This document shows positions 1 through 64,000 of a DNA stretch of 64,000 nucleotides, in pieces; the stretch's first letter is position 1; each line of letters begins with the position of its first letter. Both the position numbers and the translations under genes were made by a program. Source of the stretch: Haliclona indistincta (Eukaryota > Porifera > Demospongiae > Haplosclerida > Chalinidae). Under the pieces are notes generated by a model. It did not search any database. It was not told the DNA's origin and saw only the letters and a program-made list of their open reading frames with translations. The stretch spans positions 8,279,202 to 8,343,201 of the forward strand of contig OZ024788.1 in assembly GCA_964017065.1 (NCBI GenBank), read 5' to 3'.

Positions 1-159
1 CTCAAAGAGCCTCCCTGCTGCCAGCGAAGTTGGCTGCCATATTTTCATAAAGACGTTGGTGGAGTATCTACTGATAATATAGAGTTGAGGTTGTGCCACG
101 ATGAGGGATTTTCTAATGAAGATGTACCTATTGAGTCAATGGCATTCTTTGTTCGCTGA
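1..159 (+). CDS. C-terminal end of an unrecognised protein (partial, runs off left edge)
   Basis: The first reading frame is open from base 1 to a TGA at 157-159, giving 53 residues with balanced composition (two adjacent Cys, QRSWLPYF, then KDVGGVSTDNIELRLC, ending FFVR). The ordered, Cys-containing and non-repetitive sequence looks like the last exon of a real, probably extracellular protein rather than chance. I do not recognise the family. The exon start lies outside or at the very edge of the window, so neither phase nor acceptor can be judged. Confidence 0.45.
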   Translation, partial: LKEPPCCQRSWLPYFHKDVGGVSTDNIELRLCHDEGFSNEDVPIESMAFFVR

Positions 160-2160
160 TTGAACTTGATCTAAAGAACAACAATTTGTAGCTCATAATT
201 GTTGCATGCAATGAGTAATGTTAATAATTATAATTTCTCAATTATTGTCTCTTGTCAATTGCATGTGCTTGTAGTAATTCATTGTCAGTGAAAATTAATT
301 AGCTACAGTCTATTGACAGGAAGCTTGAGTGCTGTATGTAGTAGGTGATGATCAATTAGTGCTGCCTTTCTGTTTGCAATTGCATGCATAGCTTGCTTTG
401 GTACTGTAACATCTTTGCGAGTCTTGTCATGTATAGCATTTACCATCGTACATGTACCTGTCCAAGCTGTTCTACGCTTGTGCTTTGTTCTGAACAACAA
501 TTTGGCAAGATAAGGTGCTGATAAGAAACGCTTGTACTATAGTATCTTGTACATTGGGTTTGTTGACACAAATCTTGACATTTACAGTCAAAGCATACAT
601 GTACATGTGTGGACTGTACTCATGGTGTCTGAAATAACTGCTAGACATGCTACATGTACCTACATAATAATGCTATTTTCAGTGACTTTCTGTGGCACTG
701 GGTAAGTGGGTGTGACCTTGTCAAATCGTTGTTTTCACCGTGACAAAAAGTAACCTGCAAAACCCTGTAAGGATCTTGTCTTGTTGAGAAGCTTCTCTTG
801 AATTACGCAAGATTACATTCATCCCTCTAAAAGGGCCATTGTGCTAAACTTTTCTCTTATAATGAGACTTTCCTCCAGCAAGTTTATCAAATTCTTTTAG
901 AGACATTTTGTGAATTGCACCAGTGGGAGTTAAAGCTTTCTATTACTGGCAAGGGCCGCAATAGAAACCGAAGGCTGTACGTGTACAGTGGAAAACACTA
1001 TTACAGTTATTGTTCCTGCAAGCAATCAGCTTATTGACAAGTCTGCTACAGACGTCCTGAAGCAAAATCTTGGCGTTTAAAACGGCGAGCGATCGAAGAG
1101 ACAGCTCCATCGTTATCTGCAAAACCCAGTATACAGCAGACGAGACCTGGTCAGAGCTAGAACTAAGAAAGTTGCTTAAATTTAAGCTGTTTCACAGAAG
1201 AAAGATTCCTGAATCCAGCACAAGTGTGCTGTCTACTGGAGCTGTGCTACTTCTTCCTAGATTTCACGACATATAGAGCACAGAAACTGGTGCAGTGCAC
1301 TATACAAATAGCTAGAACCATTATTCTAAGATCATATCTTTTAAGTAAGACCAGTAATCAAGCTCTATGCAATACAATTTTAGAAAGAATCCACGGATGA
1401 GTTCGAGTGCTGTATGCTAGCGCCATTGAGCCACGCCTCACGATGGAACGCTATAGCTATGTTCATTCGAAAATCACGTGCGCATAATAACAGCCTAAAA
1501 ATCACGTGCGCATACTAATGCTTCCAACCTCCTCTGGACCACATCCATGTAATTCAAGGCATATCAGTGGCGTAGGAATAAATGGTGCACCGGTGCTGGA
1601 GCATCACCTTGAATTTACCCAGTTAATAATATTCACTACCAATTAACACTCCCAGGCTTCGTGAATATCGTTAATTAAACGAGCGCAGAGCAATACTTAT
1701 TATTTTTTGCATACTTTTCAAGGCGATCGTCCACGCAGCCGCCTCAGCAAGACCAAGACTGCAAATTCGCGGCACAACGTACTGTGCTGTGCCAGCGAAA
1801 CACTGGAAATCGCATAATCATGAATAATTAATTAGCAAAAATTTTCGGGCGGGCTTTGCACGCCCACTCATTTTAAGTCCTGCATCACTTTGAAATCTTC
1901 CCACGCCACTGCATATATTATGCACTAGGCACATCTCTCTGCTCTACATCTGTCCTGTACTATAGATGCTACCACCAAAGGATGGCGAGTTTGTCTAGGC
2001 CCAAACCAAGGACTAGAAAAGCAATGGTTTGGTCCTGAATGTTGTAGCGCTGCGTACGATTTTACAGCTCAAAAAATACTCAATCATGCAACTAGTACAT
2101 CAAGGCGTTGCACCAATACCTGGTCAGTGTCCCATCCTGTCTTGTGTATAAATAAATCTG
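160..2160. other. Intergenic stretch without a recognisable gene
   Basis: AT-rich sequence with only short chance ORFs (longest 68 codons at 1070-1276). Two near-identical short direct copies of AAATCACGTGCGCATA lie near 1470-1520. No transposon ends with a convincing target duplication, no RNA gene and no conserved protein motif was seen. Confidence 0.4.
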
Positions 2161-2163
2161 ATA

Positions 2164-2330
2164 CGACTAACACACGGTCCACACATCTTAACGCCACAGC
2201 AATCCAGCAGGTGAGGATCACGGAGAGTAAGAAGACACACGGAACATGTTAGAGTTTCAGGAACAGCGTCTACAAATTCACAGTCGTATCCTTCTGCATG
2301 TTTCGTAGCAACTGTACTGTTGGAGCAGCC
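2164..2330 (-). pseudogene. Truncated TRAF-type RING exon (decayed paralogue)
   Basis: On the minus strand this encodes the first half of a RING finger (GYDCEF, CSVCLLTLRDPHLLDCCG, CGPCVSR). It is almost the same as the start of the TRAF gene at 2747-5934, including a shared nucleotide block around CAGCAATCCAGCAGGTGAGG. Homology stops right after the CxxC-V-S-R segment, and the frame then runs into unrelated sequence and a stop. The second RING half, TRAF zinc finger and MATH domain are missing. It is best read as a leftover of a tandem TRAF duplication; use as an alternative exon cannot be excluded. Confidence 0.6.
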
Positions 2331-2746
2331 ATTATTGGATTGACTACGCGCTGCACTTTTATTTCGACCAATGAGATTGTACCGCTCACGTGCAGTGCCA
2401 CATGTACGGAAGTATTGAGGTTTGTTGCATACACATGATACAGTAACATAAGCTCAGAATACTAATTTCTTAGATGATGAAGCAACGTTCATTGCAAACA
2501 TTAGTGCCCTTTCTTTGCTGTGACGCCTGTGAGCTCATCAGTTGCCTCAATAATAGATCACATGATACACATATTTTCATGCACCCCATAGCAAGATCAG
2601 CAAGTGATGATTATGGAGACAAACTGAGCAAGAGAGGCACGTTGTGCACAAACCCATAATCGTATCCAGCCATACACACTGGTGATGTTGTAAATAATCT
2701 CAAAAAAACATGTTCAATGTCATGAAGTTCAACTAGGCGCTAGTTG

Positions 2747-5700
2747 TCACTTGCTGTGAACTACTACTTTAGACACTCTGAACTTGATGCAATCATTCTT
2801 GATGTACTGCTTGGTACGACTAGTGGACTCCAGCATAGCGTGTGAGATAAACTCCGAGTCGCCCCATCCAGGACCCTCATCCTCCCACACTCTGTCTGAT
2901 GCCTCAGCTGCTACTGCAGAATCAGCAAACTTCACCGTATACTTGTGATGACTGTGGTCGCCAATCTGGTTCACTATTTGTATCGTGACCTCTCCTCGAA
3001 ACGGCCACCGTAGTCTATCATCATATTCTCCTTCCATTAGAGATACGTACAGAGCCATTTGTTCACCATAACTATCATTGTCATCATCGTCACCATCAGC
3101 ATACACTTTGAGACACAGCTTGTATCCTCCTGGTCCACTGTAGAACGGTATACTCCTCCACTCATCATTGTCTTCTTTATATTCCTCATAGTTAGTCATG
3201 ATGAAGTCACAAGATACAACCGATTGATGAGCTAGAGAACAAAGTTTATTATGAATTTTGTGCTGTACACATGACTGTGCTATTGATTCTCTAGCGTATT
3301 ATTCATACTCATTTGCATGGGCGAATGCACAACATTTTGTACGGGTTTTCTCCATTATGGAAAATTTAATGCAGAGTTGGTACGTCTCATTTGCGCATGC
3401 TTTAAAATATCGAATCAACTCCAGTGCTATTTTAAGCAGCTACATGTATATGCTACCTACAGACATTCAGAGGCTTTTTGTAATTTTGACTGCTGTTGAG
3501 CGCTACAGAGCCTGGAGTGTGTGCGTATGACTTCTCAGGCTTCCAGACATAATTTGAGAAATCGGCTCTCAGATTCAGCACAGTCATGCAGAAAACAACT
3601 AGAGCCAACCTGTAGTACATGTAGATTGGATGAAGCATGTAAAATGAGACGTACCAAACACTTATTTTTGGGCTGGTTTTGAAGCTGAGAGAAACACAGT
3701 CAACAGTCTAGTCTGGTGCCCATGCCCCTTTTACAATGAGGAAAGGGTCTGGCCAAATCAAATACAAAAAGTTGTACAAATGGAATGAAATTAAGTATAG
3801 GTGGTACTACTTGAGAAAAATGGTGGCTAGCACTAGCAACACAGCAGCGCTCTTAAATTATCAATGCTCTGGATGTGGACCGGGGTTTGCAGAATGATAC
3901 GTCATGTGATGTACTGAAATCTGATTGGTGCCCCAAAAACCTGGTGCATTTGCACAACTTTTTGTATCTGATTTGGACAGACCCTTAACTCGTAGCAAAA
4001 GGGGTGTGGAACTAGACTAGTCAGCAGTCTTGATTTGCTTGGCTTAATGATCATGCACACATGGAGATGCACGAGGAATTTTGTGGTTTAATTTTCAACA
4101 CAATTTCAATTTTCCAGAACAAAACCAAAATCCTTCGAAAATAACCAGCAATTTAAAGTGGATATATCAGCGTCATTATTCTCACCTTTTACATCTTGCG
4201 TCAGTTTCATCAGTGAATTCTCCATCTTTTTCAACTTAGCTGTGTACTCATCCTAAAAAGTGAAAATCAAAGAAGAGTGATGAACTACAGTAGTGCCATT
4301 CTACTACTCATTGCAAGTTTTGAGAATCAGTGAAGACCAATAAATAGAATAGATATAGTGATACTGCTGCTGGCATCTTACTGGGCCAAATGCAACACTT
4401 TCACCTTCAATATTATCGTCTGTGCGTTTGAATTTCATTTTTATGTTCAGTTCATTTTGTGATATTCATTAAGCAGTAGTATGTGTACATAATATTTTTT
4501 TGGAGAGATATACGACCATTTTGAGAGTACAGTTAGTATAAGTCATGCTTGTAGATGCTGAAAACAGTAGTTTAAAATTATCATTGCCGATCGGCAATGA
4601 TATGTAGGGATGACCTCGAATTAAGATGCATGGCGGCTACTCATGTGTGAAAATGAGTTTTCGCACATATCTCTACTGTTATATAATGCTTATTATTATT
4701 ACCCGTGTGCAGTATGCGCGAGGGTTATGCGTTTGTGTCCGTCTGTGTATATGTGTGTGTGTGTGTCGTCAAAAAACACGCTTGTTTACGTCTTACCGCT
4801 CGAAAATCTCCACGAAAACACTCTATGCAGCTTCTTCACTGAATTTATAGTCCTATGAAGACGTTTTCTGTGCTGGCAAGCCTTGCTCAAGCGGCTAATC
4901 CATGGCTTTCTAAAGCTACGTGTCCCTGTAAGAGCACTTTACGGTATTGTGGGTGTGTCACCCAACCTCCTATCCATATCGACGTCCTCACTCAGTCTCA
5001 CATGTACCGTACGTCAAAGCCATGGTTATAAACTTCTTGACTCATTTGATCATAGGGTATCAGTCTTTCTTGAGACCTTCTATGGTGTGCCAATCAACTG
5101 TTAGTGCATGTATGGTAGCTAGTATGCTATCATCAGTTTATCTAGAGCTGTCTATGGACTAGCTGTTGCAATAATGCTGGAGTAGTCATGTACTAACTAT
5201 GTAGATCTTAGCTCAGCGCACGGGTATGTGTTCATTCGAACTCTAGTTTATGCAGTTACCATGAGACTATTTTTACTCTAGCTTCATGCTACTCGGTGAC
5301 CGCCAGCTCAGGTTACTAGGATTTAATACAGTTACTACTAAACACTATAATAGTACTAGTAATCACTACCAGTCACAGCACAGTCTACAGGTCTCACCTT
5401 TATCTTCTTCTCTTGCTCTGCCAGTTTTCTCTCTGTCTCCTCTTTCATTGCAGTTATTTCATTCTCATGGCGCTTCTCCATCTTCTTCACAATACTTTCT
5501 AATTTCAAATTCATCGGTCGCTGCTCACATTCGTCTTGTTCATGGTCTGCTAGCTGACGTCTAGGAACACTCTGACCACATGGATAGCGACACTCAACCA
5601 GCGCCCACTCACACTCCTCTGTCTCATGCTTGCTCAAGTGTCGTAGCTCGCCCTCCCACTCACAATCATCGTATTTCCTCTTCCTCGAGCAGCGTGTCTT

Positions 5701-5934
5701 CAGTGATAACACTTGGCGAGTTGTACCCTTGTCCAGTATGTGAACGAACTTCTCTCTGCAGTGAGGGCATGGCTGACCAGCTTCCTCGAGACGACTAACA
5801 CATGGTGCGCACATCTTCACACCACAGCAATCCAGCAGGTGAGGATCACGGAGAGGAAGGAGACAAACAGAACACGAGAGAGTAACGGGAATAGTTTCTA
5901 CCAGATCACATTCGTATCCACGGAGCGAAGCCAT
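2747..5934 (-). CDS. TRAF-like adaptor / E3 ligase (RING, TRAF zinc finger, coiled coil, MATH), three exons
   Basis: Exons 5934-5398, 4252-4186 and 3231-2747 join in frame (lengths 537, 67, 485) to 362 residues. The RING starts at C21-x2-C24 (CSVCLLPLRDPHLLDCCG) and extends to about residue 60. A TRAF-type zinc finger follows at about 80-140 (CEWEGELRHLSKHE, CRYPCGQ). A charged coiled coil runs from about 145 through the short middle exon. The last exon is a MATH/TRAF-C domain, with the W-S-I-P-F-Y-S-G-P-G-G-Y-K-L-C-L-K-V-Y signature and the C-terminal D-C-I-K-F-R-V strand. Family knowledge: TRAFs trimerise through coil and MATH, bind receptor tails and ubiquitinate via the RING in innate immune signalling. 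I start at the ATG at 5934; a longer frame begins only with GTG. Intron 1 holds a palindromic insertion. A decayed RING copy lies downstream and a RING/TRAF-NHL relative lies upstream. Confidence 0.88.
3709..4022. mobile_element. Palindromic miniature element in TRAF intron
   Basis: The ends mirror each other over about 70 bases: GCCCCTTTT, GGGTCTG(G/T)CCAAATC and ATACAAAAAGTTGT on the left recur inverted on the right. The left flank AGTCAACAGTC resembles the right flank AGTCAGCAGTC, possibly an aged target duplication. It has no coding capacity. The exact ends are uncertain by several bases. Confidence 0.5.
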
Positions 5935-6403
5935 TCGCTGTTCGTCCACGTGGTGCAGCTGGTATAAAAATCGATAAAAATATTATCCCAGCCCCGCCCA
6001 GACACACCCTGATATTGAGGATGCAAGCACACCAGTGCACTTTTCCTACTGATGTGTGTGTTCCAATCCTTATCTTGACTGTACATGACTCAATGCAACC
6101 AGGAGGATGAAGTCTCGATGTGCTCCTGGTTCATATCTGGCCCATTCACTCATTATACTGAGTTATTTTTAGGCTACATCCATGACTGATGCGGACACTA
6201 TCACAATGCCCGTGACCGCTCAAAGTCAAGCTACTCATACATGCTGTCAAGAATTACACTGTGCGAGCGAGGCTATAATAAAACTGAGCTACTTCTAAAG
6301 TACAAGAAATGGTTTTCTGTCTTAGCTATAATTATACTAGACACCTTTTTGCAGCATGTTAGCTAATATCTTTTGACTTTTGGTTAGAAATAATTATTAT
6401 TAC

Positions 6404-6719
6404 TCATGACGATGCTTTCTTTTCTTTCTTTGGTGATTTTTGTAGCCATATTGGCACAGAGTCTTTCTCTGATGCTTGCTTAAGCGCTTTCATTCTCGCA
6501 CTGTTGATTGCAACTGCTTCAGCCACCATATCAGCAGGCAATTTCTATTGTGAAGGATAAAAAAAGGTCTTGTGCCTCAGTATAAGCTTATACCTTTGCC
6601 ATCTTCTCTGCTGATGGGGTTGTTGACTTCATGACAGCATAGCCCAAACCCAAGGCAGCACCAGTGACTACAATAGTTATTGCCGCTGGCTTGATAAATC
6701 CCTCCATTACGCTTTGCAT
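6404..6719 (-). CDS. UQCC3: UQCC3-like small single-pass mitochondrial assembly factor
   Basis: Exons 6719-6594 (ATG to AAG|GTATA) and 6544-6404 (TAG|AAATTG to TGA) join in phase 0 to 88 residues. An N-terminal hydrophobic helix (AAITIVVTGAALGLGYAV, about residues 12-29) is followed by T-T-P-S-A-E-K-M-A-K-K-L-P and a charged helical tail ending in a Lys-rich C-terminus. The pattern of membrane helix, G-Y-A-(L/V), TP-x-E-x6-LP and helical tail, with length near 90, matches UQCC3/CBP4, a factor for cytochrome bc1 complex assembly in the inner mitochondrial membrane. Assignment rests on pattern only. The gene is divergent from the RING-NHL gene, whose ATG lies 225 bp away, so the two probably share a promoter region. 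Confidence 0.55.
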
Positions 6720-6944
6720 CTCTGCTGATTGGCTGATTTCTTGCTTTTCAACAAGAAGAATGGTTCAAACCACACCTTCATCAAAAATTGGACCGAACCT
6801 CAGACGAGTAAGTTTAGGAACGAGACTGTTACTTTCAGCATGCTTTCAGCATTATCTATGCCTCGATCTACATGTATGCTGCGCTTTCTGTTTCAACTTC
6901 CAACGTAGACTTTCGCGTGAGTCAAGTGAATCCATGGACATGTG

Positions 6945-8867
6945 ATGATGTGTACTTCGTACCAAGAGCTAGGAGGATATGACAACGTTCATTTTTGCGA
7001 GGATGTTCCAGACTCTCTCAACTGTCCCATTTGCCTCCTCCCGCTTCGCCCCCCGCACATCCTAAGTTGCTGTGGTGCCAAGTACTGTGAACCATGCATT
7101 GGTCGTGTCAAGGCAGCTGGACGGCCTTGCCCTCTCTGTAACCAGGAATTCCAATCGATGATTGACAGGACCACTGAAAGGGGTGTGTTGTCACTGAAAA
7201 CTTACTGCTCAAGGAAGAACGATGGTTGTGAATGGGAAGGCGAGCTACGATATCTGAGAAGGCATGAGACGGATGAGTGTGAATGGGCAGTAGTTGAGTG
7301 TCGATACTTGTGTGGTGAACGTATCCCTCGATGCCTGCTAGCAGAACATGAGCAAACTGCGTTTTGCAAACTGAAAGTAACCATTGTCAGCGAAGTGGGA
7401 AAACTGCTTAGTGCTCACCGTGAGGCAATGACAGCTCGTTTTGAGGAAACGAAAGAGGAGGTAAATAAGAACACAGACGAGGTGAAACAAATGTTAGTTG
7501 CCGTTAGCAATGAGGTGAAAGCAGTCAGCATTGAGGTGACAACAGTTAAAAATGATGTGACAAAGGTTAGCAATGAGGTGAAAGCAGTTAGCATTGAGGT
7601 AACAGCTGCGAACAACAAGGTAAAAGAAATCGAAAATAAGATGAAATCTGCTGTGAAGGCTGAAGTGCAGAGCTGTAGGGAAGACATTGACAAGCTCTCT
7701 CGGTCTCTATCCGACCAAGTAAAGAAAGCAGTAAAAACTGAGCTTGCCGCAATGAAGCCTTCACCAGAACATTCCGAGATTGTTGAATTCCCTAATGACC
7801 AAAGCATCGTCACGGATAAGCCTCTCCAGTTCACTATCGTTGTGAATAACAGCCAAGGGCAGCCTCTTCCTGAAGAATCACATTTTCGTTTGTCCTCTGA
7901 GCTAATGCCGAGATCTGAGAGCACAATCACCCAAGCCAAGGTGACTCACATAGCTGACAACCGATACACAGTCACTTTTTCTCCTCCTCTCTTACGAGGA
8001 AATCACTCTCTCTCTGTCTCCTTGAACGACAAGTTCATTGCTGGCTGTCCTCGCAATATCTTTATCAACCATCCTGTCACTCTTCTTGGTACAACAGAAC
8101 CACGTGTCTTTCCGTTTGACAAAGCTGCTTGGTGTGCTACACTAGACTCCGAAGGCAAGGTGTATGTCCCAGTTGAGAGCAAAATCCATGTTTTCACTAA
8201 TACTGGTGAACTGGATGCTACTTTAGTTTCTGGCAACATCGTATGTAACGGCATTACTGTAGACAACAATGGGTTCATCTACATTGCCGATAATAGCCAC
8301 CATATCACTAAGCTAGATAAAGAAGGTCAGGTTGTTAAACCGGTTGGAGGAAAGGGTGACAAGAAATTGCAGTTTAATAGTCCTGGTGGCATCGCTTTTT
8401 CCAACAAAACGGGCAATCTTTATGTTACCGATACATACAATCGTCGAATTCAAGTGCTGACCGTGGATCTGGAGTTTGTGAGTGTCATTGAGGGAAAACC
8501 ATTTGGGCTCTTCAAAGGGATTGCAGTAGATCAAGACAACGGAACTATATACACTGCCGACTGTGAATGCAACCACATTTGTGTATTTACTCAAGATGGG
8601 CAGAAATTTGAATTTAGTCCACAGACTTCTCTTTCTAGCCCTCGAGGAGTTTTTGTATCCCGGCAATATGTGTATGTTACTGAACTCGATTCGTCGCGGG
8701 TGCTTGTTTTCGAAAAGGACGGCACATTAATTCACTCCTTCATTGTCAAAGACTCTCCATCATCTATTGTGGTTGATGAAGATGGATTTGTCTACGTGTG
8801 TGATGCTGGGAAAAGCAGTGGTTTTTTTCGATCATCAATTGCTGGAACTCGAATGCTTGTCTTTTAA
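6945..8867 (+). CDS. RING / TRAF zinc finger / coiled coil / filamin / NHL-repeat protein
   Basis: An intron-less ORF of 640 codons starts at ATG 6945 (the longer frame begins with GTG). In order it encodes a RING at about residues 27-66 (CPICLLPLRPPHILSCCG, CEPCIG, CPLC) and a TRAF-type zinc finger at about 85-145, near-identical in spacing to the neighbouring TRAF. A long coiled coil of repeated N-E-V-K-A-V-S-I-E-V heptads follows (about 155-275). Next comes a filamin/ABP280-type Ig domain (about 285-375, ending GCPRNIFI), then NHL beta-propeller repeats to the end (GITVDNNGFIYIAD, SPGGIAFSNKTGNLYVTD, GIAVDQ). TRIM2/3/71 have RING-Bbox-coil-filamin-NHL; here the TRAF zinc finger takes the B-box place. 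Expected role: a ubiquitin ligase with an NHL substrate- or RNA-binding propeller. The repeated heptads point to internal duplication. The AGPAT5 start codon follows its stop by about 80 bp. Confidence 0.9.
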   Translation: MMCTSYQELGGYDNVHFCEDVPDSLNCPICLLPLRPPHILSCCGAKYCEPCIGRVKAAGRPCPLCNQEFQSMIDRTTERGVLSLKTYCSRKNDGCEWEGELRYLRRHETDECEWAVVECRYLCGERIPRCLLAEHEQTAFCKLKVTIVSEVGKLLSAHREAMTARFEETKEEVNKNTDEVKQMLVAVSNEVKAVSIEVTTVKNDVTKVSNEVKAVSIEVTAANNKVKEIENKMKSAVKAEVQSCREDIDKLSRSLSDQVKKAVKTELAAMKPSPEHSEIVEFPNDQSIVTDKPLQFTIVVNNSQGQPLPEESHFRLSSELMPRSESTITQAKVTHIADNRYTVTFSPPLLRGNHSLSVSLNDKFIAGCPRNIFINHPVTLLGTTEPRVFPFDKAAWCATLDSEGKVYVPVESKIHVFTNTGELDATLVSGNIVCNGITVDNNGFIYIADNSHHITKLDKEGQVVKPVGGKGDKKLQFNSPGGIAFSNKTGNLYVTDTYNRRIQVLTVDLEFVSVIEGKPFGLFKGIAVDQDNGTIYTADCECNHICVFTQDGQKFEFSPQTSLSSPRGVFVSRQYVYVTELDSSRVLVFEKDGTLIHSFIVKDSPSSIVVDEDGFVYVCDAGKSSGFFRSSIAGTRMLVF

Positions 8868-8946
8868 ATGCAATACATTGTGGTAATAATTATAATTTTT
8901 GTAGTTTACGGATGTAGACGGAAAACCGGTTTTCGACCACGTGGAT

Positions 8947-11900
8947 ATGGCTCTCTGGGCGCCCCATCTCTTCCTCGCGTCTCGTTGGGTATTCCCTACA
9001 ACGGTGATGCTCGGCAACACGGCTTCTTATCTCACCGCTCTAACTGCTATTAGAGTCCTGACGCTTCCTCTGCCTCAAGAGTACTACTGGAGAGCAGAAC
9101 AAGCGCTCTACTCAGCTTTCCAAGCTGTGACCGGGTTCTTGTTTGAAACGTGGTCAGGCGTTGAGGTACGAACGTAACTGTTAAGTTGTAAAAGGGAGCT
9201 ATACGAGCAGAGTGCTAGAATGTCTTGGCGTTGCAGTCATGTGGTTGGAAAGGGGTGTGTAAATGCACGACAGTGATTTTTAAAAAATATTTCCTTTCAG
9301 TTCTGTTTTTATGGTGATCCTCTACCTACCCAACCAGAGAACGTGCTGTACATTAGCAACCATCAGTGCACAGGTGAACAAGAACACACAATTGACACCC
9401 TCTTTTATCAGTAGATTTCTTATTTGATTATGTACCTCCCTTGCAGTGGACTGGGTGATAGTGGAGATGCTCTGCTTAAAGCAAGGAGGTAGAGGGAGGG
9501 GAGGAAGAGTTCGCTACATTCTAAAAGACGCTCTAAAGTATATTCCACTGTTTGGCTGGCAGCTTGGAGCAGTAAGTTGCTTGTTTTAAAGATATGAGGT
9601 CTGTTGTGTCTGTGCAAGATGTTGCTTGAAGTTGTGTTGTTGTATTTCTCACAATTACAGTGAATGTACGTCTCATCTTTTCAATAGAGAGGTGGTGTGT
9701 ATGTGAAGAAAGAGAAGATGAAAGATCCTGATTGGTTGAAAAGGTGCATTGTCTTGTTACATCTCGATGTTTGCTTAATTTGATTGTCTTTTCAGCCAAC
9801 TTGAATTGTTACGCAAGAAGAACCAGGTGTGTTGTACATTGAGATGAACATTGTGTGTGTCTTTGCACAAGTTCAGTCACTCCATATCTATCCACTTCAT
9901 TTTACAAAGTATCAATGTGATTGTGTGATTGGTTGTTGATTTCTATAGTTTTGGTTGGCTATATTTCCAGAGGGCACTCGCTTCGATCTAAACAAGACCC
10001 GTCAGTTGGAGAGAAGTTGGAGTTATGCTGATACTCACAGTATACCACGTCTCAACAATGTACTGGCACCAAAAACAATGGGATTTGAGGTAGGCAGCTG
10101 CAGACTATTTTTCTTCATCTTTGGATATTGTTTTTTCATCGCCCTCAATGAAAATTTTACTCTTCCTCGTCGTAGGTTGCATTAGACACACTCAGATCTG
10201 ATATATCTGCTGTGTATGATCTTACAATTTTATATGAAGGGGTCAAAGGTCATTCTGTTCGAGAACCACCACCTAACATGTTCGGTAAGAACAACAACTG
10301 TAAATTGTTGGCACAGTCATGTATAGTATATTTAGTATTCACTGCTTTGAGCATTACTCATGGGTATTTGTATATTATACCTTTACTGTCTGTTTTTGGT
10401 TTGTTTTTGAATCAGACTTGTTTGTTTTTAGATTCTGATCAACAGCTTTATTGATAATGTGAATGAATTAAATTTTCTGTATCAGCTTTCTTCTCAGGTG
10501 TTTGTCGTAAAGTGCATATACACATTCGGAGAGTGCCTATAGATGAGCTACCCTTGTCTCACGAAGACCAAAGACAATGGCTCTATGATGCATTCACAGC
10601 TAAAGAAAAGTAAGTTCTACATTCTGTTGCTAATGTGATGCATAGTGCTGTCAGTTCTATAGTATGCCTGTACACTGTCCAATAATAGAGAGTGTGATGT
10701 ACAAGTGAATTAAGCTAGCATCCCATTGCATTTGTATAAACGTAGCTGTATTTTGTATCCTAATATTCATGTACGAAACATTGTTTATGGGTACCTTTGT
10801 TATGCGTTACTATGGATAGGATTTATCTGTTTGCGCCTACACAGTCATTGTCAGTGCTATGGCTGTTTAAAAGAAAAACTGGGTCTATTGAATCGGCGAA
10901 ATGATTGTACGAAATTTGCAGTTATAGCAATGTTTATTGCCTATTCAAAGTTCCCGTTTGGTACACAAATTGAAGCAGGTCTATGAGCGTCAACAAGCAT
11001 GACCAAAAGTTCACCTTCACAGACTTTTCTTGAATGGAACTAACAAGTAGCTAGCTATTATGCAATGGCACTGCTTTGTTGGTATCTCAGGCCAAATCTG
11101 TATTGGAGCCATTGAGGTGTCTTAACCACAAAAGATTAATGAATGCCACATATCAATCTGTCGAAGCAATATACATATCTTTGGTGTGAACTCTCACCTC
11201 ATTCATAAACGATTAAGCTTGTACATGAGATTATCTCTTGGCGGTCAAGAACTCTGTGCTATGGGGCTGCGCCAGATTTGTGCAACATGTTCAGAGACGG
11301 GAAAGGGTGTAGAAAATATTATAGAGGCAGCAGAACAACTGCCTCATAGGATTGTTGAGCTCGTCAGGCCCTGTCCAAAGTATGCTTGAATTGATGGCGC
11401 CAGGGCAGAGATATCCATAGCCTCGTCCCCTGCCATTAATTTTCGCAACGAAACGAACGAATAAGCGAAAATTAAGGCCTGGTATCTATTGCATGGGTAA
11501 TTGTGCGCATGCGCTAGCTATGAAACACGTGGCTTGGCTACTGATTGTCGATACAGGGCTGTACAAGGCCTGCTGTGCACAGCGTTGCTGTAGTTACGCT
11601 TCTGACGAATGCAGCAACGTGGTAGACGCCAGATACTGGGTTTTCGAAGAGACTCTGTGAACGATTGTATTTCAAACATGTCAGCACAGAGTCACCATAC
11701 ACAGTAGAGACCGCACGAACACAGACAGGACTTCGCTGCTCGTACTTGAGCACTAGATCCGCTTCTACAGGTTGCAACACAGACAGTAGAGACCTTTAGA
11801 TTCACGTTACGTGTAACGCGTAACCTGTAACTCGCGTTTGGCGTTAGAGGTAAAATTCCGTAGGTGATTTAGATTTTACAAACGCCTCAAAATACTTCTG

Positions 11901-14900
11901 GTTAGACGGCTACACAGGAAGACGGAGAGCGATCAGAATCCAGGTTTTGCATCAAGACATGGCTTTTATACGCTAAAATCAACTGCCTGAACAAGTTTGT
12001 TGCCCCAGATGAGCGTCCAGCAGTGCAAGTGGCAAGTGAATCTACGGTTGCTCGTGTTCAGACGAGTGCTGCAGATGACAGACAGCGCATATCTAGATTT
12101 TAAACAGTCCAACATGTAGAGCAGGCACCGAGGTACATGCTTAACTATAACAAACGTGGAGCTGACATCATCTCGAGCAACAGGATCTACAGGGAAACGG
12201 CCTACCTGTAGACGGGGTGCTACACGTTCAGAACGGGGAAATCGACGCGTACTCGAACGTGTGGCGATGCTCACGTGATCATCTACACGTTACAAGTTAC
12301 ACGTATGACGGAAAACGTGTAAATCTAAATGTCTCTATTAGGCCTCTTAGAGCGCCATTTTCACGTGAATATACGGGCTAATATCACAAACAAATATTCA
12401 AGTGTGAACAGATTCCCCAGATTCTGGGGAATGGTCAAAGGTCACCCTTGCAATAGATACCAGGCCCTTTTTTCGCGCTTCCGTTTTCGTTCGTCCGTTT
12501 CGTAAGCGAAAAAATTTGGCCTGGGGACGAGGCTAAGATATCCAGTCTGCTTCTGTGTTTAGGAGCAAGTTGACTGGGGTTGATGTGGGCCATAGGTTCC
12601 GGAGTTCTGCTGGTATCTTGAGGATAAAAGAAGGAAGACGGTTACGCAAGACATCATCTGCTAGGTGGTTATCACGCGTTGAGATGTACATTGGTTGTAC
12701 TTGGAACCCCCCACCCCCCCGTATGCCTCAACGGACATGATGTTGCGAATGAGATGCATGAGCAGGGTTTCATGCTCGTTCTGAACTCCAGACAACCAAT
12801 TACCGCCTGATTGTCGCAATGCCAAATGATGTAATGGCTTGCCCACTGGTAACCACACACGGCACAGCCTAAGATGATTGGGATGAATTCCTTTACCGCG
12901 ATTGGAAGGTCCCTTGTCTCTTCTCCATTGCCCTAATGTGTCAGATGTGGCGTGTATTTTGGGGAGTGTCTCTGGACAGTCCAAAATAAGGTCCCATTCC
13001 ATCCTGCGACGAAGCTTCTCCACCATAACATGTCTGCCCAGATATCGCACCTTAGGCAGATTGGTATTGAGGCATGTGTACGAGTAGTGGACCTGTTTGT
13101 ATATTGTTGATTTTGTCCGTGATTGACTGCACTTAAGACGGCTCCACTGTTGTCTTCAAAAGCTTTCAGCTGTACTGTCATAATCTCAGCTGCATGACGT
13201 ATCTCATCGGTTTTAACCAGTGTGAGACTGGCTTCGCCCAGGAGTCTCCTTCATCTTGTCATTCCGAATGCCTAACACAATTCTGTCTCTGAGAATCTCT
13301 TCTAGAGTAATAGAGCTGAACTCACATCCTGCTGCCAACTTCCTTAGAGCTGTGCAGTATTGGTCATAGGTCTCTCGCGCCTCTTGAACTCGCCTGTTTA
13401 AATGTACTCTGAAATGGTACATTCTTTTGTGGTTGGCAGTAAGTACTTCTCGAACTTAGGTCCCATTCCATCCTGCGACGAAGCTTCTCCACCATAACAT
13501 CTCCACCACCTCCACACACCTCCAACACTGGCTGTATCTTGTTCTCATCTCCAGCATTTGTCCAGTCAGTGAATGTGGAATACACCTCTCGTGCTTCCTC
13601 GCCTATGACTGTCAAAAGCGTAGCGACTTGCACTTTCCCTGACTTTCCGCTTACAGTACTCTGCTTCACAGCTTCCTGTTTCGGTCTACTGCTTTCTGCT
13701 TTCTTCAAATCTTTCTTCATCTTCCTTTCTTGAGCTCTTTTTTCCCGTTCTAGTTTCTTCTTTTCTTTATCAACTTGTCTCTCCTTTTCCTTGCGTACCC
13801 TTTCTAGCCTTTTCTCTTCTATCCTCTTCGCTTCCTCTTCTGCTTGAGCCTTGTCCTTCATGTCTTGCAGTACACTCAAATCCGTCACTTCTTTAACCTT
13901 GTGATTGACTGCTTTTCTTCGTTTGGATCTAGATGGCATAGCCTGAGGGAGTACTAGCAGTTCATCAAGAACAGAATTAGATAAAGGCTGAGGTACACGA
14001 AGAGTAAGGTTTACATGGCGTGACATAAATCCGTCATTCCAGCCCCGCCCAGCATGACCACTTTTGAAGGGGTGATCTCGACCACTCTTCTCAGCTATAG
14101 AAAATGCCATTGCCATCACTCCTTCTCGTGTGAGACCAAACCCCATGTCAGCCATAGTGATGCAATACGCAGCCAAACGAACTTCCTCCTCCCTGGACAG
14201 AACTGTAGAAGGACCAGGTCGGCAGTCTTGAGCAACAATACCAGCTGTATGTCTCCTCAATGTTTCTACTGGTACATTAGGCCACTACAAGTTGTACTTC
14301 TGTTTCTAATCCAGACTTTTTTATTTAGTCATGCGGGCGGGTGCTACATCAGCATCTCACCACAATTCATTCTTTACTGAAAAAGTATGTACAAAAGTTA
14401 CATAAAAAAGACAAATACAAAAGAGAGACAGAAAATATCATAAAAATATACTGTAGCAATAAAATTCACACCTACACCTTGATCTTAGCTCTGTCCTTAC
14501 ATCCAACACACTGAGGAAAGTAACCACTGTCACTGTCCTTGTCAACAGACTGTGCACAATACACACAAATAAGTGGGTACTTGGCTGTGTAATACAGACG
14601 TTCAATAGGGTCCTCACACGAAATGTCTCGGACATAAACATTTTCCAATCTCCCTGGTAGCTGTAAGTCTTGTAGAGATGCACCACAAGTAAATGAAACA
14701 TCAGCCAATGCCTCTCCCAGGGTTTCTCTCTCTTTCTTGGTAAGTTTTTGTTCACAATAGAGTAGTCTCCAGCTACCGCATTGTTCACATTCAAGCATCA
14801 TGTCCACATTTTTCACATGTCTCAAACTGGATGCGAAAGGCAACGTTTTCTTCTTCTTTGAAGTTTTCTGGAGAGAAGGACGATGAGATTCGTCAGTATC

Positions 14901-17900
14901 ATTTCCATACAGGTCATCAAAACTCTTGTAATGCCCTTCAGTTCCTGGCATTGGATCGGGAATTGCGTGTATTCTGGAGAAAGTATCCTCTGGGAGCCGT
15001 GGAGGTAGGCAAAACTTGCAAGAACTGGAACCACATTTCTTAACCACAAAGAAATAATGCCTACGAATGCAGCAATGTTCCAGAAAGCCATTCAGTTCAT
15101 GTTTGTGTGAAAGATGCTCTTTTCTTAATGGCTCTCCTAGTGCAAGTGTTGGCTCAACCTCTTGAATTGAATCCCACAACTCTTCAATAGATTGTTCAGA
15201 AGCAGCATTAACTGGCCTGAAATTTTCTTCTTTAAGCTGAAGCCTCTTAAAGAGCTGGGTCAACAATGTCTTCACTGGTTCTATGCTGTCAAGAGTGGTG
15301 GTTTTGATGTCATGGTTCTTCACAGCTGCAGCTCTCAGGTCTCCCAAATTCTTGCATTTGTCAACTACTTCTTCGTACTCTTCATCTTTCCTTTGACGCA
15401 TCACCCCTACACTCTGCAAACCTAAGTTAAAAATAGACATAATGCGTTCGACAGGATTTTTCCATGAGTGACAAGGAGCAGTACGGGCAGCACACAAGTA
15501 GTCCAGGTCCAATTTCCTGAACAAAGCAATCAGAGCAACTTGCACAGATAAGTATGTGAGGCGATGGTCAGGCCCACCATCAGTGTAGAGAAGAAGCACA
15601 GGGTTGACATATGTGTTCTCAAGAAGGAGGCTGTACAACTCAGTTGTATGTCTGATAGGAGAGGAGGGTTCGAAGGCAGATTCTTTAAGAGAGAAGAAAA
15701 CTTTTCCAGAGTACCAAGAACCAGTTATCTCAGCAGGGATATCATTAACCAAAGTTACACTCGGCACCATACCAAATTTCGTAAAGTCATGGTCGCCAAC
15801 TTCAAACGAAGACCCTACTTTTACCAAAACCCTCTTTCCTCTTTCCACGGCTGCCACAGGGAAACCAGGCTCTCCAATTTTGATCTTATGTTTATCATCA
15901 AGGCATGCAAAGGTAGATATCTCTTTGTGCATGATAGCAAACTCACGTATGTATCGAAAGATTGCTGCTGCATAGTGTTCATCAGGATGGCTCTTTCGAA
16001 ACTGGCGTTGCTGTACCATGTACTTGACATTAAGTCGTCCAGTATGCTGCAAAGCTGTCCTGGTTTTCTTAGATTTTGGCCAAAACTGTAACCTCAACCA
16101 TTCCTCACTTGGAATAGGTGTGCCATCTGGCACTCGAGTCTTCACCTGTTCTCGAAAATCTCGAATAGATACTGCTTTGGCAAGGTGAGTAACTGTACCA
16201 TGTCTTCTGTCGTCTACAGCAGTACCAACATCTTCTTCAATAAATTTTGCAGCTTCCTCCCAAAACACATCAAACTTAGTTACATTGTGGGATGTTCGTA
16301 CTTCGCGAAGATCAAAGACTGTTTGGGAATCTTCTGGTTCCATGCTTAAAACTTCTAGCACTCGCTCATCAATTTCAGCCTCACTACTGTCATTAGCTGA
16401 TGACATGTCACCAGTCAGACTACGATAGAAGTGACGCAAGACCGCAGGCTTCACATTCGGAGATACAAGACCGAATTTTGTGAACATTTCAGTACGCATT
16501 GCTCTTGTGTGAAATACAGGAAATCTTGGCTTAATTTCCTCAATGACCTTTTGACTTCGATCCATGATGGCTTCAAGTGGCTCTGTAGAGGAAACTCGCC
16601 AAGCAAAGTGAACATTGCCAGCATTGTTACCAGAAGAATGCGTAACAATCACCACTGGGAACTTACAGCCACTTCTTTCAAGACTCTGTAGATAGTCATA
16701 CCGTTTGCGAGGATCGTCAGGAGTAAACTGATTGAGAAAGACATGTTCGTATGTCTGCCTAGTTTGTAGATGTTGATTCAGCTCATTAAAACGAGGAAGG
16801 CAGTCCCTTTGACAAGGTTTGACAAACTTCACACAAATAGAATCAGCAAGATTACGCACAGGAGTTGTGGACACATGATTTAACTTCATCTTTTTACATT
16901 GATCACCAAGGTAGTCACAGTAGTGTGCTAGACTTGAAGCAAGAGCAGCTGTGTCACCATGAAACTGTTTCCACTTTTCTGTCTGCTGCCAAAATGATGC
17001 CTGCAATACTCTGAACAAAGATTGGTGCAGCCCTGACAAAACATCATGTTGCATGTTTCCAAGAGCGCGTTTCCGATGTTTTGACTTCTCTGGAACATTA
17101 AAGCCTACAAATCGTGAGAAAACAGTAGGTATTTTGCTGGAATGCTGCTCAATAATTGTATGTCTCCCATCTATGTACCACAGACACTCTTGAAGTGTAC
17201 GCACAAGATTGATTCCTACATGGTCTACATCATGTGTGGTGAAGGCAAGTCCTTCTTCCTGCAAAAAGTCTAATATACAGTTGTAGAGTCCGTCTTTTCG
17301 ATTGTACTCTGTCTTCTTCCGTGGTAGTTTTCGAAGACATAACTGGCGCTGAGATGCCAACATCACTTGAAAAGCATTATTTTCACATTCTTTTGTTCGC
17401 TGTACTTGTTGAGAAGTAATGTATCGAACAAATCCACCATAAGAAGCAATCGCCACATCTAGTGGGATTTGCATATCAATCTCATCGAGTTCAGTTTTGC
17501 TCCGACCAAGAAATGCTTTATCAAGATAATACGAGTTGCTCTGGCTTGAACTCGCTATCAGTGGGGCAGCAACATCGTGATAAAACTGTTGAATCGTGTG
17601 GCCAGGCCGTCCAACTTGTAAAATTCTCCAAGGTAGCAGCACTTGCTGACTGGTACAGCAATATATGGATGCGTTTACAAGTGGTGATACGGACATAGCT
17701 ATATTAAACAAGAAAAGTTGTAAATGAGCTACACTTGCACACAAGAACAACATTTATATACCTTCTGTTCAGTGAATTCAGCGTCAGAGTGACAGAAACG
17801 TCGATCACACAGCACACACGCGACTGAGTAGGTGTGGCATGGGCGTGTGGGTGGGCGTAACCGCAATGATGCCAATAAATGTCATGTCAATGAAACCGTG

Positions 17901-20900
17901 CGGGCGGGCGAACAGAAACAGAAGTGCAACTTGTAGTGGCCTTATGTTCCCTTGCAGCTTCACGTAGGCCCATTTTGTTACTCCCTACAGACTCACAAGC
18001 AGCTTTCATGTTTTCTGGGAGCCACTGCTTTCTCTTAATCTTCATTGCCATAACAACTAGGCCTGGCCTATACATGTATAATTACAAGTCAATTCATACC
18101 AATTACGAAGCGCATATAGTACTTACACTGAATGACAATCTACAGCTGAGTGCTCAACAAGCAAGAAGACCATACGAAAAGAGCTAGCACGCACTGAGAT
18201 CTAGACTCGACGTACACGACAGCAATGAAACACGAGTGGCGCTTATTATGACCTTCGAACTCAACATGAAGAATTAAGTAAATTCTTGCAGAGGAACAGT
18301 TGTAGTTGTGACTTAGATTTTATGATCTGCAGGTGAGTGCTTGATTGTAGATTTTTTAACGCAACTTTCTCAAGAAACTTTGCTGCTGTCTCATAATACC
18401 AACTGTCTCGTAATAGTAGCACCTACTCTAATGTTTCTGCAATTGCTGAATGCCTATTTCTTGAAGATCACATCAGAGTTTCAAAGCAAGGAATACAAAA
18501 GTTTCTTAAAAGTTTTAGAATTCGAAAATCGATTGGACGAAAACCTGGCTCTGGTCATTGTGCTAAAGTCTCTATTGAAATACACCAATTCATTGAACAT
18601 GTCATGCGTCAGGATGATGAAGCAACAGCAACACAGTTGCAAGCAAAGTTAGCCAATGCTGGTGTCTACATTTCGCTAGTAACTATTGTACGCAGCAGGG
18701 TGGAACTTGGGTGGATCTATCGTGGTTCAGCCTATTGTCAACTAATTCGGAATGTTAATAAGGAGAAGAGGCTTGAATTTACACATGCTTACCTACATGA
18801 CATTTGGAGCGACAAAACAACAGTTCAGCTGGAAAATCATTGTCGCTATTGTTACAGAAAAGAAGGAGAGAGGCCTCGGCCTAAGCCTCATGCAAAGCAC
18901 CCTATTAAGGTCCATGCTTGGGCTGGAAAGGTGCAACTGAAGTATGTATATTTGAGGGAACAATGAATGCTTCTTTGTACTGCATTATTTTGCAGAAAAC
19001 TTTGGTTCCTTTTCAGTTTAGAACAATTCAGTAACTAAAGGCTTAAAGCCTCTGCGCTAGAGGATGTGACAGAGGAACTAGTTGCTCATCTGCATACCAA
19101 TTAAGTTTTTTTCTTAACTAAGATAAAAGCTAATTGAATGTTAAGTAAGATATGAAGGTTGTATCAGTTTTCACAGTAAATCAGACGACAAAGACACATG
19201 TACAGTTTAGTTTTTACGAGCAAAAAACATTCCGTTACTACTTTTTAAAAATGAAACGAATAAGCTGGAAGCACTGTACTGTATTCACAACGCAGTACAT
19301 TATTAATAATTATTTTTTCAAGTAGTATTGCAAAAAAAAAGAATCAGATGTCACAGGAAATCAGTGAATAATAATAGAATTGTAGTGCAACACAATTTAT
19401 TATTAGGTGTTGCATAAACAAGACATTAAACTACACAGGATTACAGTTTGAATGTTATTTGCATTTGTCCTTGCGACCTTTATGACAACATTTAGACAGT
19501 GATCCGCGGCAGAGTTCCCAGGTAAATTCAACTTCTGACATCTGAGGAACTCTGTCACGGATCAGTGCCTTGATGTAGTTAATTTTATTTTCGTCCAGTG
19601 TGCCCGTCCTATTTCTGCTACTCAGGGAGCATCTAGCAAGCTCCTTCCTTCCAAAAATAATACAAATTTTGGCAAGATTTATGGTTAGATTGCGCAGAGA
19701 ACTGGCACTGGTGCCGGTGCACTCTCTAGGTATTTCTTCAACTGGATGAAGCTTTGGTGGTGTTGCAAACGGTGGAGGTGTAGGTTGCGGTGTACATGTA
19801 GCAATGGATGACCCTGCAGAATACGGATTAAACAGTGGTGATGATAGTGCTGAGGATGACTGTTTGGGCTGTTGACTTGATGGAATAATGCATGCATCTT
19901 CATCGGTGGTAACCCCTCCCAAAAACTGTGATCAGACATAATCTCGTCTATTGTTTCATCAAGGGTGGGTCTTCCAGTTGGAGGAGCAGAGAAGTTTATA
20001 ATTGTAGGACGATTAGCTTGTGACGGACCCGGACAGCTATTCAGGTAGCTAGATGGTTGAGGGTGACCAACAGGTGGAGGAGGATAGCAGCGGATAGTGG
20101 GTGACTAGCAGGTGGAGGAGGATAGCTAGCGGATGGCGGGTGACTAGCAGGTGGAGGAGGATAGCTAGCGGATGGCAGATGCTTACTAGTGGGTAGATCA
20201 GTGTGGCTTTGAATATCGGGTGGAAGTGGCAGGTCATGGCTGGTGGATAGAAGAGTACAACTTGGTTGCTTGCAACTGTCAGCAATGTCCTCAAGGATAT
20301 TGATTATTCTAAGCTGGTTGGCAATGATTGTGTTGGCTGGAAGTAAAAATAAAAGAATGGTTGTGAATATCGTTAGGAAACCATTGTGATAATTTTGGTT
20401 TCAACAATACAAATCATTTAAGTAGGTGGTCTAAGAAATGCTGACTTGTGCTAACTAAATTTCCCTACAAACATACCAGCAGTATCTGAAATTAGTCTGA
20501 CAGGTGTCTGTTCTTTCTCAGTAGAATTTCTATGAAGGGAGATTCGGGTCAAAATTAATATAGTGTATACATTTTTTACACAGTTGATTTTTATTTTTGG
20601 TATAGACCGTCCATTTTGGTATACACTTTTTTTAGAATACATTTGTCATTTTTGGTATAAATCTTTTATTTTGTTATACACCTTTAATTTTTGTATACAC
20701 TTTTCAGTTAGGCCGAGTTTAAATTTGGATATACACTTTTCTTTTGAGTACACTCTTTATTTTGGTATAGACTTATTTTGATGTACACTTCTTATTTTAG
20801 TAACTGTTCATTTTGGTATACACTCTTTATGGACTTAATTCTTTTTTTTAGTTGGTAATGACTTTTCATTGGGTACTTTAAAAACTTTTATTGTAGCAAA

Positions 20901-23900
20901 AGTGCCATGCATGGCAGCATGGGCCAGAGTCCTGACCGAGCTAGAGCTAATTTTAATACCTGCCAGTATAGCTCTCAGAGCAAGTACTGAATACAGGCAG
21001 CTAATTCAGCTATACAAGCTGAGCTGATGCCATTCTCATGCAAGAACAAAGCTGTCTGATTGTTAATTGGTGCAGATAGTCGACGGCATTACTGTCTACC
21101 TATATAGCTTCAGTTTGAGAGTGTCAGTTTCTAAACAGAATTTAGGACAGAGAAATAATAAGAGATAGTCACTAGTACGATAGTAGGATGAGTAAGGGTG
21201 ATAGCAGGACAGGCTAAAGCATCTGACAAAGTGTGACGATAGCACAACAAGTGCAAGTTCAGCTAATGATCGGTGATAGTTAAATAACATGAAATCCTCC
21301 ATGCCCCCCAAATGATAGATTCATGCTGTCTTTAAAAGATATGTAAGTACGATGACAGGTAGGCAGCCTTAAGACTAGGTCACAGCTGGTGGACGCAGTC
21401 GCAAGTGGTCTGTCACTTTGCTGTAAAAATTCAAGTGTAGGAGGAAAAAGAAACCCCAGAGGGGGTTGCCGATCGGCTGCTGTGAAGAATATCAGCACCT
21501 CCTTCAGCTTTGTGTCGTGATCATCACTCTCTGTACAGATAAATTAAACAATTACCTTCACATTCATCAAGATAATTGATGAAGTACATATATGCCCTCT
21601 CCTCAATTGCACGGAAATTCGAATCCCTTTGAGAGAATCTCACGGTCAGAAGGTCTTTGATATATTCTTTATTTAGAAAAAAAATAATGTTAGACAAGCT
21701 ACAATACCTGCTGTTAGCTGCTTGTTCTCGTATACGAATAATGGTTCCATTATTTGAGGATAGTCAATTATGTAATTATGAATGTTAAGGGGCTGCAGGC
21801 CTTCCACAAACTGATCTAATTCAGCCTTTATTTTAATTAGAGTGTGATAAGCAACTAATGTTGCAATAATTTCACTTGAATTGGCATATTTCACAGACTT
21901 GCGATAACCTGATTCCAGTAATAGACCGGAGTAGTCTTCATCCTCAAAAAGTCGTCAAGCGTCGCATAGCTGTTCCTTCGGGATCAACACGACTTTGTGG
22001 CTCTCTAACTCTGTGAAATTGCACTCTTATACCTCGCGACAAAAGGTATCCATTCATACTGCAATTGCCCCACCCAGGAAACTGCATTTGAGCTTGTGAA
22101 ACTATTGCATCCAGGTCATATCAGTGTCAGTTTGACGAATTGTCAGGTTGTGCTGCAACATGCGTCTTCTCACAGTACTAACTGACATGTTGAACAAGGA
22201 AGCAATCTCGGGCACTGAAAAACCACTCTGTATGAGAAACTCCAATTGATCTCTTGGTACAATGGATGGCCTGCCAACACGACCATCAGCAAGCAGTGCA
22301 GCTTCCTCTAATTCTGTACATGCATTTTCACTTACAACTAGCTGGCTCAGATAGCTGTGTGCTTCGGCGACAAGACGAAGGGCATTACTCTCATGACTGC
22401 TAATAGTCTCTCCACAGGCCTCTCTAGCCAGTAACTCCCGAAAGACAAGCTCGACTCTCCACTGACAAGCATCAAGGTCGTTAACAGAGAGTGGGGCAGA
22501 GCAATCAAGATCGGAAATAACACTTTGAAGCGTTTGGTAAACCCACGGACCCACAGACGCCATATTGCAATTTAAACCACACCTACTAACTTACAATACT
22601 TGAAAATTTTATTAGTGTATACCAAAATAAAAATGTGTATAAAATAAGAAGTGTACACCAAAATAAAGAGTGTATACCAAAATAAAGAGTGTATACCAAA
22701 ATAAAGAGTGTATACCAAAATAAAGAGTGTATACCAAAATAAAGAGTGTATACCAAAATAAAGAGTGTATACCAAAAATAAAGAGTGTATACCAAAATAA
22801 AGAGTGTATACCAAAAATTTATAAAGAGTGTACTCAAATGAAAAGTGTATATCCAAATTTAAACTCGGCCTAACTGAAAAGTGTATACAAACATTGAAGG
22901 TGTATAACAAAAAAGATTTATACCAATGTATTCTAAAAAGAGTGTATACCAAAATGGAAGGTCTATACCAAAAATAAAAATCAACTGTGTAAAAAATGTA
23001 TACACTATGACCTGAATCTCCCTTCATATCTATCTTTCATTGACGATTTGCCCTTGACTGTGACAGAGCATGACTCAACTGCCTTTCCAAGGCATTTCCG
23101 TTGGTCTTGGTGCTTCGGAATCTATTGCTGATTTTTTCCTCAAGTGAAAATCAAGTGAAAATCCTCAAGTGAAAATGCTTCGGAATCTATTGCTGATTTT
23201 TTCCTTTTTAGAATTTACTCTTTTTAGAATCCACCTTTTCTAAGGAAAAAATTATCTACTTGTCTTTTAGCCGAAAAGTGCCTAGCTCCATTTCAGGTAA
23301 TCTCCTTTATTCGTTCAAAATCATCGAAGTTTGCATGTGAACATGATGTAGTGCTTGGCTATGTACAAACGAAGATCCTCAACATTGCATGTATAATGCA
23401 ACTCTGTTATTTCATTCAGGTTTCTTAGTCCTATCTTAGTCCTGGTTTCTTGGACTAAGGGATTATTACACCCGGGTCAGGTAGTTGACCATCATCTCTG
23501 ATCTTTAACCATATCCGCTAATAACAGTCTGGCTCAAAATGACATCTGTCGTTGCAGGAGTAGCACACCCTTGGTACTGCCGGCCTTGGAGTGCCTCTCT
23601 TCAACTGGCGGTCTTGGTGTATTTATCTTGATGAACTGTCTGCCTTCATCTGCCAAAGAGATTGGAGTAGGGTCTGGTTCCTGGCACCACTTGCACACCC
23701 CTATCAACTTGATCTGCTGGTTCTTATCTGTCATGAATGGTAGTGCACTGGTCGATGAGATTTTAATGTAACCGAGTACAGTGAGCTGCTCATAGTGTCC
23801 CATTTTAGATCATATGCAAGACCAGTCTGGTGAAACATCAAGTCATACTCTTGCCTGCCATTGCCTCTACACTTGTGAGCCTCAGGATAAACGCCTGGTG

Positions 23901-26900
23901 GGCCCAAATATTACCTTGGCTTGCAATAGTACAAGTAGACTAACAACATTGCAATTACTCACTAGAGCCAATTTGAATAATCTGCTTTTCTTCAGTAATA
24001 TTTTTATTTTTCCACCGCGCCCGCCGCCCACGCTTGCCAGTTGACTGTTTTACAGGAGCCGATTGCTTGTCTGCTGCAGGTAGTAAAATTACTAGACATG
24101 TAAATGACTGAAATCATACATGTAGCTCAGCTTACTTTTCCTTCGTTTGGTTGCTGCTTCCGGCTCAGTATCGTCATCTCTGCCGACAATGACGCCCTTC
24201 CAAATTGTAGTCTTTCCACAAAGACTGTCATGAACACAATCATACATGCATATCAGGAAGGTGGTGGTGTCTATTAAAATACAGGGTAACATGGGATTGA
24301 TTGTTTTCTCAGCAGCAGTAGCAATATTATAAGTTATAAATGATGATGTTATCGAAGTAGATTGATGTGTCTATCTTTCATTCACGATTTGCCCTCGACT
24401 GTGACAGAGCATGACTCAACTGCCTTTCCAAGGCATTTCCGTTGGTCTTGGTGCTTCGGAATCTATTGCTGATTTTTTCCTCAAGTGCTAAATCCACCTT
24501 TTCTAAGGAAAAAATTATCTACTTGTCTTTTAGCCGAAAAGTGCCTAGCTCCATTTCAGATAATCTTCTTTATTCGTTCAAAATCATCGAAGTTTGCATG
24601 TGAACATGGTGTAGTGCTTGGCTATGTACAAACGAAGATCGTCAACAATGCATGTATAATGCAACTCTGTTATTTCATTCAGGTTTCTTAGTCCCATCTT
24701 AGTCCTGGTTTCTTGGACTAAGGGATTATTACACCCGGTTCAGGTAGTTGACCATCATCTCTGATCTTTAGCCATATCCGCTAATAACAGTCTGGCTCAA
24801 AATGACATATGTCGTTGCAGGAGTAGCACACCCTTGGTATTGCCGGCCTTTGGAGTGCCTCTGTTCAACTGGCGGTCTTTGTGTACTTATCTGGATGAAC
24901 TGTCTGCCTTCATCTGCCAAAGAGATTGGAGTAGGGTCTGGTTCCTGGCACCACTTGCACACCCCTATCGACTTGATCTGCTAGTTCTTATCTGTCATGA
25001 ATGGTAGTGCACTGGTCGATGAGATTTTAAATGTAACCGGATACAGTGAGCTGCTCATAGTGTCCCATTTTAGATCATATGCAAGACTAGCCTGGTGAAA
25101 CATCAAGTCATACTCTTGCCTGCCATTGCCTCTACACTTGTGAGCCTCAGGATAAACGCCTGGTGGGCCCAAATATTACCTTGGCTTGCAATAGTACAAG
25201 TAGACTAACAACATTGCAATTACTCACTAGAGCCAATTTGAATAATCTGCTCTTCTTCAGTAATATTAATTTTTTTCCACCGCGCCCGCCGCCCACGCTT
25301 GCCAGTTGACTGTTTTACAGGAGCCGATTGCTTGTCTGCTGCAGGTAGTAAAATTAATAGACATGTAAATGACTGAAATCATACATGTAGCTCAGCTTAC
25401 TTTTCCTTCGTTTGGTTGCTGCTTCCGGCTCAGTATTGTCATCTCTGCCGACAATGACGCCCTTCCAAATTGTAGTCTTTCCACAAAGAATGTCATGAAC
25501 ACAATCATACATGCATATCAGGAAGGTGGTGGTGTTTATTAAAATACAGGGTAACATGGGATTGATTGTTTTCTCAGCAGCAGTAGCAATATTATAAGTT
25601 ATAAATGATGTTATCGAAGTAGCCACACATTGATTGATGTGTCTATCTTTCATTGACGATTTGCCCTCGACTGTGACAGAGCATGTTCTTATCCAGTTTA
25701 GTGTTACCGAATAAGGCTACTGTCATTTGGTGGCTAACAAGGAAGCGAGACGTTTAATGACACTGGAAGCCTCTCGACACTGGAAGCCTCTCGACCCAGG
25801 CCACCATTTATGGAGAACACCAGCGGAGAAAAATAAGCATATTCAACCTCACCGCACCCTTTGACCATAAGCACGCTTTTTTTCTTATTCATGTTTTTCA
25901 TAGGTGGATGAGAGGTTGGACTGCTTGTTTGAAAGAGCATAAGGGTTAAATACACCTACATCAAACAATGATCTTTCTGAGCTGCCTCCCCAGAAACCAT
26001 TGACAGAGATATCTAGTCTTGCGTTGTTGTCTCTAATGACTGTAGCAAGGTTTAGATGTTCACCAGAGAGTGGCTGGAGCTTAGGTTTTATACACACTTC
26101 TGTGCAGACCTCCAACAGTTGTTGATCTGTGAAGTATCTTAATTCATTGTGCCTAAGAGTAGGAAAACCACCCTTGGCGCAAGAGAGTGCATGGTCTACA
26201 GTAAAGGTGGATCCACATACACAATTTGAGGGCAGGTTGAGGGGTTGCCATCCATAGCGTAGCGCAAGAGCGTCTCTGAAAGCACCTTTGTGGAGGGAGA
26301 AACCATGCTCTTTTAATATGGAGTTTGTAATATCATCTTCCTGTGGATGTACTCCAGATGAACAAATGACGGCTCGGTGATTAACAACAAGATACAAATC
26401 CTCACCTCATGAAAATTGACAAGAATGTCGTCTGTTGGTAAGGTTCGTCTGAATGAATAGCGCTTTTCCCCGATGGTAAACCCTTGATTAAGAGCTGCTC
26501 TTAATTCTGAAATTCTTTCATGCTCATAAAAAATTATGCTTCGGAATCTATTACTGATTTTTCCTCAAGTGCTAAATCCACCTTTTCTAAGGAATACAAT
26601 TTCATCCTACTTGTCTTTTATCTGTGTGGAGCCGAAAGTGCCTAGCTTATCCATAATCTCCTTTCCTGTATTCATTTAAATCATCAAAGTTTGCTTGTGA
26701 ACGTGGTGTAGCGCTTCCAAACTTTCCTATGTACAAATGTTCTGCAGTGTAAGCTAAGCTTGGTGGCAGCAACCAAAACATGCACCAGAAAGTTTTTGAG
26801 TTTCTATGTCAAAGTTCACAGTGCATAGCAAGTAGGTACCATACCCGATTTTGATGCATTGTATTGATCAAAATCACTACAATGATTTTGTAGTGATTTT

Positions 26901-28778
26901 GAAGTAAATGTTTCTCTGTCTCTAGTTTTGAACAGGAGACAGAGAAACATTTCAGGCTTGTACCTGTACAGCAGAGGCTCTTTGCATTCGTCGCGGAAGC
27001 TGCAGACCACATGCATCATAGCTAGCTACATACATGTAGACTCACATAATGAGCGTACCACTCTCCTTGGCTTATTATAAAGCTCACCTGTTCAATGGCC
27101 CTGCTGACAGCTAAATCCAACTGCTGAGAACTTGGCCGGGCAGTCCCGTGAATGTTGTTCTCGCCACAAAGCCGCTCTAAGGAACGTATGCTATAGCCTC
27201 TTTTTCCAGGGTACAGCTGCTGAAGATGAACGCTTAACTGACCATGTGTTATTCGATCCACTTCCACTTTTTCCCTAATATAAGCGATGAGATCACCCAG
27301 CGCTGCCATTGGGTACATCTGAACACGTGGTGAGGGAGTACACGTGACCGGCCACGCCTTGTGGGCGTGACGTGAAGGTTTCAAAACTAGAATTTGTTTT
27401 AGTTTTGTTTGTTTATGATTATTGTAAAAGGTTTGACAATAGAAGTGTAATGATGGTATAATGCATGTAGAATGCTAAAGTTCGCAATCATCTTCGTGCC
27501 GGCTACTCGCTTCTCCAACTTGTTCTCATCCTCGGCTGGAAGTCATCTTCATCGCTGTAATCCGAGTCCAATAGAATCGGACGTTTAGAGCTGGAAGGTT
27601 TACTGCCACGGCACTGTTCACAGTCACTCTGTCGGACAGCAAACAGCTCTCGGCGAGGGCTCTTCCAGAATGCTAGGCCTGAAAAAGAAAAATAGGCATA
27701 AATTAGGAAAGATTAATGCAATGCTGTTTCTAAACCTTGAGTTGCTGGCAAATCCTCCAAGGTCAGGCCATCAATCGTGACAATCACAGGATCAGCTCCC
27801 CACTTTCGCTGGACAGCTCCCAAAATATAATCCATGTTGGCAGTGCTCTCTACTACTTCAACGAAGAATTTGCTCTCGTGCTGAAAATCGACCTTGCCAT
27901 TCCTTCGTCGTTGCATTGAAGCCTTTACTATTTTGAGGTTGAAGGTGTTGAGGGCTTCTTTAGCTACCACAGAGTGAATCTGCGTCGGACAACGGAAATC
28001 GGACATACCATGATGAGTCGAACAAGGATTGTATACTCCAGCAGCCGAGACTGAAGACGCGTGACGAGAACTGCTGGATGACTGAGCTTACACGTGGCAG
28101 GTCCCGCCACATGCTATTTAAGGTCCGATCTGCCCAGCCATTTCATTGGACAACAGCATAGGTGCGAATCCAAGGTGCAAAGCCAGTTGATCCTCAAGCT
28201 GTCGCGTGCCGAATAAATTATTTAGGAATTTGGATTTAGGATTTTGCAAAATTCGTTATTTAGAATTATGAAATTTGAATTAAAGTCAAAATTCGTTATT
28301 TTTAAAGTTTCAAAATTTGAGATTTTTGGTTGGAGGAAATATACACGGACCCACCTTAACCCTTGTGCGCCCACGTGCACCGGGTAAAGATCGATTATTC
28401 AGTCTTTATGTGGCCTCACTATAGTCAGTTTTGACAAAATACAGAATTTGTTTGTTGATTACTCTGTCATAATTGATTAGAAGTTATATTGATAATAATG
28501 TGTTAATCTTACTGTCATAATTATTCTTTTTATATGCCAATATATTCTAACTTGGTTGTTTTCCTTCACACAGAAAAATCAAATCACTAATGGCTACCGG
28601 TTCATATCCAGCACCTCCACTATCCTACCCTCTGCCTCTCAACCTAACCATCGTCCCAATACTGATCAGCTTCTCCACACTAGCGTTGGCCGCTTCCACA
28701 CGATGGGGCAGAAGATGGTGGATAACGACTGTGTTAGTCGGGATGCTGTATGGTTTTATAGCTGCCAGGAGAATGTGA
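8947..28778 (+). CDS. AGPAT5: 1-acylglycerol-3-phosphate acyltransferase epsilon-type (AGPAT5), nine exons
   Basis: Exons 8947-9165, 9301-9373, 9447-9571, 9688-9743, 9796-9826, 9949-10089, 10176-10284, 10498-10609 and 28574-28778 join in frame at every junction. They give 356 residues (human AGPAT5 is about the same size). Motif I is N-H-Q-C-T-V-D-W (His94-x4-Asp99) and motif III F-P-E-G-T-R is near residue 174-179, both acyltransferase signatures. YDLTILYEG and the H-I-H-I-R-R-V-P segment also fit AGPAT5. The last exon encodes a C-terminal hydrophobic pair resembling the AGPAT5 tail. Role: acylates lysophosphatidic acid to phosphatidic acid in ER or mitochondrial membranes. The first eight exons occupy 1.7 kb; the last intron (10610-28573) is about 18 kb and full of mobile elements. 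The last-exon assignment rests on phase (2 plus 1), the acceptor CACACAG and tail similarity. The gene converges on IGBP1 with about 100 bp between stops. Confidence 0.88.
11418..12535. mobile_element. 1,118-bp element with about 90-bp inverted ends and 9-bp target duplication
   Basis: Both ends read TAGCCTCGTCCCC inward and stay similar for about 90 bases (GAAACG(A/G)ACGAA, GGCCTGGTATCTATTGCA). AGATATCCA is duplicated at 11409-11417 and 12536-12544. A 9-bp duplication fits Mutator-like or related superfamilies (inference). There is no transposase, so it is non-autonomous. It sits inside the retroelement remnant, whose reading resumes on the other side. Confidence 0.8.
11789..12335. mobile_element. 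Possible nested TA-flanked element inside the 1.1-kb element
   Basis: GAGACCTTTAGATT at the left and its near inverse AATCTAAATGTCTC at the right bound about 547 bases, and both sides carry TA. The inner ends are also GTTACGTGTAAC-like on both sides. The central ORF is not recognisable. This would be a second-level insertion. Confidence 0.4.
12989..13500. repeat. Exact 43-bp direct duplication (12989-13031 and 13458-13500)
   Basis: The same 43 bases (starting AGGTCCCATTCC, ending CACCATAACAT) occur twice, 469 bp apart. One copy lies in the RNase H remnant and the other interrupts the gag-like frame without breaking it. It looks like a templated insertion or repair copy. The length is far above chance. 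Confidence 0.85.
13213..13620 (-). pseudogene. Retrotransposon gag-like remnant
   Basis: Two minus-strand frames carry parts of a Ty3/DIRS-type gag core. The first is L-L-T-V-I-G-E-E-A-R-E-V-Y near 13600. The second is a later frame with H-F-R-V-H-L-N-R-R-V-Q-E, Y-D-Q-Y-C-T-A-L-R-K-L-A and L-R-D-R-I-V-L-G-I near 13420-13250. The parts are separated by the 43-bp insertion and a frameshift, so it is non-functional. It probably belongs to the same element as the RNase H remnant. Confidence 0.55.
14280..17941 (-). mobile_element. 3,662-bp DNA transposon, 27-bp inverted ends, TTA target duplication
   Basis: The left end GGCCACTACAAGTTGTACTT (continuing to 14306) and the right end (17915-17941) are inverse copies with one mismatch. 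TTA flanks both sides (14277-14279, 17942-17944). The insert exactly interrupts the pogo transposase frame, and excision restores it, which proves the boundaries. The element carries one long ORF. A subterminal GCGGGCGGG occurs near both ends. The superfamily was not resolved: the 3-bp TTA duplication is seen in PIF/Harbinger and some other groups, but the protein is not a Harbinger type. Confidence 0.9.
14472..17753 (-). CDS. Large DDE-type transposase, unclassified (1093 residues)
   Basis: A single uninterrupted frame from ATG 17753 fills the 3.66-kb element. A candidate catalytic triad is D in C-L-D-D-K-H-K (about residue 618), D in Y-T-D-G-G-P-D-H-R (about 724) and E in N-P-V-E-R-I-M-S (about 767), with the order and spacing of an RNase H-fold transposase. 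The G-E-P-G-F-P-V-A-A-V-E segment follows the first Asp. The last roughly 160 residues are Cys-rich (CEQCGSW, CVYCAQ, CVGCKDR) and look like a zinc-binding domain. The lack of stops over 3.3 kb suggests recent activity or a young insertion. The real start may be a later Met (MSVSPLV), because the first 19 residues are hydrophobic and weak. It lies antisense inside the AGPAT5 intron. Confidence 0.8.
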   Translation of the reverse strand: MLFLCASVAHLQLFLFNIAMSVSPLVNASIYCCTSQQVLLPWRILQVGRPGHTIQQFYHDVAAPLIASSSQSNSYYLDKAFLGRSKTELDEIDMQIPLDVAIASYGGFVRYITSQQVQRTKECENNAFQVMLASQRQLCLRKLPRKKTEYNRKDGLYNCILDFLQEEGLAFTTHDVDHVGINLVRTLQECLWYIDGRHTIIEQHSSKIPTVFSRFVGFNVPEKSKHRKRALGNMQHDVLSGLHQSLFRVLQASFWQQTEKWKQFHGDTAALASSLAHYCDYLGDQCKKMKLNHVSTTPVRNLADSICVKFVKPCQRDCLPRFNELNQHLQTRQTYEHVFLNQFTPDDPRKRYDYLQSLERSGCKFPVVIVTHSSGNNAGNVHFAWRVSSTEPLEAIMDRSQKVIEEIKPRFPVFHTRAMRTEMFTKFGLVSPNVKPAVLRHFYRSLTGDMSSANDSSEAEIDERVLEVLSMEPEDSQTVFDLREVRTSHNVTKFDVFWEEAAKFIEEDVGTAVDDRRHGTVTHLAKAVSIRDFREQVKTRVPDGTPIPSEEWLRLQFWPKSKKTRTALQHTGRLNVKYMVQQRQFRKSHPDEHYAAAIFRYIREFAIMHKEISTFACLDDKHKIKIGEPGFPVAAVERGKRVLVKVGSSFEVGDHDFTKFGMVPSVTLVNDIPAEITGSWYSGKVFFSLKESAFEPSSPIRHTTELYSLLLENTYVNPVLLLYTDGGPDHRLTYLSVQVALIALFRKLDLDYLCAARTAPCHSWKNPVERIMSIFNLGLQSVGVMRQRKDEEYEEVVDKCKNLGDLRAAAVKNHDIKTTTLDSIEPVKTLLTQLFKRLQLKEENFRPVNAASEQSIEELWDSIQEVEPTLALGEPLRKEHLSHKHELNGFLEHCCIRRHYFFVVKKCGSSSCKFCLPPRLPEDTFSRIHAIPDPMPGTEGHYKSFDDLYGNDTDESHRPSLQKTSKKKKTLPFASSLRHVKNVDMMLECEQCGSWRLLYCEQKLTKKERETLGEALADVSFTCGASLQDLQLPGRLENVYVRDISCEDPIERLYYTAKYPLICVYCAQSVDKDSDSGYFPQCVGCKDRAKIKV
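18470..18965 (+). pseudogene. Tc1-type transposase fragment
   Basis: One plus-strand frame reads Q-K-F-L-K-S-F, S-I-G-R-K-P-G-S-G-H, then M-R-Q-D-D-E-A-T-A-T-Q-L-Q, L-G-W-I-Y-R-G-S-A-Y-C-Q and K-P-H-A-K-H-P-I-K-V-H-A-W. This is the HTH and early catalytic part of Tc1/mariner-like transposases. It stops at 18964 before the second and third catalytic residues, so it is truncated. No inverted ends were located. Confidence 0.65.
18966..19454. other. No gene seen
   Basis: AT-rich intronic spacer with short poly-A and poly-T runs. No coding motif, element ends or RNA gene was recognised. Confidence 0.35.
19455..19935 (-). CDS. Hypothetical protein exon with BEN-like C-terminal domain
   Basis: The frame gives a Ser/Pro-rich N-part and a C-terminal roughly 90-residue region (L-A-K-I-C-I-I-F-G-R-K-E-L-A-R-C, L-D-E-N-K-I-N-Y-I-K-A-L-I, W-E-L-C-R-G-S-L) whose pattern resembles BEN DNA-binding domains. 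It ends with basic residues. Upstream minus-strand sequence (19940-20300) is Pro-rich in other frames, and a short exon-like block at 20530-20470 ends in a good donor. The frame changes near 19930, so either an intron or a frameshift is present. The element at 20533 interrupts what lies upstream. It is probably a transposon-linked or decayed gene. Confidence 0.35.
20062..20180. repeat. 39-40 bp minisatellite, three copies
   Basis: GGTGACTAGCAGGTGGAGGA followed by GGATAGCTAGCGGATGG recurs three times with few changes. On the minus strand it encodes a Pro/Ser-rich repeat. Confidence 0.8.
21280..21900 (-). pseudogene. HECT ubiquitin-ligase C-terminal fragment, three exon-like pieces
   Basis: Minus-strand blocks at about 21894-21708, 21660-21560 and 21530-21280 read the end of a HECT-like domain. 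The first has E-L-D-Q-F-V-E-G-L-Q-P-L and P-L-F-V. The second has V-R-F-S-Q-R-D-S-N-F-R-A-I-E-E. The third has L-I-F-F-T-A-A-D-R-Q-P-P-L-G-F, T-S-C-D-L-V-L-R-L-P-T and Y-I-S-F-K-D-S-M. Donor-like GT and acceptor-like AG sites bound the pieces. The likely catalytic Cys lies in S-T-S-C. No N-terminal part is visible inside the element, so this is probably a captured host fragment. Confidence 0.55.
21940..22563 (-). pseudogene. Integrase-type transposon protein, N-terminal HTH part, frameshifted
   Basis: ATG 22563 opens 153 codons with a helix-turn-helix (GRPSIVPRDQLEFLIQSGFS, then V-S-T-V-R-R-R-M). One base out of frame near 22115, the same protein appears to continue (D-L-D-A-I-V-S-Q-A-Q, Q-F-P-G-W-G-N, R-V-R-E-P-Q-S-R-V-D-P-E-G) before it stops near 21950. 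Proteins with this layout in animal genomes continue into an integrase core, which is absent here. I infer a broken transposon gene within the foldback-like element. Confidence 0.55.
22650..22815. repeat. Tandem 19-20 bp repeat in the right end of the foldback-like element
   Basis: GTGTATACCAAAATAAAGA is repeated about nine times nearly perfectly. It accounts for a spurious 151-codon ORF on the minus strand. Confidence 0.9.
23546..24292 (-). CDS. Unrecognised multi-exon gene fragment, copy 1
   Basis: Three minus-strand exon-like blocks. The first, near 24292-24134, ends E-A-A-T-K-R-R-K. The second, near 24080-23965, reads K-Q-S-A-P-V-K-Q-S-T-G-K-R-G and ends at a GTGAG donor. The third, about 23915-23546, has R-G-N-G-R-Q-E-Y-D-L-M-F-H-Q and C-K-W-C-Q-E-P-D-P-T-P-I-S-L. 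The third block carries a frame difference relative to copy 2. The family is unknown, and the setting suggests a transposon- or repeat-borne gene. Confidence 0.3.
24768..25653 (-). CDS. Unrecognised multi-exon gene fragment, copy 2
   Basis: Same three blocks as the first copy. Here the third block stays open from G-P-P-G-V-Y-P-E-A-H-K to the C-K-W-C-Q-E-P-D segment in one frame, so this copy is closer to intact. The first block extends upstream (I-T-S-F-I-T-Y-N-I-A-T-A-A-E-K-T). No known domain was recognised. Confidence 0.3.
25690..26397 (-). pseudogene. Non-LTR retrotransposon ORF2 3' fragment
   Basis: The minus strand reads L-H-K-G-A-F-R-D-A-L-A-L-R-Y-G-W, then C-V-C-G-S-T-F-T-V-D-H-A-L-S-C (zinc-binding CxC-H-C), R-L-D-I-S-V-N-G-F-W-G-G and F-D-V-G-V-F-N-P. 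A second frame continues with N-G-G-L-G-R-E-A-S-S. This is the post-RT, C-terminal part of a LINE family common in marine invertebrates. Frameshifts separate the parts. It interrupts the third copy of the 1.3-kb repeat. Confidence 0.6.
26869..26952. repeat. Two adjacent perfect hairpins
   Basis: The first hairpin has 14-bp arms 26869-26882 and 26888-26901 (CAAAATCACTACAA) with a 5-base loop. The second has 17-bp arms 26906-26922 and 26936-26952 (AAATGTTTCTCTGTCTC) with a 13-base loop. Only four bases separate the two. Confidence 0.85.
27022..27384 (-). pseudogene. HTH fragment of an integrase-core transposon protein
   Basis: Reads A-A-L-G-D-L-I-A-Y-I-R, G-K-R-G-Y-S-I-R-S-L-E-R-L-C and D-L-A-V-S-R-A-I-E-Q-V. 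This is the DNA-binding start typical of integrase-core proteins found in cnidarian and sponge repeats. The frame ends soon after, and no catalytic core follows within the next kilobase downstream. It is probably truncated. Confidence 0.4.
27503..28006 (-). CDS. Two-exon orphan protein, 148 residues
   Basis: ATG 28006 to donor at 27736 (CAAG|GTTTAG), then acceptor TTTTTCAG before 27678 to TAG at 27503. The exon lengths 271 and 176 join in frame. The first part is a compact mixed domain (V-V-A-K-E-A-L-N-T-F-N-L-K-I-V-K-A-S-M; V-D-F-Q-H-E-S-K-F-F-V-E-V-V-E). The second is basic then acidic, with C-E-Q-C and D-S-D-Y-S-D-E-D-D, suggesting a nuclear or chromatin-like tail. I do not recognise it. 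It lies antisense in the AGPAT5 intron among repeats and may be a transposon accessory gene. Confidence 0.5.
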
Positions 28779-28882
28779 CCCCACTCACCCAATCTGTTGA
28801 TAATAATTTATGGAGAATGTTTTGTTAAAATAATTAGTCTCTAAACACGAATTATTTTATCCCTTTGTTGAGTTCACTATAG

Positions 28883-31022
28883 TCATCCTTTTCCTTTTCG
28901 ATTGCCGTCTCCTCTTCTGTGTTCTGTAAAAAGGACAAAAGTTACTGTTAATCTGGATACTATTTGTACAACTATGTAGCAGATATTGGGTTCGGTATAA
29001 GCTCTTAGAAGTTACACTTTAGGCAATAAGTTTACACTCTGTGCACGCCACACTAGTCAACTAGTTATCAGTGACAGAAGCAAACTTTTGAGAGACTGAT
29101 GTAACACAAGGCAATCCCGATCATGAATAATGTGCTCCAAGCACAGGAAAGCTTTGCTAATTCGACCCGTTGACCATGATACGTTTCTGTGACCGAAAAC
29201 AACATAGCAGCTGAATTGTGTCCTGGTCTTGCACACATACTATCAATGTTATGTGCTGTCTGCATTTCAAGGGTTCAACTACACGTATCACAATTCAATG
29301 GTCTACTAGTTAGTATAGTGTCATGTTTACCATCTTTATACTCATCAAATGCTCGTGCTTTCATCAGAGCTGCTTCATCGTCGTCGTCACTCCTCTTGTC
29401 TTCCTCCTCCTCTGGATTCACTTTCTTTGGCTGAGACTGTTGTGCCTTTGCCTGAGCGCTGCAAAGACATGCTTTGAAACCCGATCATGTGATGAGTATA
29501 TATGGTTCTTACACTTGTCGGCTATATTCCTGCTGGTAGAACTCCTCTAAACTAACGGTGGGCAGGCTAGGATATCCTGCACCTAACAGCTTTTCCTATA
29601 GAGAAAAACTATCACTAGGGTCATGACTAGGGTAGTAAAATTAACCACCAACAGTATGTCTCGTGTTGCCAAGGTAACCCATGAGTTTTTAACCCGACAC
29701 GAAGTTTCAACCAAAAAAATTCCGGTAAAAGCTGCCATCAGGTAAGACCTCATTTCCAATTCTGTTAGCAACCAATGATTCATTTTTGGGCATTTGAAAA
29801 ATAATCTAACTTCTTAATGAAAGCAAACAAGCACTTAAGAGTCGTGTTCTTTCTCACCCTGAGCATCTCGTGTGTAATGACCAGTGGTTTACTGGGTTTG
29901 TTAACTGGAGGAGGAGGTGGACCAGCGGCGGCAGCTGATGGTAGCTCTCCTCCGCCCATTTCCATCATTTTCTGCAGTAGCTCCGTCTCTTGGTCAATGG
30001 ATTCCATCAGTTCTCTTGTCTTCATCACCCACAGCTCTAGAAGAGTCTTGGTATGTGCTCTCAGTACTTCCTCATCCACTCTTCCTGGTACATCCTCAGG
30101 TGATGTGCTGGATGCAGCTAGCTGATCACTGAGTTGCTGAAGACATGAAATAATTATAGATAGACATCTTTTGCATATTTTAATGGAACATTATCGAAAA
30201 GTAAAATTTTGGGCAAAAGTTATAGTTTTGTGACTCAAGAGCCCTTCTAATCTCTGAAAACTTTTGTGAATCTATGTATACAAACAATTCCTTGCTCACC
30301 TTTAGTTTCTTCTCTGTCTCCTTCTTGGCCTTATATCGTGCTATTTTGCTCTCCCTGGTTGCAGTCACTTTCATGAAGCTTGTCTTTCCGCCACTTCGGC
30401 TAGATTGGTCCGATGAGTCAGGTTGAGTGATTGGTGGTGAACACTGTAAAAAGAAGAGCCAGACATGAACAAACCAAACAGCAACCAATAGGATAACCTG
30501 TTCTGTGAGTCCGTAGTCTGCGCAGCGCTGAAGGTAGTCAGCAAGATATACCTGTTACGTAAAAAGACAGTGAAACAACCTAGAAAAGAATATTTCGTCA
30601 CACACTTTTGCTCTACGGAGAATGTCGAGTCGGTCTCCATCAGTGAGCTGTGATACCAGGTCACCAAGCAGAGCAGGAATAAGGAGATATCTGTATGACG
30701 AGGTGAATATTTCACAACAGAATGACTACAAATATGCGGGCTCATGAACTCACTTTAGGTCGTTAGTAGCAATCTCTTCTAGTTGTTCGTTGCGACTGAA
30801 CATGTCTAGTTCGCTAGCTAGGCGAGTAGCTGTCTCTAGTCTACCTATTCCCTCTTGTACTTCTTCCTACATGTACAGGCCGTAAAAACGTACTAGACAT
30901 TTGCCTACCTATTTACATACCTTGAAGCATTTGTCACTGGCTGATATAGATCCATTTTCCACTCGCTTCTGCACGTCCCAACCACGAGTGAACAGTTCTG
31001 ACAACCCTTGGCTTTCAGCCAT
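28883..31022 (-). CDS. IGBP1: IGBP1 / alpha4 (Tap42) PP2A-binding regulator, nine exons
   Basis: Exons 31022-30921, 30866-30754, 30690-30606, 30551-30498, 30443-30300, 30136-29858, 29595-29513, 29458-29331 and 28923-28883 join in frame to 342 residues (human 339). Signatures are N-E-Q-L-E-E-I-A-T-N-D-L-K-Y-L-L, the S-K-I-A-R-Y-K-A-K-K-E segment, G-A-G-Y-P-S-L-P-T and the C-terminal D-E-Y-K-D-E-H-R-R-G-D-G-N-R. Tap42/alpha4 binds and stabilises PP2A-family catalytic subunits downstream of TOR. The N-terminal half is the alpha-helical TPR-like fold. The last exon is only 41 bases, and its frame was chosen because it restores the conserved GNR tail. A Pro/Ala-rich linker sits in exon 6. The 3' ends of IGBP1 and AGPAT5 face each other. 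Confidence 0.92.
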
Positions 31023-31293
31023 CTTTGTGATTAACATTCATAGCCAAAAGTTAATAAAATTAATATTATCTGACCAGCATACAATTAATTTTAGCTTCTG
31101 AACTGCTGTCGAACCACAAATAACTTTTATTAACTAATTTTAATTTCAAGTCATACACATTGCAGATTGGTTGAGAGAGTAACACACATTCCTAGCATGA
31201 TTTTTCTGATGTCATGCAGTGCGAGAAGATTTACTTGATTCCATTTCCATTATTATATTTATGTCACTTTTCATTGCAAAATAAACAAATCAC

Positions 31294-34200
31294 TCAATGT
31301 ATGTACTCAGTGTGTAGCAAGTGTATGTGAGAGACTATTTTCTGTTCAATGTCAGTGTCTTTTGCTGTCCTCTCATCTGGTGACACCTGCACAACAATTT
31401 CACTTTCTCTTCTGACCAGCACCACCTCATCTTTTCTTTTCTCAAGAACATTAGCAACTACTAGCTGAAAACAAACAAAACAGAAGACAATCATGAAGTC
31501 ATACACATCTCACTAGACTATAGCATCACCTGATGTCTGTATTTCTTAAGAGCTTCTCTTGCACGTTGTACTAACACAGATTCATCAGTTTCAAGCTAAA
31601 TAAACAAAAATACAGTATGATTATGCTAAACAGAAAATTAAAAAAATTTATGGGAGACTCTAATTTACTACTAGTCTCTTAGTAGTTACTCAAAATTTTG
31701 CACTATATTTCCTTAATTCTTCGTTTTTCATTGCCAAGTACTTCTCTTCCTGGTCCAAGTATCTCTCATAATGCTCCTCTGCTATGGCCTGTACGTTGAC
31801 GTGCCTGTCCCTCTCTCTCAGCTTGTATCGCTTGGCAGCAATAGTGAACAGGACTAGTGACAGTATTAGGAGGATTGATAGCACCAGGTAGTAGTAGAAC
31901 CCACAACTAGGAGTGGCATCGCCGAAATGTTCAAGGAATAGTTCCAGACCATAATGTACTAAAGACCCAAACCCAAGCAGCACTATAGCCAGACCCATCA
32001 TAACTCCTCTCATAGTGTTTGGACTCTGAGCCATGATGAATTCTAACGATGAGCATAACACAATTACTTGTCCAACTCCTGCCACGAAGTCCGATATCAG
32101 CAGCCAGTGGAGTGGCTGTTAGCAGGCCCATGGACTATGTCACTAAACATACACTGTGTGTCGTTGCTGTGTAGATGCTCAATAGTATTCACAGTGATGT
32201 TGAGTAGATTCCCAATAAGCATAATGATAAGTCCTACTCCAACTCTTTTTATTAAACTCGGAATACGATTGTGTAGCAGTGGAATCATTACAAATCGATA
32301 GGCTGGGATTAGAAGAACAGGCAAGATACCAGTGATCATTTGTTGCATAATAGTGGATTCAAGAGAAGTCAGTTCTGCCTTTGACATTTCGTTTACAGCA
32401 AAATTTATAGTGATGTAAGCTCCAATAAGGCTTAGAAACAGCGGTAGCAGCCTAAAAATGGTCTTGACATTTTCCACTTCCTCTTCTGTGAATGGTCCTC
32501 CAAATTTGTGTTTGCCATAGTCCAAACGTGATGGTTCTTCCTCGTCTATGTAGGTGAAGGCACTGCGGTGCTCAGGGTACTTGGTCTTACGAGCATAGTT
32601 GAGCACTTTGAAGATAGTCTTGAAGGGACTGCTGTTCTTGTAGTTAATATCAAGCCATTTGTGACAAAGACAGTCTGTTATTAGAACTGATGATAAACAG
32701 AGAAATACTATTGTGAGACAGATCACTAAAAGATTTTTCTTTAACTGTTCTATTGGAAGCAGTACACATGTGAGATAAATCGTGGTTTCTCCAAACGAAA
32801 TTGACCAGTAGTACCACTGGACTATAGCACTGATGTCATCAGCTGAGGCTCCTATCATCTGGTCTATTATGAATGGTAGCATATTTGTATAAAACATACC
32901 TATACTGCATGTAGACACAAGCATGTGAATGAACAATAAAGGAATTGCTGGTATTCGAGTCCAGTTGAACCGCAGCATGACAGTAGCACACAAGAGAGAC
33001 AAGAAAGTCATGATAGACACAAATGCTCCAACTACAATGGCTCGGTATCTTCCAAGGTAAGAGTCTCCCACCCATCCAGCGACTGGTAGCAACACCCATA
33101 GCGCTGAGTACACGACTAGGACAGACTGAAAATTGTCACCCAAAGGAAGAAATTGATAAAGACTGATTGTGTAGCCTGCTGCAGCATTTAGTAGCATGCT
33201 CCAAGCGAGCAAAAGAAGAATGCTACGAGAAAATGGCTTAAGACATTTGCATCTAGTAGACTTCATTGTACCAGAAAGTGCTATAACTGGTGCCAGATTC
33301 AGATTTTATGCAAGATGTTTTGTTTTGTGCACAATTGTACTGTTTCATTGACAGTTATAACAAGCTACAGTCACTTTCAGTAACACTTCAAAATCAACTA
33401 AAAAACTAAAAATTTGTCAATAACAAAAACAAGTACTTTGACCGGCAAATGATTTCAACAGAATTATAGCATTTTCACAATTGGCTGAAAATTCTTTGAT
33501 AACAATTCTCTTATGCTACCAGTGTGGTAGACAAATAAATCTAGCTAGAGTTAGTCCCTTGAAAACTTGAACACAACTACAGCATGCTACTAGCTAGCTA
33601 GACAGTAGTTTGAATTTTACGCTGTCTGGTGTCATGAGTCGTGACTGTCTCATTATTGGTACTACTTCAAACCAAAATCAACCACCTACACAATATCCTG
33701 TTAGCTCATTCTTATCTTGGATAGTAAAACAGACATGGATATTCAAAGGATATGAAAAATACAGAGTGTACAATAAAATTGTGATAATCACAAAAACTAG
33801 TAAGATGTCAATAGAGCAATAGAGCTCAAGTGTACAATAACACGGCATCAAATTTTAGTAAAAATTAGTAAAAATTAATGTGAATGAAACATTATTTTTA
33901 ATACATCATATTGAACACCAATTTTTGCAGATCAAAATTTGATGTTCTGCTAACAAAAAAATGCGCAAAGATGGATCTTGTGTTCAGCCTCTACAGTATA
34001 CAGCGACCATGATACATGTATGAGACAGATACACGTACCTTGAATGTCACTATATATGCTTGAGGAGTCCATTGGTGTGTCAGCAAGTGAAGAACCTTTG
34101 GAACTTGTCTAAAGCACAAATTAAGAGGTCCCGAAGAATGGATCTTGTGTTCAGCCTAAGCGAAATATGACATAAGTATACGAAAGACAAATTTCTGCAG

Positions 34201-37200
34201 ATTTGACGCTATCAAAACTTAGAAAGCAAGTCACCATGATAATTATAGCGGTTCTCACGCACTCCCACCTACTCACCCACCCCCCACACACACATACACA
34301 AGGTTCCCAGTTCGATCCTGGGCGGTGATTCAAAATGAACATCCGACACAGAGACACAACTCTGCACACCTATCTAGTCACCATGGTGTAGTGGTCATCA
34401 CGTGTGTCTTACACACTCAAGGTCCCCAGTTCAATCCTGGGTGGTGACATTTTTCTCAATTTTCATCAAAATGAAACACTTGACAAGCAGACATAACTCA
34501 GCAACTGCTCAAGACCTATCTAGTCACCATGGTGTAGTGGTTATCACGTGTGTCTAACACACACAAGGTCCCCAGTTCGATCCTGGGTGGTGACATTTTT
34601 GTCGATATTCGTCAATTTTCATCAAAATGAAACACCTGACAAGCAGACATAACTCAGCAACTGCTCAAGACCTATCTAGTCACCATGGTGTAGTGGTTAT
34701 CACGTGTGTCTCACACACACAAGGCCCCCAGTTCGATCCTGGGTGGTGACATTTTTGTCAATAATTCAAAATGAAACACCTGACAAGCAGACATAACTCA
34801 GCAACTGCTCAAAACCTATCTAGTCACCATGGTGTAGTGGTTATCACGTGTGTCTTACACACACAAGGTCCCCAGTTCGATCCTGGGTGGTGACATTTTT
34901 GTTGATATTCGTCAATTTTCATCAAAATGAAACACCTGACAAGCAGACATAAATCAGCAACTGCTCACAACATATCTAGTCACCATGGTGTAGTGGTTAT
35001 CACGTGTGTCTAACACACACAAGGTCCCCAGTTCGATCCTGGGTGGTGACAATTTTTGTCGATTTTCATCAAAATGAAACACCTGACAAGCTGTCGTAAC
35101 TCAGCAACCTATCATCTACATCGGTTTACCAAGATCTTGCAACCGCCAAACTGCTGTCAGAAAACTGCTGTAGTCACCATGGTGTAGTGTTACACACACA
35201 AGGTGCACAGTTCGATCCTGGGTGGTGACATTTTATTTTTAACCACTAACTGATGCATAGGCACAACTCAGTGAATCAGTGACAGTTGCCATGACACATG
35301 GTATAGCGGATGTTTACATAACACATCAGTCTAAGAGCTACTGACGCCATTATTTTAACAAGATACAACATGTGGTGAACTCTGTTACCTAGTTGTTTGT
35401 GCACTAGCTACTAATTTGTGTTAATCATTGTACCTGCTGTTGTTTTGTGCTAATCTTTTGTTCCTAACTAGTGTTAATAATGGACCACCTGTTTTAGTAC
35501 CTTTATATTCAGTGTGTACTTTCTAGTGTACAGTTTTGAAATAGAGTGGAGTTATCATTCGATTAGTAACCCCTAATACCGCGACATCTCGGCAAGTACA
35601 TTACACAACAAGTAACAGTATTCATAATAATAATAATTACAGTGGAACTTCTCTAAGGCGGACACCATTGGGACCAACAAAAATCATCCATGGTGTCCTC
35701 TGGTCAGGGGTTTATTATACATTATGTGGGTAATATTTAGGATCTGTAAGTGTCCATTATAGAGGGATGAGAGGTGTCCTCTAAGAGGGGTTCCACTGTA
35801 TTTGAGATGAATGCAACACCAAGCAGTAAGATGACATACCTATTATAGCGGGAAATTTTCGTGAGAGAAAATTTTCGCGAATGCACGAGATAGAGAATTT
35901 CATGAATATTTTTGCGAATCAGCGCTATTGCCCTTATCTAAAAACAAGACAATCGTGGATAATAATTATTTTCGCGAATAGCCTGTAATTCGCGAAATTC
36001 GCGAAAATTTTCTCTCACGAAATTTTTTCGCTATACGGTACGTTGCCACAATCATAATAATTTATATTCTGTACCATTTCTGAGTGATGAATGTAATAGT
36101 CAGCTACAGCTGCAGCGCAATATATCACAGCTCGTGGTCCCAGTGAAGACAGCTCTTGTGAAATGCTTCTCAACAAATACAGATAATCGAATACACTCGA
36201 GAATGAGACTTGTAGAAGAAGTTTGGCAGCAGACACCTGAAAAAGTGACAGGAGGAGATCATTTTTATAATAAGAGAAGTGAATAAATAAGTGAGGTAAC
36301 CTTTTTGGATTGTTCCAAAGCAGCCTCAATTTTCTTTTGGAGTACTGGAGGTAGCTGTAGTGTGAGGTGTAGTCCATTCTCTTCTTTAGCTAACCAGTCC
36401 ATGAGAGGTTGAGATGAAAAGTGACGATTGTACGGAGTGAGAGAGGACACTCTGTGGAGAAAGATTACTGCATAGTTCAAACTGAGAAAATGTCTGATGA
36501 TACTGACTTAAAGGCGATAACTTGGTATATCAGATCATACAGTATTTGTGATTTAAAATACGCATTGAGACGGATAAACGGAGAAAAATTTGATTTTTAA
36601 TAAGCAAGAATGCAATTCAGGATGAACGATAAGCCAAAAATATAATAAACTAGTGTGGATACTCTGCCGACAGTGCTCCTCGTGATCCAGTACTAAAGTT
36701 GTCCAGGAATCTCACCGTACGCTTCTCCAGTGGTACAGTAGTTCCACCAGACTACAGAAAAAATCACTATCTATTCCAGTGTTGGAATTTTTATCCCAGG
36801 TCTAAATTTGAAATAGCCAAATTATACCCACCACGACATATGACATCACTTAATGATATTCACAACCAATAATGCGGTCTGTTAACTATTTCACGCAGTC
36901 TGCTAATTATATTCACAGAATAGGTATTATTCATCAGTGCAAAAGTGATACCCACACAATAAATGCATTACTGATGCAGCTCTGCACTGTTACTGCTTAA
37001 AATTGGAATTATGGTAAGAATCTCCAGGAAAATCTTTTTTTAATAAAAGGTTTTTTTGGAATAATTATTCAGTGTAATTATTACTGAATTAGGAACACAG
37101 CTGAGTAATAGCATGGTTTATGTAACTAAAATGTTGACAGATTTTAGCTTCACAATAATTATATGCATTTCTACATGCATGCAAAACATGCATGGTTCAC

Positions 37201-38391
37201 AGTACATGATAATTCAGTCCTCCACTAACCCACCACTCTCTTTTTTGAGCTGGGGTCCGCCAGAGTAAAGTTCATTTCTTTACCACAATACATAGAAGCA
37301 AGAGTAAAATAATAGAAGAAATTATATATATATATTTTTTTATGGCAAACATAAAGCTCAATAGCCAGTGGCTAATAGAGAGCAAAAATAAACAGTAATA
37401 AAATACGACTATTATAATTTTGATTATGGTAGACAGTAATGAGTTATTTTTGGTGGAGTGGAGTGGGATTGTTAATATGTCTAGAGACTTGAAAAGAAAA
37501 ACTGGACAGAGAGAGAGAAGACTTAATAGAATAGTCAAGAGAGTTCCACAGAAGAATTGTAGAGGGAAAATAGGATTTAGAGAAAGAACTGGAGCGGGGA
37601 AAAATAGGAAGGAAGTTGTTAGGGTCATAGGAGCGAATGGGGTAGGGAGGACGGGGGTATTTTATGACAATAGAGGAGCAAGGAAAGTGAGAAGGGTTGT
37701 GGGAAATTTTAAAGAGAGATTTTAGACGTGAAATTTTCCGGCGAGAGGAGAGACTAGAAATGTGATGAGAAGAAGAAATAGAGGGAATAGAGTCGGAATT
37801 GAATTTAGAAGCGAGATTTAAAGCAAAAGACTGGACAGATTCAAGTTTAGAAGAGAGTGTAGAAGAGGAAGGAGAGCAGACATGATTATTTACTCTTGAT
37901 AGAAGTGATACAACCTAATAGAAATGCATGTACTGTGGAGCTAACATTCAGTAAAATTAGTTAGCTAATGCTATCACTGACTCAACTGTGTTCCTACACT
38001 AGCTCACTATTCACTCTTATGGTCAAGCCAAGCTGAACCTCAGGTGATACTGTGTACTGCTTTAGCAAACAGGGTCTTGTATATCAATGTACACCAACAT
38101 ATTATGGTACTTTTAAACAATGAATAGGAAGGCGTCCAACAGGTAGTTCTCCATTAACCGTTTGTCAGCTATAACGACCGCTAGTACCTTATGCATCATA
38201 CCATTGAGCCGTTTTCTTTGCCTAACCACGCATGCGTTAAATTTAAATGCACTCACAGTTACTAGTACAACACAGCGTCCTGCTTCATTGTGGCGTGTTA
38301 TAAACTGTCTCACGATCTTAGCTGTATCATCCAAATTTTCTGGTGGCTTAGCCGTAGAGAAAAACTCTTCCAGTTCGTTGATGAACGACAT
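31294..38391 (-). CDS. PPCS: Phosphopantothenoylcysteine synthetase (PPCS), seven exons with nested genes
   Basis: Exons 38391-38257, 36751-36663, 36481-36301, 36236-36075, 34155-34039, 31595-31530 and 31464-31294 join in frame to 306 residues (human 311). Hallmarks are [14 protein letters not shown] across the first junction, [21 protein letters not shown] (the conserved AAAV(S/A)D(F/Y)) and H-S-E-M-A-E-H-K-I. The chain continues with the V-T-F-K|L-E-T-D motif across a junction and ends at [10 protein letters not shown]. It condenses 4'-phosphopantothenate with cysteine, the second step of coenzyme A synthesis in the cytosol. Intron 1 contains a LINE fragment and a ULK4-start remnant, intron 4 a tRNA-Val array and two miniature elements, and intron 5 an SLC15-like gene. 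The start codon lies 289 bp from the divergent NDUFA4 copy. Confidence 0.93.
31690..33266 (-). CDS. SLC15/POT-type peptide transporter, nested in PPCS intron 5, one frame break
   Basis: ATG 33266 opens a frame to about 32105. A second frame continues from 32115 to the stop at 31690; together about 518 residues with about 10-12 hydrophobic segments. POT features are the N-terminal [15 protein letters not shown] motif, the central [21 protein letters not shown] region and [21 protein letters not shown] near the end. POTs import di/tripeptides or histidine with protons. The break can be read as a one-base indel or as removal of the 20 bases 32135-32116 (GT...AG). Apart from this no intron is seen, which suggests retroposition into the PPCS intron or strong intron loss. 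It has the same strand as PPCS. Confidence 0.72.
34298..34328 (+). pseudogene. tRNA-Val 3' half (decayed)
   Basis: Only the variable region, T arm and acceptor 3' strand remain (AAGGTTCCCAGTTCGATCCT followed by GGGCGGTGA). Confidence 0.6.
34377..34449 (+). tRNA. tRNA-Val (TAC)
   Basis: Full cloverleaf: GTCACCA/TGGTGAC acceptor, GTGTAGTGGTCATCAC D arm, loop CTTACAC, TTCAATC T loop. One mismatch in the anticodon stem (TGTGT/ACTCA). B box is AGTTCAATCC, a slight variant. Confidence 0.85.
34523..34595 (+). tRNA. tRNA-Val (AAC)
   Basis: Perfect acceptor, D, anticodon (TGTGT CTAACAC ACACA) and T arms; B box AGTTCGATCC. Confidence 0.95.
34679..34751 (+). tRNA. tRNA-Val (CAC)
   Basis: Same body with loop CTCACAC. 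Variable region AGGCC instead of AGGTC. Confidence 0.94.
34823..34895 (+). tRNA. tRNA-Val (TAC)
   Basis: Same body with loop CTTACAC; all stems paired. Confidence 0.95.
34979..35051 (+). tRNA. tRNA-Val (AAC)
   Basis: Same body with loop CTAACAC; all stems paired. Confidence 0.95.
35173..35230 (+). pseudogene. tRNA-Val with internal deletion
   Basis: Begins GTCACCATGGTGTAGTG and ends GGGTGGTGACA, but the rest of the D arm and half of the anticodon arm are deleted (58 instead of 73 bases). Confidence 0.85.
35640..35798. mobile_element. 159-bp palindromic miniature element, TA target
   Basis: CAGTGGAAC...GTTCCACTG ends with AGAGGACACC-like inverted interior (GGCGGACACC against GGTGTCCTCT). 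TA is duplicated at 35638-35639 and 35799-35800. Consistent with a Tc1/mariner- or pogo-type MITE. Confidence 0.8.
35848..36031. mobile_element. 184-bp palindromic miniature element, TA target
   Basis: GCGGGAAATTTTCGTGAGAG is mirrored by the right end CTCTCACGAAATTTTTTCGC, both continuing with AAAATTTTCGCGAA. TA flanks both sides (35846-35847, 36032-36033). Confidence 0.8.
37430..37900 (-). pseudogene. LINE reverse-transcriptase 3'-end fragment
   Basis: The minus strand reads [14 protein letters not shown], then [16 protein letters not shown] and [12 protein letters not shown]. This is the conserved C-terminal pattern after the RT domain of L2/CR1-type elements. The plus strand is therefore strongly purine-rich. 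Upstream parts are missing; it lies in PPCS intron 1. Confidence 0.6.
38137..38171 (-). pseudogene. Remnant of ULK4-like start region
   Basis: Reads ATGGAGAACTACCTGTTG plus an upstream block (TGACAAACGGT), matching the start of the ULK4-like gene at 43692. After six codons it diverges and stops. It marks the edge of the segmental duplication. Confidence 0.75.
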
Positions 38392-38680
38392 TGTAGCTCA
38401 AGTATAGTAGGCGCGGTCACATCACGTGCACGCACCGTCTAGTATAGTCTACGTACTTCTTCTACGTCTGCATACGTAATTAATTGTTTACGGAATTCAT
38501 TACGTACCTTGTACCCTGGCCTGCATGCTTGACCTTGTAATTGGGTACGCAGTCTAAACTAATCTGCATCGTGCTTCCATTTGCGGAAATTTGTCCGCTC
38601 GCTTGCTGTCTATATAAGTAATTCTCTGCTCAAGAAATATCCAGATCAAACTATAGAAGTAAACTCCCCAACTTGCAAGA

Positions 38681-41026
38681 ATGTCTAAGATTCTACTACA
38701 AGCCAAGAGGCACCCTGAGGTATGTTGGTAGCTATAAGATAGTTGGACTGACAGCATGCTATTGTATGGAGTAACTGGTGTATGGTCTGATTCCCTCAGA
38801 TTGTTCCTGTGCTCGTCATCACTTTTGGAGCATGCACATTGGGTACCTACCAGATCTTCAGATCAGCTACCACCTACACCGATGTATCGTTAGTCTAACG
38901 CATACACCATTGTTTATTTTATTTCAAATGAAAACAGTGCTAGTGAATGAGTGATAAAAGTATGTATGATGAGCTTGGGTTTAAAAAACTAATGATAGAA
39001 GAGGAGAGATGGCTAGTCAGCTGTGTGCAGAGGGAAACAATTATTAATCGCTACAGTAGCCTCACAAGTTTAAATCACTTAAGCTGCATCTGCAGAAAAG
39101 TTACAGATAGTCACAACTCTCAACTTTATTGTCGTTTGCCCCATAAACTACTACCAGGCATACAATGTTTCATCATTGTTAGCTGTTGGGTATATGTAAG
39201 TGAAAAACCACAGCTATAGTCTGAAGCATATTGAATAAGTTGCAAATTTAGCTTATTCTGATGGCTACTGACAGACTGATTTGAAACTACATTTGTATAT
39301 AGTTGACGTCAGAACAGCACTAATTATAATTTTTGATAATTATTGTCATGCTAATGTCAGACATGCCTGATGGATTGTTAGCCAAGTTGTTACAAGCCAA
39401 ACCACAATGAGTAATATTCACAAACAACCCATGGCCATTGACTACTAGCTGGCTGGTAGTACCTACATCCTTAATTTATACAGATGCTAAATTTGATTAG
39501 ACAGTCCAATGAGTGCAATGCAACAAACTATGTCATCAGTTGGGGATGAATCTCATTTGTGGTCCAAGTGCTAGTAGGTATTGATAGCTGATTACCAGGA
39601 GCATATATAGCCGCTCCTGTGACAACTGATCAGCTACTATTTTACACTTGGACCACAAATAAGATTCATCCCCAACTGATGACTTTTACATTGCTCTTAC
39701 AATGTATTGATGAACTACGGTATATTGGGTGTACTAACAGACTTCCTCTACAAACACAATCTTTCTGCTTCCTTTCTACTTTTACTTCCTTCATAATTAA
39801 AACGCAAAGGATACTCTTCATTTACTTCCTTTGTATTAGAATACAAACACAATACTTTTTCACAATTGTAAAATTATGGCTAAGAAATGTAATTTGGTAT
39901 TTCTTATTTTTAATACCCGAATTTTAATATGCTTTTCCATTATAAGGCATGACGAAATTCATGAGGAGTGTTAATAAAATTCATCTGCTAGTGACGACAA
40001 GTGACGTCATAAATTTGCTATAGTACGCTCAGAGCTCTAGAAAAACTGCAGTAAGCTAACAAAGAAGCACATCGGTAGTATAAGCCAAGACAAAATAGAC
40101 CCTTAGGAGAGGCATTGAATCTGAAGCAATGTTGAAGCGATGCTATAACATCCTGTAAGAGGAAGTCTATGCATAACCCTATGTAAGGTTCAAGTTGTAC
40201 TGCAGAACAGTTTTAGAGTGTGCAGAATAGATACCCCCATGCTACTGGCAAGTACTGTTTGTAATTACGAAGGAAGTAAAAGTAGAAAGGAAGCAAAAAG
40301 GAATTCCTTCCTGCTTCCTCACATGTTGATGTGAGTTTGTTAGTGACCTTTGTGCTTCTGCTCTCAAACTTGCATCATTTTCCCAACATATGAGTCAACA
40401 TTTCAATAATACAGTTGATGATGTGTACAAATCATGTTGATCACTTGTTATACTTTTATGTTTATGTAGGTTTCGTCGAAAAAGCAATCCTCATCCCTGG
40501 CTACATGTGAAACCATCAGATAACTTCAAAGCACCTGTAAGTTATATCATAAGTTTGAGGGACTTTGTTGTGTAAAATTTCATTTGTGGCTCCGACTATG
40601 AAAATTCATTTAATGTTTTGTGAACTTTTGACACAAAATTTCCATACACAAACAGTACTTGCCAACACTTCAGTGCAAGTACAACATCTTGAACACGTAG
40701 CTTGAGGGTGTCTATTCCAGTTTGGAATGTCTCATACTAGACACCAGCAAGAATCTGTATTTAGATCAAACACGACAGCAAACGTATCAATCAAAGTTGT
40801 AGAAATCTCACTAGAGTTGAGCGATTGAAGTGTAATTTCGAATGCATTTTTCCAGTCATTATTCTTTAACAGTACTAGTGTTTAATTAAAAGTGGCCATT
40901 CAGATTGCGAAATTGCACTTAACTAAAATTGCAAAACAATGAACATTTCTTTCTCTCTTCTCACAGTTTTTTCGTTCTGCTGACTACAGCAAGGTTGTTC
41001 AGGATGAGAAACCCAAGTATGACTAA
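38681..41026 (+). CDS. NDUFA4: NDUFA4-like respiratory subunit, copy 1 (four exons)
   Basis: Exons 38681-38719, 38800-38888, 40470-40536 and 40967-41026 join to 84 residues (family about 80). The layout matches NDUFA4: a short N-terminus with Q-A-K-R-H-P, one membrane helix (I-V-P-V-L-V-I-T-F-G-A-C-T-L-G), then R-S-A-T-T-Y-T-D-V, N-P-H-P-W and a C-terminal D-Y-S-K-V-V-Q-D-E-K-P-K-Y. The protein is now regarded as a subunit of cytochrome c oxidase in the inner mitochondrial membrane. Head-to-head with PPCS. Intron 2 is 1.6 kb with a foldback repeat. Its partner copy starts at 44055; 15 of the first 18 residues after the helix are the same. Confidence 0.88.
39532..39683. repeat. Inverted repeat with 39-bp arms
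   Basis: 39532-39570 (GTCATCAGTTGGGGATGAAT...) and 39645-39683 are inverse copies with two mismatches or fewer, with a 74-base centre. A likely foldback miniature element in NDUFA4 intron 2. Related inverted blocks of a second repeat lie around 39740-39800 and 40260-40310. Confidence 0.75.
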
Positions 41027-41708
41027 CTTATCATAGCACAGACTCAGTACACACAAATATTGAACAGATTTGTCAGTCCTCAGTCACTATTATTTTTTGC
41101 TTTTTAGACCATTATATATATATATAGTATGTTAATTTGATCAGCTGTATCCAATTCATGCTAGACACGTCTCGTATAGATACCTATAGCAAAAAAATGA
41201 AATACCTGCCACCAATATATCGATATCCGTTGTGAGCTAATAAGCTTGTTGTAGGTTGGGTTGAAAACAGCAACGACGATGGCATGGTTTAAATCCGTTA
41301 CCCACATGGTAAAGAACCCTTGTATTGCCGTATAACCCTTATGCTCAGGTTGTATGTTTCTTTGTCAAGCTGATTCTTGGTTTTGATGTTTTCAAGAAAT
41401 GGGTGGAGCTCTATACTTTACAGTAATGATGAGACGGCTACTAAAATAATTATCTTTATGATGTTTGCATTGTTTTTCATAGTCCTGAAATGGCGGCTTA
41501 GTTTACAAATTTGTAACATAGTGATCATAGCTATAGTATGTCAACAAATAGACCACTCGTGCTGGTCTCAGTTCACAATAAGTTTGCTATAGGCATAGTG
41601 GCTGCATCATGCATGATCAGTTTAGTTCTAGCTAGGCTAGCGCAGTCAATTTAGCTGTATTTGATTAGTAACAATGCACGAGTAGCAAATTTGCACTACC
41701 TTCATCTA
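41027..41708. other. Spacer between NDUFA4 copy 1 and second tRNA array
   Basis: AT-rich, with a short (TA)n run near 41109. No gene was recognised. Confidence 0.35.
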
Positions 41709-41781
41709 GTCACCATGGTGTAGTGGTTATCACGTGTGTCTCACACACACAAGGTCTCCAGTTCGATTCTGGGTGGTGACA
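41709..41781 (+). tRNA. tRNA-Val (CAC)
   Basis: Same body as the first array; loop CTCACAC. T arm has TTCGATT and AGGTCTCCAG, so one weakened T-stem pair. Confidence 0.88.
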
Positions 41782-41852
41782 TAATTTTTTGTCGATTTCT
41801 TTAAATTGCATCTGACGCACAGACAAACTTAGCAATTGTCTCACACCATCCT

Positions 41853-41925
41853 GTCACCATGGTGTAGTGGTTATCACGTGTGTCTTACACACACAAGGTC
41901 CCCAGTTCAATACTGGGTGGTGACA
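41853..41925 (+). tRNA. tRNA-Val (TAC)
   Basis: Loop CTTACAC, T loop TTCAATA. B box is degraded (AGTTCAATAC), so transcription may be weak. Confidence 0.8.
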
Positions 41926-42002
41926 AAATAATTTTTGTCGATTATTCTTTTAAACTTGCATCTGACGCACAGACAAACTTAGCTATTGTTCTACATCGTC
42001 CT

Positions 42003-42075
42003 GTCACCATGGTGTAGTGGTTATCACATGTGTCTAACACACACAAGGTCCCCAGTTCAATCCTGGGTGGTGACA
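42003..42075 (+). tRNA. tRNA-Val (AAC)
   Basis: Loop CTAACAC, base 26 is A, T loop TTCAATC; stems paired. Confidence 0.88.
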
Positions 42076-42124
42076 TAATTTTTTGTCCATTTCTTGCAAA
42101 CTTAGCAATTGCTCCATACCTATC

Positions 42125-42175
42125 GTAGTGGTTATCACATGTGTCAAGGTCCTCAGTTTGATCCTGGGTGGTGAC
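42125..42175 (+). pseudogene. tRNA-Val lacking 5' acceptor and anticodon arm
   Basis: Starts at the D arm (GTAGTGGTTATCACATG), skips the anticodon loop and ends with the T arm and GGGTGGTGACA. A further trace lies near 42288-42315. Confidence 0.8.
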
Positions 42176-42179
42176 ATTT

Positions 42180-42828
42180 TGTCATTTTTTTCTTCAAAAC
42201 TAGGACCCAGGATGCATCACAACTTCTGCAACAGTCACATGGTATCCAATCACCACAATGTAACGTTTATATTGTATATTACTCATCACACAAGGCCCCC
42301 AGAACATGGGTGGTCATTGAATATTTTAACCAATATCTAACACACAGATTCACAAATGAACGCCATTTATGAAAGAAATACGAGAAAACATTATCTCTTG
42401 AATAATTAATGAGCAAAATTTTCAGGTGCCATAATTATTTAGTCCCCCACTGCTGAAAAGTATCTACGCCCTTGTAAAGCAATAATTTTGTGCTTCATAA
42501 GAATAAACAACTCTTGTTTATAAACATTTAACTGTACGGCTCAGGTACGGATAGTATCAACCAGACTATGATTCGAGACAATGTCATCATGCATGTATAA
42601 GACAAATTGAAGCACATACAGTACAGTTCCAGTACGAGTGAAAAATGTTCGCATCTTCATGGGTGCCCTCTAGCTAAAGTTCACAAATTCTCGTGTAATT
42701 CCTATACATTTTGTATTTTGCCCACGAAAATTTTTAAAATTGTCAAAAAAATGAAACTTTCACAGCAAAAATTATAGAAAACTTAATGATTCATTAGAAA
42801 CAATGAGTATGGGTAATTAACAGTTTCA
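42180..42828. other. Spacer between tRNA array and ULK4-like gene
   Basis: No gene was recognised beyond a faint tRNA trace. Confidence 0.3.
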
Positions 42829-43692
42829 TTATGGTTGCAAAAGTGTGTGGTCTGCTAATATCTCCCAGCCCCACCGTTTGTCAACACGTTTGGTCAAAAG
42901 ACCCTCAATCACTCCCCACAGCTTCTCTTTCTGGTTCACAGAGCTCTGGAGTGGATCGTGATGAAGCACAGTGTGTTTCAGCTCCTCTGGATTGATTGCA
43001 ATGAAGGGGGACGTCCCTGCAATCATCTCCAATAACAAACAACCGAGTGACCAGAGATCGGATGAAAACGAGAAGCAAGCAGACTGTAGCACCTCAGGAG
43101 CAAGATAAAAAGGGTAGAGAGATTGGACAGGAATGGAGGATCGTCTTGCTGAAGCCGCTAGTTCATGTACATCCATAACTTCATCTTTCATCATGGATGA
43201 AAAACACTCCTTAAGAGATTGGTCAAGGTCCGCAATAGTCCACTTCTCTTCGTTAACTCGGTGAGTGTGAATAAATTCTCCTAGTTTTAAAGAGCCAGTG
43301 GTGTCTAGGTAAACAACAGAGGGATGGAGGTTACAGTATACCAGTCCCATACTGTGAAGGTAATTGAGACCGCTGGCAAGATCCTTGAAAAACGGAGTGA
43401 TATTTTCAAGCGGAATCGGTCCATCAAGATCCATAACATCACTCAATGTTCCTCCACTAGCTAGTTCAGTCACTATCCACACATGCTGACGAGTTTCGTA
43501 CCACTCGAGGAATTTCAGCACGTTGCCATGGTCAAGCTGGTGATGAAGATGTACCGCTTGAGCAATCAGGGTCTTGTTCGCTTTTAGATATCGATGCACA
43601 CCAGCATATGTTACAGATCCCTTTCTTCTTCCTTTAAACAACTTATGAGCAGAAGAGGAAGGGAGGTTTCCGTACAACAGGTAGTTCTCCAT
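42829..43692 (-). CDS. ULK4: ULK4-like pseudokinase, kinase domain only
   Basis: Single-exon frame of 287 residues starting MENYLLYGNL and containing K-G-R-R-K-G-S, as in the ULK4 start. Kinase subdomains can be followed: G-N-V-L-K-F-L-E-W-Y-E, V-T-E-L-A-S-G-G-T-L, D-L-A-S-G-L-N-Y-L-H, Y-L-A-P-E-V-L and S-S-D-L-W-S-L-G-C-L-L-L-E-M. The catalytic HRD is Y-C-N, the DFG position is G-E-F, and no clear glycine loop is present, so it is a pseudokinase like ULK4. The long HEAT/ARM region of full ULK4 is not encoded, and the frame ends right after the kinase domain. Its start region is shared with a remnant at 38137. Divergent from NDUFA4 copy 2 (362 bp apart). Confidence 0.75.
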   Translation of the reverse strand: MENYLLYGNLPSSSAHKLFKGRRKGSVTYAGVHRYLKANKTLIAQAVHLHHQLDHGNVLKFLEWYETRQHVWIVTELASGGTLSDVMDLDGPIPLENITPFFKDLASGLNYLHSMGLVYCNLHPSVVYLDTTGSLKLGEFIHTHRVNEEKWTIADLDQSLKECFSSMMKDEVMDVHELAASARRSSIPVQSLYPFYLAPEVLQSACFSFSSDLWSLGCLLLEMIAGTSPFIAINPEELKHTVLHHDPLQSSVNQKEKLWGVIEGLLTKRVDKRWGWEILADHTLLQP

Positions 43693-43840
43693 CGACCGTT
43701 TGTCAGTTTATATTTCGCGCTGTAACTATAACAACCGCATACCAATGTGTCCTTTCCCTATACCGACCACGCATGCGTAGACTATTGAGGATCTAGGACG
43801 ACTGCACTGCACTCACGAGTCACGTCCACTGTAACAATTA

Positions 43841-43937
43841 CAGCGCAATGTCTGTCTTCCTTATGGCGTGCATAAATTGCCTAGCAGTATCACTCAAATC
43901 ATCCGGTGGTTTGGCTCGAGTAGCTGTATTTTTAGTC
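43841..43937 (-). pseudogene. Decayed copy of PPCS exon 1
   Basis: The minus strand reads A-K-P-P-D-D-L-S-D-T-A-R-Q-F-M, close to [17 protein letters not shown] of PPCS exon 1, then stops in the next codons. The start codon and the donor frame are lost. Confidence 0.75.
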
Positions 43938-44054
43938 TGGAAACACATTTTGAACGGGCGTGGTCAAGTAGGCGGGGTTACATCACGTGCGCTGTCTGTT
44001 TGGGTTGCTCGTTTGATGCTTGCGTGTGCTCTGTTCTAGAAGGATTCAGGCGAG

Positions 44055-46255
44055 ATGGCTATGTCTAGGATCATGTACCAACTCAAAAAGCATCCTGCGG
44101 TACGTGAATTGGTAGTCCTGGTTGTAAGGCCGGACACAAGACCAAACCTGTCTTTGATTTTTTCTTCTCTTTCAGGTTGTGCCCGTGTTTATTATCACTA
44201 TTGGTGGAGCCGCATTTGCTGCCGGTCAGATCTTCAGATCAGCTACTACCTACACCGATGTATCGTTAGTCCAATGCATACGCTGTTGTGTTGCTACGTG
44301 CATAGTAGCTTACAGTCTATGTTCCGCTATGTAGTATAACAATTTATCCTATTGATGTGTATGCTGTGTGAAGTAATTTGACTTGTATATGGGACTTCGT
44401 GGATCAGACATAAAACACTGTGTCCCTGTAGTTAGTGATCCATCAACTCGTGATGAGCTTATAGTGTTATTTTCTCGCATACACGTCTTGTCATTGTTTC
44501 TTGATAGTACAATAACCAGGAATTATTTGGTATTCCGGCTTTACGTAACCAAATTCGATTGTCACAATAGCTCTGCTAGTGTTACTTCTTTTGCTTACAG
44601 CTTAGAAATAGTAGCTCACACAAGATTGTAGCAATGAAAGACATGTGCAGCAGTCGATTTCCTACGCAACACTACTAGCTTTCACAACAATACCGGTTAC
44701 GATTAAGCGTGCCGCTGTGCCGCTGTCATGAGTGAGAAACAGTGCCAAAATTTGATGGTCAGGCACAAAATTAGATGTTCACAAAGAAAATTACAGCTAG
44801 TCTGTAACGGGTCAACTATAGAACTTATTTTTAGCTATACATAAGCTACTTGTGCTATTATCTCTATTCATGAGTTATGGCCAGCTTATTGTGACGACTA
44901 TTAGATCTCTTATGAAGAAATGTAAAGTTGACTGCCTAGGTACTTGTAGATTTGGTTAACCCTCAGCGCATGTGTGAGTGTTATAGTAAATGTCATTAAC
45001 CCTCGATGCATGCGCGAGGGTTATGGTACTTGCTCTGTCATTCGTTTGTTCATCCATTCTGTCCATCGTGCTCACTTCTGAAACTCAGTAAGGGTATGAA
45101 CAGGCTTAGCATGAGAATGGCTTGCAATGTTACTCGTGGATTTTGCTAAAGTGCTTTTGTTCTCAAGTTATGTATCATGTATGGCTGGCTCACCTTGACA
45201 ACCATCTTGGACCTCTCTGAAAACACAAACGCCTATAGTTGACTACCTAGATGTTTGTAAACTTCATTTGAACTGTAGGTCTGGTCTTAAGTTGCATAGA
45301 CATCTCAAGAAAAGCCTATATCTAAGCCTACAGCAATTTCACTCAGCTCACATGTTTATGGTCACGCCCACTTGGCACACCTTGTGGTCAGTCTTCTGGT
45401 TAGCATATAGTTTCAGCAGCAAACCAAGTTCCTGCAGCAATTTGTAAACCACCTAATACTTGCAGCAACTTTAAAATGCTACATGTAGGCTAGATATGTG
45501 CAGGACCGTGACACGCTGAGGGTTTTGTCATTTGTTCATTGAGCTACAGAGATCAACGATCATTTCCAATGCATTGGTTAAGGTATATGAACAGACTAAA
45601 CACAACAGTGACTCATAGATTTTGAGACATAGAGCCAGCCATCACGAGTGATGGCTGGCTCACCTTTTTGGCCTACTCTGAGAACAAAATGTATAGTAGG
45701 AGTCATGAGTTTATTCATGTATTGTGGTCAGCACTTCACTGTCTTCTGGTTTGAATAGCTGTAAGCATGCAACAGCCACATCAAACATGCCAAGGGTTTC
45801 ATCCCTGTTATAACTGCTGGTATCTCTGGTTTTAGATTTCGGCGAAAAAGCAATCCTCACCCCTGGGTGCACGTGAAGCCATCGGATAACTACAAGGTAC
45901 TAATATTATTTGACGACAACATTCCTATTTTGTTTGTTTGAAGAAGTGACGTGTGTGCTTGGATTAGTTATTGTAGTATTGAACACATTATGACAGTTCC
46001 TTGATAAAAAATGGATGCTAATTTGATATGTGGTGTCACTGGTGTGCCTTGCTGCTATGTCTAATTGTTCATTCTAGCTTTGTAATAAACACGTCTTCAA
46101 TGCTAGTATTTTTATTTTCGCGGACATTTTCTTGAATTTTTCTATGTTAGATATCTTATGTGTGCTGTAGATAAATCTCTTTGTTTCTCTCACAGTTCTA
46201 TCATGCTGTTGACTACAGCAAGGTTGCTCAGGATGAGAAACCCAAGTATGAATAA
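44055..46255 (+). CDS. NDUFA4: NDUFA4-like respiratory subunit, copy 2 (four exons)
   Basis: Exons 44055-44099, 44176-44264, 45836-45896 and 46196-46255 join to 84 residues with the same intron positions and phases as copy 1. Helix V-V-P-V-F-I-I-T-I-G-G-A-A-F; shared R-S-A-T-T-Y-T-D-V and D-E-K-P-K-Y; the N-terminus and helix have diverged. Some intron sequence beside exon 2 is also nearly the same in the two copies, so the duplication is genomic. Intron 2 (1.6 kb) holds dispersed TAACCCTCGATGCATGCGCG-type repeats near 45000. Confidence 0.87.
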
Positions 46256-46892
46256 TTTATGGTATAGCACGAACTCGGTGACTGTGTGCACTTGCACAAC
46301 TATTGAACAGAGTTGTCAGTTACTGTAATAATCCATTAGAATAATAATATTATCAAAGACATCGCCAGTGGTTTTGAGTACGATTGTGGCGTGATCGTGT
46401 GCAAAGACCAGATTATCAGAGCTAAAAAATCTCATTATTATTCGTTCTTTTCCCAATATTATTGCTGTGTGTCCAGTAATCACAATTGGTCCTGAATCGG
46501 ATTCATAGTAAGGATTCATTTCTTCCATGCTACATGTAGTTATTATACACATTATTCGTACACCGTGTGTGTGTGTGTGTGCTTGCAACCCAAGCCTAGT
46601 TAGAAAACTGGAACGTACATAACATCTATTACATAATTATAAATTGATGGACAATCAACCCTAGGGCTTTATTTAGGAGGGGCGCTCACCCCCTCGTACT
46701 GTTGTTGTAGTATAGTTCTTAGCGTCTATAACTATCTCCCCACCAAATTTTCATTGACGTGTGGTTCGCCCCTTGCATAATTATCCTGACAATGTTGGTG
46801 AAAATCGAGAGTAATGAGATTAAGAGAGTCATGGTATTGATATGGTATTGACTAAAAATTAATGAGAGTCAAGGAGTCATGGATGAAGAAAC
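46256..46892. other. Spacer, no gene supported
   Basis: A 90-codon minus-strand frame (46588-46316) overlaps a (GT)n run and lacks any recognised motif. Otherwise AT-rich sequence. Confidence 0.3.
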
Positions 46893-49800
46893 TTAATTAT
46901 TATAGTACCGAAAAATAAAATGATTACGTGTACACTCATCAAAATATTCAATCTTTAGATTTTCTCGAACATCATATATTTTTCGTACGATTCTATCAAC
47001 ATTGCCTGTCAGTCGTAGTAACCTGATCGTTTTGTGTTCATTAACTACACGAATCAATTCAATGTACTGTTCGTGATTCCACTCGGAATATGGTACCATC
47101 AAATCTTCGAGACAAGACTGATCTTTGCTCTCTTGTAAACCAGCAACTAAATGTTCTATAATCGCATCATTGTATCCTTCAAAGTAACAAACTTTCAATG
47201 TGCAATTGGATCCAATTCCTTGAACTAGTTTGTTGATGCTACTAATGTCGTAGTTATTTATAAGAATAAGTGATAATTCTTTTAAGACACATTGCGGTGA
47301 TTGAAGAAATTGGACAAAGGCAGTGCAGGCATCATCTGGAATCTGACAAGATTTGAGTTTTAGTACTGTAAGAGAACTAAAATCTCCAGATTGAAGGAGG
47401 CTAGGAGTGAGAGTCAGATAGGACAGTTGAAGACACTCTAGTTTTGATGAAACTGTTAACGGAAGAGTAGCTAAACCATAGCAACTTTCTTCAGCTGCAA
47501 CTTTTATTCTATGTTGTGTCGGACATGCCTGGAGTTGTTCACATATATGTGACAAATTGTCAGAATGAGTGTCATAACGAAGTTTAGCAAGACAAAAGAA
47601 AACATTTTCTAACGAGCTAATGGAGGGAAGCGCTTCAAAGAGTGGTGCAAGACATGTTGTAGGCGTGACATGTACAGTAAGTGATTTCAACAGTGGACAA
47701 TAAGTTGAGATGTTAGTAAAAATGTCAGTACAATCATTCTCTTGTTCGTTTCTATTTTCAATTGTGAGTTCTACTACTTTCTGAGTATGAGGGTAAAACA
47801 ATGGAATGTACCTTGCTTCTGCATTGAGTACTGCTATATGACCAATACTGCTCCAGCGATGGTCAGAAGACATTACGAGACCTTTAGAAAGTACTTCAGC
47901 ATAATAAATACCATCAGCAAGCCATGTCCTATTGCTGTGTGAAATACAGTAGCCAGCTACAAAGAAATCTGTTGGATTAATATAAGATCGTGGTAAATTA
48001 AGGAGACCATATTTGCCAGTTTCTCTAGCTGGTAGATCATGGTTTAAAGAAAATGTTAGACGAATGAAATCAGGAGATTGTGTCTCGTAAAGTAGGTGCA
48101 TTGCTGATAAGAGTATTCCTTTTTGATTGTTAGCAATTTGAAGATATCTTGCTAATATTTGATCATCCCAACTGAAGTTTGTTAGCCCTGCCGTGAAAAG
48201 CATAACTGCCACATAAATTGACTTCGGCGGATTCCTTGAATAATTAATTTCATAACAATAATTAGAAAGAAATTGTTTTACAGGAAATGGTGATTGTAAA
48301 ACTGTTTGCAGCCTCTTGAATGTGTCTTGTTGTGAGCAATAGTAAGCGGCCATGTACTCCTGCAAGGTGACGTGCAAGAAGACAAAAGATTCAGATTTCC
48401 TGCCTGGATACACTTCCTCGACTCTCTGCATCAGACCAAAAGATTCAAATTCTGTTTCTAGACCAAGTGTTTGAAAATCTTCAGGAAACTTAAACACGTA
48501 CGTTTGCTGCTCTATCCCTTTTGCTGCTAATTGTGCAAGTGCCATAAAAGGTTCTTTTGCCTTTTCTGGCAGATCAGTAAAATTATCTATAACCCATTCT
48601 CTCTGACCATACTCATGATGGCAACATAAGTATCGTAGCAACATAGTAGTTACCAGGTCAGTATATAACTCCGTTAGGGTACTAGGGGAATACTCTGTAT
48701 CGCCATGGTTCCAATGGAGCCGATAAAGGTCTGTTATCATGACGCACTGAGCTGGTATGTGCATCAGATTGTGTATGTATGGATGAGAGGACAAGTAAGA
48801 TTCGAAATCAGTCAACAATTTACTATCATCACCACTGCAAGCTGAAGTGATGTAGTTCTTCATGTTTTCCTTTGTGAAATAAAAAGGCTGAATTATCTTA
48901 TCAGTAGGCTAGCGTTGATGCTCACAATGAACCTTGCTAAGAACCAAAAGGGTGGCACTTGGCAGCAATTCTTTATCAGTAAGTTGCTGATATACAGAGC
49001 CATGAGGTGGCATCTGTTGCTCATTCAGACGATCAAGACCATCAACAATAAGAAGAACTTGTTTGCCCTTTGAATTAACTAAATCTTGACATATCTTCTT
49101 CTTCAAAGCTTGGTCAGGATAGCACAGGAAGTCACTGAATAACTTAGCTTCACGAATTTGTTGGTTGCATAGATTAATGAAAATCACGATTGACCAGTCT
49201 TGCAGAAGCTCACCACTAGCCCATTTTTTACACATTTCCAAAGCAAAGGCAGATTTACCCACACCAGGAAGACCCTCGATAAAAACATGACTAGCTGAAG
49301 CTTCCTTGATGCATTTGCCAACTTCACTTATTTCTAACACGCAAGTACCTATAGTTCTAAAATTGTGCAGCCATAAGCGAACATCTCCCGTTTCTTTCCA
49401 CAGGCGATCAGAGCGATCAGAGCGTTCACAGTTGTGGAGAAGAATGAACGGCTGGTATTCTCTTAAAGAAGGCCCTTCAAAGTATGTGTCATCCACCTTG
49501 TGTTTGTATACATACTTAAGATAAAGCTTGAACAATTCTAGAGGGTTATTATCTTCATCTACATAAAAGTTAGTCAGTGCTGCAGAGATAAGGGAATAAA
49601 AATAAAATAATGTAAATTAGTAATCTGTAATATCTTGACATCAAGAATGTAGTGTATTAGCCTAGTACCTAGTCGTTAAATTAACGCCTAGTATCAAATG
49701 CACACGCATGCGCGAATAAAATGGGCGGGGACAGCTATAGCATGCTTTCACATCGTGCCAGTACGGAGATCTAACCAACATTGGATACTCGTAGCTACAG

Positions 49801-52800
49801 GATTGTATGTCCAAGTTTGCTGCCAACTACGTCTTGTCGTTTGTTAGTATTCGAATTTCTTCGTCAGCAAAACTGAAGCACGAGGTCAGTGCACATGTCA
49901 CAAACGAGAACGGAAAATATCCGGTATTACTGGAATGTCGGGAAAATTTCGCGCATGCGTATACATTTGAAACTAGGCGCTCTATTTGGCGCCGAGGTAC
50001 TAGGCTAGTAGTGCATTAGCTACAACCGGTATCGCAACAGTGTACCAAAGTATCTTGAGCCCCGTTTACACACACCCTATCCGGATTAACCCAACCCAGA
50101 TACAATCCGGATCACGTCCCGTTTACACGCGAGCCAAAATGCAGGTGATTTTGATGTGATAGAAGGACTATCTTGTGCATAACAGAAGAGATAACCTTGC
50201 TATACACTCCATGCTTGCTTTGTTGCAACAATAAGGACCGGAATAGTCAACCAGCAAGCTACTTTTGGTAAAACAACTGCACAGCCGACACGGTAGCCTA
50301 CAATACGTCTAGAAATCGGTTTTTTGCTATTACAAGACTTGCCTTGGCTAGGAGAGGATAGCTAGAGAAAAGAACATGCATCACCGTCCTTCTGCTGTGC
50401 AGTGGTAACTACAATTCATCAAGAGAAGACTAGCAACAGCGCGTTTGAACTCACTTTATCGCGTACAACTGTTCACACGTGGACCCGATCCGGATTAATC
50501 CGGATTCAATCCACCTCCGGATGTGGATTGAGCAATCCGGATTGAATCCGGATCGATCCGGATAACCTCGCGTTTACACGCAGGTCGATCCGGATTCAAT
50601 CCGGGTTGGAGGTGCCGTGTAAACGGGGCTTTGGATCCGAACTGAACCAACAACACACTTACAATGCATTTATACACACAGTAGGAGTTACATGACATGA
50701 CAGGAGTTTTGTGACTTTACAAGACAAACAATGGTTCAGTCAGAACGGAGCCGGACACTACAAAGAATACTATAGAAAGATAATTAATGGGAAATAGTGG
50801 CCTGAACTTTTGGCCTGTAACAGCTTTTAACCATCTTTCCCCTGTAAAAGCACGTACCTTTATTGTTAGCCTTGTACCCGGGCCTTCAAGAGAGGAGCAT
50901 CATAGATGATGCCCTTGTGTACACTGCACATAATGCGTATTAATTTATGCTTCTTCGTGGTCTTTTCTGTGTTTCAAGACATTGTATACCAAGGCTGATA
51001 GTTATCTACAACATACATGTAGGTTTAACTGATTACGTCCTGCACGTGACTTGTACAGAGGTGTAGCAAGCTTATGCTGATTGGGCTGTGCGTACATATA
51101 GGTTATACCATGAAAAGGAGGGCAATACGGGATTTAAATCACCGCGGAAACCGATGATATAGACGACCCGAGCGCGAAGCGCGAGGGCGTCTATTTCGGT
51201 TTCCAAGGTGATTTTAATCCCGTATTGCCCGACTGTTTCATGGTATAAGGTATTTATACCATACTGCGCTCTCAGGTAAGCTTCCCAAGACTACCAAGCA
51301 CTGAAACAAGCCCTCTACTGTTGCGAGAAGCCAGTAGTGTAGCCGTTTCCATCATCTAGTGACGATCGTGTAAGAGCGCGTCGTTTGAATTCATAAGTTA
51401 GTGATGACGCTTCAGTTTACTATCTTCTAGCCGTGTAGAAGCGCTACTTTGGGTCTCACTAGAAGCGCTTAAGCATGGAGAAGCTAACTACGAAGTGTAA
51501 GTGCGTGAATCAAATCTTTTTCCAAGCTACGACAGTATAACTGTTTTGTTCACAACGCGTCCATTCTGCGGTGTGATAAGTGAATTTGGAGGTGTAATAA
51601 GTGAACTGGGAGGTGTAATAAGTGAAATAAATCACCTCGTTTTGAGCAATCTGATTGGTCAGAAACATTGAAGTATGGTATAATGCAGGTTATAGTACAG
51701 TGGAAGCTATCTAATCTGGTAACCCTTGGGACCAACCGCTGTGGCCTGATTAGACAGGTTGGCTGCATTACATCTGACCTTTGTAATATGGTTGATAATG
51801 TGGTTTTGGCTGCATTATACAGTTTAAGGCTACGTTCACACGTAGTTGGTCAGTCTAAAAACAGGAAATGCATTCGGATTCAACTCCCTCGTTTTTGCTT
51901 TTTACACTGCTCCGTTTTGGCAGTTTTGCAAGCGGAAGCAAATGGAATGTGGGCGTGGTGTTTTCGTGCGAGCATGCTAGCACTCGCTCATACGCATGAA
52001 CCAGCGAAGAAATCGGTATTTTTCTTTGATAGATGTTGTTCCAGGGCTCGTGCTAGTATTCTCTGCGAGTATAAAGGCTGAGATGTGCTCTTATCAATAG
52101 TGTGTATCCGCTTTTGGTGTTAATACACGTGCGTTTTTCCTGCCTCCGTCTTCCAAGTCTCCACTTAAATTAAGTCTCCGTTTTCAGGCGAGTTTTCATA
52201 TGTGTGTAAACGAGAGGCCTAAACAGAGACAAATGTCTGTTTTTTTGCTGAAATCGTCTTCATGTAAACAGTGGCTTATACAGACAATGCACATTGCAAC
52301 CACGCTGTTGCTGTAGTAAAGGATAGAGAAGTTGCCCAGAATGTAAGAGTAAACCCATCTTCTACTTCCTTGGATACGATAAGAATGTCAGCTTTTGCAA
52401 AGTGATGGGAGTAAGAGTGAATCGTGGTATGAGGCTACAGTTGTTTGCGAAGATCTTGCATAACGGAAGCGAAAGTGGAAGTATGACGTCAGCCAATCAA
52501 ACGCATGAAAGTGTGACTAACTGAAGCTGTACACGTGACGAAAAGTGAATTTGATTGGCCAGCGTCACACTTCCGCTTTCGCTTCTGTTATGCAAGATCT
52601 TCGCAAGCAACTGTAGGTCTGGAGGTTCTTTGTACAGTGTAACCTCGATTATCCGGACAGCTTTGGCCACAGAAAATTTCTAGACGTCCGGATAACCGAA
52701 AAAGTCCGGATAAAATGGTGGCCGTTCACAAGCATCCAAACGATAGCAATACAGGCTTAGATCGTTGAGATCGCACTCTCTTGTTATGCAAACATTGTTT

Positions 52801-55800
52801 CCTACCATGGAGAGGTGAAATAAACCAGACCGCTTGGCTACAGAACTGTAAAAAACAACGAGCAAACAGCAGCGTGGCTGTTAATTATATTCATAACGTG
52901 TAAAATTGTAAGCGCTAATAATATTAATTTAATTTTGTACATACCAAATATCTAATTATCCGAAAACAAGCTCCTCCAGCTAGTCCGGATAATCGAGGTC
53001 CGGACCCTCGATTATCAATGGAATCACTCGACCCTCGAATAATATGTGTGGTGAACGTTTGGGACCCTCCACTTCTGGCTGAAATAGAAAGGTGACCGGC
53101 TAATTCAGGTGACCGCTTAGACAGGTTTGACTGTATCGATGTTTCTTATGCTATCCACATTAATAATCCATCTCAGAGACTACAACATGCTCATCTTACA
53201 GCCATTCTATGCAGCGCCAAAATCTAACTACATCTGTGAATATAGGATTTTATTCATGAACAAATCTGACTGGTAGTTGACAACTATATGTCTATGAATG
53301 GCAATGTTTGCTAGACCTTCTCCCAACCATCCATCCAATTATCAGTAGGCCGTGTGGAGAGGGTCAGCTGTTAAAGTAACTATCATTATGTGGTCCTGGT
53401 ATAACCATAGACATACAAGAAAATAAAAAGATTTCTAACGAAATCAAAAGGATGTAGGGATAAATAAATCTGCTACTGGTCCACAATGTAAACCAACAAG
53501 GAGCAAGCATGGAATGGTAACACGATTGACTTGCTAACAGACCATAGATCCCTACATCAGTGGCTGTACATAACATTTTGACTATACTATAATTATTTTG
53601 TCACAAGCTAAATTCAATTCAATGCATGTCAGGTGTCAGTCAATAGCAACTAGCAGAACTGCTGTAGTCAGCCACTGATGTAGGGATCTATGGTCTGTTA
53701 GCAAGTCAATCGTGTTACCATTCCATGCTTGCTCCTTGTTGGTTTACATTGTGGACCAGTAGCAGATTTATTTATCCCTACATCCTTTTGATTTCGTTAG
53801 AAATCTTTTTATTTTCTTGTTTGTGTCCTTTTTTCTTTTATAGTGAGTTTCAAATTTTTGGTGCAGTTCGAATTCGGCAAGATAATGTATCTCTTTTTTG
53901 TTTCCATCATTGGTTTGGTTTGCTTTTCTTGATAATTGCTTTTTAACCTGTGGCTCCTAAATACTGAAACTAGCTCATGCATTCATGCATGCTGAAGCCT
54001 GAATGCACAGCATACTAGCCCCGCCCACTCTGGTTTAGAGTTTTCTGTATGGCTGTGATACTATCTGGCAAGCAGCAAAACGGTGATACTACACGAGCTT
54101 ACTCTGTGAGTTGTTCTTCGAAGACTCCAGACGCCAATATGCGCTCTTCATACGGCGATACTCTACAAGTGTGTTTGGTCACGTGCGTATTACGTAATCA
54201 CAATAATGGCGTCTAACACTTAGCTGACAACTGTTCGTGATCGTGAGCTCGTCAAATGTATATCGTCGTTTCGCTAGAAACTAAGTTCAAAAGGCACATG
54301 CCAGGAGAATTTCATGACTGTTCGTGGGTGTTTTGGTCTCGACACTGCTCGCGTAAAGGCGCTAGGCGAGTTGAAGAAAGAAAGAAAGAAAGAAAACGAA
54401 GATGACGAAGGTCGATTTTCACCGTTTCCAGGTTCGTCACTTTAGTAACAATTTCGAGCAATCTCCTTGCTACTGTAAGATGGGGCAACGCCAGAGAACA
54501 GATCTAAGTGTCTTTGGACGTATACAATTCATCACCAGGCGAAATATCAGCGTTTGAACGCTAATACATTGTATGTAGCCGCCATCTTTTTTTCTCGTTC
54601 ATCCCTACATAGGGAGGCACTACCGTGCCTCCCTAATAGTATCCCTTAGAGAGACTGGCAACAGGCAAAATTTCACCGTGTTCCATGTTACAATTTAGCT
54701 TTTTATGAGTGTGAGTGAAGGACCGCCAAACAATGCATAATAGATAATCAGAACCGAGAATTTAAAGCAGCAGGAGATTGACACTAAAGAAGTGAATGCA
54801 GTCTGGTTCCACAGACGGGCAGCTAAACTGGACGGTAGAACGAAACCTAGAACAGCTACAGTTTATTTATAAAAGAGCAACACACGAGCAGTGCAGTCAG
54901 CCAAGTTTCATCGCACGGTAGTACTACACTTAGTCAATGAAGCACCATGGTGCAGATGCCTCGGTGGAATTGCATGCATACTGCACACTGGACATGCTTT
55001 GACCGTCAACACACAGCAACTACATACAGCTACTCCATCAGCAGATGATGATTGTAACAGATTTATAAAGTACAATAGTCATACAAGCTGGCAAAAATAA
55101 CAGAAGCCAATGGTATGCTACCACAGTGTAATAGTTAGTTGGGTGTGCACAAAGCAGCCATGCTTGTAGCAGCTAGCTTTTTTCGGTTTTGCTGATTTTT
55201 GCTCGGACCCGCCACGCTATCCTGTAGTCCAGATCAAACCTACACTCTGCTAGCCAGTTAACCATGGACACATTCGACTTCGGAGAAGTTCAGATCGCCA
55301 GCAACGGTAAACAAAGTAAGCAAATCACGCCATAACTCACGAACAAAGCTTTAATTCAAAATCTAAGACCATCAAGTTCGAGATATTAACGTGTTATGTC
55401 TATATTGCACTTACCACCAGCTGATTCTTCGCCGTCTTTCAGAACTAGAGCGGACAGACACACAGACACGCACGATTACTGTATGCCTCGTGGCTCCGCC
55501 CACCGAGGCATAATAACAGGACGTAGTAATACAATGATTCTGTGTGATTGCATGCGGTCTGTGTTTGTATCAGCAAATTCTAGTACAAAAAGCTGGTTAC
55601 AGGAACACGACCATCTTTCAGTGCAACTCACTAAATCTCTTAGCACTATTCCTGCAGTCCTAGCTACTAGCGGTCGACAAAGAGCTGCCACAGTGTACTG
55701 TCCCAACGTGTTTGCCAAGAGCTGTCCTAGCAACCAACACCTTGTTGGGAGGATACCAGAACAGACATGTGTAAAACTAATGTTTAACCCATAACGCAGA

Positions 55801-58800
55801 TTGACGCCCCCGGACTCATGTCAAAGAGCTTGTAATGTAAACGTAAACGCATTGGGCAATGCTGTAATGTAAACGCATTGGTCAATGCGCATGCGTTGCC
55901 AGTCCCTTTAAAACATACTAAGTCTATGGTATAACATAACCTATACTTACACAACAGCGATATACAAAATTCATTGTCATTGGTCATTACCTTCTTTAGA
56001 GTGCTCAAGCTTTCTCTGTTGTTGTTGAAAGTGTGCCATCATGTTGGTTTGTACTTTCAGAAGTCTCTGTTTCTCCTTTTCATTTTTGACTCTTTGCTTT
56101 TCTTTTTCGTCTTTACGTGAGTTCTTTTCATAATCTATGTTCCTCTGGATATGCTTCTCAAAGATAGATGGATTCGTATCTAATATATTATTAAAAATTA
56201 AGTGTATTCTGGGAATTCAATCTGGCTGTAATTAACCCTCGGTGCATGCGCCAGATGGATACAGACTTGCTCTGTGTGTCACAACACTCATTTCTAGGCA
56301 CGAACTAATGGTAAGTGCATCAATGGATTTGATTTTGATTCGCTAAAATGTTCTGATGTGCTCTCCTTCATGTAAGTCCTGGGACTATAAAATTAGACAA
56401 TGCGCTGTGTCAATCTGATTGTATCAAGCCAGATCAAGCCTGCGCAGGCTGTGCTTACAGCTTATTCATTGCATGCACTTTTCAATTTTCTCGTGACTGC
56501 AAAATATTTTTGCAATGTAAAAGTGTCGTTTCAATAGTTTTCTGTATGAAACTTGGAATAGAGGTAGACAAATCCCATCTCTATCCAAATGTCAATTCAG
56601 GAGAAAAAAATGCACTGTCACACCCCAGGCCAAAAAGTGGGTGGGTGGGTTGAGAGGGTTTTTACACAAAAAGTCATTTTGCGTAAATTTTAGCCACTAC
56701 ATTTCTGGTGCTCTGTAGAGTTGTTTTACAGGTTCTTGACACCAGAAGAGGTCTATATCATGCAGATATAACTATTATTTACAGTGTGTATATACATACA
56801 CTGTAAAAAGCAGGTAAAATGCATCATGCATTATGCTGTGAAGGGTGTGGACTGGAGGCGTGGCTAGCATAATGCATGCCAAGCAGCTTCTTCTGAGCCG
56901 GGCAGTTATTCTACTCACCAGCTTCTGAAGTAGATTCAGCTGCACTCAGCTATTGAGTACGTGTTGTTCTTCCGTCAAAAGAAGCTATCTAATCGTGCAG
57001 CATCGGGTGCGTTTTCTGCGACGAGCACTCTCTGAAACGTGCGGGTAGTCGCTTAATCTTGGCCACATTCACAGCGGTAGCGCAGTCGCTTTCTGATCTC
57101 AGCTTGCTGCAGCAGTGTTCTGCATGATCGCGATCGATACTACACTCGCGCTATCAACTCACCCGCGCTATCGACGACGAGCTACGTGTACGCGAACGTA
57201 ATCTGTTCATGAATATTAATTAGCTCTCATTGTGAATTTCATTATATGACAGGTTATGACGTGGTGGGTGGGTAATGGGGCTATGTAAAAAACCAGCCTG
57301 GGGTCGAAAATTTCCGCCACTGGCACCCCCTGCACTGTCATGTTTTATGACAGCAAACATGACAGGAATCGTTGCTACTATTGTGTTTAAGAATGAACTC
57401 AAACATGTCTTCGAGTTAACATTTCAACTTACTTTTCACTTTACTCCTAGTAAATAATATAGTGTTTTTTCTATTGAGTCAAACTCGAGTATATTTTAGA
57501 GTTAAAAGAATTATGAATAGCCAGATGCTTATACTCTTTGCTTGTGTAAAAGACTAAAAGTAGTGCGATAACTTCTACCATATGTGCATGCAAGCACTGT
57601 GTACACATGAGACTTGTCTTCTTTACTGTGCTAAAGATGATCACTACATGCTGCACCAAGCAGGCTAAACATTATAAATGGCCGCTGATCGCTCACTTTT
57701 GTTCTGGACTTGCTTTCTTTCAGCCAACATATTCCTGCTACTTTTCACCCACATAGTTGTCTGTGACCTTCTGCGTTATACCAAAGCTGCTGACTGCCTA
57801 AGTGCTGTTGCCATCGAGATGTGGTGTATTGTCGTACAAAAATCATGATGTATGAACTTATGGCACTACTGGTTAGCTTCAATGGAGAGAGGGCCTGGTG
57901 CCCCAGGCCCCCAACTGTCATTATTTTTTCTCGCTCTTGACCTTGCAATCTTTGTGAATGTAAGCGAGAGAATTTTTGTGGACTTTCTAGCTGCAAAACA
58001 GCAAAAAAATTATAAGTAAGCTGGAGGAACTGTAGAAATATATATCTCCGATTTTTTGGGGGTTTACCGTTACCTTTCGCCAAATAACTGTTTAAAAGTG
58101 GTTCCGTACAAGTTTACACTATTTTCCCTGTTTTGCCTTCATAGATGGGGTAAAAGAGTGTGGGGGGTACGCTGTTGTTCTCCTTCTTGTTACTACGGAA
58201 GAAAAGAGTGTGGGGTACACTCTTTTTCTCCATCTTAATGAAGGAAGAAAAGAGTGTGGGTATACTGTTTTTCTCCGGGTGTAGGTAAAACAAGAAACGA
58301 AACAGGAAACCCCGCCCACCCATAATTACTACTAAACCCTAAACCCAAACCCAAGACCCTAAAACGTTCGGGTATTGGTAACACCAGGAATGAGGGAACG
58401 GGAAATATGCATTGAGTGGGCATGGTCTCGCACAAACCCTAAACCCAAGACCTTAAAAACCTTCTCCTAACTGCGCAAAGTTGGGAGGGTCGTCCTAAAC
58501 CGGGCCTTCGGCCCTTGGTAAGCCTAAGGATCGTCGGGAGGGTCGTCCTAAACCGGGCCTTCGGCCCTTGGTAAGCCTAAGGATCGTCGGGAGGGTCATC
58601 CTAACCGGGCCTTCGGCCCTTGATAAGCCTAAAGATCGTCGGGAGGGTCGTCCTAAACCAGGCCTTCGGCCCTAGCTAAAGATTGTCAGGAAGTATGCCA
58701 ACCTAACAGCACCCAATATTACCCAGCACCCAGCGACCTAGTATTCTAATGTGCATTTTCAGCAGAGTGGGACTGGTGGGCTGCAACTTTTGCTTATGCT

Positions 58801-61800
58801 CCGAATTTCTCCATCATTTCTCGTTCACCGTTCCTCATTCCTGGTTTTACCACAACCCAAAACCTTTGCCTAACGGCGCCCAGTATTCGCCTAATGTGCC
58901 CAGTATGGACCTAACGGTGCCCAGTACTATTCTGGCACGTTAGGCGAATACTGGGCGCTGTTAGGTGAATACTGGGCACCGTTAGGCGAATACTCATCAA
59001 GATTAACAAAGGTATTATCATTATGCCTGATGCGCCTGTCCTTGCAAGATCGCTGCCAGTCAGTCACTGGTCATTCTACTTCCTACGATTCCTCCTTTTT
59101 TCCATCTTCCATTGCCATGTGGAACAATCTTCCTGTGGACATTCGGGAGAGTTGTACTGTTTTTTCCTTCAAAAATCTGTGGCTCTAATATCTAACTTAT
59201 AGGGTACTATTTAAGATTAGCATTTTTGCTATTTTTGGTATCCTTGCTACATGCAAACTTATTATAAAAAACAATACTGGGCACCGTTAGGCGAATACTG
59301 GGCGCTGTTAGGCAAATACTGGTCACCGTTAGGCGAATACTGGGCGCTGTTAGGCAAATACTGGGCACCGTTAGGCGAATACTGGGCGCTGTTAGGCAAA
59401 TACTGGGCACCTTTAGGTGAAGGTTTTAGGGTTTTGGGTTTAGGGTTTAGTAGTAATTATGGCCGGGCGCAGTTTCCTGTTTCGTTTCTTGTTTTACCTA
59501 CACCCGGAGAAAAACAGTGTACCCCACACTCTTTTCTTCCTTCATTAAGATGGAGAAAAACAGTGTACCCCCACACTCTTTTCTTCCTTCATTAAGATGG
59601 AGAAAAACAGTATACCCACACTCTTTTCTTCCGTAGTAACAAGAAGGAGAACAACAGTGTACCCCCACACTCTTTTATCCCTTCATAGATGGCAGCGTCA
59701 TAATAACAGTGTAGTTTTATCCTATCCCTTTAAAAGTGGAGGTTGAATGTACATGTATAGGTTAACCCATGGTTAACGACGGGGTTAATTTTATCGCCTC
59801 GAGGGGGTTACCGAGTTTATATTGCGTACTGCTGAGGTGCCATGGATTAACCATTTCGTAGCCCAGGAAGCTTGAGAATACTGCTCTTATGGTTACTAAA
59901 CGAAGCGCTCAAGATATTAGAGCCTCCATAGAAGTCACCAGAAGCGAATGACAGCACGTTGCTGAAAGACGGCAATGTAATCTTGCGTGAGTTTTTCGAC
60001 AACACCATATTGTTGCTACGGTGTTGCTATGTGACGTCACTTCCTGGAAATACTCATATTGCCCATCCATAGTATACGGGATATAACCACTGAGCAGTGC
60101 CTTTATCTTACGGTCGTCTGGGCTACAATTTTGCTTACTTTAGTTACAGTGTTTTTGCATACCAAGTTAAAATCTTAAAGTGGAATTATGATAATTTGAT
60201 AGAGGTCGTTGCTGCGTCGACTAGACATTATCGTGTTGAGTGGTGAGCTTTATTGCCGCAGCATATGAAACAATGATACAGTAAAACGTTTCGATCCGAG
60301 GATCGTCATCAGTTGATATGCTGCGGCAATAAAGCTCACCACTCAACACGATAATGGAATTATGATAATTGACCTATCAACACAAAATATGAATAGAAAA
60401 TTAATTTGATCATTCAATGTCATGCTTTCATTTTTGACTTGCTATGCATAAACTTCAAAAACTGCTGTACAGGGCTTTGAAAATACCTGCAGCCAACTAC
60501 ATTTCAGCTACATTACTTGTCACACAATTACAGCATCGTAAACTGACCTGCAGTCTCAGAGTCAGTAGACTCTGAGGATTTGTTTTCTATAGTTAGTGGA
60601 GGAGCACTGACTGCATCTTTGCAATCATGATTCAGTTGTTTGGCAGCGCTAGAACTAACTGTACCTATAAAACAAAATAATACTACATGCACATACATGT
60701 ATGCACACCCATATACTGACCAGTGTCTGGAGATGCCTTTTGCTCCTTAGCTGATACAGAAATACCGACTTCATCAACATTGGTATCTTCTTGTGGATCT
60801 GATTGAAAAACATAAGCCGCTCAATCAACAATTTGCATTTAATATTCGCCAGCACTCATAATTATATAAGTACTTCACATGCTCACATGCTGACAAGCTC
60901 CAGGATATTATATATACAGACATCAGATAACTGTGTTGGTTACTAGACAGATTACTGAATCTCCACGTGAGATTTGCATGACATTCAGTCAACGTCATGC
61001 ACACTAGCCAAATCTGAACTAGGGAGACCGTGCACTAGAGAGCTCACGACTTTCGAAAATTCCTTCAACTGCCGTCTATCAATCAAAACAGGCAATTCAT
61101 GCTGGTAAGTGTCTTGCATACCGTTCTCTCTCCATAGTTCATACCACGCGCACCATAGAAGAAATTAACCCTATTCGCTCGTGCAGTTGCACGTGTACGC
61201 ACGTGTGCTACAATAGTCGTTGTGACATCACAATGACTTGCCGTGTTAAGTTAACGGTAAAACATGCAACCTCCCTAGTGAGTGTGAAAAAGCCTTTCCC
61301 AATAACAGGCAATGGAATGTAATTAAGCATTCTTAAAAGTGAATTCACTTCCGGAGTCCCATTTAGCTCCTCCCAGCGGCTGTAATGTATGGGAGTGATT
61401 GAGAAAATAAACGAACTTTAGACTGCGCGTGCTCTTACACCTTACAGGCACAAGCTTTTAAGGTGACGGATAGCAATTTGCCTAATTACAAAAATGTTTT
61501 TATTCACTGTGCAAAAAGCAAACATATTACAACGCTATGAAGACTAGCAACGAAGACGCCACACTGTTCTTTCCTTTGGGGGCTATATCCAATGTCAGGC
61601 ACAGCGCAATACAGCGACAGCAGACAAGACTAGAGGGGCACTAAATGAAAAACGGAGCACCAAATTTCGGACGTGTTGTACGTAACAGTGTAACTACAGA
61701 GCCACACATTTACCGATAGGTTATCATCCTCCGGAGTTCCAGAATATACTGGCGAGGACGTCTGGGTAAAACGCAAAAGAGTCTTGAAACGGTCACCATT

Positions 61801-64000
61801 TTGCTGTCTTTTATCGACATTTCGAGCCATAACTTACGAACAAACCGACTTTCAGGCAAGTTTATAGTCTCTGGAACTCCGCCAAGGACCGTACAACTGG
61901 ACTAGCCAGGTTAAAACTATTACTTACTGAAGCTCTTTGCAAAATTTGGCGCTCCGTTTTATAACTGCTTCCCAGATCACTAACCGCCATAGACACCAAC
62001 TGCGAACGCCCCACGCATGTGAGGCCGCCTATGCATGTTCTCTGGCAGACTAGCCTGGCAGACACTAGGGCCAGGGCTAAACTACATCCTGTTTACACAG
62101 CACATGATGTACTGTAATTGGCTATTCTTTACTATAAACTTCACACATGTTCCACGTTGACTACCAATGCTGCTGGGGCACATCTTTGTCTTCGTTCTAT
62201 CGTTGCCTACCAACGCTAAACACTCTACACCGACAAAGAGGAACTGCTAGCACATGGTTGACGCTTCCACAAGGCTGTGCTTCTTTTAGTAACGCGTTCA
62301 TTCCAGTTATACAGCTATGTCTGACATCGCTAATCAACTAAATCACAATTGTGCTGATTCTAGTTTGTATTAATAGCCAGGCTTGTGCACTTGAAGTTAC
62401 CCGATTTTTGCAAGAATAATCAAAACCCAGCTTGAATACGCTGAGCCCAAAGTTCGTCCATTTTTTCAATAATTCCCATACATTACAGCCGCTAGTAGTG
62501 TTGCACCGATATGCAGATACACTATCTGTATCGGCAGATATGCATGTATCGGTACAGAATCTGAATCGGTCAAGTGATATCGGAATCACAGATACACGTA
62601 ACCATGGACAAATCAGCATTACATATTGGAAAATTCATATCAAAGGTCACCAATATGGGCAATAATTCTTCTCAATGACCACAAGGTCTCTTACAGAATA
62701 TATCACGAGAGTTGTCAAAATTGTTGCAAAACGAGTCTTTTAAAAATTAAATGACTATACTCAACTCTCAAACTGAATTGATCATTTAATGCATTGATAT
62801 CTGTATCGGTATCGATATCTGCAGTATTTTGACTTAAACATCGGTAAATCGGAATATCGGCAAATTTGCATATCGGTGCAACACTAGCCGCTAGTGGAGC
62901 AGCAGAAAGACTCTGGAAGTGACGTAACGTTTAATTAACTCCACACATACATTCCATTGGCTTATTGGGAAAGGCTTATTGCTAAATCACACTCATTGTA
63001 TGTACTGTACCTGGAGGAGGAGGAGGAGGGCAGGCATCAATAATGGCTTTGGTAAGAGTTCCTGGTAGACCAGCATCAGTGATACACTCAGCAAGAGCTG
63101 ACCAAGTGCGTGGAACAGCTGAATCAGTAGCATCATTATCATTACGAGACAACCAGTCTTTCAGGACTGTTCGAGCAAACACATCTTTCTCTTTGTATTC
63201 TTTTTCATATTTACTCACAAGAACATCGTCTTTTAGTAGCATGTGAGCAAAGTCTTCGCATTGCCATTGTTCCAATGAAGTAATCCATTGAATGACTTTA
63301 AGGCTAGATCCATCAGGCTTCTTCAGATTAAGTAACTCATTATATGAAGGTCTGCCAGCTGTAGACAAAAGCATAGTAAACTTAGTTTTGCAAACAAGAT
63401 CCAATACACTAAGAAGTAGGTCCAGTAAAAGCTGTCAAAAATGATGCCATTGACGTTTGTCAGATTAGCATCCCAAAAAAATGGCCGATGGCTGACCATT
63501 ATAATCCCCTCTGCTCTGATTGAACACCAGATATTGTTCAAGGTTAAAAAATGACAGAAAGCAACATCAAGGGGTCACCTAGTATCACCCGTGTCCACAT
63601 ACACGACCAGTATCTAGATCAAAATTTGACTCAGTATACTAGTACAAATGAATGGGCACGCACAGAAACATAACATGCACAAACATGCGCAATAATTAAT
63701 TTACTATTTGGATCAAACAATCAAGTGCAAAGAAAGCATACAATCAAACAATCACCAACGTTTTATAGGTCAGATTTGGGACGATCATGGTCTTGATTGT
63801 ACATGGTCGCGGATATGTGGCCACAGTACTCGGTGAATTATATTTCACTTACATGCTAGTGGTCCGGGATTAGTTTCCACATCACCGGAGATGATCAGAG
63901 CCTGAGAGATGATCACTATCAGTAGTACGAGTCTGACTAGAGCCTCTCGTAACAGACAACTACTAAGCAAGCCACGAACTTGAGAAAAGGAGAACCAGAA
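46893..64000 (-). CDS. NLR immune receptor: 2A peptide, Death, coiled coil, NACHT, LRR (5' end outside window, one internal TAG)
   Basis: Exons (minus) >64000-63853, 63358-63011, 60798-60721, 60658-60548, 56179-55991 and 49579-46893; every junction is phase 1 and stays open. Exon 1 is a hydrophobic segment (LVRLVLLIVIISQALIISG) followed by DVETNPGP, a 2A ribosome-skipping motif. Exon 2 is a Death domain (W-I-T-S-L-E-Q-W-Q-C-E-D-F-A, V-L-K-D-W-L-S-R; ending in poly-Pro). Exons 3-4 are Ser/Glu-rich linkers and exon 5 is a charged coiled coil. The last exon has Walker A G-L-P-G-V-G-K-S, Walker B L-L-I-V-D-G-L-D, the NACHT helical parts and about seven leucine-rich repeats. Such receptors sense microbial ligands and oligomerise through NACHT. 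A TAG at 48911-48909 interrupts the NACHT region before the frame continues; it may be a pseudogene, an allele or an error. Confidence 0.85.
50058..50630. mobile_element. 573-bp miniature element with ATCCGGAT-rich inverted ends
   Basis: Left AGCCCCGTTTACAC and right GTGTAAACGGGGCT are inverse; inside, ATCCGGATT blocks mirror each other. TTG flanks both sides (50055-50057, 50631-50633). No ORF of note. Confidence 0.8.
51103..51248. repeat. 146-bp near-palindrome
   Basis: TTATACCATGAAA...GGGCAATACGGGAT...AAATCACC...GGAAACCGA is mirrored by the right half, folding around GAGCGCGAAGCGCGAG. A likely foldback miniature element. Confidence 0.8.
51692..53133. mobile_element. Possible 1.4-kb composite element with nested miniature elements
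   Basis: The left end ACAGTGGAAGCTATCTAATC and the inverse of the right end (ACAGTCAAACCTGTCTAAGC) are similar and flanked by TA. Inside are a TA-flanked palindrome (52438-52613), Tigger-like ends (ACCTCGATTATCCGGAC at 52643 and inverse CCGGATAATCGAGGT near 52985) and a MITE-like block at 51828-52290. The order of insertions is not settled. Confidence 0.4.
52438..52613. mobile_element. 176-bp palindromic miniature element, TA target
   Basis: CAGTTG(T/C)TTGCGAAGATC with TTGCATAAC(G/A)GAAGCGAAAG mirrored on the right; TA duplicated at 52436-52437 and 52614-52615. Confidence 0.85.
53415..53820. repeat. Perfect inverted repeat, 152-bp arms, 102-bp centre
   Basis: 53415-53566 and 53669-53820 are inverse copies without a difference that I can find. 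No transposon termini are obvious. Perfect identity means a very young event, gene conversion or an assembly fold-over. Confidence 0.85.
58484..58675. repeat. 53-bp minisatellite, about four copies
   Basis: GGGAGGGTCGTCCTAAACCG GGCCTTCGGCCC-type units, each with the perfect hairpin GGGCCTTCGGCCC, repeated four times. Confidence 0.85.
59010..59190 (+). pseudogene. LINE 3' coding fragment inside the foldback-like element
   Basis: Plus strand reads S-Y-D-S-S-F-F-P-S-S-I-A-M-W-N-N-L-P-V-D and F-S-F-K-N-L-W-L then stop, the C-terminal signature after LINE reverse transcriptases. Confidence 0.6.
60227..60355 (-). ncRNA. Hammerhead-ribozyme-like inverted repeat (tentative)
   Basis: Perfect 40-bp arms 60227-60266 and 60316-60355 enclose 49 bases. 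On the minus strand these read CTGATGA, a small GATC-CTCG-GATC hairpin and GAAAC. This has the order of the conserved hammerhead core, with the long arms as helix I. Helix III would be very short. The unit lies between 16-base direct repeats (TGGAATTATGATAATT at 60181 and 60355). Confidence 0.4.
60799..63010. other. NLR intron 2 (2.2 kb)
   Basis: Contains the hAT-type miniature element at 62496-62886; otherwise no gene was recognised. Confidence 0.4.
62496..62886. mobile_element. 391-bp hAT-type miniature element
   Basis: Ends TAGTGTTGCACCGATATGCA and inverse TGCATATCGGTGCAACACTA; 8-bp target duplication GCCGCTAG at 62488-62495 and 62887-62894. The interior is rich in GTATCGG repeats, and there is no ORF. 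Confidence 0.9.
63860..63883 (-). other. 2A ribosome-skipping motif DVETNPGP
   Basis: GAT GTG GAA ACT AAT CCC GGA CCA on the minus strand gives D-V-E-T-N-P-G-P, the invariant 2A core, preceded by a leucine/isoleucine-rich segment and S-G. In the known mechanism the ribosome skips the Gly-Pro bond, releasing the upstream peptide and starting a new chain at Pro. Confidence 0.88.

Follow-up and report, generated by a model that had tools for sequence, protein, structure and literature searches.

The window, as the whole stretch of 64,000 nucleotides from the demosponge Haliclona indistincta is called here (assembly GCA_964017065.1, contig OZ024788.1, positions 8,279,202 to 8,343,201), carries on its minus strand a gene of six exons, all of which join in phase 1 in the gene model built from the sequence. 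Exon 1 encodes a leader with a 2A (StopGo) motif; it occupies 63853..64000 and runs on past the window edge to an ATG at 64294 (L009:394), which lies 294 bases outside the window in the adjoining chromosome sequence, giving 442 coding bases. An A stands at three bases before this ATG, and an in-frame stop is found ten codons 5′ of it. On the minus strand the exon ends in LLREALVRLVLLIVIISQALIISG-DVETNPGP-LA, followed by a GTAAGT donor at 63852. The core DVETNPGP (63860..63883), in which skipping is predicted between G and P, fits the definition of the StopGo core, (D/G/C/N)(V/I)ExNPGP (PMC12846837). The hydrophobic stretch directly preceding the core (63884..63943, part of LLREALVRLVLLIVIISQALIISG) forms a helix in the model of a paralogous leader, a model of pLDDT 61 that is useful only for this helix adjoining the 2A. 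Exon 2 (63011..63358) encodes a Death-fold domain and is followed by two small linker exons, exon 3 (60721..60798) and exon 4 (60548..60664), the latter with a similar stretch in the paralogue L050. Exon 5 (55991..56179) encodes a charged linker, a probable coiled coil as judged by eye only, and exon 6 (46893..49579) encodes NACHT and the C-terminal region, its end being set by the acceptor CTGCAG/CACTG. Short tandem repeats lie at 58483-58673, 59273-59421, and 59506-59686, within the long intron that separates exon 4 from exon 5. The original prediction that an exon ending in DVETNPGP joins a Death exon in phase 1 is borne out by this model, the model reproduces its splice coordinates (63853/63358 and 55991/49579), and no stop intervenes between the true start codon and the 2A, the frame being open from the ATG at 64294 through the 2A and Death exons.

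The domain assignments draw on searches with the window exons and with their relatives. NACHT is matched in exon 6 by Pfam (PF05729, E 2.5e-15), and a profile from three paralogues matches NLRP proteins in a PDB search. No LRR family exceeds the Pfam cut-off for the window copy or for its paralogue L009, and the best LRR trace in a paralogue, that of L010 (E 0.19-0.46), lies under the cut-offs. The window Death exon itself has no Pfam match; PF00531 is matched by three of the nine exons of the alignment containing its relatives (A2), with a best E of 6.1e-6. A model of the window Death exon built on this alignment reaches a pLDDT of 85, and death domains take the first seven places among its PDB matches (Foldseek E 0.15-0.62, none <=0.001; probability 0.85-0.99). 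As judged by its family and by this predicted structure, exon 2 is a death fold. A PDB search with the Death profile returned weak CD81 matches, which are taken as chance. The CARD-like exon that follows some other leaders of this genome gave no relevant match in a PDB search and a CARD match in two of its six members (best E 0.0097), and its CARD identity is tentative.

Exon 6 consists of two open frames divided by an in-frame TAG at 48909..48911. Because of this stop in the NACHT exon, the window copy is probably truncated or dead. The NACHT copies of L009 and L010 are open, unlike that of the window, and the neighbouring gene in L009 combines the same leader with a Death exon and a NACHT frame open over 908 codons. 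That the window gene alone is expressed as a truncated Death-NACHT protein, rather than being dead, is a rather unlikely reading: exons 1-5 and the acceptor of exon 6 are intact and the first frame of exon 6 yields a NACHT match across 118 residues, but the TAG falls within the NACHT region, and stops are present in three of the 13 NACHT matches of the window cluster, as expected of decaying copies. The predicted run of three further phase-1 exons to a NACHT-LRR exon stands with regard to phase and NACHT, with the frame of the NACHT exon interrupted and its LRRs unconfirmed.

Genome-wide, the pattern D(V/I/M)ExNPGP occurs at 189 sites, as against no site for each of three control patterns (reversed, with G for the first D, and with A for the last P, i.e., NPGA), which rules out chance as the source of the motif. 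With no G-first form in the genome, there is also no such variant for NACHT exons lacking a D-type 2A to use. Positions are available for 187 of the 189 sites, and the letters of 88 distinct sites were examined after removal of repeats with identical surroundings; setting aside 24 rows by eye (10 mobile-like, 14 from an array on C4) left 64 leaders. Since the NACHT and Death lists comprise only the best-scoring candidates (the best 102 of 631, 121 of 624, and 150 of 1372 scored), the proportions that follow are rough. Among the NACHT matches listed, going downstream from the 187 placed sites leads to a known same-strand NACHT exon within 16 kb at 63 of them; conversely, going the same distance upstream from the NACHT exons leads to a same-strand 2A for 62/154, as against 1/154 for the opposite strand. 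Uniform random placement, for which the lengths of four contigs were approximate, gave a mean of 2.1 and a maximum of 7 such exons in 300 runs, compared with the 62 observed. A same-strand 2A <=16 kb downstream is found for 40/154 NACHT exons among the matches listed, a placement that tandem arrays would give. The original prediction had called for a search of the genome for other NLR first exons with a 2A, and these are indeed numerous: counting for each NACHT exon only the closest 2A upstream of it gives 58 of the 187 placed sites, across 13 chromosome bins of 1 Mb. On the same rough reckoning, 92 of the 154 NACHT exons listed are without a 2A within 16 kb upstream, and large NACHT groups, e.g., those at C9:0.8-0.95M and C6:8.9-9.4M, show no D-type 2A <=16 kb upstream.

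The association extends to the exons next to the leader. Among the matches listed, 29/52 near-full-length relatives of the window Death exon have a 2A <=2 kb upstream and none has one on the opposite strand, the remaining 23/52 being without a 2A within 2 kb upstream. A Death- or CARD-type exon lies <=1.5 kb downstream of 46/88 sites and antisense to 0/88, as found with profiles partly built from these same exons. Furthermore, a phase-1 GT(A/G)AG donor occurs <=6 codons after the core in 50/64 leaders versus 1/24 mobile or array sequences, at a fixed place in 46/64, and (A/S/C)G in an L-rich context directly precedes the core at 84/88 sites. At the L091 locus (G000:C2:3860600-3863264, minus), the leader is short and hydrophobic and carries DVESNPGP; it is followed by a Death-type exon and by a caspase domain (Peptidase_C14, PF00656, E 2.3e-19). 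These parts, whose unity we infer, likely constitute one 2A-Death-caspase gene.

At least three unlike leader types are present in the genome, the shortest leader having 25 residues (L068) and the longest 168 (L063), core included. Type (a), to which the window leader belongs, reads M(I/V)xxxxWRA(R/K/T)(I/L)G, followed by a variable middle, the hydrophobic stretch, and the 2A; its N-terminus in the window family is a conserved MISVELWRARIG, and 13 examples show no variation at M1, W7, R8, A9, and G12, nor in the core except at two positions. This type stands before several Death exon types and, in L066, before a CARD-like exon. Type (b), found at C4:15.0M, C6:4.2-4.6M, and C4:13.8M, is a short leader with LIPALYSKGVVS, which resembles LIPVLYSKGLIS of the next, CARD-like exon. 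Local alignment of the two scores 46-60, a value unreached in 2000 shuffles for five of six leaders and reached in 3-12 of 2000 shuffles for the sixth, L029. This likeness suggests that the type (b) 2A originated within an incomplete duplicate of the effector exon. Type (c), at C1:11.4M, reads MxRLxSRANAMICALTQRLLLLSG-DVELNPGP, and type (d) consists of single short, signal-like leaders, e.g., L068 and L091. When leaders are counted as membrane-like if their Kyte-Doolittle mean over 19 residues near the core is >=1.6, 41/64 reach this value and 23/64 fall below it with the 2A kept; types (b) and (c) score 0.7-1.2, again with the 2A kept. Leader start codons were set by a simple rule, by which L016, L029, L033, L061, and L067 start at a late Met and are cut short, and their hydrophobicity, among the 23 low values, comes out too low. 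The window leader has 145 residues, and its hydrophobic stretch runs from about residue 118, away from the N-terminus.

The window gene belongs to a cluster of 13 2A sites on the minus strand at C6:8.34-8.57M. All 13 have a phase-1 GT(A/G)AGT donor at codon +2 after NPGP, and 11 have a Death-type exon <=1.5 kb from the 2A by profile search; the other two are L057, which carries a third Death-like type, and the site at C6:8565314, from which the N-terminal block has been lost. The usual MIS start is missing from the cluster leaders L050 and L053. Pooled dN/dS for 11 window-cluster leaders is 0.19 in the first 41 residues, 0.61 in the middle, 0.33 in the helix, and 0.0 in the core, where the synonymous difference is 0.22; for 24 leaders the corresponding values are 0.34, 0.62, 0.67, and 0.11. 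The hydrophobic helix is therefore not strongly constrained (0.33 and 0.67, with few synonymous changes). The leaders for dN/dS were picked by the 2A motif, so that only a search with the leader protein is free of that bias. Such a search gave 43 matches that include the N-terminal block (E <=0.001), 42 of which have a 2A within 700 bases, as do 11 of the 12 leader matches that end short of the 2A. Leaders found by their N-terminal block thus keep the 2A, i.e., the motif is retained where the leader is.

A 2A at the N-terminus of NLR proteins has been described in sea urchin as SpNLR2A, where skipping yields a cytosolic product and a non-skipping mutant enters the exocytic route (Roulston et al., 2016; PMC4981915). 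The leaders reported there have 26 residues and are hydrophobic at the N-terminus (PMC4981915). The sponge genes share with SpNLR2A a 2A N-terminal of Death-NACHT in one frame (in the window gene, up to the TAG) and an L-rich stretch with SG before D(V/I)ExNPGP, and the share of 2A is given as ~35% (85/241) of sea urchin NLRs, compared with the 62/154 NACHT exons here, among the matches listed. They differ in the 145-residue window leader with its distal hydrophobic stretch and conserved N-terminus, as opposed to a signal of ~26 residues, in the presence of several unlike leaders, one class of which is apparently derived from a CARD-like exon, and in a 2A before a likely Death-caspase gene. 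They are probably a larger, more varied case of the mechanism known from sea urchin. Among the L-rich StopGo motifs of RNA viruses, motifs 2 and 6, the latter being active in assay (Li et al., 2026; PMC12846837), likewise consist of an L-rich stretch ending in (A/S/C)G and then a D-type core; unlike these motifs in polyproteins, the sponge motifs stand in host genes with an intron between the 2A and the next domain. Cellular use of StopGo is called rare, with sea urchin named as the cellular case, in the available text of that January 2026 paper (PMC12846837). The NLRs of another sponge, Dysidea avara, similarly comprise large NACHT and Death repertoires with tandem copies, together with membrane-spanning segments, and the available part of that work holds no mention of 2A (PMC12909245). 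The occurrence of 2A among NLR proteins in general is noted, with citations, in a review (PMC11512398). In the portions of the literature at hand, published 2A in NLRs was found for sea urchin only, and an earlier mention is possible.

Directly visible at the locus are a leader exon, an in-frame 2A in an L-rich (A/S/C)G context of the sort that supports StopGo in viruses, a phase-1 intron, and a death-fold exon next to it. From these features, and from the 2A being kept in leaders identified independently of it, we consider, with a probability of about 0.78, that the gene is one of many Death- or CARD-type NACHT genes in which a StopGo leader is the first coding exon, the leader is released, and a cytosolic receptor is made. 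The translating ribosome would fail to join G and P, the leader (144 residues in the window gene) would be let go at the skip, and the ribosome would continue to produce a cytosolic receptor with an N-terminal proline. Where the leader has a long hydrophobic stretch, a non-skipping minority may become membrane-bound. At the moment of the skip decision this stretch would still lie within the ribosomal tunnel, so that skipping would precede binding of the signal recognition particle. The original prediction had instead proposed a dual-targeting switch as in sea urchin. On this reading, a fixed proportion of the receptor would evade skipping and, still joined to its leader, be secreted or exported along the secretory pathway, the remainder being cytosolic. 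Its premise, a 2A leader on a Death-fold/NACHT gene, recurs here in many copies, and the switch itself is a tentative proposition with the odds somewhat against it. Both modules of the tested sea urchin case, 2A and NLR, are present (PMC4981915), membrane-length hydrophobicity adjoins the 2A in 41/64 leaders, a few leaders (e.g., L068 and L091) are short and signal-like, and sponge NLRs with membrane-spanning segments are reported (PMC12909245). Nevertheless, the stretch of the window family starts near residue 118, the CARD-like leaders and the C1:11.4M family keep the 2A at scores of 0.7-1.2, and the six residues preceding the core are in any case required for StopGo (PMC12846837). As a general account, an N-terminal signal peptide was rejected, many leaders having the stretch far from the start or a low score. 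Since 23/64 leaders lie below the membrane-like mean and yet carry the 2A, skipping looks like the shared feature of the leaders, with membrane targeting at most additional; the distal position in the window gene and the low values of types (b) and (c) place skipping first and dual targeting second, as something that some families may have in addition.

A translational pause or a folded part of the peptide might also be what keeps the motif, with weak or absent skipping. How efficiently StopGo works varies with its context (PMC4981915; PMC12846837), and this reading is nonetheless improbable in view of the complete canonical core with L-rich (A/S/C)G in 84/88 sites, common to unlike leaders. 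Still less probable, and indeed highly unlikely, is a chance placement of retrotransposon or mobile-element remains in front of NLR genes. Elements of this kind exist in the same genome, namely L079 and L080, where a PHD finger and, 2.4-2.7 kb 3′ of the 2A, a reverse transcriptase are encoded, and further mobile-element 2As occur at L083, L084, L092, and L088, the last with a WRARIG N-terminus. The 2A of APE-type non-LTR retrotransposons, reportedly described by Odon et al. in 2013, is of the same motif kind as that seen here. In L079 and L080, however, the 2A continues without an intron into the PHD-finger frame, whereas the NLR leaders stop at a splice donor; the window 2A is followed by such a donor and a Death exon, not by a reverse transcriptase frame, and no reverse transcriptase lies near it among the best 150 places scored. 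The strand-specific association with NACHT and death-fold exons, the phase-1 donor at a fixed place in 46/64 leaders, and the core kept in 42/43 argue against such remains, and the association and the splice donors rule them out as a general account. A mobile origin of the leader module with later host use is possible.

Released StopGo leaders, on the preferred reading, leave the conserved N-terminal block to be accounted for. It is seemingly needed by neither skipping nor targeting, and its constraint suggests that the leader itself may be a product with its own role. If so, every translation of a window-family mRNA would produce one small WRARIG protein, hydrophobic at its tail, for each cytosolic receptor. 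A broader, rather unlikely proposal sees StopGo leaders as a module that animal death-fold immunity has shuffled and acquired on more than one occasion, with the leader itself a product; were it true, some membrane-spanning sponge NLRs may be receptors whose 2A leaders are in fact removed. Dozens of 2A-NACHT genes, unlike leaders, and a Death-caspase gene in one genome would point to a recurrent device of animal innate immunity. This opens the question of why immune receptors use StopGo, be it for an equal leader product, for removal of a targeting signal, or for a defined new N-terminus of the death fold. In practice, gene models would wrongly label 2A-led receptors as membrane-bound or secreted.

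Several further observations were made on 2A sequences of other kinds. The L081/L082 region (G000:C4:10634000-10653300) is a repetitive array with 17 D(V/I/M)ExNPGP copies, 250-2900 bases apart, in short frames with stops, and looks like a degenerate repeat, not a polyprotein gene. A multi-copy element at L083, L084, L092, L011, and L031, whose leader starts like MTSHRVRSRPRHIL, combines its 2A with repeat frames and others resembling zinc fingers; there is one weak OB-fold match, and the element is perhaps Helitron-like. At L088 (G000:C9:5286600-5289222), a MIDIAEWRARIG leader with DIEMNPGP leads without an intron into a frame of a perhaps mobile kind; the NLR leader type is shared with another gene class. 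Elsewhere in the window lie a frame for a RING/TRAF-zinc-finger protein (5356-5982, minus), a RING/filamin/NHL-repeat protein (6930-8867, plus), and a protein kinase frame (42829-43707, minus). Rfam gave no match at cut-off on the window, and eight tRNA-Val genes with three anticodons are recognizable in two tandem groups at 34377-35051 and 41709-42076.
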